Source: Watersipora subatra (lineage: Eukaryota > Bryozoa > Gymnolaemata > Cheilostomatida > Watersiporidae). Taken from it: a DNA stretch of 64,000 nt. This document shows, one piece after another, positions 1 through 64,000 of this stretch; positions within the stretch are counted from its first letter, which is position 1; each line of letters opens with the position of its first letter. Made by a program: the position numbers and the translations under genes. The stretch covers positions 34,336,121 through 34,400,120 of the forward strand of contig NC_088711.1 of NCBI RefSeq assembly GCF_963576615.1. Direction: 5' to 3'. The notes under the pieces were generated by a model. It saw nothing but the letters and a program-made list of their open reading frames with translations, was not told the DNA's origin and made no database searches.

Positions 1-170
1 TAGTACGATTTTGTGGAAACTTTGCTACTGATCACTTGCTATTACGGGTTCATAAAATTCAAAAAATGTCAAAGTGTGAGTCAAATAGAGGTGAAGTTCG
101 ATTAAAGGGTGACACTCTACTTTTTAACCCTTCTATAGTCGCGTTTAAATAGAGGTTTTACGGTACCTTA
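1..170 (+). mobile_element. 3' end of a DNA-transposon family (family A)
   Basis: This stretch matches 6,660-6,865 in the same orientation and 7,630-7,860 in reverse. Shared blocks include a 'gatcacttgctattacgggttc'-like stretch, 'caattaaagggtg' and a terminal 'aaatagaggtttta'. The end carries repeated GGCGTTCAAATAGAGG-like words, as in Tc1/mariner-pogo-like elements. The left part lies outside the window, so neither full length nor superfamily can be fixed. Confidence 0.5.
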
Positions 171-547
171 TGAAATTAATACTGAAACTGTCCTGTATGC
201 AACAGACAGATATAATCACCGATTTAGTTCCACGCAGATGCTCATTTGACTGCTGTAGGCCTATCGCTTTCAATTGCTATATCACTTTTGACTGCCCTTA
301 GAAAACGATGGTTGTTTGTCAATATCGTATCGATTGATTATATTTTATTTGAATAGACCCCACTGAAGCGTTTATTAAGCTAATCTGGTCTAAATAATCA
401 TTTTAGTTTCATGTTATAGATTCAAAAAACACGTTTGCCTGACGGTGGTAACTAGAATACTAGAAATTCATAAAAGTTGGAAATATATTTGTCCTCTAAA
501 TCATTAGATTTACATAAGAACTCCAAAAGTTATTATCAAGAGAAGAT

Positions 548-587
548 AATTTTTTAATACTCGGGCAATGCCGGGTAGCACAGCTAG
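548..587 (+). mobile_element. Helitron 3' terminus
   Basis: A short GC hairpin (ACTCGG / CCGGGT around a 6-nt loop, one mismatch) is followed by CAGCTAG and then T. This is the Helitron 3' hallmark of a hairpin plus CTRR at a T. The same end occurs at 17,915-17,918 and 48,629-48,632. The 5' end of this copy is not clear. Confidence 0.6.
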
Positions 588-732
588 TGACAAGTTAAAG
601 AGAAGACAATTTTGTATGCAATGATGTTAACAATGAGGCATGTTTAGTGTCACAATAAGTGTTATCACCTAATATCTTTCACAGCATATTCAAGAGCATT
701 TCCATGATACAATCTCAGGCTGATGTGCTACG

Positions 733-1242
733 TTAACTCTTTCGCTACTGTGAGCCGATGTATCGGCTTTCGCGGTAATAGAAGTACATATCGTAAGCCG
801 ATGTATCGGCTTATCAATAGGGTTTCACTTTTCTTTTCATTACGAAGCCTACGCATTAGCTAGACCAATCAAATTTTGTCTCTAACGAAACAACCTTGTT
901 GCCAATCACGTGCAATCAATAGAAAATCTTTTGGCTCAGCAATTCCATTTATAATTATTTGTCAAAACGGGAAAGCCAGATCGTTATGGCAATAAGAAAC
1001 ACGCCGCTTTCGTTCAACGCAAAGAAAGCGTCAAAAATTTTACTAGAGTGGGATTCACTAAACAATTTTATACTTATCTTGTAGAGAATTTTGTTCTGAA
1101 TAAGATGCATTTTACAGTAAAACAATATTTATTTTGATTCTCGAAATATTGCTTAAATACTAGCGGTATATCGATTTTTCGACAATCCGTTCGAATTAAT
1201 TTGGTCAGAATAACGATTTTAGCGCAGTAGTGAAAGAGTTGA
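733..1242. mobile_element. piggyBac-like MITE
   Basis: The ends are inverted: ACTCTTTCGCTACTGTG on the left and the complement of ACTCTTTCACTACTGCG on the right. TTAA lies on the left and TTGA on the right, which suggests a piggyBac-type TTAA target with one change. Just inside the left end the palindrome GCCGATGTATCGGC occurs twice (about 752 and 798). There is no coding frame, so the element is non-autonomous. Confidence 0.6.
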
Positions 1243-1409
1243 GGCAGCAACAATTTATTTGATGAGTACGCATTTCATAATGTAACATTTTTACACAAGT
1301 TTATTACTGTCAACATTATTCTTAATGTTTGACAACTTAGTGACTGATGACTGCTGATTACTCTCTCAGCCAAGTGCCGCTCTGCATGCATGTATCCGGT
1401 TGGCTTTAG

Positions 1410-1560
1410 ATGCTGGATGTTCTGAAACCGAGTGAGCTCAAGGTGGTAGGTGCCATGTGCATGGTGAGGAACAGCGTCGGCTCCGAGTGTTACGTTGCAG
1501 ACGAGATCATCACGTCGAGGGCAGGCTGCCGTGTCCGAGTCGGCAATACGGATGCTGAAG
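1410..1560 (+). CDS. aminopeptidase exon (first in window)
   Basis: The acceptor is GGCTTTAG at 1409; the in-frame triplet before it is TAG, which fixes the start. The exon encodes the strand ahead of the active site (KVVGAMCMVRNS, YVADEIITSRAG) and ends in NTDAE plus one base, before donor GTGATG. It enters in phase 0 and leaves in phase 1. The preceding exon is not in the window. Confidence 0.9.
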
Positions 1561-4500
1561 GTGATGCATGAAAGTTTACATTTTAATACTGGCTATTTAT
1601 CATTAAGGTTGGCAGCTTAAGTATGAAAGTGCATACTTTTGTGTTGCTAGTGCTTATTATAGCAGTTACAATAGGTGCCACCCAGTCACTCTACATGTTG
1701 TTTGTATCTATTCGCTGTAGTTAAAATTCTCTTATTGCCAAGTCATTTCCTACAATCATGAAATTGGAATGTTTGTAGCATATGGTTGCTATGACCTTCC
1801 TAAACGTCAACAAATAATACTGTTTAAAATCCAATCTGTCATCTTTGAAGACAAATTTCTCAGTTTTTTCGTGCTTACCGAATTGACAAACACCATCTTT
1901 GAGAAAAAGCTGTATCTCAGGTTAAATAGCTTCGATTTGTATTTCGAAAACAGTGTTGAAAAGCTGAGAAATTTCGTTCAATTCGAAAGCGGAGCACAAA
2001 ATTGATTTTTAGCCCTATGACATGAGGCTATAAAGCAATTTTGTGATTCGACCTCATTTTTATTGAAAATGATATGACCCGTCACATATTATTTACTAGT
2101 CCTCTAGCATAACATGTATTTATATAGCTAGAGCAGCATCCTTTCTACTTTGCTATTGTTATAGCAATCATTGATATAGTGGTCTTGTAGGTATTGTGTG
2201 CTACTTCCCTATTATATACGCCTCATCACTAAGCTGCTATCATATCATACATAAACCTGAGTTGATTTGATCTCTGAATATTATGCTGAGCCTAAAAACT
2301 TTGAGACCTTTGCTCGTGCTCGCTGTTTACCAATCTGGGAAATCATTTGAAGCATATCTGTAGTTTTTTGTTGAAATGGCATTTTGGTCTTCTGTTTTAA
2401 TTCCAACTTTACAACTCTGCTGAGCTCTCGATTAACTATTCTATGCTTTTTAATGGAATGCGTGGTGCTTCTCTGTCTCTTTATTCTCTACTTGGTAAAT
2501 TAAAGGTGGACTTGCAACAAAATTCATATTACAGTTATTTGGTATCCAAAGATTCACCATGTCTTACTCTGCTGTGTTGTAGGTGCCAAATACATGGAAA
2601 TGTGATTACAAGCTCTTAAAAGCTCAAAAACAAACATTTAATCGCAGCCATCACGAAAACGCCGTAGATTAGAATCTCTTTCCAAAACGGCTCAAATGGG
2701 ACGTAGCTGAACAAGATGGCTTCTGTTTATACTTTCATCCAACCTCATTCGTCAAAATATTTTCACATACCCCTATATACTCCACGCATTTAATAAAACC
2801 ATTGTCCTTACACGTCTATTTCGTCATCATTGTAATGCTGTCACATTGAGCACTGAAATCTCAAAACCTACCGTAAAAATTTGTTTAATTTTTTAACCTT
2901 AGCTCGAAGGAGTGCATATCATCTTCTGATAAACATGAGGAGCTTGTTGGTCACCTGCGATAGTCGAAAAATGCTGCAGAAATTGTTCGCGCGGCTTGGC
3001 AAAAAGTATGGGCCACACGATCAGATTACGACTAGATGATTAGACCAGGCTGAAACGATACTGTAGTAGTAAGTAGCGAGCATTTATATTTGATACGGGC
3101 TTCCCAGTAGAACCCGAAGTATTTGCCATAAACTAGTGCTACAAGACGTTTTTATATCGAGCCTTTTATTGGTCTTTAATTTCACATGATAACATCACTT
3201 GTCAAAACGATAGCCAAAATGTTGGATTACGTCAGCCAAATAAAGAGATTCCAAACTACGGCGTATTTGTGATGGCTGCGATTAACTGTTCGTTTTTGAG
3301 CATTTAAGAGCTTGTAATCATATTTCCACATATTTTGCACCTACAACACATCAGAGTAAGATATAGTGAATCTTTTGATACCAAATAATTGTAATGTGAA
3401 TTTTGTTGGAAGTCAACCTTTAAGTTTGAATGCCTCCGCTTTTCAATTTTGAGATTGGTGGGATGGATGTCTTAGTGCGCAGCACTACTCAAAATTTGCA
3501 CGGTATTACGTTTTCGTGAAGGCGTCACATTTTATCGGCCAGACATACATGAGATATCAACTGAGAAGAGTCATGTTCTCAGGCTAGGAATTCCTTCAAG
3601 TAAAAGCTTTCCTAAATTGTCAAGTTGAGTGTTGACCCGCTGGCTCATTTCTTGGCTAAAAACGATAAACCCCAAAGTTGAGAAATACAACATAATGTTG
3701 GTACATAGTTTTGAACAAATGGTAATTTATTACTACTAATAAGTAATTTGAGGAAATAATCATTGACTAGACACAAGGCCCCCATTAATGTGTGAGGACC
3801 ACAAAAACAGTTGATCAAAAACTCTCACTCATTTTTATATGCAACGGCTAATTGCCAAATCGCTGCAACAATCATACAACCTCTTACTTTGTGACCTCTT
3901 TCCATGTTATTTCTTTTTTTTGACAATTGTCTTGTGGCGTTTTGCTCTGTGGTCTCTTTCCGTATGACCTCTTTTCTTGTGACTTATTTTCTTGTCACCT
4001 CATTCATTGTGACCTTTTTGTTTGTGACCTCTTTCTTTGTGACCTCTTTCTTTGTGACCTATTTCTTTATTACGCTGGTTGTGCCTGACATGCTGGCCCG
4101 TCAGAACAAGTGTGTGACTGTACTAACTCAGTACCAACAAAGAGCACTTCTTGTTCATTGTGTTTCATGAAACTTAAGACCAAAATGATATATTTTCGGA
4201 AGTTGGCGAACTCTCTGATTATATAAAGTTGCTAAAATAAAAAAAGGAGCAAAATACTACTAAAACTGCTCATAAAAAAACTTCTCATTTCTCATGCCTG
4301 TTATGAGAGCACTTATACCGAATATGTTGTCAAATGTTATAGGGCCACCAGAATATCACTAAACTGCTAATAGTTATGCTAGTAGAGACAAGTTATCCAT
4401 TCCTGAAGCACGACTCTGTCTGTGGACCATTCGGCCAATAAATAATTCGGTCTCATCTCTTTTTTATGTAGGCAACTCGATAAATGCTTTGCCTAGTAAA

Positions 4501-7500
4501 TATATCAGCTGGTACACGATTTATCTGGAGGTGCATTGACTAGAAACTAGTAAAGCAATTCTATTATTTCTACTGGGTCTGTGTTATGTCTCGCTCACTT
4601 ACATTTTATTGCTTGGACATTATTTGCAGGAAGAATGGCTATGACTGATGTTTTATGCCATATGAAAGAAAAAGCTTTGTTGGAAATAAAGCCAAAGTTA
4701 TTCACATGGGCAACATTAACTGGGCACGCGATTATAGCGCATGGAAGCAAGTACAGTGTGAGTATAAGGGCGAGCAACATGTCTTGCTCTTCCTTCTTTC
4801 TCATCCTTCAGTATGCCTCTTGTCTGGCTGTTCCTGCAAACCATTACCAGTTCTCTTGTTTAATGAAAATGGCTCCTTCCAAATTGTACATTAGTGAGCG
4901 CATTATGAATAATGGAGGTTGGGCACGGGGCACATGAATATTGGGGTTAATCGATATTACCACTTTCAATGATTTTTAATTCTTTTAATCGACAGCTGCA
5001 TAATTTCTTTCACTTGTTTGCTGTGATGGGTAATCACCCCTATTCTTATTTAGATATTTATTTCATTCATCTGATACACAGACAGTGATGGGCCATTGCT
5101 CCTTTCTTATATAATGTAGATATTTATTTCACTTATCTGGTACACAGGCTGTGATGGGCAATGGCCCCTCGTGCATGGCCGAACTCCCCGAGCAGTTGAT
5201 AAGAGATGGAAGAGACATGGCTGAACCCTGTGCACTTTCTACCATCGTGAGGGAGGACTATACCTTTGCCAAGGGCAAGTCCGAGTATGAAGATGTACTG
5301 CAATGCAACAACCAGCCATCGAGTAGAACTCCTCGGGGCCACCAGTTTCCTGCAGCATTCATGATTCTTGCCTCAGGGCTCAAGCAGGTGTGTAGTCAGC
5401 CTTGACCCAGCTTTCTAGGTTCTAACAACTTAGAGAATACCCGAGAATAGATTTAAGATCAGGATGATACCAATCATCTTTGTGTATGCTTCATTGACAA
5501 AATCTTTAGGTTTTCCTGAATTTGATGAGATTGATATTGCTTTGCCAATCCTGCAGCTATAAAAAGAATTCGTGTGGACGACGAAAGACCGTTTTTTACA
5601 AATATTAGCTGGACTTGTTTCTTCTGTTAGAGACAATGGCCAAGAATCGCTGCAAAAGTATCTTAGCTTATAGTATATTTTAGAAACCTATCAATAGTTA
5701 CCTAATAAAATTTAATTGCTACCAAAGTAGATAGCTGTTCTAAATCCACTTGCATTTACAGTCAAACCTTAACTTACGATCACAAGTTTTTCAACTGCCG
5801 GCACAGTTTGGGCAAATATTGGTTTCTACGTACAAAGTAATTCCCGCATACAGCATCCAAAATTTATTGGAGCATTGCAATTTTGTAAATATATGTACCA
5901 GTAAAAATGCTTTTTTAAATAAAAAATAAGACACGCAACAATTAAAAAATATAAATCAAGTTACTGTTAAATTTGAACTCCATTTGAATGACATGACGCT
6001 GTATTGTTCAATCCTTCCACTATAGTGGCGTTTTGTTAGAGGTGATGTTCAAATAGAGGCTGATGGTCAAATACAGGCTGATGTTCAAAGCCACTGTATT
6101 TTTCGATTAGCTCATCATAATTTTGGGAAAATAAACTTAACCCTTACATGGGCAAAGCGATGCTAATGTAGCCTATATTTTGCACTCTCCTTCCAGCAGA
6201 GCGAAATTAATGCCATCGGCCTCGGCATTTTTTTTAAAACCGTTTTTCATATATGTCTACGTATCAGACCTAGGTAAACAAGGAACTACTTTGATTAAAA
6301 CATATTAGACGGATACAGTTATTAATTATTTCGATGGTGTTGCTTTCAAAGTTAAAAAAACTGTAAAGCTTTGGAGTTAGAAAATGGATTTCGATATGTC
6401 ATAATATTGGCTGCTATTACGTCATATGGTGTTCCTGAAGATTATTCTCATCGTTCATCAAATGTTTTAAAGTACCTAAAGAGGTAAGATTGTAAACCAC
6501 ATTATTGACGAATCTGAAGACAATGAACCTGATTTAGACTTCACTGACTTGGAATCGGAGTGTAGTTTTAATGATTGTGACAAACGGTCTTCTCGTGTAC
6601 ACCGTCACTACAACCATGGTAACCACTACCGCGACAACGAAACAATTGTTGTTGATGTAATTGAGTCATTATTTGTACCATTTGTGGACACTTTTCTATT
6701 GATCACTTTCTATTATGGGTTCGTAAAGATCCAAGAATGGCAAAGCGGTGGTAAAATAGAGGCGGTGTTCAATTAAAGGGTGTCGCTGTATTTTTCAACC
6801 CTTTTTCTATAGTGGTGGTCAAATAAAGATGGCTTTCAATAAAGGTGGCATTTAAATAGAGGTTTTACTAGAGGTGGAACGAGACAAATATTTTTAAGTT
6901 TGAGACGAGACTCGAGACACTGTCTTGTAAAAATTCGAGACACGAGACAGTAGAATAATGAGCATTTGGTGATGATTTCACTACACAAGGACTAGCGCAC
7001 TTTATATGTGAAATTGATAAACCTCTTTTTAAATTGAATTTTCTCCTGGTGTAAACGATTTAAATGCAACATTTTAATAGCAATATGCATGTATTTTTGT
7101 AAACAAAAGTGACACAAACTGCTCTAAAATTGCGAAGTTATATATTTCTAAGAATTTTGAGTTTGATTGATAATAATTATTATAAACATAATGCTTTGTA
7201 CATGTATATTTTTACCATCTATTGAATAGGTCTTACTTTATTTCTTGCAACTTTATTTTCCTTCTTCTGCAGCCGTGTTTTAACAGCCGTGCGCAGGCAC
7301 TTCAGTTCTATTTCCTGTCTCGAGTTTGGCAATAGTTAGGTCGAGACGAGATCGATCTGGGACCAGACAGGTCGATACTCGAGATGTCTCGTGTCTTGTT
7401 CTATCTCTAGTTTTATGGTAAAATATATCTAGTGTTAGATGGTGTGGGTTATGCCATGTATTGGTAATCCATCTATTTCCGTCTATTAGCAAACCTATGC

Positions 7501-8099
7501 ACTGCCATTTGAACGCCTTGGATATACATTTGTATCTCTATATGTCTGTAAAAACACTAATTTAAACATGTTTATCAGCGTACTTAAAACTTTGTTTTTC
7601 ATTTTTATCATGAAAACCACTAAGAATCTGGTGCCTCTATTGAACGTCACCTATATTTGAACGCCACTGTAGATAAAAAAAGGTTGACAAATGCCTCAAC
7701 CCCCCTTTAATTGAACGCCACCTCTATTTTACCACCAATTTGACATTTTTTTGATCTTTATGAACATACAGTATAATAGAAAGTGACATGAATGCTTCGT
7801 TATTTGTCGTTCAATTGCATTTGATGCTCAAAATATTTTGCTAGTAGCCATGTCATTTAATGTAAATGCCATTGTCACTTTGTAGTCTGCCAAAGATGTG
7901 TTGTCACGTTCATCAATAGCATACATCTTTTTATATATTTTTTTAATTCAAACATTTGCAGCATGGCAAGGACTCTGCGAAACCTCTAAGCTATACACAT
8001 GTAGATGTTGCTGGCTCGTCAGGACCTTTTCCAGGGATTCCTACTGCAGCACCTGTGCTTGCCTTCGCCAAAACCTTCGTACTTCATCACCTTGACTAA
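1410..8099 (+). CDS. M17 leucyl-aminopeptidase family protein (W07G4.4/LAP-like), 3' part
   Basis: Four exons (1410-1560, 4630-4757, 5148-5387, 7962-8099) join in phase to give the last 218 residues of a peptidase M17 protein, roughly the C-terminal 40% of a 500-residue family member. M17 enzymes are di-metal exopeptidases that remove N-terminal residues from peptides. Visible landmarks are VGNTDAEGR (the Asp and Glu bind metal, the Arg is catalytic), WATLTGHA, EYEDVLQCNN, TPRGHQFPAAFM and AGSSGPFPGIPTAAP. This spelling fits the invertebrate W07G4.4-type subgroup, by recall, better than cytosolic LAP3 or NPEPL1. The upstream Lys and Asp ligands must lie left of the window. I see no break in the reading frame. 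No canonical AATAAA follows closely. Confidence 0.9.
2504..3419. repeat. foldback element with long inverted repeats
   Basis: About 185 bp at each end are inverted copies: AGGTGGACTTGCAACAAAAT starts the left arm and the complement of AGGTTGACTTCCAACAAAAT ends the right arm. TTAA lies immediately outside both ends, so a TTAA-targeting (piggyBac-like) origin is likely. The middle holds no usable frame. It sits in the aminopeptidase intron 1561-4629. Confidence 0.6.
3880..4065 (+). repeat. degenerate TTGTGACCTCTTTC repeats
   Basis: About 12 imperfect copies of a 13-15 bp word ('tttgtgacctctttc') lie inside the aminopeptidase intron. They create a hydrophobic open frame that is a by-product of the repeat. 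Apart from this and the foldback, the intron 1561-4629 shows nothing I recognise. Confidence 0.55.
4630..4757 (+). CDS. aminopeptidase exon with ATLTG motif
   Basis: The acceptor TTATTTGCAG and donor GTGAGT are both strong. The two first bases complete the Gly codon split by the previous intron, restoring NTDAEGR. The exon then reads MAMTDVLCHMKEKA and WATLTGHAIIAHGSKYS, the M17 substrate-site helix and ATLTG strand. It ends in phase 0. Confidence 0.92.
5015..5160 (+). repeat. triplicated acceptor/exon-start segment (62-66 bp)
   Basis: GTGATGGG with flanking sequence occurs at 5023, 5085 and 5151. The last copy is the real exon start, after TACACAG. The two upstream copies also hold pyrimidine-rich sequence, and the second keeps a CACAG acceptor, but its frame stops within 11 codons (TAA in 'ataTAAtg'). 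Confidence 0.75.
5148..5387 (+). CDS. aminopeptidase exon, C-terminal domain
   Basis: Eighty codons in phase 0 from acceptor GTACACAG to donor GTGTGT. The exon reads AVMGNGPSCMAELP, STIVREDYTFAKGKSEYEDV, LQCNN and TPRGHQFPAAFMILASGL, all characteristic of this M17 subgroup. It carries no stop or frameshift. Confidence 0.93.
6000..6865 (+). mobile_element. family A DNA transposon, degenerate
   Basis: The left end has GTGGCGTTTTGTTAGAGG-like words and the right end 'ggcatttaaatagaggtttta', the same termini as at 1-170 and 7,630-7,860. At 6,500-6,700 there is a decayed acidic frame (IIDESEDNEPDLDFTD then ESECSFNDCD) resembling the acidic C-terminus of pogo/Tigger-type transposases. I see no catalytic domain. 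It lies in the aminopeptidase intron 5388-7961. Confidence 0.45.
6869..7409. mobile_element. hAT-like MITE
   Basis: The terminal inverted repeats are TAGAGGTGGAACGAGACA on the left and the complement of TAGAGATAGAACAAGACA on the right. GTTTTA(C/T) flanks both sides as a probable target duplication. Subterminal GAGACGAGACTCGAGAC-type words recur at both ends. TAGAGGTG-type ends are usual for hAT elements. It inserted right beside the family A copy. Confidence 0.6.
7630..7860 (-). mobile_element. family A terminal fragment, reversed
   Basis: The reverse complement reads 'gtggtaaaatagaggtggcg', then 'ttcaattaaagggg', then CAGTGGCGTTCAAATATAGG, aligning with 6,720-6,865. This gives an inverted pair around the hAT-like MITE. 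Confidence 0.5.
7962..8099 (+). CDS. aminopeptidase last exon and stop
   Basis: The acceptor ACATTTGCAG leads in phase 0 into HGKDSAKPLSYTHVDVAG, then SSGPFPGIPTAAPVLAFAK, ending at TAA (8097-8099). The Y-T-H-[VL]-D-[VI]-A-G-S/T core is the conserved C-terminal strand of M17 peptidases. Confidence 0.93.
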   Translation, partial: HGKDSAKPLSYTHVDVAGSSGPFPGIPTAAPVLAFAKTFVLHHLD

Positions 8100-10220
8100 A
8101 GACCTTCACGGAGGACGTTTATTCTCTTGCTGCATCGTCATTATCTTCCTGGACCTTTCATGAAGCTGATTACCATTGCATTAGTAGTATGCTCAATAAT
8201 ATGTTTGATTTTTATAATTTGATATTTTATTACTCCGATGCCAAACGTTAACATTGTTAATCTATTGAAGCAGACTTTTGTTCGAATAAGCGGAGATACT
8301 TACCTACGCTGCTACCCATGCTGGATACTGGCATGTGAGGCGCTTGTTTCAGCTCTCTATGTCCTGATAAAGTTGCCCCGTCATTTTTTTAATTGATTTT
8401 GTTTCCATAAAACTATATTATTCAAGTCCACTTTTACGCTATTATGTTTTAAAATACACAAATTAACACACAGAGTAGTTCGGTGTACTAGACGAGTTTC
8501 TACAGCATTATTATGCCCTTTTTTATATTTGTGTACACATATGCAACAAACTGTCACGGAATAGCCATGCATTCACAGCAATAATAATAATGATAAGTTC
8601 TTTAGTGAGAAATGATACAAACAACGAATGGCTGTTCCCTGTGAAAAGATAAAATGAAATTATTTTGTCAAAATGTAAGATAACCGAACGTGTAATGTAA
8701 GGCTGCACTACAATAAAGTGAAGTGCTAATATGTCTACGGGTACATGTACATAAGATACAAGGATTTTGTTGAGTTTGGTATAGTTTAAATACATCAATT
8801 ATTGTCTGCACTTACAAGAAATAATAAAGCAATAGGGGGTAATTTTGGCACAAACAAGAATAGAATGTTCATTTTTGCAATTCAGTGGTTTGAAATTTGC
8901 TTAGATGCTGTATTTGACTAAGCGTATATTAGCTCTGCGTCACAGGTCTCTATATTACTTACACAGCCCTAGACGATGCAAAACTGCATCAGTGTGTGAC
9001 TTTTATCCAACTTCACAGATTCATTTGCCTAGTTTACTGAGCTGTCGTATTATTCCTCAAACTTCCTATGAGCTCATTCTAGCTTGTCTCAGATCAGCTC
9101 AGGTATGCACAAACTGGCTAACAACTCAACCACTTTGCACCCCTTCACTGCCAGGCAGTGATCAGTTATCAAATGTGCTTGAGTCACCTTTGGGTCCTTA
9201 ACCAGCTTGAATTTAGTATGTGCTCCATCGCATTGATTTATGATTAAACTCCTTGAGGCTATAGAACATCCTCATCACCAGCTATTATGTATGCTGGTGA
9301 TCTAGAAATGACTGTCTTTTTTTACGTGCAATCACCAACTGACCACCAATTAAAAGGAATACCATGTGTTCTAGCACAGCGTGCTTGTATATACACACAT
9401 GATTGGTTATTTTGCTTGTATATACACTCATGATTGGTTACTTGGCAACAACACCACACAGTCGAGCCGTAGCTCGACCATCTGTCTGCCTGTCTTTAGG
9501 ACACACATTGTGTAGCTCTTAAAAAGTCAACCATAGGATTCCAGTCATCTTTTGATGATTCAATTCGTGCTCTCATAGCATTGTAGTCTGCACATACACG
9601 TACATAATGATAATATTAAGGGGATTTTTCAACAATTGTATACAAACTTTGCTGTAGCTTAGCCCTATTATATGCTGAAGTAGTAGAAACTTATTATGGT
9701 CAGTGAGAAGGTCACATAAAACAGCAAGGTATTTTCTGTCCGTATTCAGTTATGGTGGTTTTAGTTGAAATATGCATTCAATCTGGAAAATGGAAAGTAG
9801 TATGTCTGTGCATGTTGAGTTTCTACATCGAGCATCCTATTGTGGAATTTGTTCCTTAATTTTAATTTGCATTAATAAGATTAATTTGGCATTTGAATCG
9901 GTTAGTGAGGAATATGTCACTGTGCTAGATACAAGGATGAACATATTAGTTTTTTATGTCTCGCACGAAAGCATAAAAAACATTTACCATTCTAACTGTA
10001 AAATGAAGGTGTTTGTTTATTTCTGTGTTTGTCCAGCCAATGCATAATTCAAATATTTGAAAGCTCAAGGCATAACTAGAACAGATTGTTGAAAAATATT
10101 TTTACACATGTAAAATCATAGATATATAGTGAACCCTAGATTGGCGAATAGCTATCATCAAAATGGAGCAAAAGTGAGGCATATAATTGGCTGTTTTCAA
10201 AATGTTACGTCGCAGTGATG
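8100..10220. other. no gene seen; short direct repeats
   Basis: I find no supported gene. A roughly 31-bp word ('tgcttgtatatacac' ... 'catgattggtta') is duplicated at about 9,386 and 9,415. A short hairpin (CACCAGC ... GCTGGTG) lies at about 9,277-9,300. Open frames here have no domain signal. Confidence 0.5.
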
Positions 10221-10224
10221 TGCA

Positions 10225-10425
10225 TCACAGCATCAGAGCCTTCAATTATCGAAGACTTGTGCGCCATTTGCCAGTATTTGCCATTAGCAAGGGAGATAAT
10301 AAGAAATAGAAGAGTATTGTAATAGAGTATTATAATAGTTCGTATTGGAAAAAAACTAGTTTTTTGTTACAACGGTTGCTTAGTTGACTCATTGGGCATC
10401 GTAGTTGTTATAAATACCTGTAAAG
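10225..10425 (+). repeat. left arm of an inverted pair
   Basis: This segment (landmarks GCGCCATTTGCCAGTATTTG, GGGAGATAATAAGAAATAGA, CTTAGTTGACTC) matches the reverse complement of 12,690-12,860. They could be long terminal inverted repeats of one element or two opposed copies of a MITE. Confidence 0.5.
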
Positions 10426-10619
10426 GCTATCACCGCAAAAGCGCGAGCTGACTTCAAATTCACTGTTACTAATATTGTCTTATGCTGTTAATTGATTGTT
10501 TTTCTTATAGCGGACACTATTCTTGTTACGACTTCTAATTTTAGAAAAATATGCTTGAAAATTGAACCATAAATGTGTGCCTGGCTCTATGTACTGGGCT
10601 AAACAATAAGTTAAACAGG

Positions 10620-11040
10620 TTTCTGAAAGTACAGTAGCTCCCTTTATTTTGTAACACAAAACTAATATGTATGTTGTACTTACTGTAGTAGCTGGTAACT
10701 TATTACTAAACATAGTAGGTGTAAAACAATACAAAGTATGTGATAACTATTTACAATTTTGTTTCAACACACAAAAACAACATTTTGTAACGAAAAAAGA
10801 CTATGTGATACTACAGTAGGCGTACAACAAAACAGAGTAGGTGATATATGTTCAATGTCTGTATACAACACAAAAGTAGCACTGTATGTGTAACGCAAAA
10901 TAATATGTGTAGCAATTGACAGTATATCTACAACACAGGGTATCTGATACCTGTTCACAATAGGTGTGCATGCACAACACAGAGTCTACTGTCATTACCA
11001 TTTACAGTAGACATAGAACACAATGAAAACTTATTATCAG
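10620..11040. repeat. degenerate ACAACACA..GTAGGTG repeats
   Basis: Words such as 'taacacaaaa', 'caacacaga' and 'gtatgtgat' recur every 50-70 bp with much divergence. It looks like an old minisatellite. No coding signal. The following 11,040-12,290 is AT-rich with nothing I recognise. Confidence 0.4.
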
Positions 11041-12292
11041 TCGGTATATAAGGCAGAGTATATTTAATCTTTTTTCAACAAGAAGACAGGCATAAAAGTA
11101 TAGACTAGAAATGACAATAAGAAATCTGCCAAATGAAATGAAAACAACTACTGCAAGCACCTGTCCCTGTCATTATGGTGCTACAGAAATAACATCAGTT
11201 GATTTGTTAGTGGAAAGGTCATGATATCTGTTGGCTCGAGAGTTATACATCTCTTGTGGTATCACTTGTTGCAATTACTGCACTGAACCATAGATATGGT
11301 ATTCTATGATAGTCATTCTCAAGCTGATGTTTGTTTTATTGCCAGTGATACACAGTAAACCTACAATAAACCAGGCATAAAATCTGTGAACCACAATAAA
11401 TAATCTTTCCATCCAGGTGTTTCCAAATGGATGTCATTGTAAGCTATACGACATGCACACAATGGAATAAAACTGAGCAAAGGCAAACTTGTTAACTCAA
11501 ATCAAGCCTCTTACAGTAAAGAAGCAGTAAGAAAAAATCTTGCAAAATAGATAGTCCTTTCAGTCTCCATTATGTTTTATGAAATTTGCTACCTTGACCG
11601 AGGGCTATGCTTGTCATCAAAAGCGTGCTGTAATTATTTACTATGATTATTTATTATTATTTATATTATTTACAACGACACTTTACCTTGTCACTGATAG
11701 TGTGGGCTCTAATCCGTGTGACCTTTGGTCTCTGAACCCCTGAAAGCAAATTCAAAACGAATAATTATAAATTATATCTTCAACAGAAGGATGCAATCTC
11801 TTTTACCTCCCAACAAACTACTCCCTCAAACCATTTCATAATGTCTCTGAACATTTACAAATGTGCTCAACTAGTAAAGGAGAGAACTTTAGGATAAAAC
11901 TGGTAGTCCACAAGTTTGCTGCACACTTTCTTTAGGAGATATAATAATAAATGTAGTTCCCATATAAGTCAAACATTTCCTTAAACAATAACACTATCAG
12001 CTGATTGATTGTTATATTAAGCATACCATATCAAGCTATATTTTTAGACTTTACTGGGTTTATAAACAATACTGTTCAGGACTTAAATGACACCCTTTTG
12101 ACCTTCAAAGGCGCTTCCTCTCTAGCTAAGTGAACTGCTTATTTGATATTTGCTTGCCTATAATTGATACGCGTCAGAGATATGGTACCCTGATCTAAAA
12201 TACTTAGTTAATTAGATTATTAGAGAAAATTAATCATAAGGCTTTTATATAACATATATGGCTTTAGTAGACTTAATTGTATTTCTTTTAAA

Positions 12293-12640
12293 GTGATAAG
12301 TAGCAACTGGCAATCCCTTGAACACAGACAAGAGCTGAAAGATTTGCACACCTTCAGTAAAATCCAATCTCAAGATCTTAAAGTTACTATTTATCCGCTC
12401 ACACAAACCAACTCTCAATATTTTACTAGACGCAACAACATATGGCAGGCTATAAATACTAACACAATAAAAAATTTATTTTTAATCGAAGCATTAACAA
12501 CACTATTCGCTCACCATCCCTTCTTATTACGTTCTCCTTTGCCTGCCAGACTGTCTTCATCATCACTCATTTTGTTGAAAGATTATATCAGGTTCCTATT
12601 CGACCTATTGTATAGTTTCCAGATACTCGCACGATAACTT
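12293..12640 (+). pseudogene. LINE 3' relic
   Basis: The frame from 12,293 (NWQSLEHRQELKDLHTFSK, SQYFTRRNNIWQAINTNT) aligns with the C-terminal end of the LINE protein at 60,203-62,635 (GWQTLAERRRIKDESTLQK, SSYFTRGSNIRHTINTS). Only the post-reverse-transcriptase tail survives. It belongs to the same or a sister LINE family. Confidence 0.65.
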
Positions 12641-12689
12641 ACATGTAGGTTCAGTGAATCTACAGTGAATCTGATTCACTACTCAGGCG

Positions 12690-12860
12690 AATATCTTATA
12701 TTTTGCGGCAATCAGCGAGTCAACTAAGGAACCGCTGTAACAGGAAACGAGCTTTGTCCAGTACGAACTACTCTTCTATTTCTCATTATCTCCCCAGTTA
12801 TTGGCAAATCACAAATGGCAAATACTAGCAAATGGCGCACCGGTTTTCGATATTCAATTG
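12690..12860 (-). repeat. right arm of an inverted pair
   Basis: Reverse-complement partner of 10,225-10,425. The arms enclose about 2.3 kb that includes the LINE relic. Confidence 0.5.
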
Positions 12861-13134
12861 AAGAATGAGTTTAGTAGTAAAAGCATGCTTGTCATACTAG
12901 TTTTTAAGTCATAAACGTAACAATAAGACCACATTTTTTAATGAAATATCATCAGAGGAGAATACAACACCTTAGGTGTATCCTGATTTGCCTATAACAA
13001 GACAGTATTTCAACTCAAAACAAGAAGTTCTCAACAATGTCATAAGCTATCCATGCCAATTAAAGACGCTGAAGTAAATTTTACTAGACAAGGATAGACA
13101 ATTCCCAACTCAAAAGCGAGTTCACACAAACTCG

Positions 13135-13424
13135 ATGAGTCGATAAACATACTCATGAGTGAACCGATAAACAGACTCGAGAGTGAGCCCATAAACAGAC
13201 TCGATAGTGAGCCAATAAACAGACTCGATGGCGAGCCGATAAACGGACTCGTGGGTGAGCCGATAAACAGACTCGATGGTGAGCCAATAAACAGACTCGA
13301 GAGCGAGCCGATGAACAGACTGGATAGTGAGCCGATAAACAGACTCGATAGTGAGCCGGTAAACAGACTCGAGGGTGAGCCGATAAACAGACTCAAGGGC
13401 GAGCCGATAAACAGACTCGATGTT
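13135..13424 (+). repeat. 24-bp minisatellite, about 12 copies
   Basis: The unit 'gagccgataaacagactcga' plus four bases is GC-richer than its surroundings. Since 24 is a multiple of three, frames stay open on both strands; the + strand would read EPINRLDS octads. Variation falls on third-position-like sites (GAT/GAG, AGT/GGT) but also on others. No splice sites, homology or convincing start support a protein, so I treat it as a minisatellite. Confidence 0.8.
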
Positions 13425-14169
13425 GCCTTTTCCCAACTGTTACACCCTAGTAAGCCTATCGCAATAATTCTTGATGTTCGGTCAATGGCACTTATAATGA
13501 ATGCAGCTATGATATGCTGACTAATGCTAACATCAGAAATAGTGACAAGAATTTTCTACACTATTTGCCTTGGAAAATCAAGCAGAGCTATAGTACAGAA
13601 CGCAGTATCTTTATTAGTTTTATATCACGCAGTGCCAAGCAGTAACACAACAGCAATGACAAAACTGAAAGGTTATATATCAAACCAAGAGAAAAATCTA
13701 CAGTTGATTGACTGCACAATAATTAGGTCAACCGTTGTCGCAATAAAATATTTCGAATACAAAAACGATAATATCGGCCAATATTTGTCACTAACTAATC
13801 ACGATATACGAGTATTAATAATATTCTGCGTATTTATATAGTAACATGCAAATCTTAAAACCATATGGTAATAAAGGGTTAACATAAAAATTTGCTAATA
13901 TAAAACATACATATAACATTATACTACAATGAACATGTATTAAGCGAGCGTGTTATAATTGACTGTTCAAGTTTGAATAAACGGCAATAAATTCAGAGAA
14001 CTCTATTACGCACTCGAGGAGTCTATAAATACGAGTACCGGCTGATAGTCACTTCATTAGTTTCCCTCTCCCATCTCAGCTCTACTCAGGGCCATCATTC
14101 CATCTAAAAAAACTCTGTCCAGTGGTGACAATGGTGGAAATTCTGTGTCATAATTACCGCCAACCTTTT

Positions 14170-14551
14170 TTATTGCAGCACCAAGGGGAAAGCTGCTAGT
14201 GGAAAATAATAGGAAAACCTTCATCATTGGTTTTGAGTCAGCAGCCAAATCTGTACATGGCATTGCTCAATATCGTTTCAGCAACTACCCTTACATCAAC
14301 TACTTCCTAACCTTTAAGACCAACCAGGATGACATTGAGACTCTGTTTTCCACAATACGATCTAAGGGTGGCTATAACAATAACTCGGATGTGTAGTGCT
14401 TTAGATCTGCACTTCGAGCACTGCTCATCAAAGTAGATATCACACCAAGTCCCAATGCTAACTGTAATGTGAGCCAGGCTGAAAAAACTGGCCAACTCAT
14501 GCTACATTCTCTGGCTAGAAAGAAGAAGAAGGAAGAGGCAAAAGTTGAGTA
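14170..14551 (+). pseudogene. P-element/THAP9-type transposase relic
   Basis: The frame reads RKTFIIGFESAAKSVHGIA, then FLTFKTNQDDIETLFSTIRS, then KGGYNNNSDV, a TAG stop (14,394-14,396), then CFRSALRALLIKVDI. The 'T-x-K-x-[NS]-Q-D-x-[IL]-E-x-[LF]-F-x-x-I-R-x-[KR]-G-G-x-N-N-N' string is typical of the C-terminal part of P-element and THAP9 transposases. The frame resumes after the stop and ends in a Lys/Glu-rich tail, so only a nonsense change is visible here. The catalytic and THAP parts are missing. Confidence 0.75.
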
Positions 14552-15369
14552 AGGTGAAGATGAAGAGTTCGGTGATGACGAATTTTTTTTAACTCAAATG
14601 TAATAATTGTATGAAGTTCTTGACCGATCGATGTAGAAGTAGTGGGAAGTAGTAGTAGCGATGACATAACCCTAATCTCATTTGAAAACAGAGGAGGATT
14701 AGTTACCCTATTGATAGGTCGAAGGTGTATTGCTGCAGAAAGTGCTTACGGTCACACATGGAGAGCTATGGTATCACACAGAGAGTTTTTAAACAAGTAA
14801 CATCACAGACAATAACATATGTCTTATTACATAACCTCAATCAAGGTTTCACATGCACAGTGCATGCCACCAATCTACTCAAAATTATAGTAAATCGCTT
14901 TATTAAAATCAGAATACGCTATGCCGCTTTTCAAAGCAGAATGTAGTTCAACCAATCTTAGACAAAAACTATCTCGTCTAGTTATTTTCAGTCATGTCTA
15001 ATGGGTGTTTAATACAGTGGTCTAGCTTAACGGCTTCTAAATCTCATTTGATTTATTAGTTTGTTATTAATTTAATTTCTATTTGGTCACTCTTTGTAAT
15101 ATCAATAATATAGAAACTTCTAAATCATCAGTATTATTCATTACCATGTGTGTAAGATTCTTGCCTTTCTCATCCAAAGTCATTATATAAGTTTTATAAA
15201 TTTTCAATTAAATATGCAGTCTCAGATGCACAAACTATGGAATAATTGTGCAGGTTTTAGTGTTAAGTCAATAGGAATTCATAGATCAGCTAATTCACTT
15301 TACACATCAACACGACGTTGCGTCATGCTATTTATAGGCCTCTATTATTTTGGTTATTCGCTTATCTAA

Positions 15370-15526
15370 GGTTTACTATATCTATGGGTGTACTATATCT
15401 ATGGGTTTACTATATCTATGGGTTTACTATATCTATGGGTTTACTATATCTATGGGTTTACTATATCTATGGGTGTACTATATCTATGGGTTTACTATAT
15501 CTATGGGTTTACTATATCTATGTGTA
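15370..15526 (+). repeat. 17-bp minisatellite
   Basis: About nine copies of TTTACTATATCTATGGG, with one G/T variant (GGTGTAC). Frames on the + strand stay open because of the repeat (YLWVYYIYG-like). No gene. Confidence 0.9.
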
Positions 15527-15759
15527 AAATTTAAAATAAGGTTTAAACTTAAACCATGTTTAAAATTTAAATTCAAGATTTAAAACTGATTTGAAACAAG
15601 ATTTAAAACAGCTTATAACCAGTAGTAGGTAATCTTGTTGCCATTAGTTATGTTTATTCACCCAATGAATTTGAGCAATTTGAGCTAGTCTAAATCTTTA
15701 CTATAATGTGAGCCGTGTCTGTTTTTCCGTCTGAAAGTCACGAAAAATGATTGCATCTC

Positions 15760-15832
15760 ACTGGAATTGAACCCATGCATCAACATACCCTAACACACTA
15801 CCACGAACTAAAGCAGTCAGCTTGCCACAGTT
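15760..15832 (-). repeat. tRNA-derived SINE head
   Basis: On the minus strand an A-box-like 'tttagttcgtggtagtgtg' is followed about 35 nt later by the B-box-like GGGTTCAATTCC. No cloverleaf can be closed, so this is a SINE head and not a tRNA gene. Confidence 0.55.
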
Positions 15833-15944
15833 GGGAATACTTGTATGTACTTATACTTGTGTCATGATCTCATACACAATCATGATCTTCAAGCATGCTA
15901 GAATTATTCAAGCATGCTAATTACTTCTTAGTGTCGAAAGTAAG

Positions 15945-16060
15945 TTGTGTGACATAGTGGTAGCACCCTGTCTGCAGAAACATGGTTTTCGAGGTCTATG
16001 CCAGTACGAAGCAGTTTTTTTGTTGCTAGATTTTAATTGCAATATCTGGACAGACCAAAT
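15945..16060 (+). repeat. tRNA-derived SINE
   Basis: A-box-like GACATAGTGGTAGCAC and, 20 nt on, 'ggttttcgaggtc' resembling a B box, followed by a tail with 'atctggacagacc'. The tail word is shared with the SINE at 52,985-53,135 ('ttggacagaca'). Confidence 0.45.
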
Positions 16061-16484
16061 GACCAACAAAACAACAGACCAACAAACGACAAACAGCTAG
16101 ATTTACATATACACGTATATATAGGTGAACATATAGATGTACTAAGTGAATGCCTGGCGTAGCCCAAATAATGAAAACAGTTGTTTGCACAGAAAATTTC
16201 ATTTTTCTGCGCAAAAACGTATTTAATCAAGGTATACAACACTCCCCACTCTAACCTTTAAATGAAGGTGTTTGTTTCTTTTTGTGTGTGATAAGTTTAA
16301 TTAAGTTTATTCTATAATACTCCTAACATACTTCCAATATTTATAGCATTTTGGGTAAGTCTGGGCTCATATTGTTCTTACAATAGGTCCAGCGTGCTAC
16401 TGAAGATTGAAGCTTGCATATTTTAACCAATCGCCATTAAAAATTAGCAGGTGTAATAAGTATGTACACAATGATTTCAAAATG

Positions 16485-16600
16485 TGGCCATGAGGCGTAG
16501 TGAATAGCACGCCTGTCTGCAAAACGGAGTTTCTGAGTTCAATTTCAGAGCGCACTGGTCTTTCCATTTCTATAACTTTATCGCAACAACTGGACATTCT
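16485..16600 (+). repeat. tRNA-derived SINE
   Basis: A-box-like 'ggcgtagtgaatagcacg' and B-box-like GAGTTCAATTTC, with spacing near that of a tRNA. The body matches 15,945-16,060 around CTGTCTGCA. Confidence 0.45.
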
Positions 16601-17536
16601 ACAAAGAACTTAACAAACACTTAGATATTATATAAATAGACATGTAGATGATAGATATATATAAGTATTTATATTATATATACAAAATGGATATAAATAA
16701 ATATTATGTATATATAATATTTGCATGATGATAAAATAAAGCAACTATATGCCACATCCAAGTCCTGCAAAAAAAGTTTCAATTATTTTTGCAATATGAA
16801 ATTTAAATTTATGTTTAATAGTTTAATTTAGTTGCAACTATAGCTTGTCAATTTAATTAGTAACATGATTACTCGTGTAAACTTATTTGACAATTTAATG
16901 GATAAGTCATTTCGAGAGAAAATTTAACCTAGCTAATTTGATGATTAAATGCATAATTTAATTTCTACGGAAGTTCATTAATTTAATTAATTCAGTTAGT
17001 TGGAAGGTGAAAAATGGAGCTATGTAAGCGAAGCTGTTATTTTATATTCACAGGTCTAACTCTCAGCGGTATGATTCTTTGTATTTTTGTAATTGAAGTG
17101 TATTGCATTATATACTCAAAACCTTTTGAATTAGCGCTTTAAAGAAGGTGCTTTGTGTGTAGTTTCTGGTGACACATTTGCTCTGTTCAAAAAGTGGGAG
17201 TTAGTCGTGAGAAACTTTTAGCCTCATCTTAAGAATAACCATATAGGTACTTTGATAGCTTCTACATGCATGGAGAATATTGATATGCCATGTGAACTGC
17301 CTACTTGTCTTCCTATATTACAGAAACTAGTGAGAAAGTTGGTGAATGATAGACTTCATATTTTATGTAAAAAATATACCTCCACCTCATAGTCAGTGCC
17401 GCTAGGTAGCAAAAGCATGGCCATGCGAACATTAGCTAAGAATATTCATTAAGTGTTGTTGAAATTCGATACTTTTTGTAGTTTTACTGCATTCATGCTT
17501 GTTGGCTAGTATAATATGTATATATGTATATATATT

Positions 17537-17918
17537 TCTCAAAGTCCGTGCGTTGGAAATCCGTCTGTTGGAAATCCGGCTATAGCTATTATTAGAACAG
17601 CTGAGCTGGACAACAATACAGACTCAAAGTCATGGCTTACCGTCGTTTGAAGCCTAACCTTATTAACTAGCTTAGAGGAGTTTTCCATTGGCAATATGCC
17701 AGGCTACTAGCTTGAAAGGTACAGTTGTTTGACAAAGTTTTAAAACCTTTACAGCTGTTTTTATTTTTCACTTAATTTATTTCAACTACGTGACACACTT
17801 CTCTCATGATATGTACTTTGAAAGTTATAATGACAAATGTTGTTATATGTTAAATACAAATCAATTTTCTGTCCAAAGGCTCCTCTATTACACGGGCAAC
17901 GCCGGGTGGCACAGCTAG
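17537..17918 (+). mobile_element. non-autonomous Helitron
   Basis: It begins TCTCAAAGTCCG and ends with a CGGGCAACGCCGGG hairpin, then CACAGCTAG before T. The same start type (TCTCA-GT) and end occur at 48,177-48,632. No Rep/helicase frame. Confidence 0.65.
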
Positions 17919-19219
17919 TATGTTATAAACATGTGCAGGTCAGCCATTTCACACAAAATAGCACGCTGGGGTAGCTTGCTATAGTACTAGTACAGCTTAG
18001 CTTCTTTGACTTGTTTATTCCAAGTTAATAATTTTTATTGTGACATTACTATGAAGAATTTTCTATGTAGTATAATATGCCCTTTTAGTATTCAGTTTTT
18101 ATTATGGAAAGTTGCTCAATTTTTATGTTGTACCTCATACTTCTTGCACTTTCAGTTACAATCATTGTCCGTAATAAATTTGCGGTTGTTCATTAATTTG
18201 TATAAAACAAGCCTGTTTATTATTGTTATAACTACTAAAAGCAAAAAAAGGCAAGTGGTGGTATTATAAATATAATTATCATTGTGAATAAATTAAATTG
18301 TTATTTTGTGGGCCTAAAGTTGTGAAATTGCAGGTAAACACAATTTAGCTAAGACATTCTAGCACATATAATAAGAGTTATTTACTATGAAGTAGCAGAA
18401 AACTTGTAAATATAGAGTTGTCATTTTTATAACTGCAGTGTGAGTTAAAACACAACCTGAGCTTTTTTGTGGTATACTTGATAGTTCTCTAAGGTTACCC
18501 AAGGTAGTTTTATTGACTGATAAACAAAGACGGGTAAGAGCGGCCCATTGTAATTCTATATAAAAGTAGGCGTGGCCGATGTTTGTTTGGAACTTTTGAT
18601 GCAGTTGTATAGGCTCTGTTGGTGGTGTAACTCTCACTAAACGACACTTGTACATACACGGCGCCGTGTATAGTATCAAGTTGCACGTATAGAAGCGTAT
18701 GGGAGCTTTTTCTAAACAAACAGGCACTGCTCAATATTTTTATATAAACTTTAATAGAGAAACTGCGACATTAACAAACAAAAACGGCTCCCATTTGTAG
18801 TTGCTCTAAAATTGATTGTCCATTGATATATACCATTTAAAAGAAGATAAAATTTTTTACAAGATGATGGCAGTAATTTCATAATTCAAGATAAGATAAC
18901 CCTTTTAAAGCTCATATCAAAGCACAAGTCTTACCCAAATCGGCATATAGTTCAAATTCTGATAGGCTTTTGTATTTGTAACCAGTTTCTGGTTTGGGTT
19001 TCTACACTAGGTGCTGTTGCTAAACAGGCAACAGATATAACAACATACGGGCTGGTGGCAATATTCATTGGAATACTGTATGTGTATGCTTTTCCTTAAA
19101 CTGTCCGTCTCACAAGGGCACAAGGTACTCATCAACTCAAGCTAGAGCCCAGCAGCATATGCAATTAAAGTTTTTTAATTGCAGAAGACCTGATCTACAG
19201 TGTGGAATACTGAATGTGT

Positions 19220-19570
19220 TAGATAGGCTGATGCAACAACCTTCACATACTTGCTTCAACTTTAACAAACTCTGTAGTCAATAGCCAGCTAGGTAATATA
19301 GTAAATCTTCTTCAGCTGCGTTGATTTCTTCACATGAAGCCAGAGGTATATCTATGAGCTGAAGCTCTGCAGTTCGCACTTCTATGGTAAATAACAATAA
19401 CACTTTCGTTCATCTTCTACATAGAACTTTTGGTCGGTTTGAGATACTTGGCCACAGTGATCAGCTTTAGAGCATACGTACTTATTTAAATTCTTTAGCT
19501 GTTGGCACAGGACTTCTAGTCTAGTGTACACATAACTAACCGCCGATAAGATGCTAGTGCTATACATGAA
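19220..19570 (-). pseudogene. transposase relic, P/THAP-like
   Basis: On the minus strand a decayed frame contains AAEEDLLYYLAGY, a stop, then LQSLLKLKQVCEGC, like the Y-[IV]-A-G-[YF] ... KL..C..C segment of THAP/P-type transposases. The upstream minus frame (19,382-19,567) may belong to the same relic. Family call is weak; decay is certain. Confidence 0.35.
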
Positions 19571-19920
19571 AAAATCAAAAAAGTTTTGTCAATTTTTTGA
19601 TACATATAAAAGCTAAAAAAGTGGTGATTTCGTTTGTGTCCAAGTCGTATTTCGTATTCTATACCTCAATTGACAACATAACTTTATAGAGACATGTTAA
19701 TTTGCTTGGAACCCTTAAAAATATGTAAACCTCCGGTTGCGAAGCTTTCTCTAACCGACACTGTTCGGAACGGCCAGTGCCGTGGAAATAGCTCAGGAAA
19801 TTGGGATATCCGCCGCATCGAGTAGGTCACGGCCGACCTGGCGACCTTATAACTTTTCTTGCAGAGCCAGCAGATGCATCGCGTTGATTAAACTCGGGCG
19901 CTGCAAGTATAAACGCAGCG

Positions 19921-20048
19921 ATGGCAGCCTCCTGGTTGAAAATGAAAACCCTAAAAGAAATTGGCGTGTTTTTGTTGGGAAGGTTTCCGTTTTTAAATGC
20001 CGGATTGTTAATGATGGTTTTAGCAGAAAGAGCAAACATGGATAAAAA
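19921..20048 (+). CDS. TMEM101: TMEM101 exon 1
   Basis: The start ATG is followed by AASWLKMKTLKEIG, then a hydrophobic span with RFPFLNAGLLMMVLAERAN. It ends in two bases (AA) before donor GTAGGT, and the first base of exon 2 completes an Asn codon. A start elsewhere is unlikely because the upstream frame has no other ATG near. Confidence 0.88.
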
Positions 20049-23000
20049 GTAGGTTTTCACTCGCACAGCAAGTTTCTAACTTTTTCCCAGAGTGCCATAT
20101 GTAAAAATTATATCTAGGACGAATGCGTGTGTAGTTTCTAGAATTAATATGTTACCTGAACCACTACCCTGTTACAAATGTAACACCTGGCATCAGTTTA
20201 ACCAAGTGATTGCTCTTCGTATATTGTAATTATATTAATAAGATTATAAACATTTCTGAGGTATTAAGTAGCTGCCAGTTTTACTTGCACGTAGTCTTTT
20301 ATTGGAACACTAAACAAATCAGCAAAAATGACAGTTACAGATGGTTCCTGCTTTCTACACATGCAAGAAAAGATTTTACGTTCAAGTCGATGTTCGGTAA
20401 GACGCGTTTTGCGTGCACTATGCCTTCTAACCTTGTACATACTAAATGTCATAAGACATTAAGAATTTGGTTAGAGTTGGGCTGAATGTCAAAATCAATG
20501 ATGTAAGCTGTTAGAAAAAAAGTCTTAATCACACTGAGATAAAGTAGCAAAGATTTTGTAATTTCTAGCATTACTCAGTCATCGGGCACACTCATAGATA
20601 TATAAACCTATATATATAAGATATATAGGTTTATATATCTATGGGCACACTCTAGTGAGAAAAGTGTATTGCAGAAAAGTTTCAAACTCGCATGGTGATT
20701 TACTGGGTTTTTTACCCTCTGACTCTGTGAAATGAATTTACTTTGACACTGTCTATAAATTACCGCTGTAACTGTGCCGTGTCATTTACATACCAACCGT
20801 GCAAAATTTGGGTAACTGAGCCATAAATACTCTCTGAACACAGCCTAGTGATGATCTATTCAGTAAACTTTTATGCTGACCTGGGTTTCTCTGACTATAA
20901 AGCTTTTCAAAAAACAATTACTTTTCTACGCTACACTTTGATCAAACCATGTGTAGCTGACTTGCGTCAAGTGTGATGGCATTGAATAAAAGTGTAATGC
21001 CATTATTTTTTATAATTGTTCCAGGAGTTACACGTAATATTTTAAAAGGTATGTGCTGGCAAAACATTAGATAAATTGTTCAACTGTAATAAAATTGAAT
21101 AAGCCAGAGTTCTCATAGCTATTGCTTGAGAACACATACAGTGTTCAATAATTGTGAATATCTTTCTATTTTTTATTGGAGTAACTGCGGTTCAGTAGTT
21201 AGCTTACGGGCATATGATCAGTAGGTCAGTCGTTGAGTCACACAAGAACTATTGGTGTTATGAAAAGCATCCACCTACAATCGTTCCTGTGCCAAATCTC
21301 ATAAGCAAATCATCACAATAAATTCAGTACCAGGAAGAAGATCATTCACATTAGTTACCCCTACTAGGAAAAAGCTGAAAGGAAATGTTTATTTTTCATT
21401 AATTATTAAAAATCGTCTTTTGGGTAATTAGAAAAAATCATTTTGTTGACTTGCATTAGAAATAAAAAATAGAAATTTTGAATAGTTTAAAACTTTAAAA
21501 CTGATACGTTGCAACATATCGTGTATGAATGGATGACTTGCCGTAAACAGCATAGCGTAGTGTTGCTATACTTAGTTTACATTTTTTGCACTTCAGGCAG
21601 GGTATTTCTTAGCACACATTAGCTATTAACACATTAGCTATTAACACATTAGCTATTAACACATTAGCTATTAACACATTAGCTATTAACACATTAGCTA
21701 TTAACACATTAGCTATTAACACATTAGCTATTAGTTTAACTAATTTAACTAAAACTTAACACATTAGCTATTAGTTTTCTTGCTGTACTCTACAAATTTA
21801 TGGAATAGAGTAGCGAGCTGTCATTCACTTAGATTAAACTCACAAGTATAACATACCACACAAAAACAAGATCAGGAAGAAGACAAAGCAGTAAAGATTC
21901 CATTATGGTTTTAAAGCTAGTTTCAAATCTTGAATATTTGCTCATCTTTGATAGCATTCTTTTACAGAAAGTTTAATGCTCCTATGTGGCACAATCACAT
22001 TCCATTAGTTACTAGAAACTTGGTTCGTTGACAATATGTTAGCTTCATAGTTGTACGGTTATTTGTAACTGAATGCTACTGCTTACTCACATGCATCTAA
22101 CCATGGTTCATTATCTCTGTTGTTCTCTGATTTGATGTAAAGTTACTGTATACTTACATATATATAACCACGGTTCATTATCTCTGTTGTCCTCTGATTT
22201 GATGTAAAGTTACTGTATACTTACATATATATAACCATGGTTCATTATCTCTGTTGTTCTCTGATTTGAGGTAAAGTTACTGTATACTTACATATATATC
22301 ACTATTTGTTCATTATCTCTGTTGTTCTCTGATTTGAGGTAAAGTTACTGTATACTTACATATATATAACCATTTGTTCATTATCTCTGTTGTCCTCTGA
22401 TTTGATGTAAAGTTACTGTATACTTACATATATATAACCATGGTTCATTATCTCTGTTGTTCTCTGATTTGATGTAAAGTTACTGTATACTTACATATAC
22501 CCTACAGGATGAATTTATTCGCGGAGTTATATTTCGCCAAAATTGCCATTTAATGCATATTCGGGGATTAATTTATTCGCTGCTGAAAACTGTCACTCTC
22601 TGTGAAGAGTTAACTCTATTACGTCTAGCAATAGAGTTAACCCTACGCATGCGCACACTGCGTGTTTCGTTTTCTATTTAGTTTACAACTACAGGTACAG
22701 GTCGATCGTGCTAAGCTATAAATTTTTTGCTGCGTTCAGAGGTTTTCACGAATATTCATAGATTTGGAGGCCTTTGATGAACCAACAATTTGTGGTAAGT
22801 TATGAGTTTTTCACATTTACTAAATTAGTTGAATTTTACTGTGGTTCTTCGGTAAAACGCAATATTTATTTTTTCATCCCTACCACTTCATTATTTGTTT
22901 TAGTGTGAGAGAGAGATTTTTCATCATACACGGAAGCACAATAATTGCAAGGGTGGTAGATGTCATTCTTAGAAGATCACCAATCATTCAGGGAGGTCTT

Positions 23001-26000
23001 GAAATTGAGGTAGAAGTGACCGCAGCTGCTAACGAGGAGAATATATCTGTTTTAAAAAAGGAACAAAAACGCCTTTACGAGCACAAATCTTTGGCCAACC
23101 GGCAGAACTTTGCAATAGTAAGCCACGAAGAGAGTTCTGATGATAACTTCCTTACCAGCCATGTAGTAGCAAGAGAATTGCCTTTAACATCTAGCCAAGA
23201 TGGTGACAGCGATATAGAGCTACTATTACCAAAATAACTAGTCAGAGAGCACCAGTACAAGCTAGTATTCACTTATCAAGAGTATCAGTTTAATTTTATT
23301 GCTCTAGACAACCGCCATATAGACTAAACTGTTTATATCTACTTCATTCATCGTTTGTAAAATTTTATTTGTATTTGAAATATTTTATTTGTACACTGAA
23401 GTTTGTAATAAATTATAATATATCTATACATGAAATAAAATATATAATTTAATCATGTTTGCTGCAGCGATATCAAAGAGTTGTTGTCGATGAAGGGGGT
23501 CTAAGTTGACTGGTTGCTTCTCTGCCAATATTACTGTCTTGATGAATATTACTACTTTTCACTAGTTTTCGTAATCAGAGTAGGTTGTTTCATTCTCAAT
23601 CTGCAGTAAACACAAAAAAGAAAAAATATTAATAAGTGTTACGGAAGTACAAAAACAATAGCTGAAGTATTTAATGAAAGCGATCAGTTTTTAAACAAAA
23701 AATTTAACTAATGCAGTTAATTATGGAAAAACGTATCTGCACTGCAAATCAAATACCATAATGTCCAGATCAGAATCATGATCGTTCTCAACTTCGGTAT
23801 TAGCGATTGATGAAATTGATTTCCATGTAAAAAGACTAGGAGAGATTTTTTGCGATGACAAAGCCATGCCGAATAACTTGTGAAAACCTTGAATAATTTT
23901 ATAAAGTTTGATGCAATGGCAATAAAACTCGAAGTCTGGCGATGATTTTAAAGAAGTTTTGGAACTCGGCTACGTTTAGTATTTCTGCCTAGCGGCTATT
24001 TTCGTGATGACGCCATTCTGCATATCTTGTGACAACCTTGAATAATTTTGTAAATAAATGTGATGCATTGGCAATGGTGTTAGCTCAAAGCCCAGGCAAT
24101 GATTTTAAAAATGTTTTGGAACTCAACCACGTTTAGTATTTATATTAAAAACTAGCCTAGCGACTAGTTTTTAATTTGATGCAGTAGTTATTCTCCCTTG
24201 TGATTAAAAATAGAACTAATTATTCACGGAATTTAATAATTCGCGGAATTGACTGTTTGCGAAATCGCGAATTTTTACAACCAACGAATACTTTCATCCT
24301 GTAGGGTATATAACCATGGTTCATTATCTCTGTTGTTCTCTGATTTGATGTAAAGTTACTGTATACTTACATGTATATAACCATGGTTCATTATCTTTGT
24401 TATTCTCTCATTCGATGTAAAGTTCTGTGTTGCAATTTCAAACTAACGCAGATCTTAAAAATTCATTCAAGGGTTTGTTATGTTGCGACTATGTAATTCA
24501 TGAAACAATAGTTCAAAATGCTTAGTAAATGTACAATATATATATATAATTAAATGAAGTAGTAGTTTTTAGTTCTCTTCAGCATTGGTGTCGCCAACTC
24601 TCAATCAGTGTTGTCATATAGCATGTTACAAGTTGATGTCACTACTACTAAAACTACTAGTGGTGCTGGTAGTAGTACTACCACAACTACTAGTGGTAGT
24701 ACTATCACTAGTAGTGACCGTTGTAGAACAGGTGGCAGTCATGCTTCCGATTGACTGCTAACTTGTTATGATCAGCTGTACAAATTTTTTGCACTTAGTG
24801 TATGTGCCATAGTACAATGTGTACAGAATCAAGGGTTCTCTATTCATGGTAGAATTTCATGGTAGGCACTACTGCTTCTTGTGGTTCATGCTGATTGTAC
24901 CTGTTGAAGGTTGTATTGTGGATTTCAGCTTTCAAGACTTGGTTGTTTTTTAGCACTATATGAAGTACATTTGGTTTTAGAACTTTAATATAGTCATTAT
25001 ATTCTTTCCAAGAGTAACATTATTGATAACTTGCTTGTTACCTCTATGGTGTTCACAATTATATTTTGTAAGCGAAATTAAACAAACATCAATCTAGCAT
25101 TTTCCATTGCAGCATTCCGCCATTCAATGTGGACTTCCTCTACGGCTATATCATCTGTATGACACTGCTGGGTGTGGGCATGTCCTATGACATTGCTAGA
25201 AAATACTGTACAATAGCATATATTGGTCAGCTCTTTTACATGGCATATTCTTTGTACACTAATGAGAAGTTGGGATACTCATTATGGCTTGTGGTAGGTT
25301 CCTTTTATCACTATCTAAGTACATAAACTTGCTGTAAAACCCACTTTTTTACTTTCAGTGATTGCATTATTTCTCTGCTTACTCATTGATTGCAATATTC
25401 AGGCTTGATCTCATTGTCTATTATACAGCCATTGCGTGTTATAATAAACTTATAGACCATATCTTGAATTATTAATCTTCATTTCTGTTGCAAATCTGCA
25501 AAAATGACAACCCATTTTTAAAGCTTCAATCAAATTTTTCAGTGTCACACTGTTCTTATTTTAGAATCGTCTGATTTCGCGAGTAATAGGCCTGGCCGGC
25601 GTTTATATAATATATGCATTTCTCACAAGTAAAAAAAAGAGTAGACAACTGCAGAAGATTGGAGAAGGATGCCTAGCCGTGTTCAGGCTTGATCTCATTG
25701 TCTATTATACAGCCATTGCGTGTTATAATAAACTTATAGACCATATCTTGAATTATTAATCTTCATTTCTGTTGCAAATCTGCAAAAATGACAACCCATT
25801 TTTAAAGCTTCAATCAAATTTTTCAGTGTCACACTGTTCTTATTTTAGAATCGTCTGATTTCGCGAGTAATAGGCCTGGCCGGCGTTTATATAATATATG
25901 CATTTCTCACAAGTAAAAAAAAGAGTAGACAACTGCAGAAGATTGGAGAAGGATGCCTAGCCGTGTTCACTGCCACCTCTATGTACATACTTGTGAATAG

Positions 26001-26370
26001 CGAGGAGGACAGACAGCTTTTTGAAGCCAAAATCCCATTCAAGGCAATCCCACTATTTTTTCTTATAACTGTGATGGGTGCTTGCGCCATGATATATATC
26101 AATGGAGGTATATTTTTAACAGATGCGAGTCAAGCTATGATGTGTATCAACTTTGCATTAGTTTTATGTTTATATTGTGATCTAAAATATTGGGTGGATA
26201 AAAGAGGTGTACCTTTCTGGGTGCAGGTGAAATTGATCACTGACGATATCGCTATTTGTATAGGTTTGTTTGTTATGGCATTTGCACGTATTTATTGGAA
26301 GCATCGGCAGCCAAAGGAAGATCAACATGGTAATCTTTATCGGCACGAGGCAAGAGAACATGAAGACTAG
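19921..26370 (+). CDS. TMEM101: TMEM101 orthologue, complete
   Basis: Three exons (19,921-20,048; 25,113-25,293; 25,849-26,370) join in phase into 276 codons; the vertebrate protein is about 257 residues. TMEM101 is a multi-pass membrane protein of poorly known function; the human one came up in an NF-kappaB activation screen. Matching landmarks are ERANMDKN then IPPFNVDFLYGY, SKKKSRQLQKIGEGCL, NSEEDRQL, and near the end YW-x5-VPFWVQVKL-x5-ICIG. I see about eight hydrophobic spans. ATG 19,921 is the first in-frame start after a GC-richer stretch (19,740-19,920) that is probably the promoter and 5' UTR. It converges on the minus-strand gene, with 242 bp between the stops. Confidence 0.92.
20594..20642. 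repeat. perfect palindrome with 10-bp flanking direct repeats
   Basis: Two 22-bp arms ('atagatatataaacctatat' ...) pair perfectly around a 5-nt loop. GGGCACACTC occurs immediately outside both sides (20,584-20,593 and 20,643-20,652), and the final C and first G extend the stem by one pair. It looks like a small foldback insertion with a 10-bp target duplication. Confidence 0.75.
21614..21770 (+). repeat. 15-bp minisatellite
   Basis: Eight copies of ACATTAGCTATTAAC end at 21,731, with a partial copy near 21,758. It is inside TMEM101 intron 1. Confidence 0.9.
22091..22499 (+). repeat. 67-bp satellite, left part
   Basis: Six copies of a unit containing 'ggttcattatctctgttgtt' and 'gtaaagttactgtatactta'. 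The array stops in mid-unit where the DNA element begins and resumes in register at 24,307. Confidence 0.92.
22500..24306. mobile_element. 1.8-kb TA-flanked DNA transposon
   Basis: It starts CCCTACAGGATGAAT and ends with the complement of CCCTACAGGATGAAA, a 14-bp perfect terminal inverted repeat. Removing it and one TA restores an intact 67-bp satellite unit, which proves insertion with TA duplication, as in Tc1/mariner-related elements. Subterminal TTCGCGG-type words lie at both ends. Internally two diverged ~150-bp direct copies sit at about 23,860-24,000 and 24,005-24,160. No DDE transposase is visible. Confidence 0.8.
22904..23237 (+). CDS. unrecognised 110-aa frame inside the transposon
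   Basis: The frame opens just after an acceptor-like TTGTTTTAG and runs to TAA at 23,235-23,237. AATAAA lies at 23,407. It is rich in Glu/Asp and ends in TSSQDGDSDIELLLPK; I recognise no domain. A possible upstream exon with ATG and a strong donor (GTAAGT at 22,795) does not join in this phase without a stop, so the start is unknown. It could be a captured host exon or the tail of a lost transposase. Confidence 0.35.
24307..24440 (+). repeat. 67-bp satellite, right part
   Basis: Two more units, the second diverged ('ctttgttattctctcattcg'). It continues the array broken by the transposon. Confidence 0.88.
24640..24722. repeat. ACT/AGT microsatellite tract
   Basis: Runs of ACT on one side and AGT on the other make a self-complementary tract ('actactactaaaactactag', 'ggtagtagtactaccac'). 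Simple sequence in TMEM101 intron 1. Confidence 0.8.
25113..25293 (+). CDS. TMEM101: TMEM101 exon 2
   Basis: The acceptor TTCCATTGCAG and donor GTAGGT frame one base plus 60 codons. It encodes IPPFNVDFLYGYIICMT and a second hydrophobic span, ending ...YSLWLV in phase 0. Confidence 0.9.
25402..25969 (+). repeat. 284-bp tandem duplication over the exon 3 acceptor
   Basis: 25,402-25,685 and 25,686-25,969 look identical base for base by eye. Each copy holds the end of intron 2, the acceptor TTATTTTAG and the first 121 bases of exon 3. Only the second copy runs on into the rest of the exon; the first runs back into intron sequence with no good donor and a stop after about 30 more codons. Identity implies a recent event. 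Confidence 0.95.
25849..26370 (+). CDS. TMEM101: TMEM101 exon 3 and stop
   Basis: It runs in phase 0 from the second acceptor copy: NRLISRVIGLAGVYIIYAF, KKKSRQLQKIGE, then four hydrophobic spans, a VPFWVQVKL loop and a polar tail to TAG. Use of the first acceptor copy (25,565) would give a truncated protein. Confidence 0.92.
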   Translation, partial: NRLISRVIGLAGVYIIYAFLTSKKKSRQLQKIGEGCLAVFTATSMYILVNSEEDRQLFEAKIPFKAIPLFFLITVMGACAMIYINGGIFLTDASQAMMCINFALVLCLYCDLKYWVDKRGVPFWVQVKLITDDIAICIGLFVMAFARIYWKHRQPKEDQHGNLYRHEAREHED

Positions 26371-26481
26371 CTCAATATTATCTCCTTGTTATTAGTTTTT
26401 CACTTGTATTTTATCGCTTTAGAATTGTCAACTGATGCTGGATTATATATGTAATAATACAAGTATGTGATTCATATAGCT

Positions 26482-26487
26482 TTTATT
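26482..26487 (-). terminator. polyadenylation signal of the TTC41-like gene
   Basis: AATAAA on the minus strand, about 130 bases after the stop codon at 26,613. It lies in the short convergent spacer shared with TMEM101. Confidence 0.55.
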
Positions 26488-26612
26488 TATTATAATGGTT
26501 ATGCAAAAAATACATAAGTTGATGAGATCAGCATCTGTTAAATTGTACATACGAAATGACTCAACTGACTTAGTAAAATTGCTAGAAATCATTCCATGTC
26601 CACTACTAAATA

Positions 26613-27571
26613 CTAGTTTATACCAAAAATGTAAGCACTCTCATGCTTTGCTATGTGTTTTATCGCATTGGTGTGGTCCTGAAGGTATCGTGATCGAACA
26701 GGCGCGCTGTGAGACCGCTGGTGCATCAATTTGTGTTTTCGCTGCGCGTATACTCTCGGGTTGATATGTGGTTTCTCATATGTGATGTAATGATTAGGAG
26801 AATGGTACCAGGCAGCCTTGTGCAGTGGCTCTACAATTCTGCTAGGTCTTGTGTAACCAGCAACGCTAATGACTGAGCTGTTTGGTCCCAAGGTTGTTGT
26901 GCGAAGCTTCTCATGTATAGTGTGAGCCCCGATGTCATGGCACTTATGAACTTTAGCCATAGAGGAGGCGACTCTCTCAGTTGGTGTGCGACCTTGCTTA
27001 GAGAGCTTAGGGTCATGACGATCTTCAGGATAGTACTTTTTAAGAACTGACTGTTTTATTGAATGATCAGTCATCCTACTTACACTTGTACAATCGTTGG
27101 TATAACTCCGGAATGTTCTTGGGCTGCTAGCAACGCTTGACTTTTGACTGTCAACCACTTTTTTACTTGGAACTAGTTTGACTGCATCTCCATCTCCTAG
27201 TCCTGTATCACACGGTGTGTCTCTGATGGGGGCAGTTTTCGGTCTCTGTAGAAGAGTTGGTGCAGTCTTGGGCCGCTTGGCAAAAGCTTTTTGAAGTCTG
27301 CTTTCATTTCGTGGCTTTTCAACATTGAAGGCACTTTGTGGTCGGATAATAACGCTTCGGGAACTCTGTGAAGGTGGTCGCTGTTTTCTTGTGACTGATT
27401 GGTTGTATTCAAGCAAAGCTTTTTCATGCATGCTCAGCTGGCTGAAAGGATGAACTGATGAGCGATTATCTACGGGTTGAGCAGCACCAAATTCAAACTG
27501 TCCGAGTTGCAAAGATATTTCTAGGTCATTGAGAAGGTATATCACAGTTCTTGTAGCTTCATGTCCACTAC
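26613..27571 (-). CDS. TTC41: TTC41-like last exon
   Basis: The acceptor TTTGCTACAG leads into GSGHEATRTVIYLLNDLEIS, the end of the TPR region. About 300 residues of basic, Ser-rich tail follow (RPPSQSSRSV, RPKTAP twice, RSHSAPVRSRY), ending YIFGIN and a stop. It is unusually long beside the other exons and probably disordered. Confidence 0.85.
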
Positions 27572-30500
27572 CTGTAGCAAACAAAATCACTTGATATTTG
27601 ACAAGGGTGTGCCTGAAAGTCTGTTTTCGTTAGCCATGTTGATTTACTATTTCCTATTAATCTGGAGAGCCCAGCTTGTGAAGTAGCAATCATTTATTTT
27701 CTATGTTTGGGAATAGTTTAGCACATTTGAGAGTTTATATAGCTGTTCATATACAAAAAATCATAGTAGCACTCTAATGAGATTACTGTGTATTTAGGCT
27801 GCTATGTATGAAGCTAGCAAGTTTTTCTTTGCTGATCAGTTAACAATATAACATAGCATGTCCTGTGTGACCCATCATTTACATTTTGTGGTTCGGAGTA
27901 ATGCCTCGCATGCTAAAGATGTGGCAACTTCAATCTTGCAAACTGAAAAATTAGACAAGATTTTAAACTTCACCTTATGAGGGTCTCGTCTAGCAAGCTT
28001 TCTGTACTTACGTCATATGGGTGGTGTGATGGCTTAGTTTGCTGAAGACAACAATAAAGGTTTAAAAATTGAAAAGTGTAAACTACAATGATAAGCATAA
28101 TCTGTTGTTTTATGACACAGTAGTGGCCTATAGCATAGCCTTTGCTTTCAATGGCTTCAGTAAAGCATGACCAGCATATTAGCATAGGATGAAGGGGAAT
28201 TCAAGAAGCAGGGGGATAATTCCATAATCCATCAGCCAACTCTATCTGCATAAGGAGAACATCTAACTATTGAGTTTGCTATAACGTTTTAGCTCTGAGC
28301 TTGGTGCTAAAGGCCAATACAAGTTAATAAATGTAATGTTATAGTCAGCACCTTTGTTTATTTAGTTCAAATTCTACTGCTGTGTGACCTAAATGAGAAT
28401 TGACAAGTTGTACCATATGGGCAGTAAAGCACGCTTAAAACAATGACATGTTAATTCATTGGTGTATTTTTGTATCAACTTTAGCCACCACAAATCCAAA
28501 AAGATTTAATATATTTTTTTTATCTAAATGATAAGTTTTAAGATTGTATAGATTTGTATTTACATAAAAACTGATGAAATAGATTACCAAGGTATAAGGT
28601 ATATAAGGCATCCTATAAAAGGATGTACGTATAAGGATCCTATATCTCTTATAAGGCATCCTATCAAGCTAGTAATAACAGGGCCGGAGGTTTTAGTAGC
28701 TGTTGACAACAATTTGCTAAGAACAATATTAAATTAAATATGTGATATATGTGCATATTTGTGATTGAATAATTAAATATTAATGATTAAAAATTAATTA
28801 AATGTGTTAATTTAAATTAAATATTTAATTTGAATATTTTATTAAATAATCAAACATTAAACATCATTTAAATTAAATGGGTACATATTAAACGTTTGCA
28901 ATATTAAATGTGTGCATCGACGTAAAGTTATCGGCGCCAAGAATTGCCATGAGCCAAGTCAGTGCTGTATGCAGTAGGCGTACTACTGTTCCACTACCAC
29001 CTCTGTCAGCTTTAGCAAAGCTCCACCCAGCAGTTATTTTTAACATATCCCCATAGTTACTTTGCGGCCTGGTTAGAAAATAACAGAAATTTTTTATTTG
29101 TGCCACAGAAACACTTTGGTTGCTTGTAGTTCCATAACTATCAATTCGGTGATTCAGATTGAAGATGGATGGCAAATGCTATTTAAATGTGATGGATAAA
29201 ACAAGGTCGCAAGTTACAATCAAATTGAAGATATAATAAATCTATAATTATTTCTGCATCCCAACTGATAGCAGATAACAAAACAAGTGAAACATTTTAC
29301 CAAGCTTATTCGTGCGAATATCGAGGCAGTTTTGCAAGAGTTCCAATGCTTCCTTTTTTCTTGTTTTGCTGCCTTGCTTTTGTAGGAGGAAAGAAAGCTG
29401 GAAAAGACTTTCAGCTGTTGCCAGATTGCCAGTATTTATTTCTCTCCTAATGTTTAAACCTTTCCAAAGGTATTCTTCGGCCAAACTCAAGTCACTGAAA
29501 TGTAGAGTAAAACTTTCCATAAAAATCATGACATTTATATACATGTATATACACAGTAAACAGTTTACCCTCATACTACAAGCTTCCACAGTGTAGAAAC
29601 AAATACAGTACACATTGTGGTTCAATCCTAGGCATGAACACTACTTTGTATTGGTCAGGGTAAGTGAAACTCCCCATTATTCTTTCTCAGCACTATAGGT
29701 ATTGCACTTCACTTCAATTCCGTATACACGTAATTCCATATATACCTACACATAACTTCATATACACGTATCTCCAAATACACCTGATTTCATATACACA
29801 CGATTTCACATGCATGCAACTTTACATACACGTAATACCATATACACATAACTCCGTATGCACGCAAGTCTGTATACATACATGGAGTTACATGTAACTC
29901 CGTATACACGTAACTCCGTATACACGTAACTCCAAATACATGTATGTATACATAAATGTATCCAGTATATACAAAAGGCACTCAGTAACTTCAGAAACAA
30001 TTTAATCACGTGGAGAAGTAGAGATCAGTAGCTCGCTAGAGGTCGAGGCCACAGGATAGAGGGAATGATGTAAGAAACTTGGCACTTAACACTGTTCACC
30101 TGGTCTCAACATTGTCATCATCAGAAAGAAGTTTGCCAAGGCTGTGACTGATTTCTGCTACTGCTGGATGCAGTGTACCAAATTTTTGCTCAAAGTAGTT
30201 GAGGCACTTGAGCAAGTAGTTGGTAGAATTTACATAGTCCTGTTGAATGCCCCTGCAGTGAATAGAATAAGACAGAATGAATAAGGAACCACTGGACACA
30301 TGCTAAGGTCTACATGCCAGTAGCGGAAAGCAGTTCAAATATGACTTGCTACAAGTATGTCGTGACTAAAATGTCTGGTTATAATTATCTTTTACGAGAA
30401 CAATGTAAAAAAAAAATTTCACAAATTTTTATATTTTTCAAAAGTTGTTTACAAAAGATTTTTGAACATGCTCGTGAGATCCAAATCAGAAGCTTTGTGT

Positions 30501-33500
30501 AGCATTTAGAAGTTATGTTATAATAAGTGCACTAACATCTGAGGACTGAGAATAACCAGCAAAATATACAATCGTTTTTATACAGAACTGACATCGATAT
30601 TAAAGTATAATAAGAAAAAAAGGCAATGGTATGTAAAGAGAATGTCTAGTCTAAGAGACATATCAGTATAGTCTGAGAGACATATTAGTATAGTCTGAGA
30701 GACATATCAGTATGTGATAAAAGGTAATACGACTGTTAATGTGATTATATTTCTAATGAAGACATGCTGGATTCCATGTCATCAATAACATTTTGTGAGG
30801 GGATAACTCCAAAACTAATGGCCTTATCCAACTGCGTTATTATCACTGCACTTAAGTGACTGTCCTTCCTCCCCTCTTGCTGAGTGACTTATTGATATGA
30901 TAAATGAGCAAATATGAGCTGGTGTCAAAGGTTATTGTAACAACAATAAAATGCCTATAAATTATAGGAAAATAAAATCCTGCCAACTAAGAGACAGCGA
31001 GAAAAACACGATTTTAACTTTTTGAAAATAAAAACCTCCTTTAGCTCATTCTTCAAGTTTATTAGCTAATGCTACCAGAAGGTGATGCCATGATTATAGC
31101 ATTGTGTAAAGTTGAGCTGAAAAGAAGTATAAAAAATGCTGTATGTTAGCATACAGGCCTGTATTCCCTGGTTGCAAGTTGGGGTGGCAAATGTTAGGCG
31201 GCTAGTAATGAATAGCCGCCGAAAATCATTAAAAAAGATGGGGCGGCTCAGCCGGCCAGCCGCCCCAAGGAATACGGGCCTGTTAGCATGGCTACATAAA
31301 ATACGCGTGCAGCTTATTTCATGTTAACACGCGAAGATAAAGCAAGTTGTGAACAATATAGAGAATTACAACATACACTGTTTCCATGACTCGCATGATG
31401 CGCGAGTTTGAGCCAGTCCGTAAGTTATCCGCAAATTGCAAACGGCATGAAACGGCAAACTAAGCGGGTTTTGCTACTCGGAAAACTTTATCGAATTCAT
31501 CATCATGCTTGCGAATGATGAAAACGGCACTAGCGAACGATACGTATTAAAACATCACGCAGGCTATTCCATTCTAAACATTTTCAAGCTTCGATAGTTT
31601 TTATTTCAATTTGAGCAGCCCCAATGTTCCGAACGAATGCTGCCAAGCTAAATGTGACAAGACTGCGTAGCTATTTATAGGGTCATTAATTAGGTTAATA
31701 TTTTACCTATGGAGTCAAGCGCTGACATTAAATGCTGACATTAAATGCTGACATTAAATGCTGACATTAAATGCTGACATTAAATGCTGACATTAAATGC
31801 TGACATTAACTACTGACATTAAATGCTGACATTAAATGCTGACATTAAATGCTGACATTAAATGCTGACATTGAATGCTGACATTGAATGCTGATATTAA
31901 ATGCTGACATTAAATGCTGACATTAAATGCTGACATTAAATGCTGACATTGAATGCTGACATTGAATGCTGATATTAAATGCTGACATTAAATGCTGACA
32001 TTAAATGCTGACATTAAATGCTGACATTAAATGCTGACATTAAATGCTGACATTGAATGCTGACATTAAATGCTGACATTAAATGCTGACATTGAATGCT
32101 GACATTGAATGCTGACATTGAATGCTGACATTAAATGCTGACATTAAATGCTGACATTAAATGCTGACATTAAATGCTGACATTAAATGCTGACATTAAA
32201 TGCTGACATTAAATGCTGACATTAAATGCTGACATTAAATGCTGACATTAAATGCTGACATTAAATGCTGACATTAAATGCTGACATTAAATGCTGACAT
32301 TGAATGCTGACATTGAATCGTGCAGATGTTCATTGAAACACTAAATTTGCACAAAGAAATGCACATCGTGCGCCGATCATCGAAACATAAGGATTGTGTC
32401 TCAGATTGTCGTTAAACTACCTTAATCTGATTAGTACTGTTTTGATTATTATTAGTTCTAGCAACCTGGCAGCGCGCTGTGAAAGATCGTCAGATGGAAT
32501 AACTATACGTACAATTGGAGCCGTTGTTAGAGTCTTAGCTACCATGCTGAGAGTCACGAAATTTCAAATTCCACATGATGCAGTATTTTTTCCCAACCTC
32601 CATCTACGGCTTAGGATGATTGGATGGACACGACTCTTATTATAGTAAATATTATTAGTAAGGTCACCAGGAACCCAGTGAAAAGAATCACTATACGCAT
32701 GATATACAATACATTCTTATATCATGATTTTACATTACATAAACTGGCGAGTATATAGAGATAATCTAACTCTGGTCCTTGCAGATGCCCAACAACCATA
32801 GCCAATACAAGACAGTTACTATATCATACCTGAGCAGCGCCAAGTTGTAGAGAGTGTACATGACTCCTGAAGTACAGCTAATCTCCTCCATGGCCATCCG
32901 CGCCTCATCGATGTAGGTTTGAGCGAGAAGCAGGTCGCCGGATGAAATGAGCACTGCGCTAAGATGTGTCTTCAGCTTGGCTGTATAAGTGAAGGACTCA
33001 CCATATCATGTAATCATCATAAGTTAAGACTGAAGCATGACAGTAGGTGGTGTAAAGGTACGGCCACAAGTGCCGGTTTTTTTGTTGGTTTCAGCCAAAA
33101 TCACAAAATGAACAAAACACACAAAATTATTCGGCCGAAATTCACAGAATTGTCAGAGCCGTGCATGCACACCGAAATCGTCGCCGAAAGGCTTTTAATT
33201 GAATAAACAAACTATTAGCGAGCACAATTCTAGCAGCTTTGGCAATTTATATAGTCCGAGTTCTATGATAACTGGTCATCATAACTTATGGTCATAGTCG
33301 CTAATGACCGTCATTGAGTAAAAGAAACCGCCATGTTCCCTTTACTACTCCACAAGAATCAAAACCGCTAAGTGAAAGGCAGAAATATATATTTAATAAT
33401 ATATATAAGCATACAAGCAATTCAATGTGTGTGCATATACTGAACAGCATGCAGGAGACTGCCAGGGATCTCTCCCTGCCGTGGTTCATCTGGGCTCCTT

Positions 33501-36500
33501 ATACACTCTCTCATCCTTGGCTGGCTCGGCCCTATTGGTAAATCGGTAGCATGTTGGTTTCAGAAGCCGACCTTCGACCAACAGTCTCACTAGCGGCTGT
33601 GTCTTCTGCCAAGGCTAGGCTCGGCTCAGTCGTGACAGGGGGCTTTGAGGTCAGCTAGGCAGCCGGCCCTGGTTTTGGTGATCTTCCGCCACACTCTTCC
33701 CCCAGTGGAGGCCCTGACAGCTGTCTACTCAGCGTAGAAAGAAGAGATCAGCTGAAACCAGAGCTACATGTATATGCTTCATACTTTAGGTGCCAGATCT
33801 CGGTCTCTGCAAATGCCAGATCATCTCTGGAGAACTTTCGGGCCTGTATCAGGCTGGCAGTTTGAAGAGCTACTTCCTGCCACTGGCCTCCTGCCGGCGA
33901 TAGAGGGGCTTGTCAATTGTAGGCCTTTCCAACAGTCGGGCTAGTCATTCTTCCTTGCTAATCATCATTATCGCTAATCACCGTCATGGCTAATGGTGGT
34001 CATAGCTAATGATCATCATCGCTAATGGTCATCATTGCTTTCATTAATCAATCAAACAATTTAGTGGTCGTTATGATAAAATTGCTGTATATATTATTAA
34101 ACCATTTATAATATACCTTGTACCCCAGGTTACAATTACCCTTTTACAGTTTTTCACCTTACGGTTTTTCAACCTGCCATACGAATTTTTTTTCGCCACA
34201 CGACATCAACAAAAAATTCTCTCGAAATTCAAATTTGGGAGTTGGTGTGCTGAATAAGTTGGAATAAGGAAGATGCCGATATTCTATTCATCAAAATTTC
34301 TCTCACAAAACTTAAAAAGGATATGATGCTCGCGCTCTCTCAGTTTAATGTTATTTGTTATAAGCTACAGGGAAAATGAAACCAGAAACAAATAGGTGAC
34401 AAAATTTTAGCGACGAAAAAGTTGAAGTTTAGTAAAATACATACTAAAACTTAGCTTCAAGTATGTGTTTAGCAAACTAAATTCGTTTGAGTTAAATTCA
34501 AAGTTTGCTATTTTTCTGTCTTAAAGGTAAGAACTTCCTACAGCACGCACTGCTCATAGTACATAATGCTACATTTTATTGCAGATGATGACCAGTAAAT
34601 ACACTAAAGTTAATGTAGGTAACTATAGCTACTAAAGTTAACGTACTATTTCGTTACTAATTTTTAATATGTGCAGCACTTACATAATATTTTGATGATT
34701 TTACCAAGGGGTGTTTGCATTGAATAATAGCCTACTATGGGTTTCTATACGCCTCTACATGACATTTTCGCCTTACGATGCCATCACCGGAACGAATTAA
34801 TTTCGTATAGCGAGGGTCGACCGAAATTACTAAATCTTAATCTTAAAATATCAAAAACTCATCACAGAAACAATGAAACTGTAAAACTAGTGAAAGCTAA
34901 AAATAGCAAAAACTCATCACATAAACAATGAAACTGTAAAACTAGTGAAAGCTAAAAATAGCAAAAACTCATCACATAAACAATGAAACTGTAAAACTAG
35001 TGAAAGCTAAAAATATCAAAAACTCATCACATAAACAATGAAACTGTAAAACTAGTGAAAGCTAAAAATAGCAAAAACTCATCACATAAACAATGAAACT
35101 GTAAAACTAGTGAAAGCTAAAAATAGCAAAAACTCATCACATAAACAATGAAACTGTAAAACTAGTGAAAGCTAAAAATAGCAAAAACTCATCACATAAA
35201 CAATGAAACTGTAAAACTAGTGAAAGCTAAAAATAGCAAAAACTCATCACATAAACAATGAAACTGTAAAACTAGTGAAAGCTAAAAATAGCAAAAACTC
35301 ATCTCATAAACAATGAAACTGTAAAACTAGTGAAAGCTAAAAATAGCAAAAACTCATCACATAAACAATGAAACTGTAAAACTAGTGAAAGCTAAAAATA
35401 TCAAAAACTCATCACATAAACAATGAAACTGTAAAACTAGTGAAAGCTAAAAATATCAAAAACTCATCACATAAACAATGAAACTGTAAAACTAGTGAAA
35501 GCTAAAAATAGCAAAAACTCATCACATAAACAATGAAACTGTAAAACTAGTGAAAGCTAAAAATATCAAAAACTCATCACATAAACAATGAAACTGTAAA
35601 ACTAGTGAAAGCTAAAAATATCAAAAACTCATCACATAAACAATGAAACTGTAAAACTAGTGAAAGCTAAAAATAGCAAAAACTCATCACATAAACAATG
35701 AAACTGTAAAACTAGTGAAAGCTAAAAATAGCAAAAACTCATCACATAAACAATGAAACTGTAAAACTAGTGAAAGCTAAAAATAGCAAATGGTTGAATT
35801 TGACGAATTAAATTCCTACCATTACTGTCCGCTGTTTGGTAATTAAATTTTCAGCCATGTGTTTACTACTTAAGATTACTTCATTACTAATAAAGATTAC
35901 TTCATTAAGCCCCATTCATGACTTATTTGCTAAATTAAATTCTTAAATCACGTAATTTATTCTAAATTATATTCCAAATCATTTCTGCAATTTTAGCAAT
36001 TTGCAGTGAGTGAAGTCAGTGTAAGTGGTGATATGCTGTTTGAACACATCATTTTAGTAGCAGGTGATATGAATTTGCTAGTATTTGATGATAGATGCTG
36101 CCACGGTACATCAATGGTATAGCACAGTATTTTTACATGATATTTTTGGTTCCGTAAGGGTGCCCAGTTCATCCTCCCATTTGTATGGAGGGGATGGTTT
36201 AGTCGTCATCGCTGCGACCAATTTGCAGGTGGTCGGGTTACTTGTATTACCGGCAGCAGGTTAATATAGCCTGACTTGAGTTTAAGTTTCAAGTTTTAAA
36301 TGCAACTTAATCTACATTTCTAGCCATGTTGCATCACATTCATCGCTGGATAGATATACAAACTGGACTAGACGATTTTTTCAGCACATTGGTATGGACT
36401 TTTTCTGTTTCATTTTGCCGAGGATCATGACAGTGTAAATGAACATCTAGGTCAACTCGTAGAAACTCAAAAGAAAGGTAAACATCAGTGAAAAGAGTAT

Positions 36501-39500
36501 CTCTATCCATAGTGTAGACATACAACAGAAGTAGTAGCCACAGACTTGTGGGTCACCATCAAAGGTAGTATCTCACCCTTAATATAAGACAGAAGTAGGT
36601 CATCATAGTACCCTGTCTCATCACTGTCTGCATCACCCATATCCAATATGCACTCGTGGGCTTTAAAGAGTTGATCCAAGGCTAGCTGATAGTCCTGTCT
36701 CTCATTACTGAGGGATGAAAGGGTCTCATACACGTGACACAGAATATAGAGCTCCTCATTCCTAAGTGGATACTTCTGTAATAGATAGTTCTGTGAAGAA
36801 CGGCTGCTTGACGAATGGCAGCAGGTGCGGCCAATGTTTTCAGAAGAACAGTGTATCAAGAGAGAAGTGGTAAATCGATGGCAGCTTTGCGGAATACGTT
36901 GAATTTTAGTACAACTACAGAAAGGCAGATGGACGGTCTTTATATATAATTTATTAACTTTTTGGTAAGAGAATAATGTAAGCTGGCCAACTTGTTGTGT
37001 CAAGGTCACACATTGCTCTATGAGTTTTTACGTTTATTACTTAGGGTCTGAAAACCTAGGCTGACTGACTCTGTCGTCTGGCCTTCTTGTAACTCGCCCG
37101 TTTCGTTATCTGGTCTCCTGCCGTGTAGCCAACATGGATAAATGTTCAGCAACCATTTGTTTGTTATTTTTCCTTATTATGAATTTTTCTACTAAACATT
37201 TTAAACACTGACCTCTCCATCTTCAAACATAACACGTTCACATTTTGCACAAAGTAAATTTGCATAGAAAACTACCTGTTTCGCTGAGATGACTAGGCTT
37301 TGCAGAACTTCCTCTCCGAAGCTTCCGCCATCATAAGTGATCAGCAGCTTTGCACAGGTCAGTCCAAAATTCATGGCCTCTGAAAAACTTACAGCTTTGT
37401 TTATCAGAGTGTCGGTGTTTGACTCCTCGAGCGTGGAACTCCCGGTGACTGAAATTGCCGCTGTAGTTGCTCTAGCAATATCATCCGAGTTTCCAGACTG
37501 TATTTGTAGGTAAGGAAAAATAAGAACACGGCATGTGATAAGACAGCTTGTCATTTTAACAAAATCTTTGAGCCAACCTATTTTTCCCTTATGCATGAAA
37601 ATAACTACCCTTGTGTTTATACAGTACCCAAAATACACACTTCACTTATAGAGCCCTTGTGTTTATACAATACCCGAAATACACAACTCACTTATAGAGC
37701 CCTTGTGTTTATGCAATACCCGAAATACACACCTCACTTATAGAGCCCTTGTGTTTATACAGTACCCGAAATACACACCTCACTTATAGAGCCCTTGTGT
37801 TTATGCAATACCCGAAATACACACCTCACTTATAGAGCCCCTGTGTTTATGCAATACCCGAAATAGACACCTCACTTATAGAGCTCTTGTGTTTATGCAA
37901 TACCTGAAATACACACTTCACTTATAGAGCCCTTGTATTTATACAATACCCAAAATACACACCTCACTTATAGAGCCCTTGTGTTTATGCAATACCCGAA
38001 ATACACACTTCACTTATAGAGCTCTTGTGTTTATGCAATACCCGAAATACACACCTCACTTATAGAGCCCTTGTGTTTATACAGTACCCGAAATACACAC
38101 CTCACTTATAGAGCTCTTGTGTTTATACAATACCCGAAATACACACCTCACTTATAGAGCCCTTGTGTTTACACAATACCCAAAATACACACCTCACTTA
38201 TAGAGCGGCTGGTTGGAAGGTCAGCTGACGATATAAGACCTTCATGGCTTAAGGCAGTGAAAGACTGTGATGCTCTAGAGGAAAGAGTTGTCATCTTTTC
38301 TCTATGAAATAAAAATATCATTGCACATCACAGTTAGCACAGCAGAGCAATATATACATATGTACTGTACGTAAAAGTGTATAAACTGCCTATGTACAAT
38401 AGACAATATGTATGAACTTGCATATATACAATGAATGATATTAATTGGGTTATGCTACACATGAGTCATTTCCAGAGTTGGGTGGATGCTACACATGAGT
38501 CATTTCCAGAGTTGGGTGGATGCTACACATGGGTCATTTCCAGAGGTGGGTAGATGCTACACATGAGTCATTTCCAGAGGTTGGTGGATGCTAAAGGTGA
38601 GACATTTCCAGAGGTGGGTGGATGCTACACATGGGTCATTTTTAGAGGTGGGTGAATGCTACACATAAGTTATTATCAGCATCATTAATATTGTTTTATA
38701 GACACAAAGACTCATACAAAAAAGAAAATCCGCTCAACGGTATCTCAAAACTAATCGCGAGTTGAGAAAATCGTGACATAATTTCAAACATGTCGCAAAA
38801 GATCATGTCGCAAAAATGTGTTTATATTTTTAACCAGTTAAATGATGCATAGTTTTACTCCAGTGAGTCATAGTTGTGACTCAAGCCGTTGATGTAAACA
38901 GAGCAAAGAGGGAAAGAGATCTAATCACCTCAGTCCACTCTCGTCGTTGTTTGATGAATTAGAGGTCAATTGGTCAGCTTTATTAATTCTATTCCAAGCA
39001 TCACTTTTAGCCCTTGTCCCGTGTCTTGTTGCGGGCCTCTGTACGCTGTGCCTAACATCTGTCTCAGAAAACTGACTATAGACTGTAGACTGCTGCTCAG
39101 ACATTAGCAGGTTTTCATCTTCAACCACAACAGGTTTCTATGAACATAGAAAGAGTAGGTATAAGGATCTCTTGTGAAATGACACAATTTACTATGCGAA
39201 GCACATATAATACAATAATACAGTGCAATGTGACAAGTTTTAATAAGTAGGCAGTCATATACATGTATATACAGTAGACGCTCTTACAACGTAAATAATA
39301 CGTTCCGGGAATGTTTACATTACAGAGAATTTACGTTATACGAACTGTAAATTACATGCAAATTGCCTAATTCATTCCAAGATCATCCTAAACTCACCCG
39401 TTTGGCCCTTCAAATAGGAAAGACTAAATTTATCTTTTTAATTTAATGATTGTACAGTATATTGTGATATTTATGGTTTGTATTAACAACTTCTCTTTTT

Positions 39501-42500
39501 TTTATCACTTTCACTCGGTTTAGGGTTCGTGATTACGGTAATTGTATGATAAGTTACGAGGAATGTACACCATATTCAATTTTTTACTTTCTTCTAGTCA
39601 GCATGGTCTATGCTGCAACGAAAATTAATATTAAACATTATATATGTATAAATAACGTAAACAATAATATATATTTAGTATATGAACGTTGTATGTCAAT
39701 TTATCTGTCGCCAGGATTAAAGTTTAGGATAAAGGATAGCTTATAGGGAGACTCCAACTGGTATTCAGATTGGTAGGCTGACCCTAGTAACTTTACCAAT
39801 CTACCGCCTCTAAATATTTCTGAAGAATTGCGCAGTTACCTCTTCGAGTATATAATAGAGGTAAGCTTGTATGTTATCTTCTCTCTCAAGTGTGAGAGTG
39901 AAGATGAGGTGAGCAAGGTGAGCATTTTTAAGGCTATGGGACTCTCATTATTTAAATTGAATTTGAGAACTTGCATCGACTTTACGCTTGAAGTTATATG
40001 GAATTTCTTATTTTACATAATTCACATAAATTCTTTACGTTATGTAGAATTTATGTTATAGGAGTGTCTACTGTAACTTGAAATAAGCAAATAGAAATGT
40101 ATGCAGCGTGATCATATCTGTACAGAGTGTTATCTTCAACCATTAAAGAAATCAATGTTCAGAATTTAGCCTACATAATCATCCAAAAACATATTTTCAC
40201 ATGTTTGTTTGGTTTACATATTTGAAATCAGGACGCAATGAGAATTAATTTAATATATAATTTATTGCTATTCACTAAATTCACAATGATTAACAACGTT
40301 GTGAATGAAAATTTTAGGTTTCCAACAAAAAGTCCAGCTTATTTCGCGCGCCACTTTAGATGAAATTATTTAAAAAGACTAGAGTAGTAAGTATTTAAGT
40401 AAAGAATTAGTTTTAATAATGTTTAAAACATTAGCAATTGACAAAGACTCATACTGACCTCAATGAACTGAGCAGAGTGTGTAAAACATTAGCAATTGAC
40501 AAAGACTCATACTGACCTCAATGAACTAAGCAGAGTGTGTAAAACATTAGCAATTGACAAAGACTCATACTGACCTCAATGAACTGAGCAGAGTGTTTAA
40601 AACATTAGCAATTGACAAAGACTCATACTGACCTCAATGAACTAAGCAGAGTGTGTAAAACATTAGCAATTGACAAAGACTCATACTGACCTCAATGAAC
40701 TGAGCAGAGTGTTTAAAACATTAGCAATTGACAAAGACTCATACTGACCTCAATGAACTGAGCAGAGTGTTTAAAACATTAGCAATTGACAAAGACTCAT
40801 ACTGACCTCAATGAACTAAGCAGAGTGTGTAAAACATTAGCAATTGACAAAGACTCATACTGACCTCAATGAACTGAGCAGAGTGTTTAAAACATTAGCA
40901 ATTGACAAAGACTCATACTGACCTCAATGAACTAAGCAGAGTGTGTAAAACATTAGCAATTGACAAAGACTCATACTGACCTCAATGAACTGAGCAGAGT
41001 GTTTAAAACATTAGCAATTGACAAAGACTCATACTGACCTCAATGAACTGAGCGGAGTGTTTAAAACATTAGCAATTGACAAAGACTCATACTGACCTCA
41101 ATGAACTAAGCAGAGTGTTTAAAACATTAGCAATTGACAAAGACTCATACTGACCTCAATGAACTGAGCAGAGTGTTTAAAACATTAGCAATTGACAAAG
41201 ACTCATACTGACCTCAATGAACTGAGCAGAGTGTTTAAAACATTAGCAATTGACAAAGACTCATACTGACCTCAATGAACTGAGCAGAGTGTTTAAAACA
41301 TTAGCAATTGACAAAGACTCATACTGACCTCAATGAACTGAGCAGAGTGTGTAAAACTTTAGCAATTGACAAAGACTCATACTGACCTCAATGAACTGAG
41401 CAGAGTGTTTAAAACATTAGCAATTGACAAAGACTCATACTGACCTCAATGAACTAAGCAGAGTGTGTAAAACATTAGCAATTGACAAAGACTCATACTG
41501 ACCTCAATGAACTAAGCAGAGTGTGTAAAACATTAGCAATTGACAAAGACTCATACTGACCTCAATGAACTAAGCAGAGTGTTTAAAACATTAGCAATTG
41601 ACAAAGACTCATACTGACCTCAATGAACTGAGCAGAGTGTGTAAAACATTAGCAATTGACAAAGACTCATACTGACCTCAATGAACTGAGCAGAGTGTGT
41701 AAAACTTTAGCAATTGACAAAGACTCATACTGACCTCAATGAACTAAGCAGAGTGTGTAAAACATTAGCAATTGACAAAGACTCATACTGACCTCAATGA
41801 ACTAAGCAGAGTGTGTAAAACATTAGCAATTGACAAAGACTCATACTGACCTCAATGAACTAAGCAGAGTGTGTAAAACATTAGCAATTGACAAAGACTC
41901 ATACTGACCTCAATGAACTGAGCAGAGTGTGTAAAACTTTAGCAATTGACAAAGACTCATACTGACCTCAATGAACTAAGCAGAGTGTGTAAAACATTAG
42001 CAATTGACAAAGACTCATACTGACCTCAATGAACTGAGCAGAGTGTGTAAAACTTTAGCAATTGACAAAGACTCATACTGACCTCAATGAACTAAGCAGA
42101 GTGTGTAAAACATTAGCAATTGACAAAGACTCATACTGACCTCAATGAACTAAGCAGAGTGTGTAAAACATTAGCAATTGACAAAGACTCATACTGACCT
42201 CAATGAACTGAGCAGAGTGTGTAAAACATTAGCAATTGACAAAGACTCATACTGACCTCAATGAACTGAGCAGAGTGTGTAAAACTTTAGCAATTGACAA
42301 AGACTCATACTGACCTCAATGAACTAAGCAGAGTGTGTAAAACATTAGCAATTGACAAAGACTCATACTGACCTCAATGAACTAAGCAGAGTGTGTAAAA
42401 CATTAGCAATTGACAAAGACTCATACTGACCTCAATGAACTGAGCAGAGTGTGTAAAACATTAGCAATTGACAAAGACTCATACTGACCTCAATGAACTG

Positions 42501-45500
42501 AGCAGAGTGTGTAAAACATTAGCAATTGACAAAGACTCATACTGACCTCAATGAACTAAGCAGAGTGTGTAAAACATTAGCAATTGACAAAGACTCATAC
42601 TGACCTCAATGAACTGAGCAGAGTGTGTAAAACATTAGCAATTGACAAAGACTCATACTGACCTCAATGAACTGAGCAGAGTGTGTAAAACATTAGCAAT
42701 TGACAAAGACTCATACTGACCTCAATGAACTGAGCAGAGTGTGTAAAACATTAGCAATTGACAAAGACTCATACTGACCTCAATGAACTGAGCAGAGTGT
42801 GTAAAACATTAGCAATTGACAAAGACTCATACTGACCTCAATGAACTGAGCAGAGTGTTTAAAACATTAGCAATTGACAAAGACTCATACTGACCTCAAT
42901 GAACTGAGCAGAGTGTGTAAAACATTAGCAATTGACAAAGACTCATACTGACCTCAATGAACTGAGCAGAGTGTGTAAAACATTAGCAATTGACAAAGAC
43001 TCATACTGACCTCAATGAACTGAGCAGAGTGTGTAAAACATTAGCAATTGACAAAGACTCATACTGACCTCAATGAACTGAGCAGAGTGTTTAAAACATT
43101 AGCAATTGACAAAGACTCATACTGACCTCAATGAACTGAGCAGAGTGTGTAAAACATTAGCAATTGACAAAGACTCATACTGACCTCAATGAACTAAGCA
43201 GAGTGTGTAAAACATTAGCAATTGACAAAGACTCATACTGACCTCAATGAACTGAGCAGAGTGTTTAAAACATTAGCAATTGACAAAGACTCATACTGAC
43301 CTCAATGAACTAAGCAGAGTGTGTAAAACTTTAGCAATTGACAAAGACTCATACTGACCTCAATGAACTAAGCAGAGTGTGTAAAACATTAGCAATTGAC
43401 AAAGACTCATACTGACCTCAATGAACTGAGCAGAGTGTTTAAAACATTAGCAATTGACAAAGACTCATACTGACCTCAATGAACTGAGCAGAGTGTGTAA
43501 AACATTAGCAATTGACAAAGACTCATACTGACCTCAATGAACTAAGCAGAGTGTGTAAAACATTAGCAATTGACAAAGACTCATACTGACCTCAATGAAC
43601 TAAGCAGAGTGTGTAAAACATTAGCAATTGACAAAGACTCATACTGACCTCAATGAACTGAGCAGAGTGTTTAAAACATTAGCAATTGACAAAGACTCAT
43701 ACTGACCTCAATGAACTGAGCAGAGTGTGTAAAACATTAGCAATTGACAAAGACTCATACTGACCTCAATGAACTAAGCAGAGTGTGTAAAACATTAGCA
43801 ATTGACAAAGACTCATACTGACCTCAATGAACTAAGCAGAGTGTGTAAAACATTAGCAATTGACAAAGACTCATACTGACCTCAATGAACTAAGCAGAGT
43901 GTGTAAAACTTTTTTCTATAAAATGATTTCAATGTGAGAACATTACAACATGGAATGTTGGAATGTAAAATTGTAATTCATAAATTGCATTGTAATTTTG
44001 TAACATTATACAATGTTATAATGTTACAGCATTACAACGTAATATCAAATGAAGACAGAAAAGAATTATCGCGCATTATACAATGTGACAAGTGCAGACA
44101 ACTACAGCTAATGTTAACCGATGTTGGATGAAAATTCTACAAAATTTAAGTGTTTAACGATACCATGTTATAAAAACTAAAGACAACTCCAACAAACATA
44201 GCACAGATCTCAAGGATTTTACCGATAGCAATAATATTGTTAACACGGGTCCAATGACCTTCACATTTATTCAAGGTCTTTTCCCAACTCAGGTAATATG
44301 AGCTAACTCCCAGCAAATAAAGTCTAATGTTCACCACACAGCTGGTGAATTTATCAGATTATCTCTTCAAACCAACTGACTGCAAAACTGTAACCAACTG
44401 ACCACAGAACTGTAACTGTTACAATGAAATATCATACATGTATTATAAGCATCGAGAGCTTTAAATTATATAACACTTAATCTAACGTGTGGCTACTGAT
44501 CAATATGTGGATAATTTAGAATAACCTGTAATCCTTGAAATCCTTGCTCGCTTAGCTGTTGTCTGATCTTTGAATCCAAGTCTACACGCTTTTCCTTGAT
44601 AAGCTTCCAAAACCGCACAAGTTCAAGCCTGAGAGGATTATATGTTGAGTAGATGGGGCCGTAGAGCTTGTCCATGACACTGAAAAACCAGAACAAAGCG
44701 GACCTTCACTCAACAATATCACCTCTAGAAGTGTTTGCCATAGGCAACTGTTTGAGCAATTTCACCACCTAAAATCGTAAACTGAATCGAATGATCCATC
44801 TGTACTGGATTGTGGCCGATAGCGGCCATGCCTATTCTCATCAATTGATCTTACCATAATATTCCTTCTGCAAGAATCTGGTTAATGAGATTACTTTTTA
44901 AATGAATCTAGAATTTTATTGGCCACAAAAAATAGTACAATCACCCAACCGTTCAATCACCCAGTATCGTTTGTTCCGGTAAACGAGTGAATTGAATTTT
45001 AATTTTCGTCACAATTTTGCTAAAGATTTAGCTGCCAATGTTGCTGTCCTAAGCGGCTTTCTATAAATCTGTTGTAATATTTAATAAAATTCATAGAATA
45101 AAGGAATAACAAATAATATAAATCAGTGCTTCGCTTGGAACCTTCAGTACTCTGCTGAAGTCAGCTGAGTACTTAACCAATAACTAATTTGATCTTAGCG
45201 ATGCTTTGTTAGTAAATCGTAACATTCATAACGTCTTTATTTTAGGCCGCCACATCGGAAAAATAGATGAAATCATACGAAACCTCTGCCTATATGAAAA
45301 TTAAACCTCAACTTTTTAAGCATTATTCAAATATGCCATCAAATTGAGTGAGGTATAATGACAAAGTTTCATTTCTAGAACACACCTTGGAATCATAAGC
45401 ATGTCACAGAGTTTGATGTGTTCACCAGAGATTTCCAACTGCCACAAAATCTCTTCAATTCTTGCAAGCTGCTGATCTGCTCTCTTGCTAGTAAGATAGG

Positions 45501-48500
45501 AGGCAATGGATGCATGATATTGCTTCCTCGCCATTCCTCCCTGCCTCTCTAAGTTCCGTGAACTCACACTCGTCTCATGCAGTGATGGAGGACTTATGTT
45601 ACCTGTAAATACAGAATATGTTTGCGAGTTGTCACACATCTCAGACAATGATTTTCGCATCTGGTAGAAACTTCTGGTAGATGAGACAACCTTTTATTGC
45701 AAGAGAAAATAAAAAATAGTTACAACTTCTCAAAATATGTATTTGTCTGTGCAATAAGGCGCTAGCTCTTTCGATCGTGTACTTTAGATAATCCAAAAAC
45801 AGCATGACAAGTTAAAACTACAATTTCCAGGCATATCTGACCAGCCAAGAAAAGGTGAAATATTATCATGTTACAGCGCTATTTTTAGTTGTAAATAATA
45901 GCCTACGGGGCGGACAATAAAATTACTCAGTGTTTATATCCAACAGAACTTTCTAAATTTTGTCTAGAAGATAAAAATCCTGTTAAAAGCCGACTTCTAA
46001 CAGGCGGCATGAAAAGAAGCAGATGACTAACCAACATGCAGAGAACCATATTAGGAATAACTTGCAAGGATGGAAAAACAGGTGGTTGGCAGGTGAAAAC
46101 AGGTGGTTGGCAGGTGAAAACAGGTGGTTGGCTGGAAACCAAAAAGATTAAAGGGGATGTTTTATATGTAGAAGAGAAGAGACAGACTTGAACTGCGTAT
46201 GTTAGCAGAATGACAACTAGACAAAAACAAAATAGTAAAAGAATACAGAACGGAAGATAGGATGAGGAAATATAAAAATCTGCAATATAAAAACTCGTAA
46301 GAGAAAAGTGAGACCCTGTAAAGACAATGGGCAGACAATGGACAGACCGACACAGAACAACAGAGACCAGTATGGGCTGACAACGATGAAATTACAAGCA
46401 ATTACTGTAGATCACCTACATATATAACAAACAAAAACTAATATAGGCAGGTGTTTCAAATGATAGGTAAAGCGGTATCTTTATTTACCTGTCAAATGTG
46501 GAGCATTACATTTTGGGCTTTTATTTGGCTGAGTACAAAAAAATCAGAATGCATCGATACAACACTCGTAGATATCTCCAAAAACCTCATCTTAATTTCC
46601 AATAGTATTGAAAATGTGGTGATGCAGTAATAATATGCTACAGGTTCCAGCAAGTGACAAGGTTTTTAACTTTTCTTACCTAGGAGTAGAAAGTCAATAA
46701 CCTCTACTAGATGTTCATGGTTGATGATGATCAAACCATTGGGTTTCTGATAGAGAGCCGGTCGAGCGGCATCATAAAAGAGGCACCAATCATAGTTGGT
46801 GACAGTTCTGTCACCTAGGTAGCGTAGGCAACTAGACAATGTGCCCAGTATTTCAGATACTGTCAGGCCATCTCTGGAGCAGGCCAGAAGTCGCAGACAA
46901 TCAGGAACCCATCCGCATATGACTAAAACAAAAAAAATCATAAACATAGTGCCACCCAGAGAACATTCTAGATACCTATAAATATGCAGTCACCAAGAGA
47001 ACATTCTAGATACTTATGGAAATATACAGTCACCCAGAGAAAACTCTCTAGAGTTCTAAATATAATTTTAGAGAACATTTTAAGACACAAGAAAGAAATG
47101 TTAAGTAGATGTTTTCTAAATATAGAAATAAAATGGTTGACTCGACCACTTGCTATAAAAACAACGTGAAAACGACAGCTTAATTTCCTTAATAAACTAT
47201 GTCAAGACTGAGCCTCAACATTTGGAGCGAAACCATAGAAAGGAAGATAATTAAATAGAGTATTAGAGTTGTACTTCCAGATTTGATTTGTTAAAATGAG
47301 AGAATAAGAGGATGTAACCAATCAGATGGAACATGGCCAACATTTATGAAAAGATGAAATTAGCTTAAAACTACAAGCGCACATTGTATCATCAGATGTC
47401 ATAACACAATTGTCAAAAATAATCTAAATGCTGTAAAATAATTATTGATCAGAAGTAGAAAGATAAAAAGTTGCAATATAAACTTGGTCAGATCAGGAAA
47501 AAAATTTTAAAAAATTACAATTTAAAACAAGTTCTTAGAAGCAAATCTCTGCTTGAAACATCAAATTTTTGTTAAACAACTTTCAACGGTGGCCATTGAT
47601 GCTCCACTACCTACAAATGATCAAATTATAGCAAAATAACACAATGTATGAGGAACCATACACTGGGAAAGAGTTTCTATCACAGAAGACTAAATGCATG
47701 AAAGCTGAAAAATCAAGGTTAGCAGAAAGGAATCTCATCAAAAATAATTTATAATGCTTCATAAAATCTCAGAAATGATTTAAAATACCCGACGATACAA
47801 AGGAGGGCGATGATCAGGCTATCACATAGCAGTCGACGCTACAAGGAGAAGATATGATGGGAGTAATAAACATACATAGACCTTATATATCTGTAGGGCG
47901 GGCTCGTGACAGACGCCCGTGTGATTGCTTACACGAGCCGGTTCGGAGCATCAAAGAAGACGTCAAAAGAACCTATGCTAAGGATAGTCCAAGTTCATTC
48001 ATGGGGCAGTAGTAACTGATTATCATGAGTTGTAAAGGATAAAATTCAGAATTTAGCAATTTATAATAAAAATAGCAAAAATTTACAGGCTAAACGATTT
48101 TCGAGTCAAAACGATGTCACAGACGGTTTTAGTCAAAATTTGATAGCCAAAATAATATAGCATCTAAATATATAAATCTCAGTGTTTGACATTTGGTCTG
48201 CCTGCTGTGTGTTCTGTTGTAGCCATAAAGTTTTAAGCATGAAAAGTCCGCTTCATACTAGATTTGAACTCAAATTCTTCAAGGCTGCATACCGGCGATC
48301 TAGACGACTAGACTACATGTCCAGCTAACCTAACAGTGCAGATACTTATGCACCTGCCAACCTTTAATGGCTTCAGGTTTCGGCTATCATCGCTTCGCGC
48401 TTCAGTAGCACGCTCCAAAATAATGATTGCGTGAGAGCTCATGACCCAATTTTTTCCTAACGATGGCTTGATTTATAATAACAAATCTTATTAAAGTAAA

Positions 48501-51500
48501 AATTTAGATTAGCTTAAGTTGCTCAAATTCACTAGGTAAAAAACCTTTACCCAAACTTTCAGAAACTTCTTTCAAAAACTTTTTTGTACAAAAGCTTTTT
48601 TAGTACTCACGCAACACTGGGCATTCAGCTAGTATAGTCTTAAAAAGCAACTAAAATGAACATGAAACGTCCTCCAATTGTAAGTATTAGTCGACTGATG
48701 TGCTCAATTCAAAAATATCGATGACTTGACCTCGACATTAAAACTGGAATATGTAGGTCAACTTGCTAATACAAAGAGAACATTTTGTGAACTTATGATA
48801 GTAAACAACAAAGTAGGATCTGGAGCAGGGATGATTGAATAACATTAAAGATAAGTTACTGTAATTAATATCTTAAGATTAACAGTTAGTCACACTCGCA
48901 AATCCTCATTTCTATATGTTCCCATGATCTTTGTATATCCTCAACAACACAAAAATTTTTACTCGATATAACAAACAGCTTTGGACAAATATTAGTCAAA
49001 CATAGACACAGTTTCGTAAGAAGGTATAAAAAAATCTGCTACTTGATCGTGATTGGTCAAAAAGGTGACCAGACTGATACTAGTTACTTAATAGTATTAA
49101 ACCTATACTAGATACTTAATAGTTCCAGACTGATACTAGCTACATAATAGTACCAAACTGATACTGGTTACTTAATAGTCTCAGACTGATACTAGTTACT
49201 TAATAGTACCAGAGTGATACTGGTTACTTATAGTACCAGAGTGATACTTGTTACTTATAGTACCAGAGTGATACTGGTTACTTATAGCACCAGACTGTTA
49301 CTACATACTTAATAGTACTAGACTGGCACTAGTTACTTAATAGTACCAAACTGATGCTGGTTACTTATAGTACCAAACCAACTACAAACCTGTATCCTCT
49401 AAACGATCAGTCTTGCTCTCCAGCCCTGTCTCATCCTCGTACCGTTTCCAACTGTAGTCTCTCACCCAACGCTTGACCAGACTCGTCCACATATCTCGTG
49501 TGCTGTTTGAGATACTGTCTAGGTTGGCATAGACATCTATGTGAGCGGTAATGTCGCTGCAACAGAACCAGAGCATTAGTTTGACCCAGAAGGCAAGTAC
49601 AAAAGCTAAATGATGTAAAGTGTTACAGTAGACAGACAGAAGAACACGGATGAATTTTGAAAGACACCAAAATGATCTTACTCTACGCAGCAGCATCATA
49701 TTATCAGCACATAGACATAGACACACAAGACGTCGAGAGACAGCAAACAAAAATCAACAGCGACAATCTGGCTAGTACAAGCGATACTGCCATTGAAACT
49801 TGCACTGCAGCTGCCTTGTTCTTTCCTATATGAAAAAATGAAAATGGATAAAAATAAAAGTTCACACTTATGGCAATTTTTATCAACGGAATATCTTGGC
49901 CAAATCTATTAGCCAATAGATGACCGCATTGTGTTATCATTAGGGGCCTACAATTAAGTAAGTAATCTGAATAATAATGAAGTAATCTGTATATGTTATA
50001 AACTGTCTACTCAAAAATATAAATATAAATCATTCGTAGTCTAAACAAAGACAAGATAATGATGCAGTCTTGAGACAATCTGAGAAGTTAAGTTGACCAA
50101 AAAGTTAATTAAATTTGAAAAAATGCTGCCTTTCCCTAACCCTGAGCACTATGGTAAATGCCAAAGCATTACCATGCCAAGAATGTGGTATGATGAGGAG
50201 ATATTTACTGTAGATCAAATATCAGGTGCTGCAGGGCAAAATAGAACACTCACCTACAGACATATATGTCACTCAGCTCGTTGGCCATTATGTTTAGATA
50301 AAGCGGAGACGAGCTGAGCTTATACTCTGTAATCTGCGACACACTATCACTGTCCAATACTCTACTGACTGGCTGAGACAACACAGGTAGATATGACTCG
50401 AGTATTTCTATCTTGTTCTGCAAACAAACACTCAAGAGTTGTCTTCTATACAAACAGACAACTTCTCCACTAAATGATGAGATATTGACTTTCTTGTCAA
50501 AAAAAACAAAAAAGATAGATGTTAAATAAAACTTTGTATCTGATAAAAGACTATCATAAAGTTTCTGATATTCGCTGAGAAGAAAGTAAAGATGACAGGC
50601 CTGTTTACCGAGTACTAAAACTTGAGACTGGTTATTAAGGAACCTCATTACTTAGAATAGCTTAGCAGCGCTAAACACTCTCCCATAGATATATATTATG
50701 ATTTATCACAAATATTATCACACATGTCACAATATTGTCTCCTCCTCAACAGGATATCGAAATAATATTCACTCCCCAGCTCTTAGATTATTGCACTGCC
50801 TTTTAGGAGTCACTGTTAATCACACATGTCAATTTGACAGCATACTTTTAAGACTTGACTAAAATAACCGTATGGCAATGTGTAAGTGTTATTCAATAAA
50901 ACAAAAGCAAAGTTAACATTACTACTGATGAGTACACTGATGATGCTACATAAGTTAACATTACTACTGATGAGTACACTGATGATGCTACATAAGTTAT
51001 GGTTAAGTTTTAGTTTATGATGATGATGAACTTGATAGAGTGTTTCTTATGTTAGTAGTTTTAATCTTCAAATCATAAAACTAACATGTTCTCTCTAAGT
51101 TCTTTCACCCAAGTCTATTTCGTTTATAGTCTAGTCTAAGTGGGAGAGGCTGAACTAGGAGTTTCTTCCCCCATTCCCAGCTTATTTAAGGGTAGACAAC
51201 TCCTTTTATAGTTCTTCAGACTAATGAAATTTGTTGACAATGTAAGATAACGAAAAATAGAAATCCTACAGCCACACTCATGTAAATAATGTGTCACTGT
51301 TGTCAAATTATTAGTCTAAGCGCCTGATTATTAGTCTTAGCACCTCATGATGTTCACTTGAGCACCTGTTGATTGCATTAGTTGAGTATTGCATTGTTGA
51401 CTGTCTTAGCCTGAGTACATGAGAAATGTGTTAGCCTGGTTGAATGCTGATGGTGTTGGTCTAATCATCAACTGAGTGTTTTTAACATGTGCACCATGAA

Positions 51501-54500
51501 AACCGATGGTTATGATACGTATTAACGTCAGCTAATTTTTAACAAGCAAAAGTTGATTCGCTATGGTGCAAGAAAATATAGCCAGCGATTCTTCTGCAAG
51601 CATACTTTACGCGAGGCATGCTCAAACTGGTTGATATCTCTGCTAGTATACTAATGTCATGGCCAGGAATATCATGCTTTTTTACATTGGCTAAAGAAAA
51701 ACTGTTTCATAGCAAAAAGCCATAGAAGCATACTTGCTGGGAGCTGATAGCGCTGCAAGAACAGAAGATGACATCCTTCCTTTTTCGAAGAGATTTGACA
51801 CTAAGATCGGAGTCTGTAGCGGTGACTATCAACTTGCAAGTTGGAGGAAGAAGCTCAGGAAGCCACTTCATCTGCTTCATCTTTATTCAAATGGCAAACA
51901 AAATGTTTTTATGTTTCAGTAGAGCTAAAAATTATTCATTTTAACAAAGAAAAGCTATTTGTATGATTGCTACTGTGTAAATTACAAAGTTTATCAATTA
52001 AATCGACAAGCCTCTTAGTCCTTATCTACAAAAATTTACATACAGAGTTCATACTAGCTTGAAGAAAATCAGATTTTTTAAAATTTCAGCTAACGAATAA
52101 AATAAGTTTACCTATATACTTGAACAATGATGATAAAGAGGCAAAACTCTACATTATGCTTTGTAAAAATATAGAAACAATAAACCTTCACTATATTAAG
52201 AACAGTATCTGTATATTCATCTGTAGCCATGACAAGAGCGTTAGGAAAAAAGATTGCCTCCCACAGGAATCAAGCCTGGGACATAAGATTCAAAAGCAAG
52301 CTCGCTACCACTAAACCACTTGGTCACCTCATGTCTCTATGAGATACTTTGCATATACTAGTTACTCATGACGATCTCTTACAGCGCGGGGAACTGGCAA
52401 GAGCACTGGTTAAGAATAAAAATATAATAACCAACTAATATTGAGGATTTATATATTTTTATGTTTTAAAACGCATGAATGCTGCCAGGTGTTAAAATAG
52501 TAGTTGTCTCCCCCTGATTATACTTGCCTTTTTCGCCCTCTAGTACCTGACTTCTTATTGCCAAAACACCTTAGAACAGAAAAAGTGACTAACCTCCAAC
52601 ATACTGTGACCAGTAGAAGCTGCAACCTCATCAAGTCCATCAAAGACAAGGAGACATGGGCCCAGGGCTAAAGATGCAAGGAAAGTTTCTTTAATCTGGC
52701 AAAATTCAGCGTACTCGCTCTCCATAGAAAGGACATCAACTGTTAAATAGAACAAACATTGAACATGATGACAGATGGCGAGACAGCGTTATACGTATCC
52801 ATTGCAACATACTTATAAAACACAAATATTCTTAATTGTGTATTATACTTTATCAATGAAATTCTAACAACGTTATTATTTTATTAATGTCATTATTATT
52901 ACTAGTACCCTGGCAGTCTGGTGAACAGCGAGAGATGCTAAGGTGTGCCAACAGAGGGCAGAGATGAAATTTGTGAACAACTATTGTGTGCTAATAGAAT
53001 GCAAATGGTTAGTGCAAGTAGTAGTGTGCTTGTCTGGTGGGTAAAATGTTGTGAGTTCAAATTGTGTTTGATGCAATCATTTTCTCAACCCCCACCTTTG
53101 GACAGACAAGTGGACACGACTCTTATTATAGCAAAAATTATTATTTTAGAAAAGCTATTTTTACAAACAGCAAGTTACGCAATATCTGACTTTAGACAAG
53201 AATTTTAAGAACACAGCTAGAATGTAATTTTCTTGTTCAAATCATGGCTCCTGACCTGAATACTGTAGCCAAATTAAATGCATTGAGCAATTCATCAACT
53301 TGGTACTCCATGGCAAAGGTTCTCCACTCTAAACTGAATCAGAAAAAAAGCGATAATAATTAGAGCTAGTGAATTTGGTTTTAAACTAACCATATTTGGC
53401 ATCAAAGGCTCTACGCAGCTCTGTAATGCAGCGCTTCATGAAGACAGCGATATCTCTGGCCATTCTATTACATGCTGCGTAGTGACGAACAACGACAGTG
53501 CCAGGCAGAAAGGATTCATTTTCTAGCCAAGCTGAGACAAGACTAGTTTTACCACAACCTCGGGGTCCAGTCACCACGAATACCGACACATGGTTTAAAT
53601 TATCGGCCTGCGTCTGCTTCCGCCTATCAATTAGATCAGCTTGATGTTGTATAAACCTGTTGAATAGCGCAGAGAATATAAGCACAAGCATTCTTGAGGG
53701 GCTCTACATCAACCTATCAATTTTAATCTAGCGAACTTACGCTGCCAAGTCTATCGTATGCTGCCAATAGCGCCTATGCTTCTGACCATACTCTACGCTC
53801 TCAATTCTACCGTTTACTACCAGCCTTAGGATATGAGTTAAATTTTCAATCCTCCATTCTATAACTTAATCCTTTTGAGTATGCCTCTCCCTCTTCATTA
53901 CCCTAAAGGCTCAAACACACTAAGCGATATCTAGCACGATATCGCGCGGCGTGCTGCCAATCTGTGCTGGAACTCTCCCAGCAGATTGATGCTGAGCGAT
54001 AACACTAGACTTTCTCTATCGGAACTTTATCGCGTGCGAGATGCATTTCAATTGGTTGTTTTTTTTTGCAGAACACAATGCTCTTGCTGCTAATTTTTTG
54101 TGTCTATGTTCACCAATGTACAGCAACAAGATTTTGCTATTTTGTTACGATCGAAACATGAAAATGAACAGTGAATTGTCCATAGACTTAATAAAAGCAC
54201 ACCCAGTCCTGTACAACACAACAAACAATGATTACAAAGATACCCAGTTGAAAACCAACATTTGAGAGTCAATCATTGCGCAGGTTGGCCATCTTGAGAA
54301 TAGTAAATATTTATTGTATTAAAAGTAAAAAACTACTATAAAGTAAACTGTGTATGAAAATCGTAAAGTATTACTGTTAAAAATACAAAAATCGTTTTTT
54401 TCTTAATTCATTTTGAAGCGTACAAATCGTGAAAGTGAGATGGGCCTAATAACAAAAACATAAGTTGTTAATGGTGTTGTCTAGAAGGCGTCATATTGAC

Positions 54501-57422
54501 TTAAATTTATTAACAACTCCGAAGAAACTGATGATATGGAATTTTATTGGCAGTTTGGCAGCGTGCCCGTGTTATCGTTTGCTAGTGAACAGATCAAGCA
54601 ATATCTCCGCGCTCCTCATGACGCATGCGATAAATATGCCTAGTGTGTTTGCCCCTTTATATGACAAGCTTAGACTGGGCGTTTTGATAGACTTACCTTT
54701 AGATGAGAACTTTAAAGGGGTGTTTGATAAACTTACCCTTTGATCACAAGCTTATAGGAAGTGTTTGATAGACTTACCCTTCGCGTAGTAAGCGAGTTCC
54801 AGTTGACCTCTCAAACTGTTTAGCTCTCACAGATGGATCGTAGCTGTAGGTGTTCTCTTTGGTAGCGAAGTCTGTCAGTTGCTTAAAGCATTTGGTCATT
54901 CCAGGATGCATCACAAGATGCTCACATCTCTTCTCTCCAAATACTTTATGGTGAATAGCGTCAATCTCTAACTCAACTCCTGTCATATGCAACAAGGTAA
55001 AGCTTTAAATAAGTGAAAATGCTATTGATAATAAAACAACCTAATAAATTTAAACAAATGTGATTGAAATGCAGTTTACGGTCGGGAATACTGTAAATAT
55101 TCTTGACTATACCGTATTAACTATTGACTATACCGTATTAACTATTGACTATACCGTATTAACTATTGACTATACCGTATTAACTATTGACTATACAGTA
55201 TTAACTATTGACTATACCGGATTAACTATTGACTATACCGTATTAACTATTGACTATACAGTATTAACTATTGACTATACCGTATTAACTATTGACTATA
55301 CCGTATTAACTATTGACTATACCGTATTAACTATTGACTATACCGTATTAACTATTGACTATACCGTATTAACTATTGACTATACCGTATTAACTATTGA
55401 CTATACCGTATTAACTATTGACTATACCGTATTAACTATACCGTATTAAAATAAAACATGTCTTGCCAACCAACAAGTCACAAAATTAGAAAACTCATCA
55501 TTGAGGGCATTGGTAGAAACCAAAAAGCATCATACCATCTGACTACATATACTCATCATGTATACCATGTGACTACATATACTCATCATGCATACTATGT
55601 GACTACACATACTCATCGTGCATACCATGTGACTACACATACTCATCATGTATACCAAGTGCCTACATATACTCATCATGCATACCATGTGACTACACAT
55701 ACTCATCAAGCATACCATGTGACTACATATAGTCATCATGTATACCATGTGACTACATATACTCATCATGAATACTAAGTGACTACATATACTCACCATG
55801 CATACCATGTGACTACACATACTCATCATGTATACCAAGTGACTACATATACTCATCATACATACCAAGTGACTACATATACTCATCATGCATACCATGT
55901 GACTACATATACTCATCATGTATACCAAGTGATTACATATACTCATCATGCATACCATGTGACTACATATACTCATCATGCATACCATGTGACTACATAT
56001 AGTCATCATGTATACCATGTGACTACATATACTCATCATGAATACTAAGTGACTACATATACTCATCATGCATACCATGTGACTACACATACTCATCATG
56101 TATACCAAGTGACAACATATACTCATCATGCATACCAAGTGACTACATATACTCATCATGCATACCATGTGACTACATATACTCATCATGTATACCAAGT
56201 GATTACATATACTCATCATGCATACCATGTGACTACATATACTCATCATGCATACCATGTGACTACATATAGTCATCATGTATACCATGTGACTACATAT
56301 ACTCATCATGAATACTAAGTGACTACATATACTCATCATGCATACCATGTGACTACACATACTCATCATGTATACCAAGTGACTACATATACTCATCATG
56401 TATACCAAGTGACTACATATACTCATCATGTATACCAAGTGACTACATATACAGTGATATACTCAGCATTCATGCTAATGATCCACACTAAATATGAATG
56501 ACATTGATAAGATTTAGGCAAGTTTTAGATATGAAATTACTGTGAAAATGGCTGGAGAAGACACAATGGCAAACTGGGTGTTAAAAGAAGGTTATATGAA
56601 TAAAACTGTACAACAAACACAATAGAGTCCCAGCATGCAACTCTTAGTCATATATGTGAAGACAAGTCGCATACAGCACCACTGACACAGACATAAACGT
56701 TGACACACCTATTGACTCTCTGCTGACTGATGGGTATACAAGGTCAATGATGCTTGTCCAATCAGCCATGACTAGCTCATCCAAGTGCTCCAAAGATTTG
56801 TAGTAAGATACAAAAAGACCTCTCTTAGCGATGTTTGTCTTTAACTGCTGCAGCTTGTATTTATCATATTGCCCTAGATCTGACTGTAGGCCGACTGAGC
56901 TCTCGTCATCCCGAACATAAAATCTGCAAAACTTTGCTTCCTCATTAAGAAAAGCGGCTTGTATGATTTTTAGTTCAGTCAAACTTGTACTAGTGTATGA
57001 CTCATCTAACAGCCATTTGTAACCATGCTCCGATGCGATTACCATGCTTCTATCAATCCAATCAGCATCTGGAGGGAGGTCATCTACGCTATCAGGCAAT
57101 ATCGCACTATTCTCCGGACGATGAACACCATACTGGTTACTCAAAAAAGCTATAAAATATGGACTCGCATAGCCAATGCACTTCAGAGCCAACTGCAATG
57201 ATAAGCCTTGATGCAACCGGTCTTCACCGATGTTGTGGTCCCAGTCGTACGGCTGGAAAGAAACTCCTCGATGGCTACATAAACATTCAAGTTTGGCAAA
57301 CGCATTTGCTTTTAAAAATTCACGTTCTGCGCTGAAATCATCGGTCGAGCAAAGGAAGGGGTTGATATGCCGGCTAATGTTGTTGCTGGGCATCTTATAC
57401 AACTTAGGTCTATCATGGACAC
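26613..57422 (-). CDS. TTC41: DUF4062-NACHT-TPR protein (TTC41/GNN-like), 19 exons
   Basis: Nineteen exons over 30.8 kb join to about 1566 codons from ATG 57,393. The order is an N-terminal DUF4062 domain (residues about 10-230: PFLCSTDDFSAERE, TSLTELKIIQAAFLNEEAKF), a P-loop GPRGCGKT (about 326-333), Walker B LLVFDGLDEV (about 431-440), a NACHT sensor strand KWLPELLPPTCKLIVTA, a helical linker, TPR-like helices (about 1015-1270) and a long basic tail with two RPKTAP motifs near 1350. This is the architecture of TTC41, a relative of NPHP3; such STAND NTPases act as nucleotide-controlled scaffolds, and RPKTAP-like tails are frequent in ciliary proteins (inference). Every joint matches in phase; the 53,256-to-52,717 joint needs a weak acceptor. 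Exon sizes exclude an NPHP3-type coiled-coil start, but a 5' UTR exon must lie further right. Confidence 0.85.
28700..29250. other. intron: AT-rich tract and unexplained frame
   Basis: 28,730-28,900 is 'attaaat'-rich simple sequence. A minus frame around 28,920-29,060 (LLHTALTWLMAILGADN) begins, like the next exon, with a GGTAGTGGA word, but it has no fitting splice phase, so I leave it uncalled. Confidence 0.4.
29301..29494 (-). CDS. TTC41: TTC41-like exon, TPR
   Basis: Acceptor ACATTTCAG, donor GTAAAA. It encodes SLAEEYLWKGLNIRREI, LFQLSFLLQKQGSKT and ALELLQNCLDIRTNKLG, a TPR helix pair plus the start of another. Phase 2 in, phase 1 out. Confidence 0.87.
29690..29960. repeat. degenerate 17-bp CGTATACACGTAACTC repeats
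   Basis: About 15 imperfect copies of 'catatacacgtaactcc'-like words lie in the intron between the exons ending at 30,100 and starting at 29,494. Confidence 0.7.
30100..30252 (-). CDS. TTC41: TTC41-like exon, TPR
   Basis: Acceptor TTCACTGCAG, donor GTGAAC. It encodes YLLKCLNYFEQKFGTLHPAV and AEISHSLGKLLSDDDNVET, a canonical TPR turn with H-P-x-V/T. Phase 2 on both sides. Confidence 0.88.
30640..30715 (+). repeat. short repeat, 23-24 bp, three copies
   Basis: 'agtctgagagacatatcag' recurs three times with small changes, in an intron. Confidence 0.75.
31154..31282. mobile_element. 129-bp hAT-like MITE
   Basis: Ends CAGGCCTGTATTCC and the complement of CAGGCCCGTATTCC. Flanks are TTAGCATA on the left and TTAGCATG on the right, an 8-bp target duplication with one change, as for hAT elements. 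The inside is GC-rich and can fold (GGCGGCT / AGCCGCC). Confidence 0.75.
31721..32318 (+). repeat. 13-bp minisatellite, about 46 copies
   Basis: GCTGACATTAAAT units with interspersed GCTGACATTGAAT and rare GCTGATATT variants. The variants cluster in short runs, as expected from segmental copying. Intronic. Confidence 0.95.
32625..32650 (+). repeat. SINE 3' tail fragment
   Basis: GGACACGACTCTTATTATAG is identical to the tail of the SINE ending near 53,130. Only the tail is kept here. Confidence 0.5.
32830..32980 (-). CDS. TTC41: TTC41-like exon, helical repeat
   Basis: Acceptor CTTATACAG, donor GTATGA. It encodes KLKTHLSAVLISSGDLLLAQ, YIDEARMAMEEISCTSGVM and YTLYNLALL, a TPR-like helix pair. 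Two bases complete an Ala codon from the exon ending at 36,577. Phase 1 in, phase 2 out. Confidence 0.87.
33520..33775. repeat. GC-rich repeat-like block
   Basis: It contains 'attggtaaatcggtagcatg' followed by 'gaccttcgacc', an A/B-box-like pair, and stands out as GC-rich from its AT-rich intron. It may be a SINE; I cannot fix its ends. Confidence 0.3.
33785..33890 (-). CDS. candidate alternative or relic TPR exon
   Basis: Between acceptor CGCCGGCAG and donor-like GTATGA a frame reads GQWQEVALQTASLIQARKFS then RDDLAFAETEIWHL, which looks like a TPR helix pair. It enters in the right phase after the exon ending at 36,577, but leaves in phase 2 whereas the exon at 32,980 needs phase 1. A weaker donor 24 or 36 bases on (near 33,750-33,765) would fit. 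It may be an alternative exon, a relic, or part of the real transcript. Confidence 0.4.
34856..35790 (+). repeat. 55-bp minisatellite, 17 copies
   Basis: Units contain 'caatgaaactgtaaaactag' and 'tgaaagctaaaaatagc'. The main variant is AGC/ATC in 'aaatagcaaa'. It fills part of a large intron (32,981-36,576). Confidence 0.95.
36577..36775 (-). CDS. TTC41: TTC41-like exon, first TPR-like helices
   Basis: Acceptor CTATTACAG, donor GTGAGA. It encodes KYPLRNEELYILCHVYETLS, SNERQDYQLALDQLFKAHE and an acidic GDADSDETGYYDDLL turn. Phase 0 in, phase 1 out. Confidence 0.87.
37213..37497 (-). CDS. TTC41: TTC41-like exon
   Basis: Ninety-five codons in phase 0, acceptor CAAATACAG and donor GTCAGT. It encodes a Ser/Thr-rich start (SVTGSSTLEESNTD) then helices FSEAMNFGLTCAKLLIT and LVISAKQVVFYANLLCAKCE. 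Confidence 0.85.
37625..38205 (-). repeat. 46-bp array built from a splice donor, about 13 copies
   Basis: On the minus strand each unit reads CTCTATAAGTGAG/GTGTGTATTTC and then 'gggtattgtataaacacaag'. The first 13 bases are the last 13 of the exon ending at 38,193, and the next six are its donor. The array therefore continues directly from the exon-intron border and carries about 12 extra copies of the 5' splice site. Confidence 0.93.
38193..38301 (-). CDS. TTC41: TTC41-like exon, short linker
   Basis: One base plus 36 codons between acceptor ATTTCATAG and donor GTGTGT. It encodes REKMTTLSSRASQSFTALSH then EGLISSADLPTSRSISE, a Ser-rich linker. It is too short for an ORF scan; phase agreement on both sides (2 in, 0 out) and the frame support it. 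Confidence 0.8.
38451..38672 (+). repeat. 34-bp minisatellite, 6-7 copies
   Basis: Units contain GCTACACATGAGTCATTTCC and AGAGTTGGGTGGAT with scattered changes. Intronic. Confidence 0.92.
38929..39137 (-). CDS. TTC41: TTC41-like exon, polar linker
   Basis: Acceptor TGTTCATAG, donor GTGATT. It encodes KPVVVEDENLLMSEQQST, RHSVQRPATRHGTRAKSDAW and NSSNNDESGL, a polar, probably disordered stretch ahead of the TPR part. Phase 0 in, phase 2 out. Confidence 0.83.
39272..40073. mobile_element. 802-bp Tigger/pogo-like MITE
   Basis: Ends CAGTAGACGCTCTTACAACG and the complement of CAGTAGACACTCCTATAACA; TA lies outside both ends. Further inside, GTAAATAATACGTT-like words also pair. CAGTAG-type ends with TA targets are usual for pogo/Tigger elements. 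The inner frames (39,546; 39,828) have no transposase motif. Confidence 0.65.
40425..43909 (-). repeat. 58-bp array, about 60 copies, with embedded splice signals
   Basis: On the strand of the TTC41-like gene each unit contains TTGCTAAT (branch-like), a pyrimidine-leaning ACACTCTGCTCAG or ...CTTAG acceptor, TTCATTGAG, and donor GTCAGT. The nine bases would encode Phe-Ile-Glu in phase 0, and both neighbouring exons (44,526 and 39,137) border this intron in phase 0. The two common variants (CAG/TAG, GTGTGT/GTGTTT) leave the AG and GT intact. It is either an amplified real microexon with its 49-nt intron, or a satellite with chance signals. Confidence 0.93.
43915..44525. other. intron: ACATTATAAC-like simple sequence
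   Basis: 43,930-44,045 has imperfect 'acaatgttataatgttac' repeats. Nothing else is supported in this interval. Confidence 0.5.
44526..44679 (-). CDS. TTC41: TTC41-like exon
   Basis: Acceptor GGTTTTTCAG, donor GTTATT. It encodes SVMDKLYGPIYSTYNPLR, LELVRFWKLIKEKRVDL and QQLSEQGFQGLQ, matching the F/L-x-R-[FY]-W-[KR]-x-[IL] stretch after the NACHT module in this family. Phase 2 in, phase 0 out. Confidence 0.88.
44700..45385. other. intron, nothing recognised
   Basis: AT-rich sequence between two exons, with no repeat array or frame I can support. Confidence 0.4.
45386..45602 (-). CDS. TTC41: TTC41-like exon, winged-helix-like region
   Basis: Acceptor TATTTACAG, donor GTGTGT. It encodes HASIASYLTSKRADQQLARI then EEILWQLEISGEHIKLCDML. 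The 'R...E-x-[LIP]-x-W-Q-L' helix followed by a 'x-L-x-x-x-L' helix is the usual end of a NACHT/STAND module. Phase 1 in, phase 2 out. Confidence 0.88.
46078..46136 (+). repeat. 18-bp repeat, three copies
   Basis: AACAGGTGGTTGGCAGGTG-like units, GC-rich, in an intron. Confidence 0.8.
46680..46922 (-). CDS. TTC41: TTC41-like exon
   Basis: Acceptor TTTGTTTTAG, donor GTAAGA. It encodes LLACSRDGLTVSEILGTLSS, YDWCLFYDAARPALYQKPNG and INHEHLVEVIDFLL. The [AC]-S-R-x-G-L-[ST]-x-x-E-[IL] motif marks the winged-helix part after NACHT. Phase 1 on both sides. Confidence 0.88.
46935..47065 (+). repeat. ~48-bp imperfect triplication beside an acceptor
   Basis: Words 'ccacccagagaacattctagatac' recur three times starting just outside the acceptor at 46,924. 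The remainder of the intron to 48,176 is AT-rich with nothing recognised, apart from a GGCTCGTG / CACGAGCC stem at 47,901-47,939. Confidence 0.6.
48177..48632 (+). mobile_element. 456-bp non-autonomous Helitron
   Basis: The boundaries are A/TCTCAGTGTTTG on the left and ATTCAGCTAG/T on the right, with a weak hairpin (ACTCACGCAACACTGGGC). A minus-strand tRNA-like head with B box GAGTTCAAATC sits inside at 48,255-48,335. Intronic. Confidence 0.68.
49069..49378 (+). repeat. 27-28-bp minisatellite, about 11 copies
   Basis: ACTGATACTAGTTACTTAAT followed by AGTACCAG, with many changes. It begins 12 bp from the donor at 49,390 but does not copy exon bases. Confidence 0.88.
49390..49556 (-). CDS. TTC41: TTC41-like exon
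   Basis: Acceptor CTGTTGCAG, donor GTTTGT. It encodes SDITAHIDVYANLDSISNST and MWTSLVKRWVRDYSWKRY, helices after the NTPase core. Phase 2 in, phase 1 out. Confidence 0.87.
50254..50417 (-). CDS. TTC41: TTC41-like exon, NACHT C-terminal helices
   Basis: Acceptor GTTTGCAG, donor GTGAGT. It encodes NKIEILESYLPVLSQPVSRV, then SSSPLYLNIMANELSDIYV. The N-P-L-[YFW]-L-x-x-x-x-x-E-L motif of STAND NTPases appears here as SSPLYLNIMANEL. Phase 0 in, phase 2 out. Confidence 0.9.
50915..51000 (+). repeat. 42-bp direct duplication
   Basis: GTTAACATTACTACTGATGA plus 22 further bases, twice in tandem. The rest of the intron 50,418-51,733 shows no feature I can support. Confidence 0.9.
51734..51880 (-). CDS. 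TTC41: TTC41-like exon, NACHT sensor strand
   Basis: This exon is hidden on the minus strand and encodes MKQMKWLPELLPPTCKLIV, then TATDSDLSVKSLRKRKDV and SAISSQQ. W-[LI]-P-x-x-L-P-P-x-[VC]-[KR]-[LV]-[IV]-[VL]-[ST] is diagnostic for NACHT domains. The donor is GTATGC. The start is 51,880 or 51,871 (two AG sites, both in phase 0). Confidence 0.88.
52264..52332 (-). repeat. tRNA-derived SINE head
   Basis: On the minus strand 'aagtggtttagtggtagcga' gives an A box and GGCTTGATTCC a B box. No full cloverleaf. Intronic. Confidence 0.55.
52594..52717 (-). CDS. TTC41: TTC41-like exon, Walker B
   Basis: It encodes EYAEFCQIKETFLASLA, then GPCLLVFDGLDEVAAS, with hhhhD-G-x-D-E as Walker B. The donor is GTTAGT. 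The better-looking acceptor TTAACAG would start it at 52,739 but in the wrong phase; AG at 52,718 keeps the frame. A tiny missed exon between this and 53,256 would also solve it. Confidence 0.75.
52985..53135 (+). repeat. tRNA-derived SINE with tail
   Basis: B-box-like GAGTTCAAATT after an A-box-like 'ggttagtgcaagtagtag', ending in GGACACGACTCTTATTATAG, a tail also found alone at 32,625. Intronic, + strand. Confidence 0.5.
53256..53328 (-). CDS. TTC41: TTC41-like exon, 73 bp
   Basis: Acceptor TTCAGTTTAG, donor GTCAGG. It encodes EWRTFAMEYQVDELLNAFN then LATVF, the helix between P-loop and Walker B. Too short for an ORF scan; phase 1 in and 2 out agree with the exon before it. Confidence 0.78.
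53391..53656 (-). CDS. TTC41: TTC41-like exon, P-loop
   Basis: Acceptor ATTCAACAG, donor GTTAGT. It encodes FIQHQADLIDRRKQTQADN, then VFVVTGPRGCGKTSLVSAWL, a complete Walker A (GPRGCGKT), and VVVRHYAACNRMARDIAVFM. Phase 2 in, phase 1 out. Confidence 0.92.
54655..54785 (-). repeat. triplicated donor segment, ~40 bp
   Basis: On the minus strand AAGGGTAAGTCTATCAAACA occurs at the true donor (54,778), and similar copies with GGTAAG lie about 40 and 80 bases downstream. All three keep the GT and consensus around it. Confidence 0.8.
54778..54979 (-). CDS. TTC41: TTC41-like exon
   Basis: Acceptor CATATGACAG, donor GTAAGT. It encodes GVELEIDAIHHKVFGEKRCE, MHPGMTKCFKQLTDFATKE and SYDPSVRAKQFERSTGTRLL, the link from DUF4062 to NACHT. 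Phase 1 in, phase 2 out. Confidence 0.9.
55101..55448 (+). repeat. 21-bp minisatellite, about 16 copies
   Basis: ACTATTGACTATACCGTATTA units with rare CAG or GGA changes. The + frame (DYTVLTI heptads) is open only because 21 is a multiple of three. Confidence 0.95.
55531..56452 (+). repeat. 30-bp array with 270-bp higher-order unit
   Basis: About 30 copies of ACTCATCATGCATACCATGT plus GACTACATAT. Diagnostic changes ('gaatactaagtgac', 'atagtcatcatg', CACAT for TATAT) recur every nine units, so 55,779, 56,049 and 56,319 start near-identical 270-bp blocks. Both strands stay open; the long frames are repeat by-products. Confidence 0.95.
56709..57422 (-). CDS. TTC41: TTC41-like exon with start codon, DUF4062 domain
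   Basis: Acceptor TTGCAG and donor GTGTGT. ATG at 57,393-57,391 gives MPSNNISRHINPFLCSTDDF. The exon covers the DUF4062 domain: AEREFLKANAFAKLECLCSH, GLSLQLALKCIGYASPYFI, ASEHGYKWLLDESYTS, LTELKIIQAAFLNEEAKFC. The frame stays open upstream of the ATG to the acceptor, so a start in an earlier exon cannot be excluded. Confidence 0.88.
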
Positions 57423-57529
57423 CTGCAACAATTTTAAGTTTTTCGATTGCAGCATATTAGAAAGTATCAAAAAATAAGGGTTCAAACGGCATCAGAAGGA
57501 ATCATTAGAGGAACTACAAGACTACCTTA

Positions 57530-58200
57530 ATGTTCTACAAGACTATCTCAATGTGACACATGACTATCTCAATGTCATACATGACTACCTCAATATGATA
57601 CATAACCACAGCAATATGATACATGACTACCTCAATATGATAATGACTACTTCAATATGATACATAACCACAGCAATATGATACATGACTACCTCAATAT
57701 GATACATGACTACTTCAATATGATACATAACCACAGCAATATGATACATGACTACCTCAATATGATACATGACTACTTCAATATGATGCATGATTACCTC
57801 AATATAATACATGATTACCTCAATATAATAAATAACTACTCCGATATGATACATGACTACCTCAATATGATACATAACCACTGCAATATAATACAAGGCT
57901 ACCTCAATGTGATACATGACTATCTCAGTATGATACATAACCACCGCCATATGATACATAACTACCTTAATATGATACATGACTCCTTCAATATGATACA
58001 TGATTACCTGAATATGTTGCATACCTACCTCAATATGATCCAGGACTACCTCAATATGATACACAAATACCTCAATATGATATATAACTACCTCAATATG
58101 ATACACGACTCCTTCAATATGATACAGGACTACCTCAATATGATACATAACTACCTCAATACAATACATGATTATCCCAGTATGATAAACTTGGGCTTTA
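57530..58200 (+). repeat. 21-bp minisatellite, about 31 copies
   Basis: ATGATACATGACTACCTCAAT units, with blocks in which 'cataaccacagc' or 'gactacttc' alternate. It lies upstream of the TTC41-like first coding exon. Long open frames on both strands come from the 21-bp period. Confidence 0.93.
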
Positions 58201-58319
58201 ATAGGTTGAATGACTACCACAATGTAGCCCCACTCACACATTACAATACAGGGTACTTCAATACACACCAAAATGTGAAACGTGAGTCCCATCAATGTAG
58301 CAAAACACGCAATCAATTA

Positions 58320-60180
58320 AACTTCAACCTTTCCGACCCACACATAAATTAATACTCGCTTTCAAGAAAACATGTTTCCTTCAAGCCTGAAGTATACGAT
58401 TATATATTTTTTCAAGGTAATGGCTGAATATATCTGTGTCTATACCTGTATAAATACAGATAAAAAGATTTGCCACAATCGAAAAAATGGCATGAGTTTC
58501 TAGCAGTTAAGTTTCTCCTTAATAATTTAGAACTTTTTTATTATCCGAAAGACTATTGCTATTTGCATGAAGTTAAAGAACTAGCTTGTCTAATCTCGTG
58601 CTGGCATGTACAGCCTACATTGTATTTGCGTGACAACTACAAATGAGTGTTAGGAAGCCGTCCTAATTTATGTGTAAAGTTGATGGGAAAGTAGGTTCAT
58701 CAAGTGTATGATAGTTAAGGTTATTAACTACCTTATAAAGATAGTTAATAACAACGATTGTAAGTTTTGTAAATTTTTATACTGCATTCTACACTCCTAG
58801 TTTTAATAAAGTTTAGCTAGAAAAATGTCATCTGTATAAACCGATGATTACGGGGGTAAATAATTACTCCTCAGTATCTCACACATAGTATAGTTGTGCT
58901 CATCTATTAGCTGATAGCTTTTAGACTACTGTTGTTTGAAAAACTGTTTATTCTCAAAAGAATTTCAACATTCCGTGAAGTTATCTAGTGATACAGACAG
59001 TTGCTTCCTATCCACGACCAAATTTCATTATAATTCAAATACTGAGTTGTTGACAACGGGCCTTAATTTAGTAAAAATCTTATGAGTTTACTCAAAGAAG
59101 AACAGTGCAAGTTTTTCGTTCAGTGGAAAACTGTAGATTTCAGTAAACGGGCATAAGGATTCACAAAGTACCTCATAAACTGCAGAAAATGCACAAATGG
59201 GCAAGATGAAGTAAATTGGTTTCAGGGCTTCCTCACAAACCGAACCCAATAAGTTGTGGCATGTGTTTAACTCTAAAATTCTGCAAAAATTTGCACCAAG
59301 TCTCAAGTCTCATATATCAGCCTGCCTCACTCAGTAGACACAATGTTAGTAAATGTATATATGCAAATAATACATTTCTTATACTGACATCGACAGTATG
59401 GTAGATGAGGAGGCTTTTCACTTGGAATCTAGTGTGACCTAGATTCCAAGTGAGTTTTGCGTTTCTTAATTGTGGTTTTTCAATTGGAAAAAAGCCTTTC
59501 TACATCGAAAAATGTGAACAGCCTTCTCCAAGCTTATTCTTCAGTAAACTTAGGTAATAACCTCTTTTCAAACTTGTTGACCAAAGTAAGTATTTTGGCG
59601 TATTGATGCAATCAATTCTAAAACTTTAAGGCCATATCACAATAAAGATAAGCAGAGAAAACGGGGTGCTTAGGAGCTTTAAATATGTCATTTCAAAGGT
59701 CCACACAAAGTCTAATTTCTTGGGGGTTTCTGCAGATCAATACTGAGTAATCAGATGCTTAATAAGATACTGCTGACAAATCCACTAGACCACTACTTAC
59801 CACTATACCACTAAACCACTAAACTACTGACGCTATTTTGTAATTTTAGCATTAGGCTGTTTCACTTTATAAAGGATATAAGAGGGAAGTGGTACATTAT
59901 AAGTTAAGGTAGAGAGTACGGTGCTCTCACAAAATTTGAATTCCATACGCAGAAAAAACACAACTGTTGTAACCTGAGTTTCAGAAAAAGCTCAAACACC
60001 ACCTCTCTACATCTCCTCTAATCTTTAATCTAACAGCATTTTGCCTGAATTCATAAGAAACTTCATAATACAAGATTCGTCACATGCTGGCACTTAGTAA
60101 CAAATGAATTAAAGTCCACGAACCAAATGAGGCAATAAAATGAGTACCCTTGAAACAGTTTCTCTATATAAGTGCTCTAT
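58320..60180. other. spacer without a supported gene
   Basis: Apart from the stem-loop at 59,419 I see no gene or repeat array. A non-coding first exon of the minus-strand TTC41-like gene should lie somewhere from 57,423 to 63,700 but I cannot place it. Confidence 0.45.
59419..59452. repeat. perfect 14-bp stem-loop
   Basis: CACTTGGAATCTAG, a 6-nt loop TGTGAC, then CTAGATTCCAAGTG. The stem is perfect. There is no U-tract or other RNA-gene context. Confidence 0.8.
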
Positions 60181-60189
60181 TCTTTTTAT

Positions 60190-62806
60190 GTAAGAATTCA
60201 AGTTGTCAATGATCAATTTGTCTGTTCACGGGTTTCGTGTTTGTGTAGTAACTTACTACCGTCCTCCGAGCTCAGCTAAGATGAGTGCACTTTTTGATTT
60301 TTTTGAGGACAGCCTGGTCAGCAATTTTGTCTTACTTGGAGATTTTAACTTTCCTGAAATCCAGTGGACCCTTGACACGCCGGCCGTCTCTCCAGGGGGT
60401 CGTGGACTTGCTGAGAGCTTTTTGTCTTTTATTTTGAAAAATAACTTTTCGCAGCATGTAAACTTCCCTACCCACTCTAAAGGCAACACACTTGATCTTA
60501 TTTTTACAAATTTTGATCCCTGCCCTATTTTTAAAAACGCTGATGTTGGAATGTCGGATCACACAGCACTGTGCTTTGAACTTTTTAGTTTTTTTCCACA
60601 GGTTGATCCCCCAGTTTCTCGCACTACTAGAACTCTTTTTGACTTTGGTAAGGCTCGGATGTCTGACATAAGCGAACAGACAGCCCACCTTTACAAGCAT
60701 CTCCAGTTTATTGAAGCTTCGAATACGACAGATTTTTTGTGGAACACATTCAAGTACACTATTTTAAACATAGCTAACTCATGCATCCCAGTACGTAAAC
60801 CCAAAGGTAAAAAATTCTGGTTGTCAAGGGAAGCCAAAACAGTTTGCCGAAAAAAGAGAAGGTTTTTTCATACCTATAAAGCTTACCCTACTAGCCACAA
60901 TTTAGAACAACTAAAGTCCATTGGTAATCTATCTAAACGCCTTATTAAAAGAGATTATAATAAATTTTTAGAGTCCCATATTACTGAAAGCCTTAAGAAT
61001 GGCGATTCCAAACCTCTTTTCCAGCTTATATCTAAATCTTCAAAAGGGGGAAAATGTTCAAACATTATGCAATTACATAACTGTGTGAATGACAACGATA
61101 TGGCCATAAGTTTTGCTAACAATTTTAAGTCCGTATTTACCGTAGACGATGGACACGTCCCACAAGTATCATTCACTCAATCTAGTGCAGAACATGTACC
61201 CCAAATGGACATTGCTGTCAGTGAAGAGGGAGTTTTGGCCCTTCTTAATAATCTTAACCATCGTAAGGGTATGGGCCCAGACAACCTTAGTCCTGCCTTG
61301 CTCAAGTTTTTGGCTGTTGACATTGCTCCCATTTTAACGTTGATTTTTAAACACTCCCTCAACACAGGGTGTGTGCCACTTGATTGGAAACATGCCAATG
61401 TAGTCCCTGTATTCAAGAAAGGTGACAAGAAGGCCCCACTTAACTATAGGCCAATATCACTCACTAGCGTATCATCTAAGGTTATAGAACATATTATTGC
61501 TCATAACATAAGAGATTATCTCGATCAGAATAACATCCTAAGTGAAACACAGCATGGTTTTAGAAAAAAGCACAGCTGTGAATCTCAACTTATACACACC
61601 ATATCAGACTTGGCAAATTTTAATAATCTTAACACTCAAGTGGATGTACTTGTTTTGGATTTTAGTAAAGCGTTTGATACAGTTTCGCATGACAAATTGA
61701 TCCACAAACTTAGAAGTTATGGCCTAAATGCAAACGTAGTGACTTGGATACAGCACTGGCTCCTGGACCGCACATTCTGTGTCATAGTTAACGGTAAAAC
61801 ATCTCCACCTACCCAGGTAACATCAGGTGTGCCCCAGGGGTCGGTGCTTGGACCCTTGCTTTTTCTTTTATATATCAATGACCTTCCAGAGTCTCTGAAC
61901 TGTCCAAAGACATCCATACGTTTATTTGCGGATGATGCCATACTTTTTAGACCAATAGAATGTGCGTCCGACAGCCTTCTGCTACAGGACCAACTGTGCA
62001 GAGTGGCTGCATGGGCTGAGTCGTGGCAGTTGAGATTTAATGCTAATAAATGCACATCTACATCTGTGGAACCAGTTAGATTTTCACATATATACAACTA
62101 TTGCGGTACATCTCTTATATCCTCGCAATCCTTTTTATACTTGGGTATACTTGTTTCTAGCACCCTCAATTTTAATGAACACATAAATCGCATCATACGT
62201 AAGGCTAACGGCACTCTTTTTATGTTTATGCGGACCCTTAAGAAAACATCTCCTAATGTCAAAAGGACAGCATACTATAGTGTGTGTCGTCCACTGCTAG
62301 AGTACGCTTCGGAAATCTGGAGTCCACATTTTGATTATAGTATACAAGATTTAGAATCCATTAACCGAAAAGCTTTTAGGTGGGCCAACAATTTAAGAAA
62401 ATTTGATAGTATATCATCAGAAATGGTGAAAATGGGATGGCAAACACTTGCAGAGAGAAGACGCATCAAGGACGAAAGCACACTGCAAAAAATTTTAAGC
62501 CAAGACCTAATGGTCGATTTTAATAGATTTGTAATTAAGAACTCATCCTATTTTACTCGAGGCTCCAATATCAGACACACAATCAATACAAGTGCAATGA
62601 AACACTCTTTTTTTAACCGTGCGATGAAATTTTAACATCTGATTCTCTTATAACTAGACCAAGCGATCTTATACTTTTATCCTTCAGACTTAGATAAATA
62701 AGTCTATGCTTATTTGTGATCTTATTTTTATGCCTAATGCACCATTTTATTTCTACAGGCCTAGCGGCCACTTGAGATATTTTACAGAGATAGATAGATA
62801 GATAGA
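60190..62806 (+). mobile_element. 5'-truncated LINE (CR1/jockey group)
   Basis: The element carries one open frame and ends in a GATA microsatellite tail (62,787-62,805). Its 5' end falls inside the endonuclease domain, the usual outcome of incomplete reverse transcription. A relic of a close relative sits at 12,293-12,640. It inserted between the TTC41-like gene and the right-edge gene. Confidence 0.85.
60203..62635 (+). CDS. LINE ORF2-like protein: endonuclease remnant plus reverse transcriptase
   Basis: An in-frame TAA at 60,191 precedes the frame, and the first residues are already inside the apurinic-type endonuclease (YYRPPSS, LLGDFNFPE at about 45-53, MSDHTALCFEL at about 115), so its N-terminus is missing. 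The reverse transcriptase is complete to the eye: YRPISLTSVSSKVIE, QHGFRKKHSC, DVLVLDFSKAFDTVSHDKL (about 485), GVPQGSVLGPLLFLLYIND and LFADDAILF with catalytic FADD (about 574). The thumb and the C-terminal YLGI-LVSSTLNF and RPLLEYASEIWSP parts follow. 810 codons lack any stop or frameshift, which suggests a young insertion. It cannot move by itself without the missing endonuclease part. Confidence 0.9.
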   Translation: MSMINLSVHGFRVCVVTYYRPPSSAKMSALFDFFEDSLVSNFVLLGDFNFPEIQWTLDTPAVSPGGRGLAESFLSFILKNNFSQHVNFPTHSKGNTLDLIFTNFDPCPIFKNADVGMSDHTALCFELFSFFPQVDPPVSRTTRTLFDFGKARMSDISEQTAHLYKHLQFIEASNTTDFLWNTFKYTILNIANSCIPVRKPKGKKFWLSREAKTVCRKKRRFFHTYKAYPTSHNLEQLKSIGNLSKRLIKRDYNKFLESHITESLKNGDSKPLFQLISKSSKGGKCSNIMQLHNCVNDNDMAISFANNFKSVFTVDDGHVPQVSFTQSSAEHVPQMDIAVSEEGVLALLNNLNHRKGMGPDNLSPALLKFLAVDIAPILTLIFKHSLNTGCVPLDWKHANVVPVFKKGDKKAPLNYRPISLTSVSSKVIEHIIAHNIRDYLDQNNILSETQHGFRKKHSCESQLIHTISDLANFNNLNTQVDVLVLDFSKAFDTVSHDKLIHKLRSYGLNANVVTWIQHWLLDRTFCVIVNGKTSPPTQVTSGVPQGSVLGPLLFLLYINDLPESLNCPKTSIRLFADDAILFRPIECASDSLLLQDQLCRVAAWAESWQLRFNANKCTSTSVEPVRFSHIYNYCGTSLISSQSFLYLGILVSSTLNFNEHINRIIRKANGTLFMFMRTLKKTSPNVKRTAYYSVCRPLLEYASEIWSPHFDYSIQDLESINRKAFRWANNLRKFDSISSEMVKMGWQTLAERRRIKDESTLQKILSQDLMVDFNRFVIKNSSYFTRGSNIRHTINTSAMKHSFFNRAMKF

Positions 62807-63635
62807 AGTTTGAATAACGCAAATAATCTTAGCCATTTTTTGCATTTAAAATACTTGTTTTGTCAAAACTACTTATTTTTATACACTTCGTACATACAAG
62901 TTTTGTTTAAAGCCGATGATCAAAAAACGGTATTTACTGTTGTTATGTTGGGTCGGAGAAATTTCAAATTATGCAATGCATATACATGTATATCCGAATA
63001 CCATATTACACTGCTAGATATGAATTGAATTTACCAGGTTGTGGAAGTTACATGGTACAATGACTGTAAAAAAACTTGAATAATTTGCTGTTTGTCTCAA
63101 TATAAACAGCTATTCAATTTGATAATTTGAACACACACATACATGTACTGTGCAAACAAAATTTTGTCATCCATACACTCTCCATGGCGCCTCTCTCCAG
63201 TATCTGTGTCATTAACAAACACCAAAGCCAATGCTAGTAGCCAGCATTGGAGAAAGATGCAAATAAAAATATAAACTAACATGCCTACATGATATATCCA
63301 AGTAGTTTGGTATTAGTTAAGTGCAATCTTTCGGGATAAGCGCAGCAGGCTTACAATAAGTGCATGGCTAGAAATGTTATCAAAAGGTTGTGGTTGGGTA
63401 GTCAAGTGCATTGATCACCATAGCAGAAAATGTTGAGCGAAAATAACAAATCGTGAACAATGCTCGAGAGATCAAGGTTTTTATCAGTTGTTTTATGTAG
63501 CCGTCGAAAGGCTAATTATAAAAGCCGAATATATTTTGGACCACTAAAGTAATTTGATGTCTTTTATTAAAAGTTGAATTAGCAAGTTTACTGTATTTAG
63601 AGGCTGTTGGGATAACCCGTTCGAGTAAAGCGCTA

Positions 63636-63745
63636 CAGCCAATGAACTGCGCCCAAATCAGCAAAACGGACACTGCCGTTGCTTGTGCTCATTGGTTTAG
63701 AGAATTGCATACCGATAGCGTGGTTCTCTGTTATTGGCTCTTTCA
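63636..63745 (+). promoter_or_regulatory. CCAAT-box promoter region
   Basis: CCAAT at 63,639 (+) and ATTGG at 63,691 and 63,733 (CCAAT on the minus strand) cluster within 100 bp, 150-250 bp ahead of the start codon, in locally GC-richer DNA. This suggests an NF-Y-type promoter for the right-edge gene, possibly acting both ways. Confidence 0.45.
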
Positions 63746-63886
63746 GATTAGAAAAGTCTTGGAACCGACTAAATTAAAGCGGTAGTCAACTCGTGGCGCC
63801 GGGTGTGTGTAGAAGGGTCGGTTCTCGAAGTGTTTCAGCCTACGTATTTCAATTGTAGTTGGCATAAAACTGCACTGTGGTTCACA

Positions 63887-63938
63887 ATGAACCGTCAGCT
63901 GCTTCTTCTGGCTCTTGTAGTGTCTTTATTGTTTATTG
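63887..63938 (+). CDS. first exon of a secreted or membrane protein, 3' partial
   Basis: ATG in context CACAATGA opens MNRQLLLLALVVSLLFIG, a short positively charged start and a Leu-rich core typical of a signal peptide, ending in one base before donor GTAAGC. The rest lies beyond the window, so the protein family is unknown. Confidence 0.7.
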
Positions 63939-64000
63939 GTAAGCATTATTTCGCTGCCATCAACAAATGTTGTTAAACAATGTTTGATTGGCACCAAACT

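Follow-up and report, generated by a model that had tools for sequence, protein, structure and literature searches.

The 58-bp repeat in predicted intron 9 of a TTC41-like gene of Watersipora subatra is most probably (probability about 0.86) an ordinary single-locus intronic minisatellite whose units are splice-like by chance and which is excised with its intron. In the window (the whole 64,000-nt stretch of DNA analyzed), Tandem Repeats Finder placed the array at 40420-43909 with a period of 58, 60.2 copies and 98% matches, and the minus strand carries 60 exact TTCATTGAG blocks at a spacing of always 58 nt, in agreement with the 60 tandem copies counted in an earlier note on this DNA. The units run head to tail, are near-identical and fall within the minisatellite size range of ~10-100 bp. 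The first of the 60 candidate 9-nt exons (43881..43889, minus strand; Phe-Ile-Glu in phase 0) has its acceptor, TTAG, inside the partial first unit, and the last (40459..40467, minus strand) belongs to the lowest genomic pattern match (G000:C4:34376562-34376587, window 40442-40467). A pattern search of 783.7 Mb of genome with up to 3 mismatches, in which repeat counts can be lower bounds and the reversed-pattern control gave 0, returned 60 matches to the unit core, all inside the array, and revealed no arrays at many places of the kind expected for a dispersed satellite. BLAST with the unit gave 10 matches, all within the array. The label "satellite" used previously was thus replaced with single-locus minisatellite.

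Rfam at the gathering score gave no match across 38000-45000, the RNA fold of a four-unit stretch was unremarkable (z +1.53 on the minus strand, -0.16 on the plus strand), and a phage collection gave no match, as expected. Open reading through the array was rejected because the tiled consensus unit has stop codons in each of its six frames. Derivation of the unit from the gene's GAG|GTCAGT donor at 37213 was rejected because that place is absent from the BLAST matches listed for the unit in the rest of the window, the best of which is an exact one of 14 nt at 38704-38717.

The host gene is predicted on the minus strand (26613..57393) with 17 exons, 1,535 aa and NACHT/AAA-type ATPase and TPR parts. 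In the first 1,255 residues of the predicted protein, Pfam TPR_12 scored above its cut-off (7.9e-9), and AAA_16, NPHP3_N, TPR_10, NACHT, TPR_NPHP3 and ATPase_2 scored below their own cut-offs. Predicted exon 9 (44526..44679, minus strand) ends and predicted exon 10 (38929..39137, minus strand) starts in phase 0, so that, within the predicted gene model, the flanking phases are as claimed earlier. The predicted intron 9 between them (39138..44525, minus strand; 5,388 nt) holds the array, which starts 617 nt from exon 9, and is the longest of the gene's 16 predicted introns (422-5,388 nt). Since the gene model is unable to find exons as short as 9 nt, it provides no test of unit inclusion.

Read on the minus strand, the units have the acceptor, 9-nt and donor layout that the earlier note described. 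GAGGTCAGT is present in 60 of 60 units, YAG precedes TTCATTGAG in all 60 (35 CAG, 25 TAG) and GTCAGT follows it directly in all 60. CTAAY, a plausible branch site, lies upstream with no intervening AG in 53/60 units, and in 52 of the 53 scan matches a TGC precedes the exon by no more than 20 nt. Each unit thus contains a candidate exon within the 3-27 nt range, preceded by YAG and followed by GT. The weak 3' site and the UGC near it match published marks of eMIC-dependent microexons (excerpts of PMC10250204 and PMC8797185). Such features, together with the phase-0 flanks, are consistent with an SRRM3/4 (eMIC)-type microexon. At least one unit would then enter the mRNA, most likely in neurons, each such unit contributing Phe-Ile-Glu, and copy number would set the number of chances for inclusion. 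The strong 5' site would be recognized first, with UGC and CUAAY helping the weak 3' site; in the same excerpts, CUAAY branch sites are noted in fly, whereas strong 5' sites are a feature of mammals and not of fly. We consider this microexon reading very unlikely. None of the gene's 16 predicted introns or of 29 estimated myosin introns (87-2,747 nt) is as short as the would-be unit intron of 49 nt, so serial joining of neighboring units is unlikely; a single unit could be included between long introns. It would be just as improbable that the number of repeats governs how frequently Phe-Ile-Glu is inserted into the TTC41-like protein, or the count of such triplets. A genome search for SRRM_C gave 0 matches at E 0.001 with 5 candidates scored, and the 14 control genomes also gave 0.

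Were the microexon reading true, the array would resemble SmPoMuc of Schistosoma mansoni, for which the excerpts of PMC2576457 describe a 27-bp exon 2 within ~1-kb tandem genomic repeats and a study of transcripts: in both, each tandem unit would hold a tiny exon and intron sequence. The units here are of 58 bp rather than ~1 kb, and the 49-nt would-be introns argue against joining of repeat-borne exons of the SmPoMuc type. SRRM4/eMIC-dependent microexons share with the unit a very short exon, a weak 3' site, UGC near the acceptor and CUAAY. They are defined by inclusion in RNA, whereas the unit, unlike them and unlike the SmPoMuc exons, is known from DNA sequence alone; the excerpts of PMC10250204 and PMC8797185 do not describe 60 tandem copies of one such microexon.

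The AG|GT junction, present in 60/60 units, would also allow GAG|GTCAGT to serve as a zero-length exon in recursive splicing, with the long intron removed stepwise. This is extremely unlikely: taken as an acceptor, the AG of GAG scores -2.1 in the consensus unit, where a better AG (0.3) precedes it by 9 nt, and the intron is of 5.4 kb only. With its repeated AG|GT in a tandem array, the locus resembles cases in which tandem duplication of a segment containing AGGT gives rise to an intron; the excerpts of PMC4974935 on this mechanism also mention genes of fission yeast in which 24-bp duplicates with AGGT occur in multiple copies and introns span them. Those duplications lie inside exons and create new introns, whereas the array lies within an existing one.

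By the generic metazoan matrix, the unit acceptor scored 0.31, -1.74 and -1.36 in three unit forms. It was equaled or exceeded by 14 of 15 predicted real acceptors, by 471 of 3,723 same-strand AGs outside the array and, with the 15-intron matrix, by 1,505 of the 3,723. With a branch term, the consensus unit scored 9.8 and 14 of the gene's 17 predicted exons scored 3.0 to 14.8, six of them above the unit and one equal to it (rounded values), which puts the unit in the middle of their range. The same matrix had been used to build the gene model that supplied the comparison sites, a circumstance that favors them and tilts these comparisons against the unit; exon 16 sites were left out of the scoring. 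Given the weak acceptor and an intron shorter than any examined, we could not uphold the earlier suggestion that the units are spliced.

The unit donor is good, with a score of 4.4 versus 0.6 for the predicted exon 9 donor (CAG|GTTATT), the second lowest of 16 donors scored. The lowest of the 16 (0.2) belonged to a spurious exon since replaced in the gene model. This difference in donor strength is compatible with a length-dependent modulator of splicing, in which the 60 donor-like sites would bind U1 or slow splicing of intron 9, and array length would influence whether sequence around exons 9 and 10 is skipped or retained, the units acting as decoys and not as exons. Intronic VNTRs do change splicing in ABCA7 and in TERT intron 6 (excerpts of PMC5954066 and PMC11830802). 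We regard such a role as unlikely here. As excerpted, the ABCA7 intron 18 VNTR has a 25-bp unit and begins at the donor itself, its first two bases being the exon 18 donor, whereas the array is 617 nt from exon 9. Both units carry a donor, and ABCA7 can retain one unit via a cryptic donor, but the excerpts describe no microexon for it. TERT VNTR6-1 (38-bp unit, 24-66.5 copies) is a minisatellite comparable in copy number that also lies within an intron, with kilobases between it and the next exon; according to the excerpts, it is G-rich, G4-forming and polymorphic and shifts splicing, an effect ascribed to G-quadruplexes, whereas the 58-bp unit has no GGG run and the array is described here from its sequence only.

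A closer counterpart of ABCA7, as excerpted, within the window is a neighboring 46-bp array of the TTC41-like gene (13 units, 37608-38206), which contains a predicted real donor; the donor 9-mer is altered in 5 of its 13 units. Counting the focal one, the window contains 34 non-overlapping arrays with a period of at least 10, which together take up 10,934 bp; a further 74 arrays were found in 20 other 10-kb genome stretches. Larger ones occur nearby among those stretches (46 bp x 88, 78 bp x 99), so the size of the focal array is not exceptional here.

How far the cassette exceeds chance depends on the score used. A first splice matrix, fitted on 15 introns, rated the unit donor at 10.2 (14 of 3,759 GTs on the strand were as good) and the acceptor at -0.4; combined with a min() statistic it gave no excess (one-strand P 0.49 for mononucleotide shuffles, 0.80 for dinucleotide shuffles and 0.39 for window 58-mers). 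The replacement scoring combined a sum statistic with the metazoan matrix, which is generic and not fitted, and gave one-strand P values of 0.0232, 0.0476 and 0.0212, respectively, without the branch term. With the branch term, whose matrix, likewise not fitted, was set after the unit had been seen, P was 0.0097 for shuffles and 0.0056 and 0.0042 for random circular 58-mers, 0.0019 when the exon had to be a multiple of three, and 0.013 for the commonest unit variant (range by variant 0.004-0.018). The check suggested earlier, to score the unit against shuffled units, thus gave an excess with the second scoring and none with the first. A stricter scan (CTAAY, no intervening AG, YAG, exon of 3-27 nt, donor at least as good), with CTAAY thresholds also set after the unit was seen, picked out 53 units here; across 521 kb of strand elsewhere it matched at 2 places, and TGC was absent from both. 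Without the branch term, the focal sum was reached by 1 of 27 other arrays (period of at least 20, at least 3 copies), with as good a donor in 2 and as good an acceptor in 14.

With both strands scored, the unit ranks first among 108 arrays. At P 0.0042, roughly one such unit is expected among the 216 unit-strands (108 arrays x two strands), a rough figure as unit lengths differ; rank 1 is close to the outcome expected when the most exon-like array is selected from 108. That the array was picked as exon-like counts against the microexon reading. Overall, the splice-like cassette exceeds chance modestly. On the other side of the ledger, the P values of 0.0042-0.0056, rank 1/108, the strict-scan excess, the weak exon 9 donor and the clustering of variable positions count against a chance reading.

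Inside the array, units differ from one another only at positions 38 (A in 6 of them), 45 (A in 18, counting the end copy), 52 (one unit differs) and 56 (T in 24), that is, 4 of 58; the last copy decays at its edge. The variants do spare AG and GT, as had been pointed out, but this is uninformative: four variable positions miss the 13 key splice bases with P 0.35 by chance, and a conservation test with so few is powerless. All four fall within positions 38-58 and none within 1-37 (P 0.014, for a split picked after looking). Unit types recur at lag 4 (44% vs 24%, P 0.0025; the best among 15 lags tried), as block duplication would give.

For the minisatellite we propose the following history. 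A 58-bp stretch in the longest intron of the TTC41-like gene would have been copied in head-to-tail orientation until 60 units stood in a row, presumably by slippage or unequal exchange. By chance, the founder would have contained a CTAAT, a good donor (GAG|GTCAGT) and, 9 nt before that donor, a weak YAG; expansion would have reproduced these splice-like signals 60 times. Exon 9 (ending at 44526) is probably joined directly to exon 10 (starting at 39137), and the array probably leaves as part of the intron; a unit may on rare occasions be used cryptically.

If the units were spliced, each would be a complete exon-intron cassette and their number would tune a protein, so that instability of the repeat would translate directly into protein variation. 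If they are not spliced, as is likely, a founder with chance splice signals has been amplified to 60 decoy sites inside a gene, and the locus would be a natural test of what the spliceosome ignores.

The repeat occupies 40420-43909 as a single array with a 58-nt period, 60.2 copies and 98% matches (Tandem Repeats Finder). On the minus strand, TTCATTGAG is found in 60 exact copies at uninterrupted 58-nt steps, confirming the 60 tandem units with constant spacing described in the earlier note, and 60 of 60 units carry YAG, the nine bases of the candidate exon and GAG|GTCAGT. The observation of a 60-unit splice-like repeat stands. The designation "satellite" was not borne out: in the 783.7-Mb genome, a 26-nt core of the unit with up to 3 mismatches gave 60 matches (a possible lower bound, as repeat counts from this search can be), all within this array, and the reversed core, used as a control, gave 0.

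The host gene was modeled by dynamic programming on the minus strand using codon scores from ten open stretches, with one exon swapped by hand for a TPR exon. The predicted gene runs from 57393 to 26613 in 17 exons and encodes 1,535 residues, its only stop being the terminal one. Within residues 1-1,255, TPR_12 is the Pfam match over cut-off, and sub-cut-off matches include AAA_16, NPHP3_N, NACHT, and TPR_NPHP3; the predicted protein is in line with the NACHT-TPR type. The name TTC41, used here and in the earlier note, is an assumption and does not come from a database match. The array sits in predicted intron 9, which at 5,388 nt is longer than any of the other 15 introns and whose flanking exon 9 end and exon 10 start are both phase 0 in the model, as had been proposed.

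Splice signals were scored with a generic, unfitted metazoan matrix. Of 15 predicted real donors in the gene, 8 match or beat the unit donor (4.4), and 14 of 15 predicted real acceptors reach 0.3, the most that the unit acceptor scores, a comparison that omits exon 16 and is tilted in favor of the real sites, which were chosen with the same matrix. On the same strand, 37 of 3,759 GTs score at least as high as the unit donor and 471 of 3,723 AGs reach 0.3. The predicted exon 12 donor at 37213 is GAG|GTCAGT, identical to that of the unit. Once a branch site is also scored (CTAAT with no AG between it and the acceptor), the cassette score, which combines the splice signals of one unit, is 9.8, in the middle of the range for 14 of the 17 predicted exons (six higher, one equal).

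The donor and acceptor sum on one strand is reached by 2.3% of mononucleotide and 4.8% of dinucleotide shuffles of the unit and by 2.1% of random 58-mers from the window. With the branch term, the proportions are 0.97% of shuffled units and 0.56% or 0.42% (two runs) of circular 58-mers drawn at random from the window plus twenty other stretches, 0.19% if the exon length must also be a multiple of three, and 1.3% for the commonest unit variant. Scoring against shuffled units, suggested in the earlier note, places the unit above chance with the sum statistic but yields no excess with a min() statistic and 15-intron matrix on one strand (P 0.49 for mononucleotide and 0.80 for dinucleotide shuffles, and 0.39 for 58-mers of the window). 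By cassette score the array ranks first of 108 arrays on both strands; at 0.42%, a rough product gives about one of 216 unit-strands expected to score as high. Second is an array of 78 bp x 99 that lies close to the window but beyond its end (L013:1676-9396; 7.7 kb, ~12-20 kb away), whose best cassette, on its minus strand, has a 3-nt exon. The exon resemblance is real and mildly unusual per unit, but the array was picked out for looking exon-like.

Within the array, variation among units is confined to four positions, namely 38 (A in 6 units), 45 (A in 18, including the end copy), 52 (a single unit), and 56 (T in 24 units); the final copy decays into flanking sequence, and positions 1-37 are invariant across 60 units. 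The interior variants do spare AG and GT, as claimed, but this carries no signal of constraint: four variable positions would all miss the 13 key bases (exon, GT, AG) with P 0.35, so within-array variation cannot argue for constraint. All four fall in the branch-to-acceptor part, unit positions 38-58 (P 0.014, for a split picked after looking), and the cassette score drops from 9.8 to 7.0-8.1 in the three common variants. Across 59 units, the succession of unit types recurs at lag 4, the best of 15 lags tried (44% identity versus 24% in shuffles, P 0.0025), which fits copying of unit blocks.

Serial joining of neighboring units would require 49-nt introns. The shortest of the 16 predicted introns is 422 nt. 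For comparison, 50 of the 75 PF00063 matches to myosin genes in this genome gave estimates for 29 introns, which span 87 to 2,747 nt, the 87-nt gap separating two matches in one 456-aa open frame and possibly not being an intron; in one myosin gene, splice sites were assignable by score in 7 of 8 gaps, giving introns of 190 to 1,808 nt. These lengths leave room for one unit included between long introns.

Known systems offer partial likenesses. As described in the sources, an intronic VNTR of ABCA7 carries a donor and alters splicing (PMC5954066), the TERT intron 6 VNTR alters splicing by another mechanism (PMC11830802), and the 31-bp CBS VNTR is named c.1444_1467+7, which implies that it spans an exon end. 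Schistosoma SmPoMuc genes have 27-bp exons within tandem genomic units of ~1 kb (PMC2576457), micro-exon genes have exons of 6-81 bp, and introns have been described as arising when segments that carry AGGT are duplicated in tandem (PMC4974935). The unit shares a weak 3' site and a UGC near the acceptor with microexons dependent on the SRRM3/4-type machinery, eMIC (PMC10250204, PMC8797185); its domain family gave 0 matches in the genome, but control genomes were equally silent, which leaves that absence without weight. Among the open-access papers that keyword searches listed, no title or abstract opening describes a minisatellite with a microexon as its unit.

The same gene contains arrays that repeat donors. 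A 46-bp x 13 array (37608-38206, minus strand) begins inside predicted exon 11 (38301-38193), and every unit repeats that exon's own end and donor region, somewhat like the human ABCA7 repeat. GTGAG|GTGTGT is kept in 8 of 13 units, including the first four, which begin with the predicted real donor; the 9-mer is altered in the other five, one of which has lost GT. In contrast, the donor is constant in the 58-bp array. A 40-bp x 2.4 array (54683-54781, minus strand) overlaps the very end of predicted exon 2 together with the adjoining donor (AGG|GTAAGT at 54778), so the donor region is repeated there too. Of two further arrays, the one at 49068-49378 stops 12 nt from a predicted donor (49390) and the one at 46953-47041 stops 31 nt from a predicted acceptor (46922). 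Arrays in this gene model may crowd exon edges.

The region is rich in minisatellites, with 34 non-overlapping arrays of period at least 10 in the window. Twenty other stretches of 10 kb, six near the window and fourteen on six other contigs, hold 74 more, among them larger ones close by (46 bp x 88 and the 78 bp x 99 array). Open frames 107 to 310 aa long, on both strands, overlap arrays of 30 and 21 bp (55531-56452 and 57515-58187), whose periods are divisible by three; period and composition probably account for these frames. A tandem duplication of 284 bp x 2 with 100% matches (25398-25969) overlaps a TMEM101-like open frame (25849-26370, plus strand; PF15111, 2.5e-17), and an 813-aa open frame at 60194-62635 (plus strand) has the endonuclease and reverse transcriptase domains of a non-LTR-type retrotransposon.

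Splicing of the units as exons, each adding Phe-Ile-Glu as the earlier note envisaged, is unlikely and unproven. The array is best read as a single-locus intronic minisatellite, and its founder 58-nt unit would have held splice-like signals by chance.
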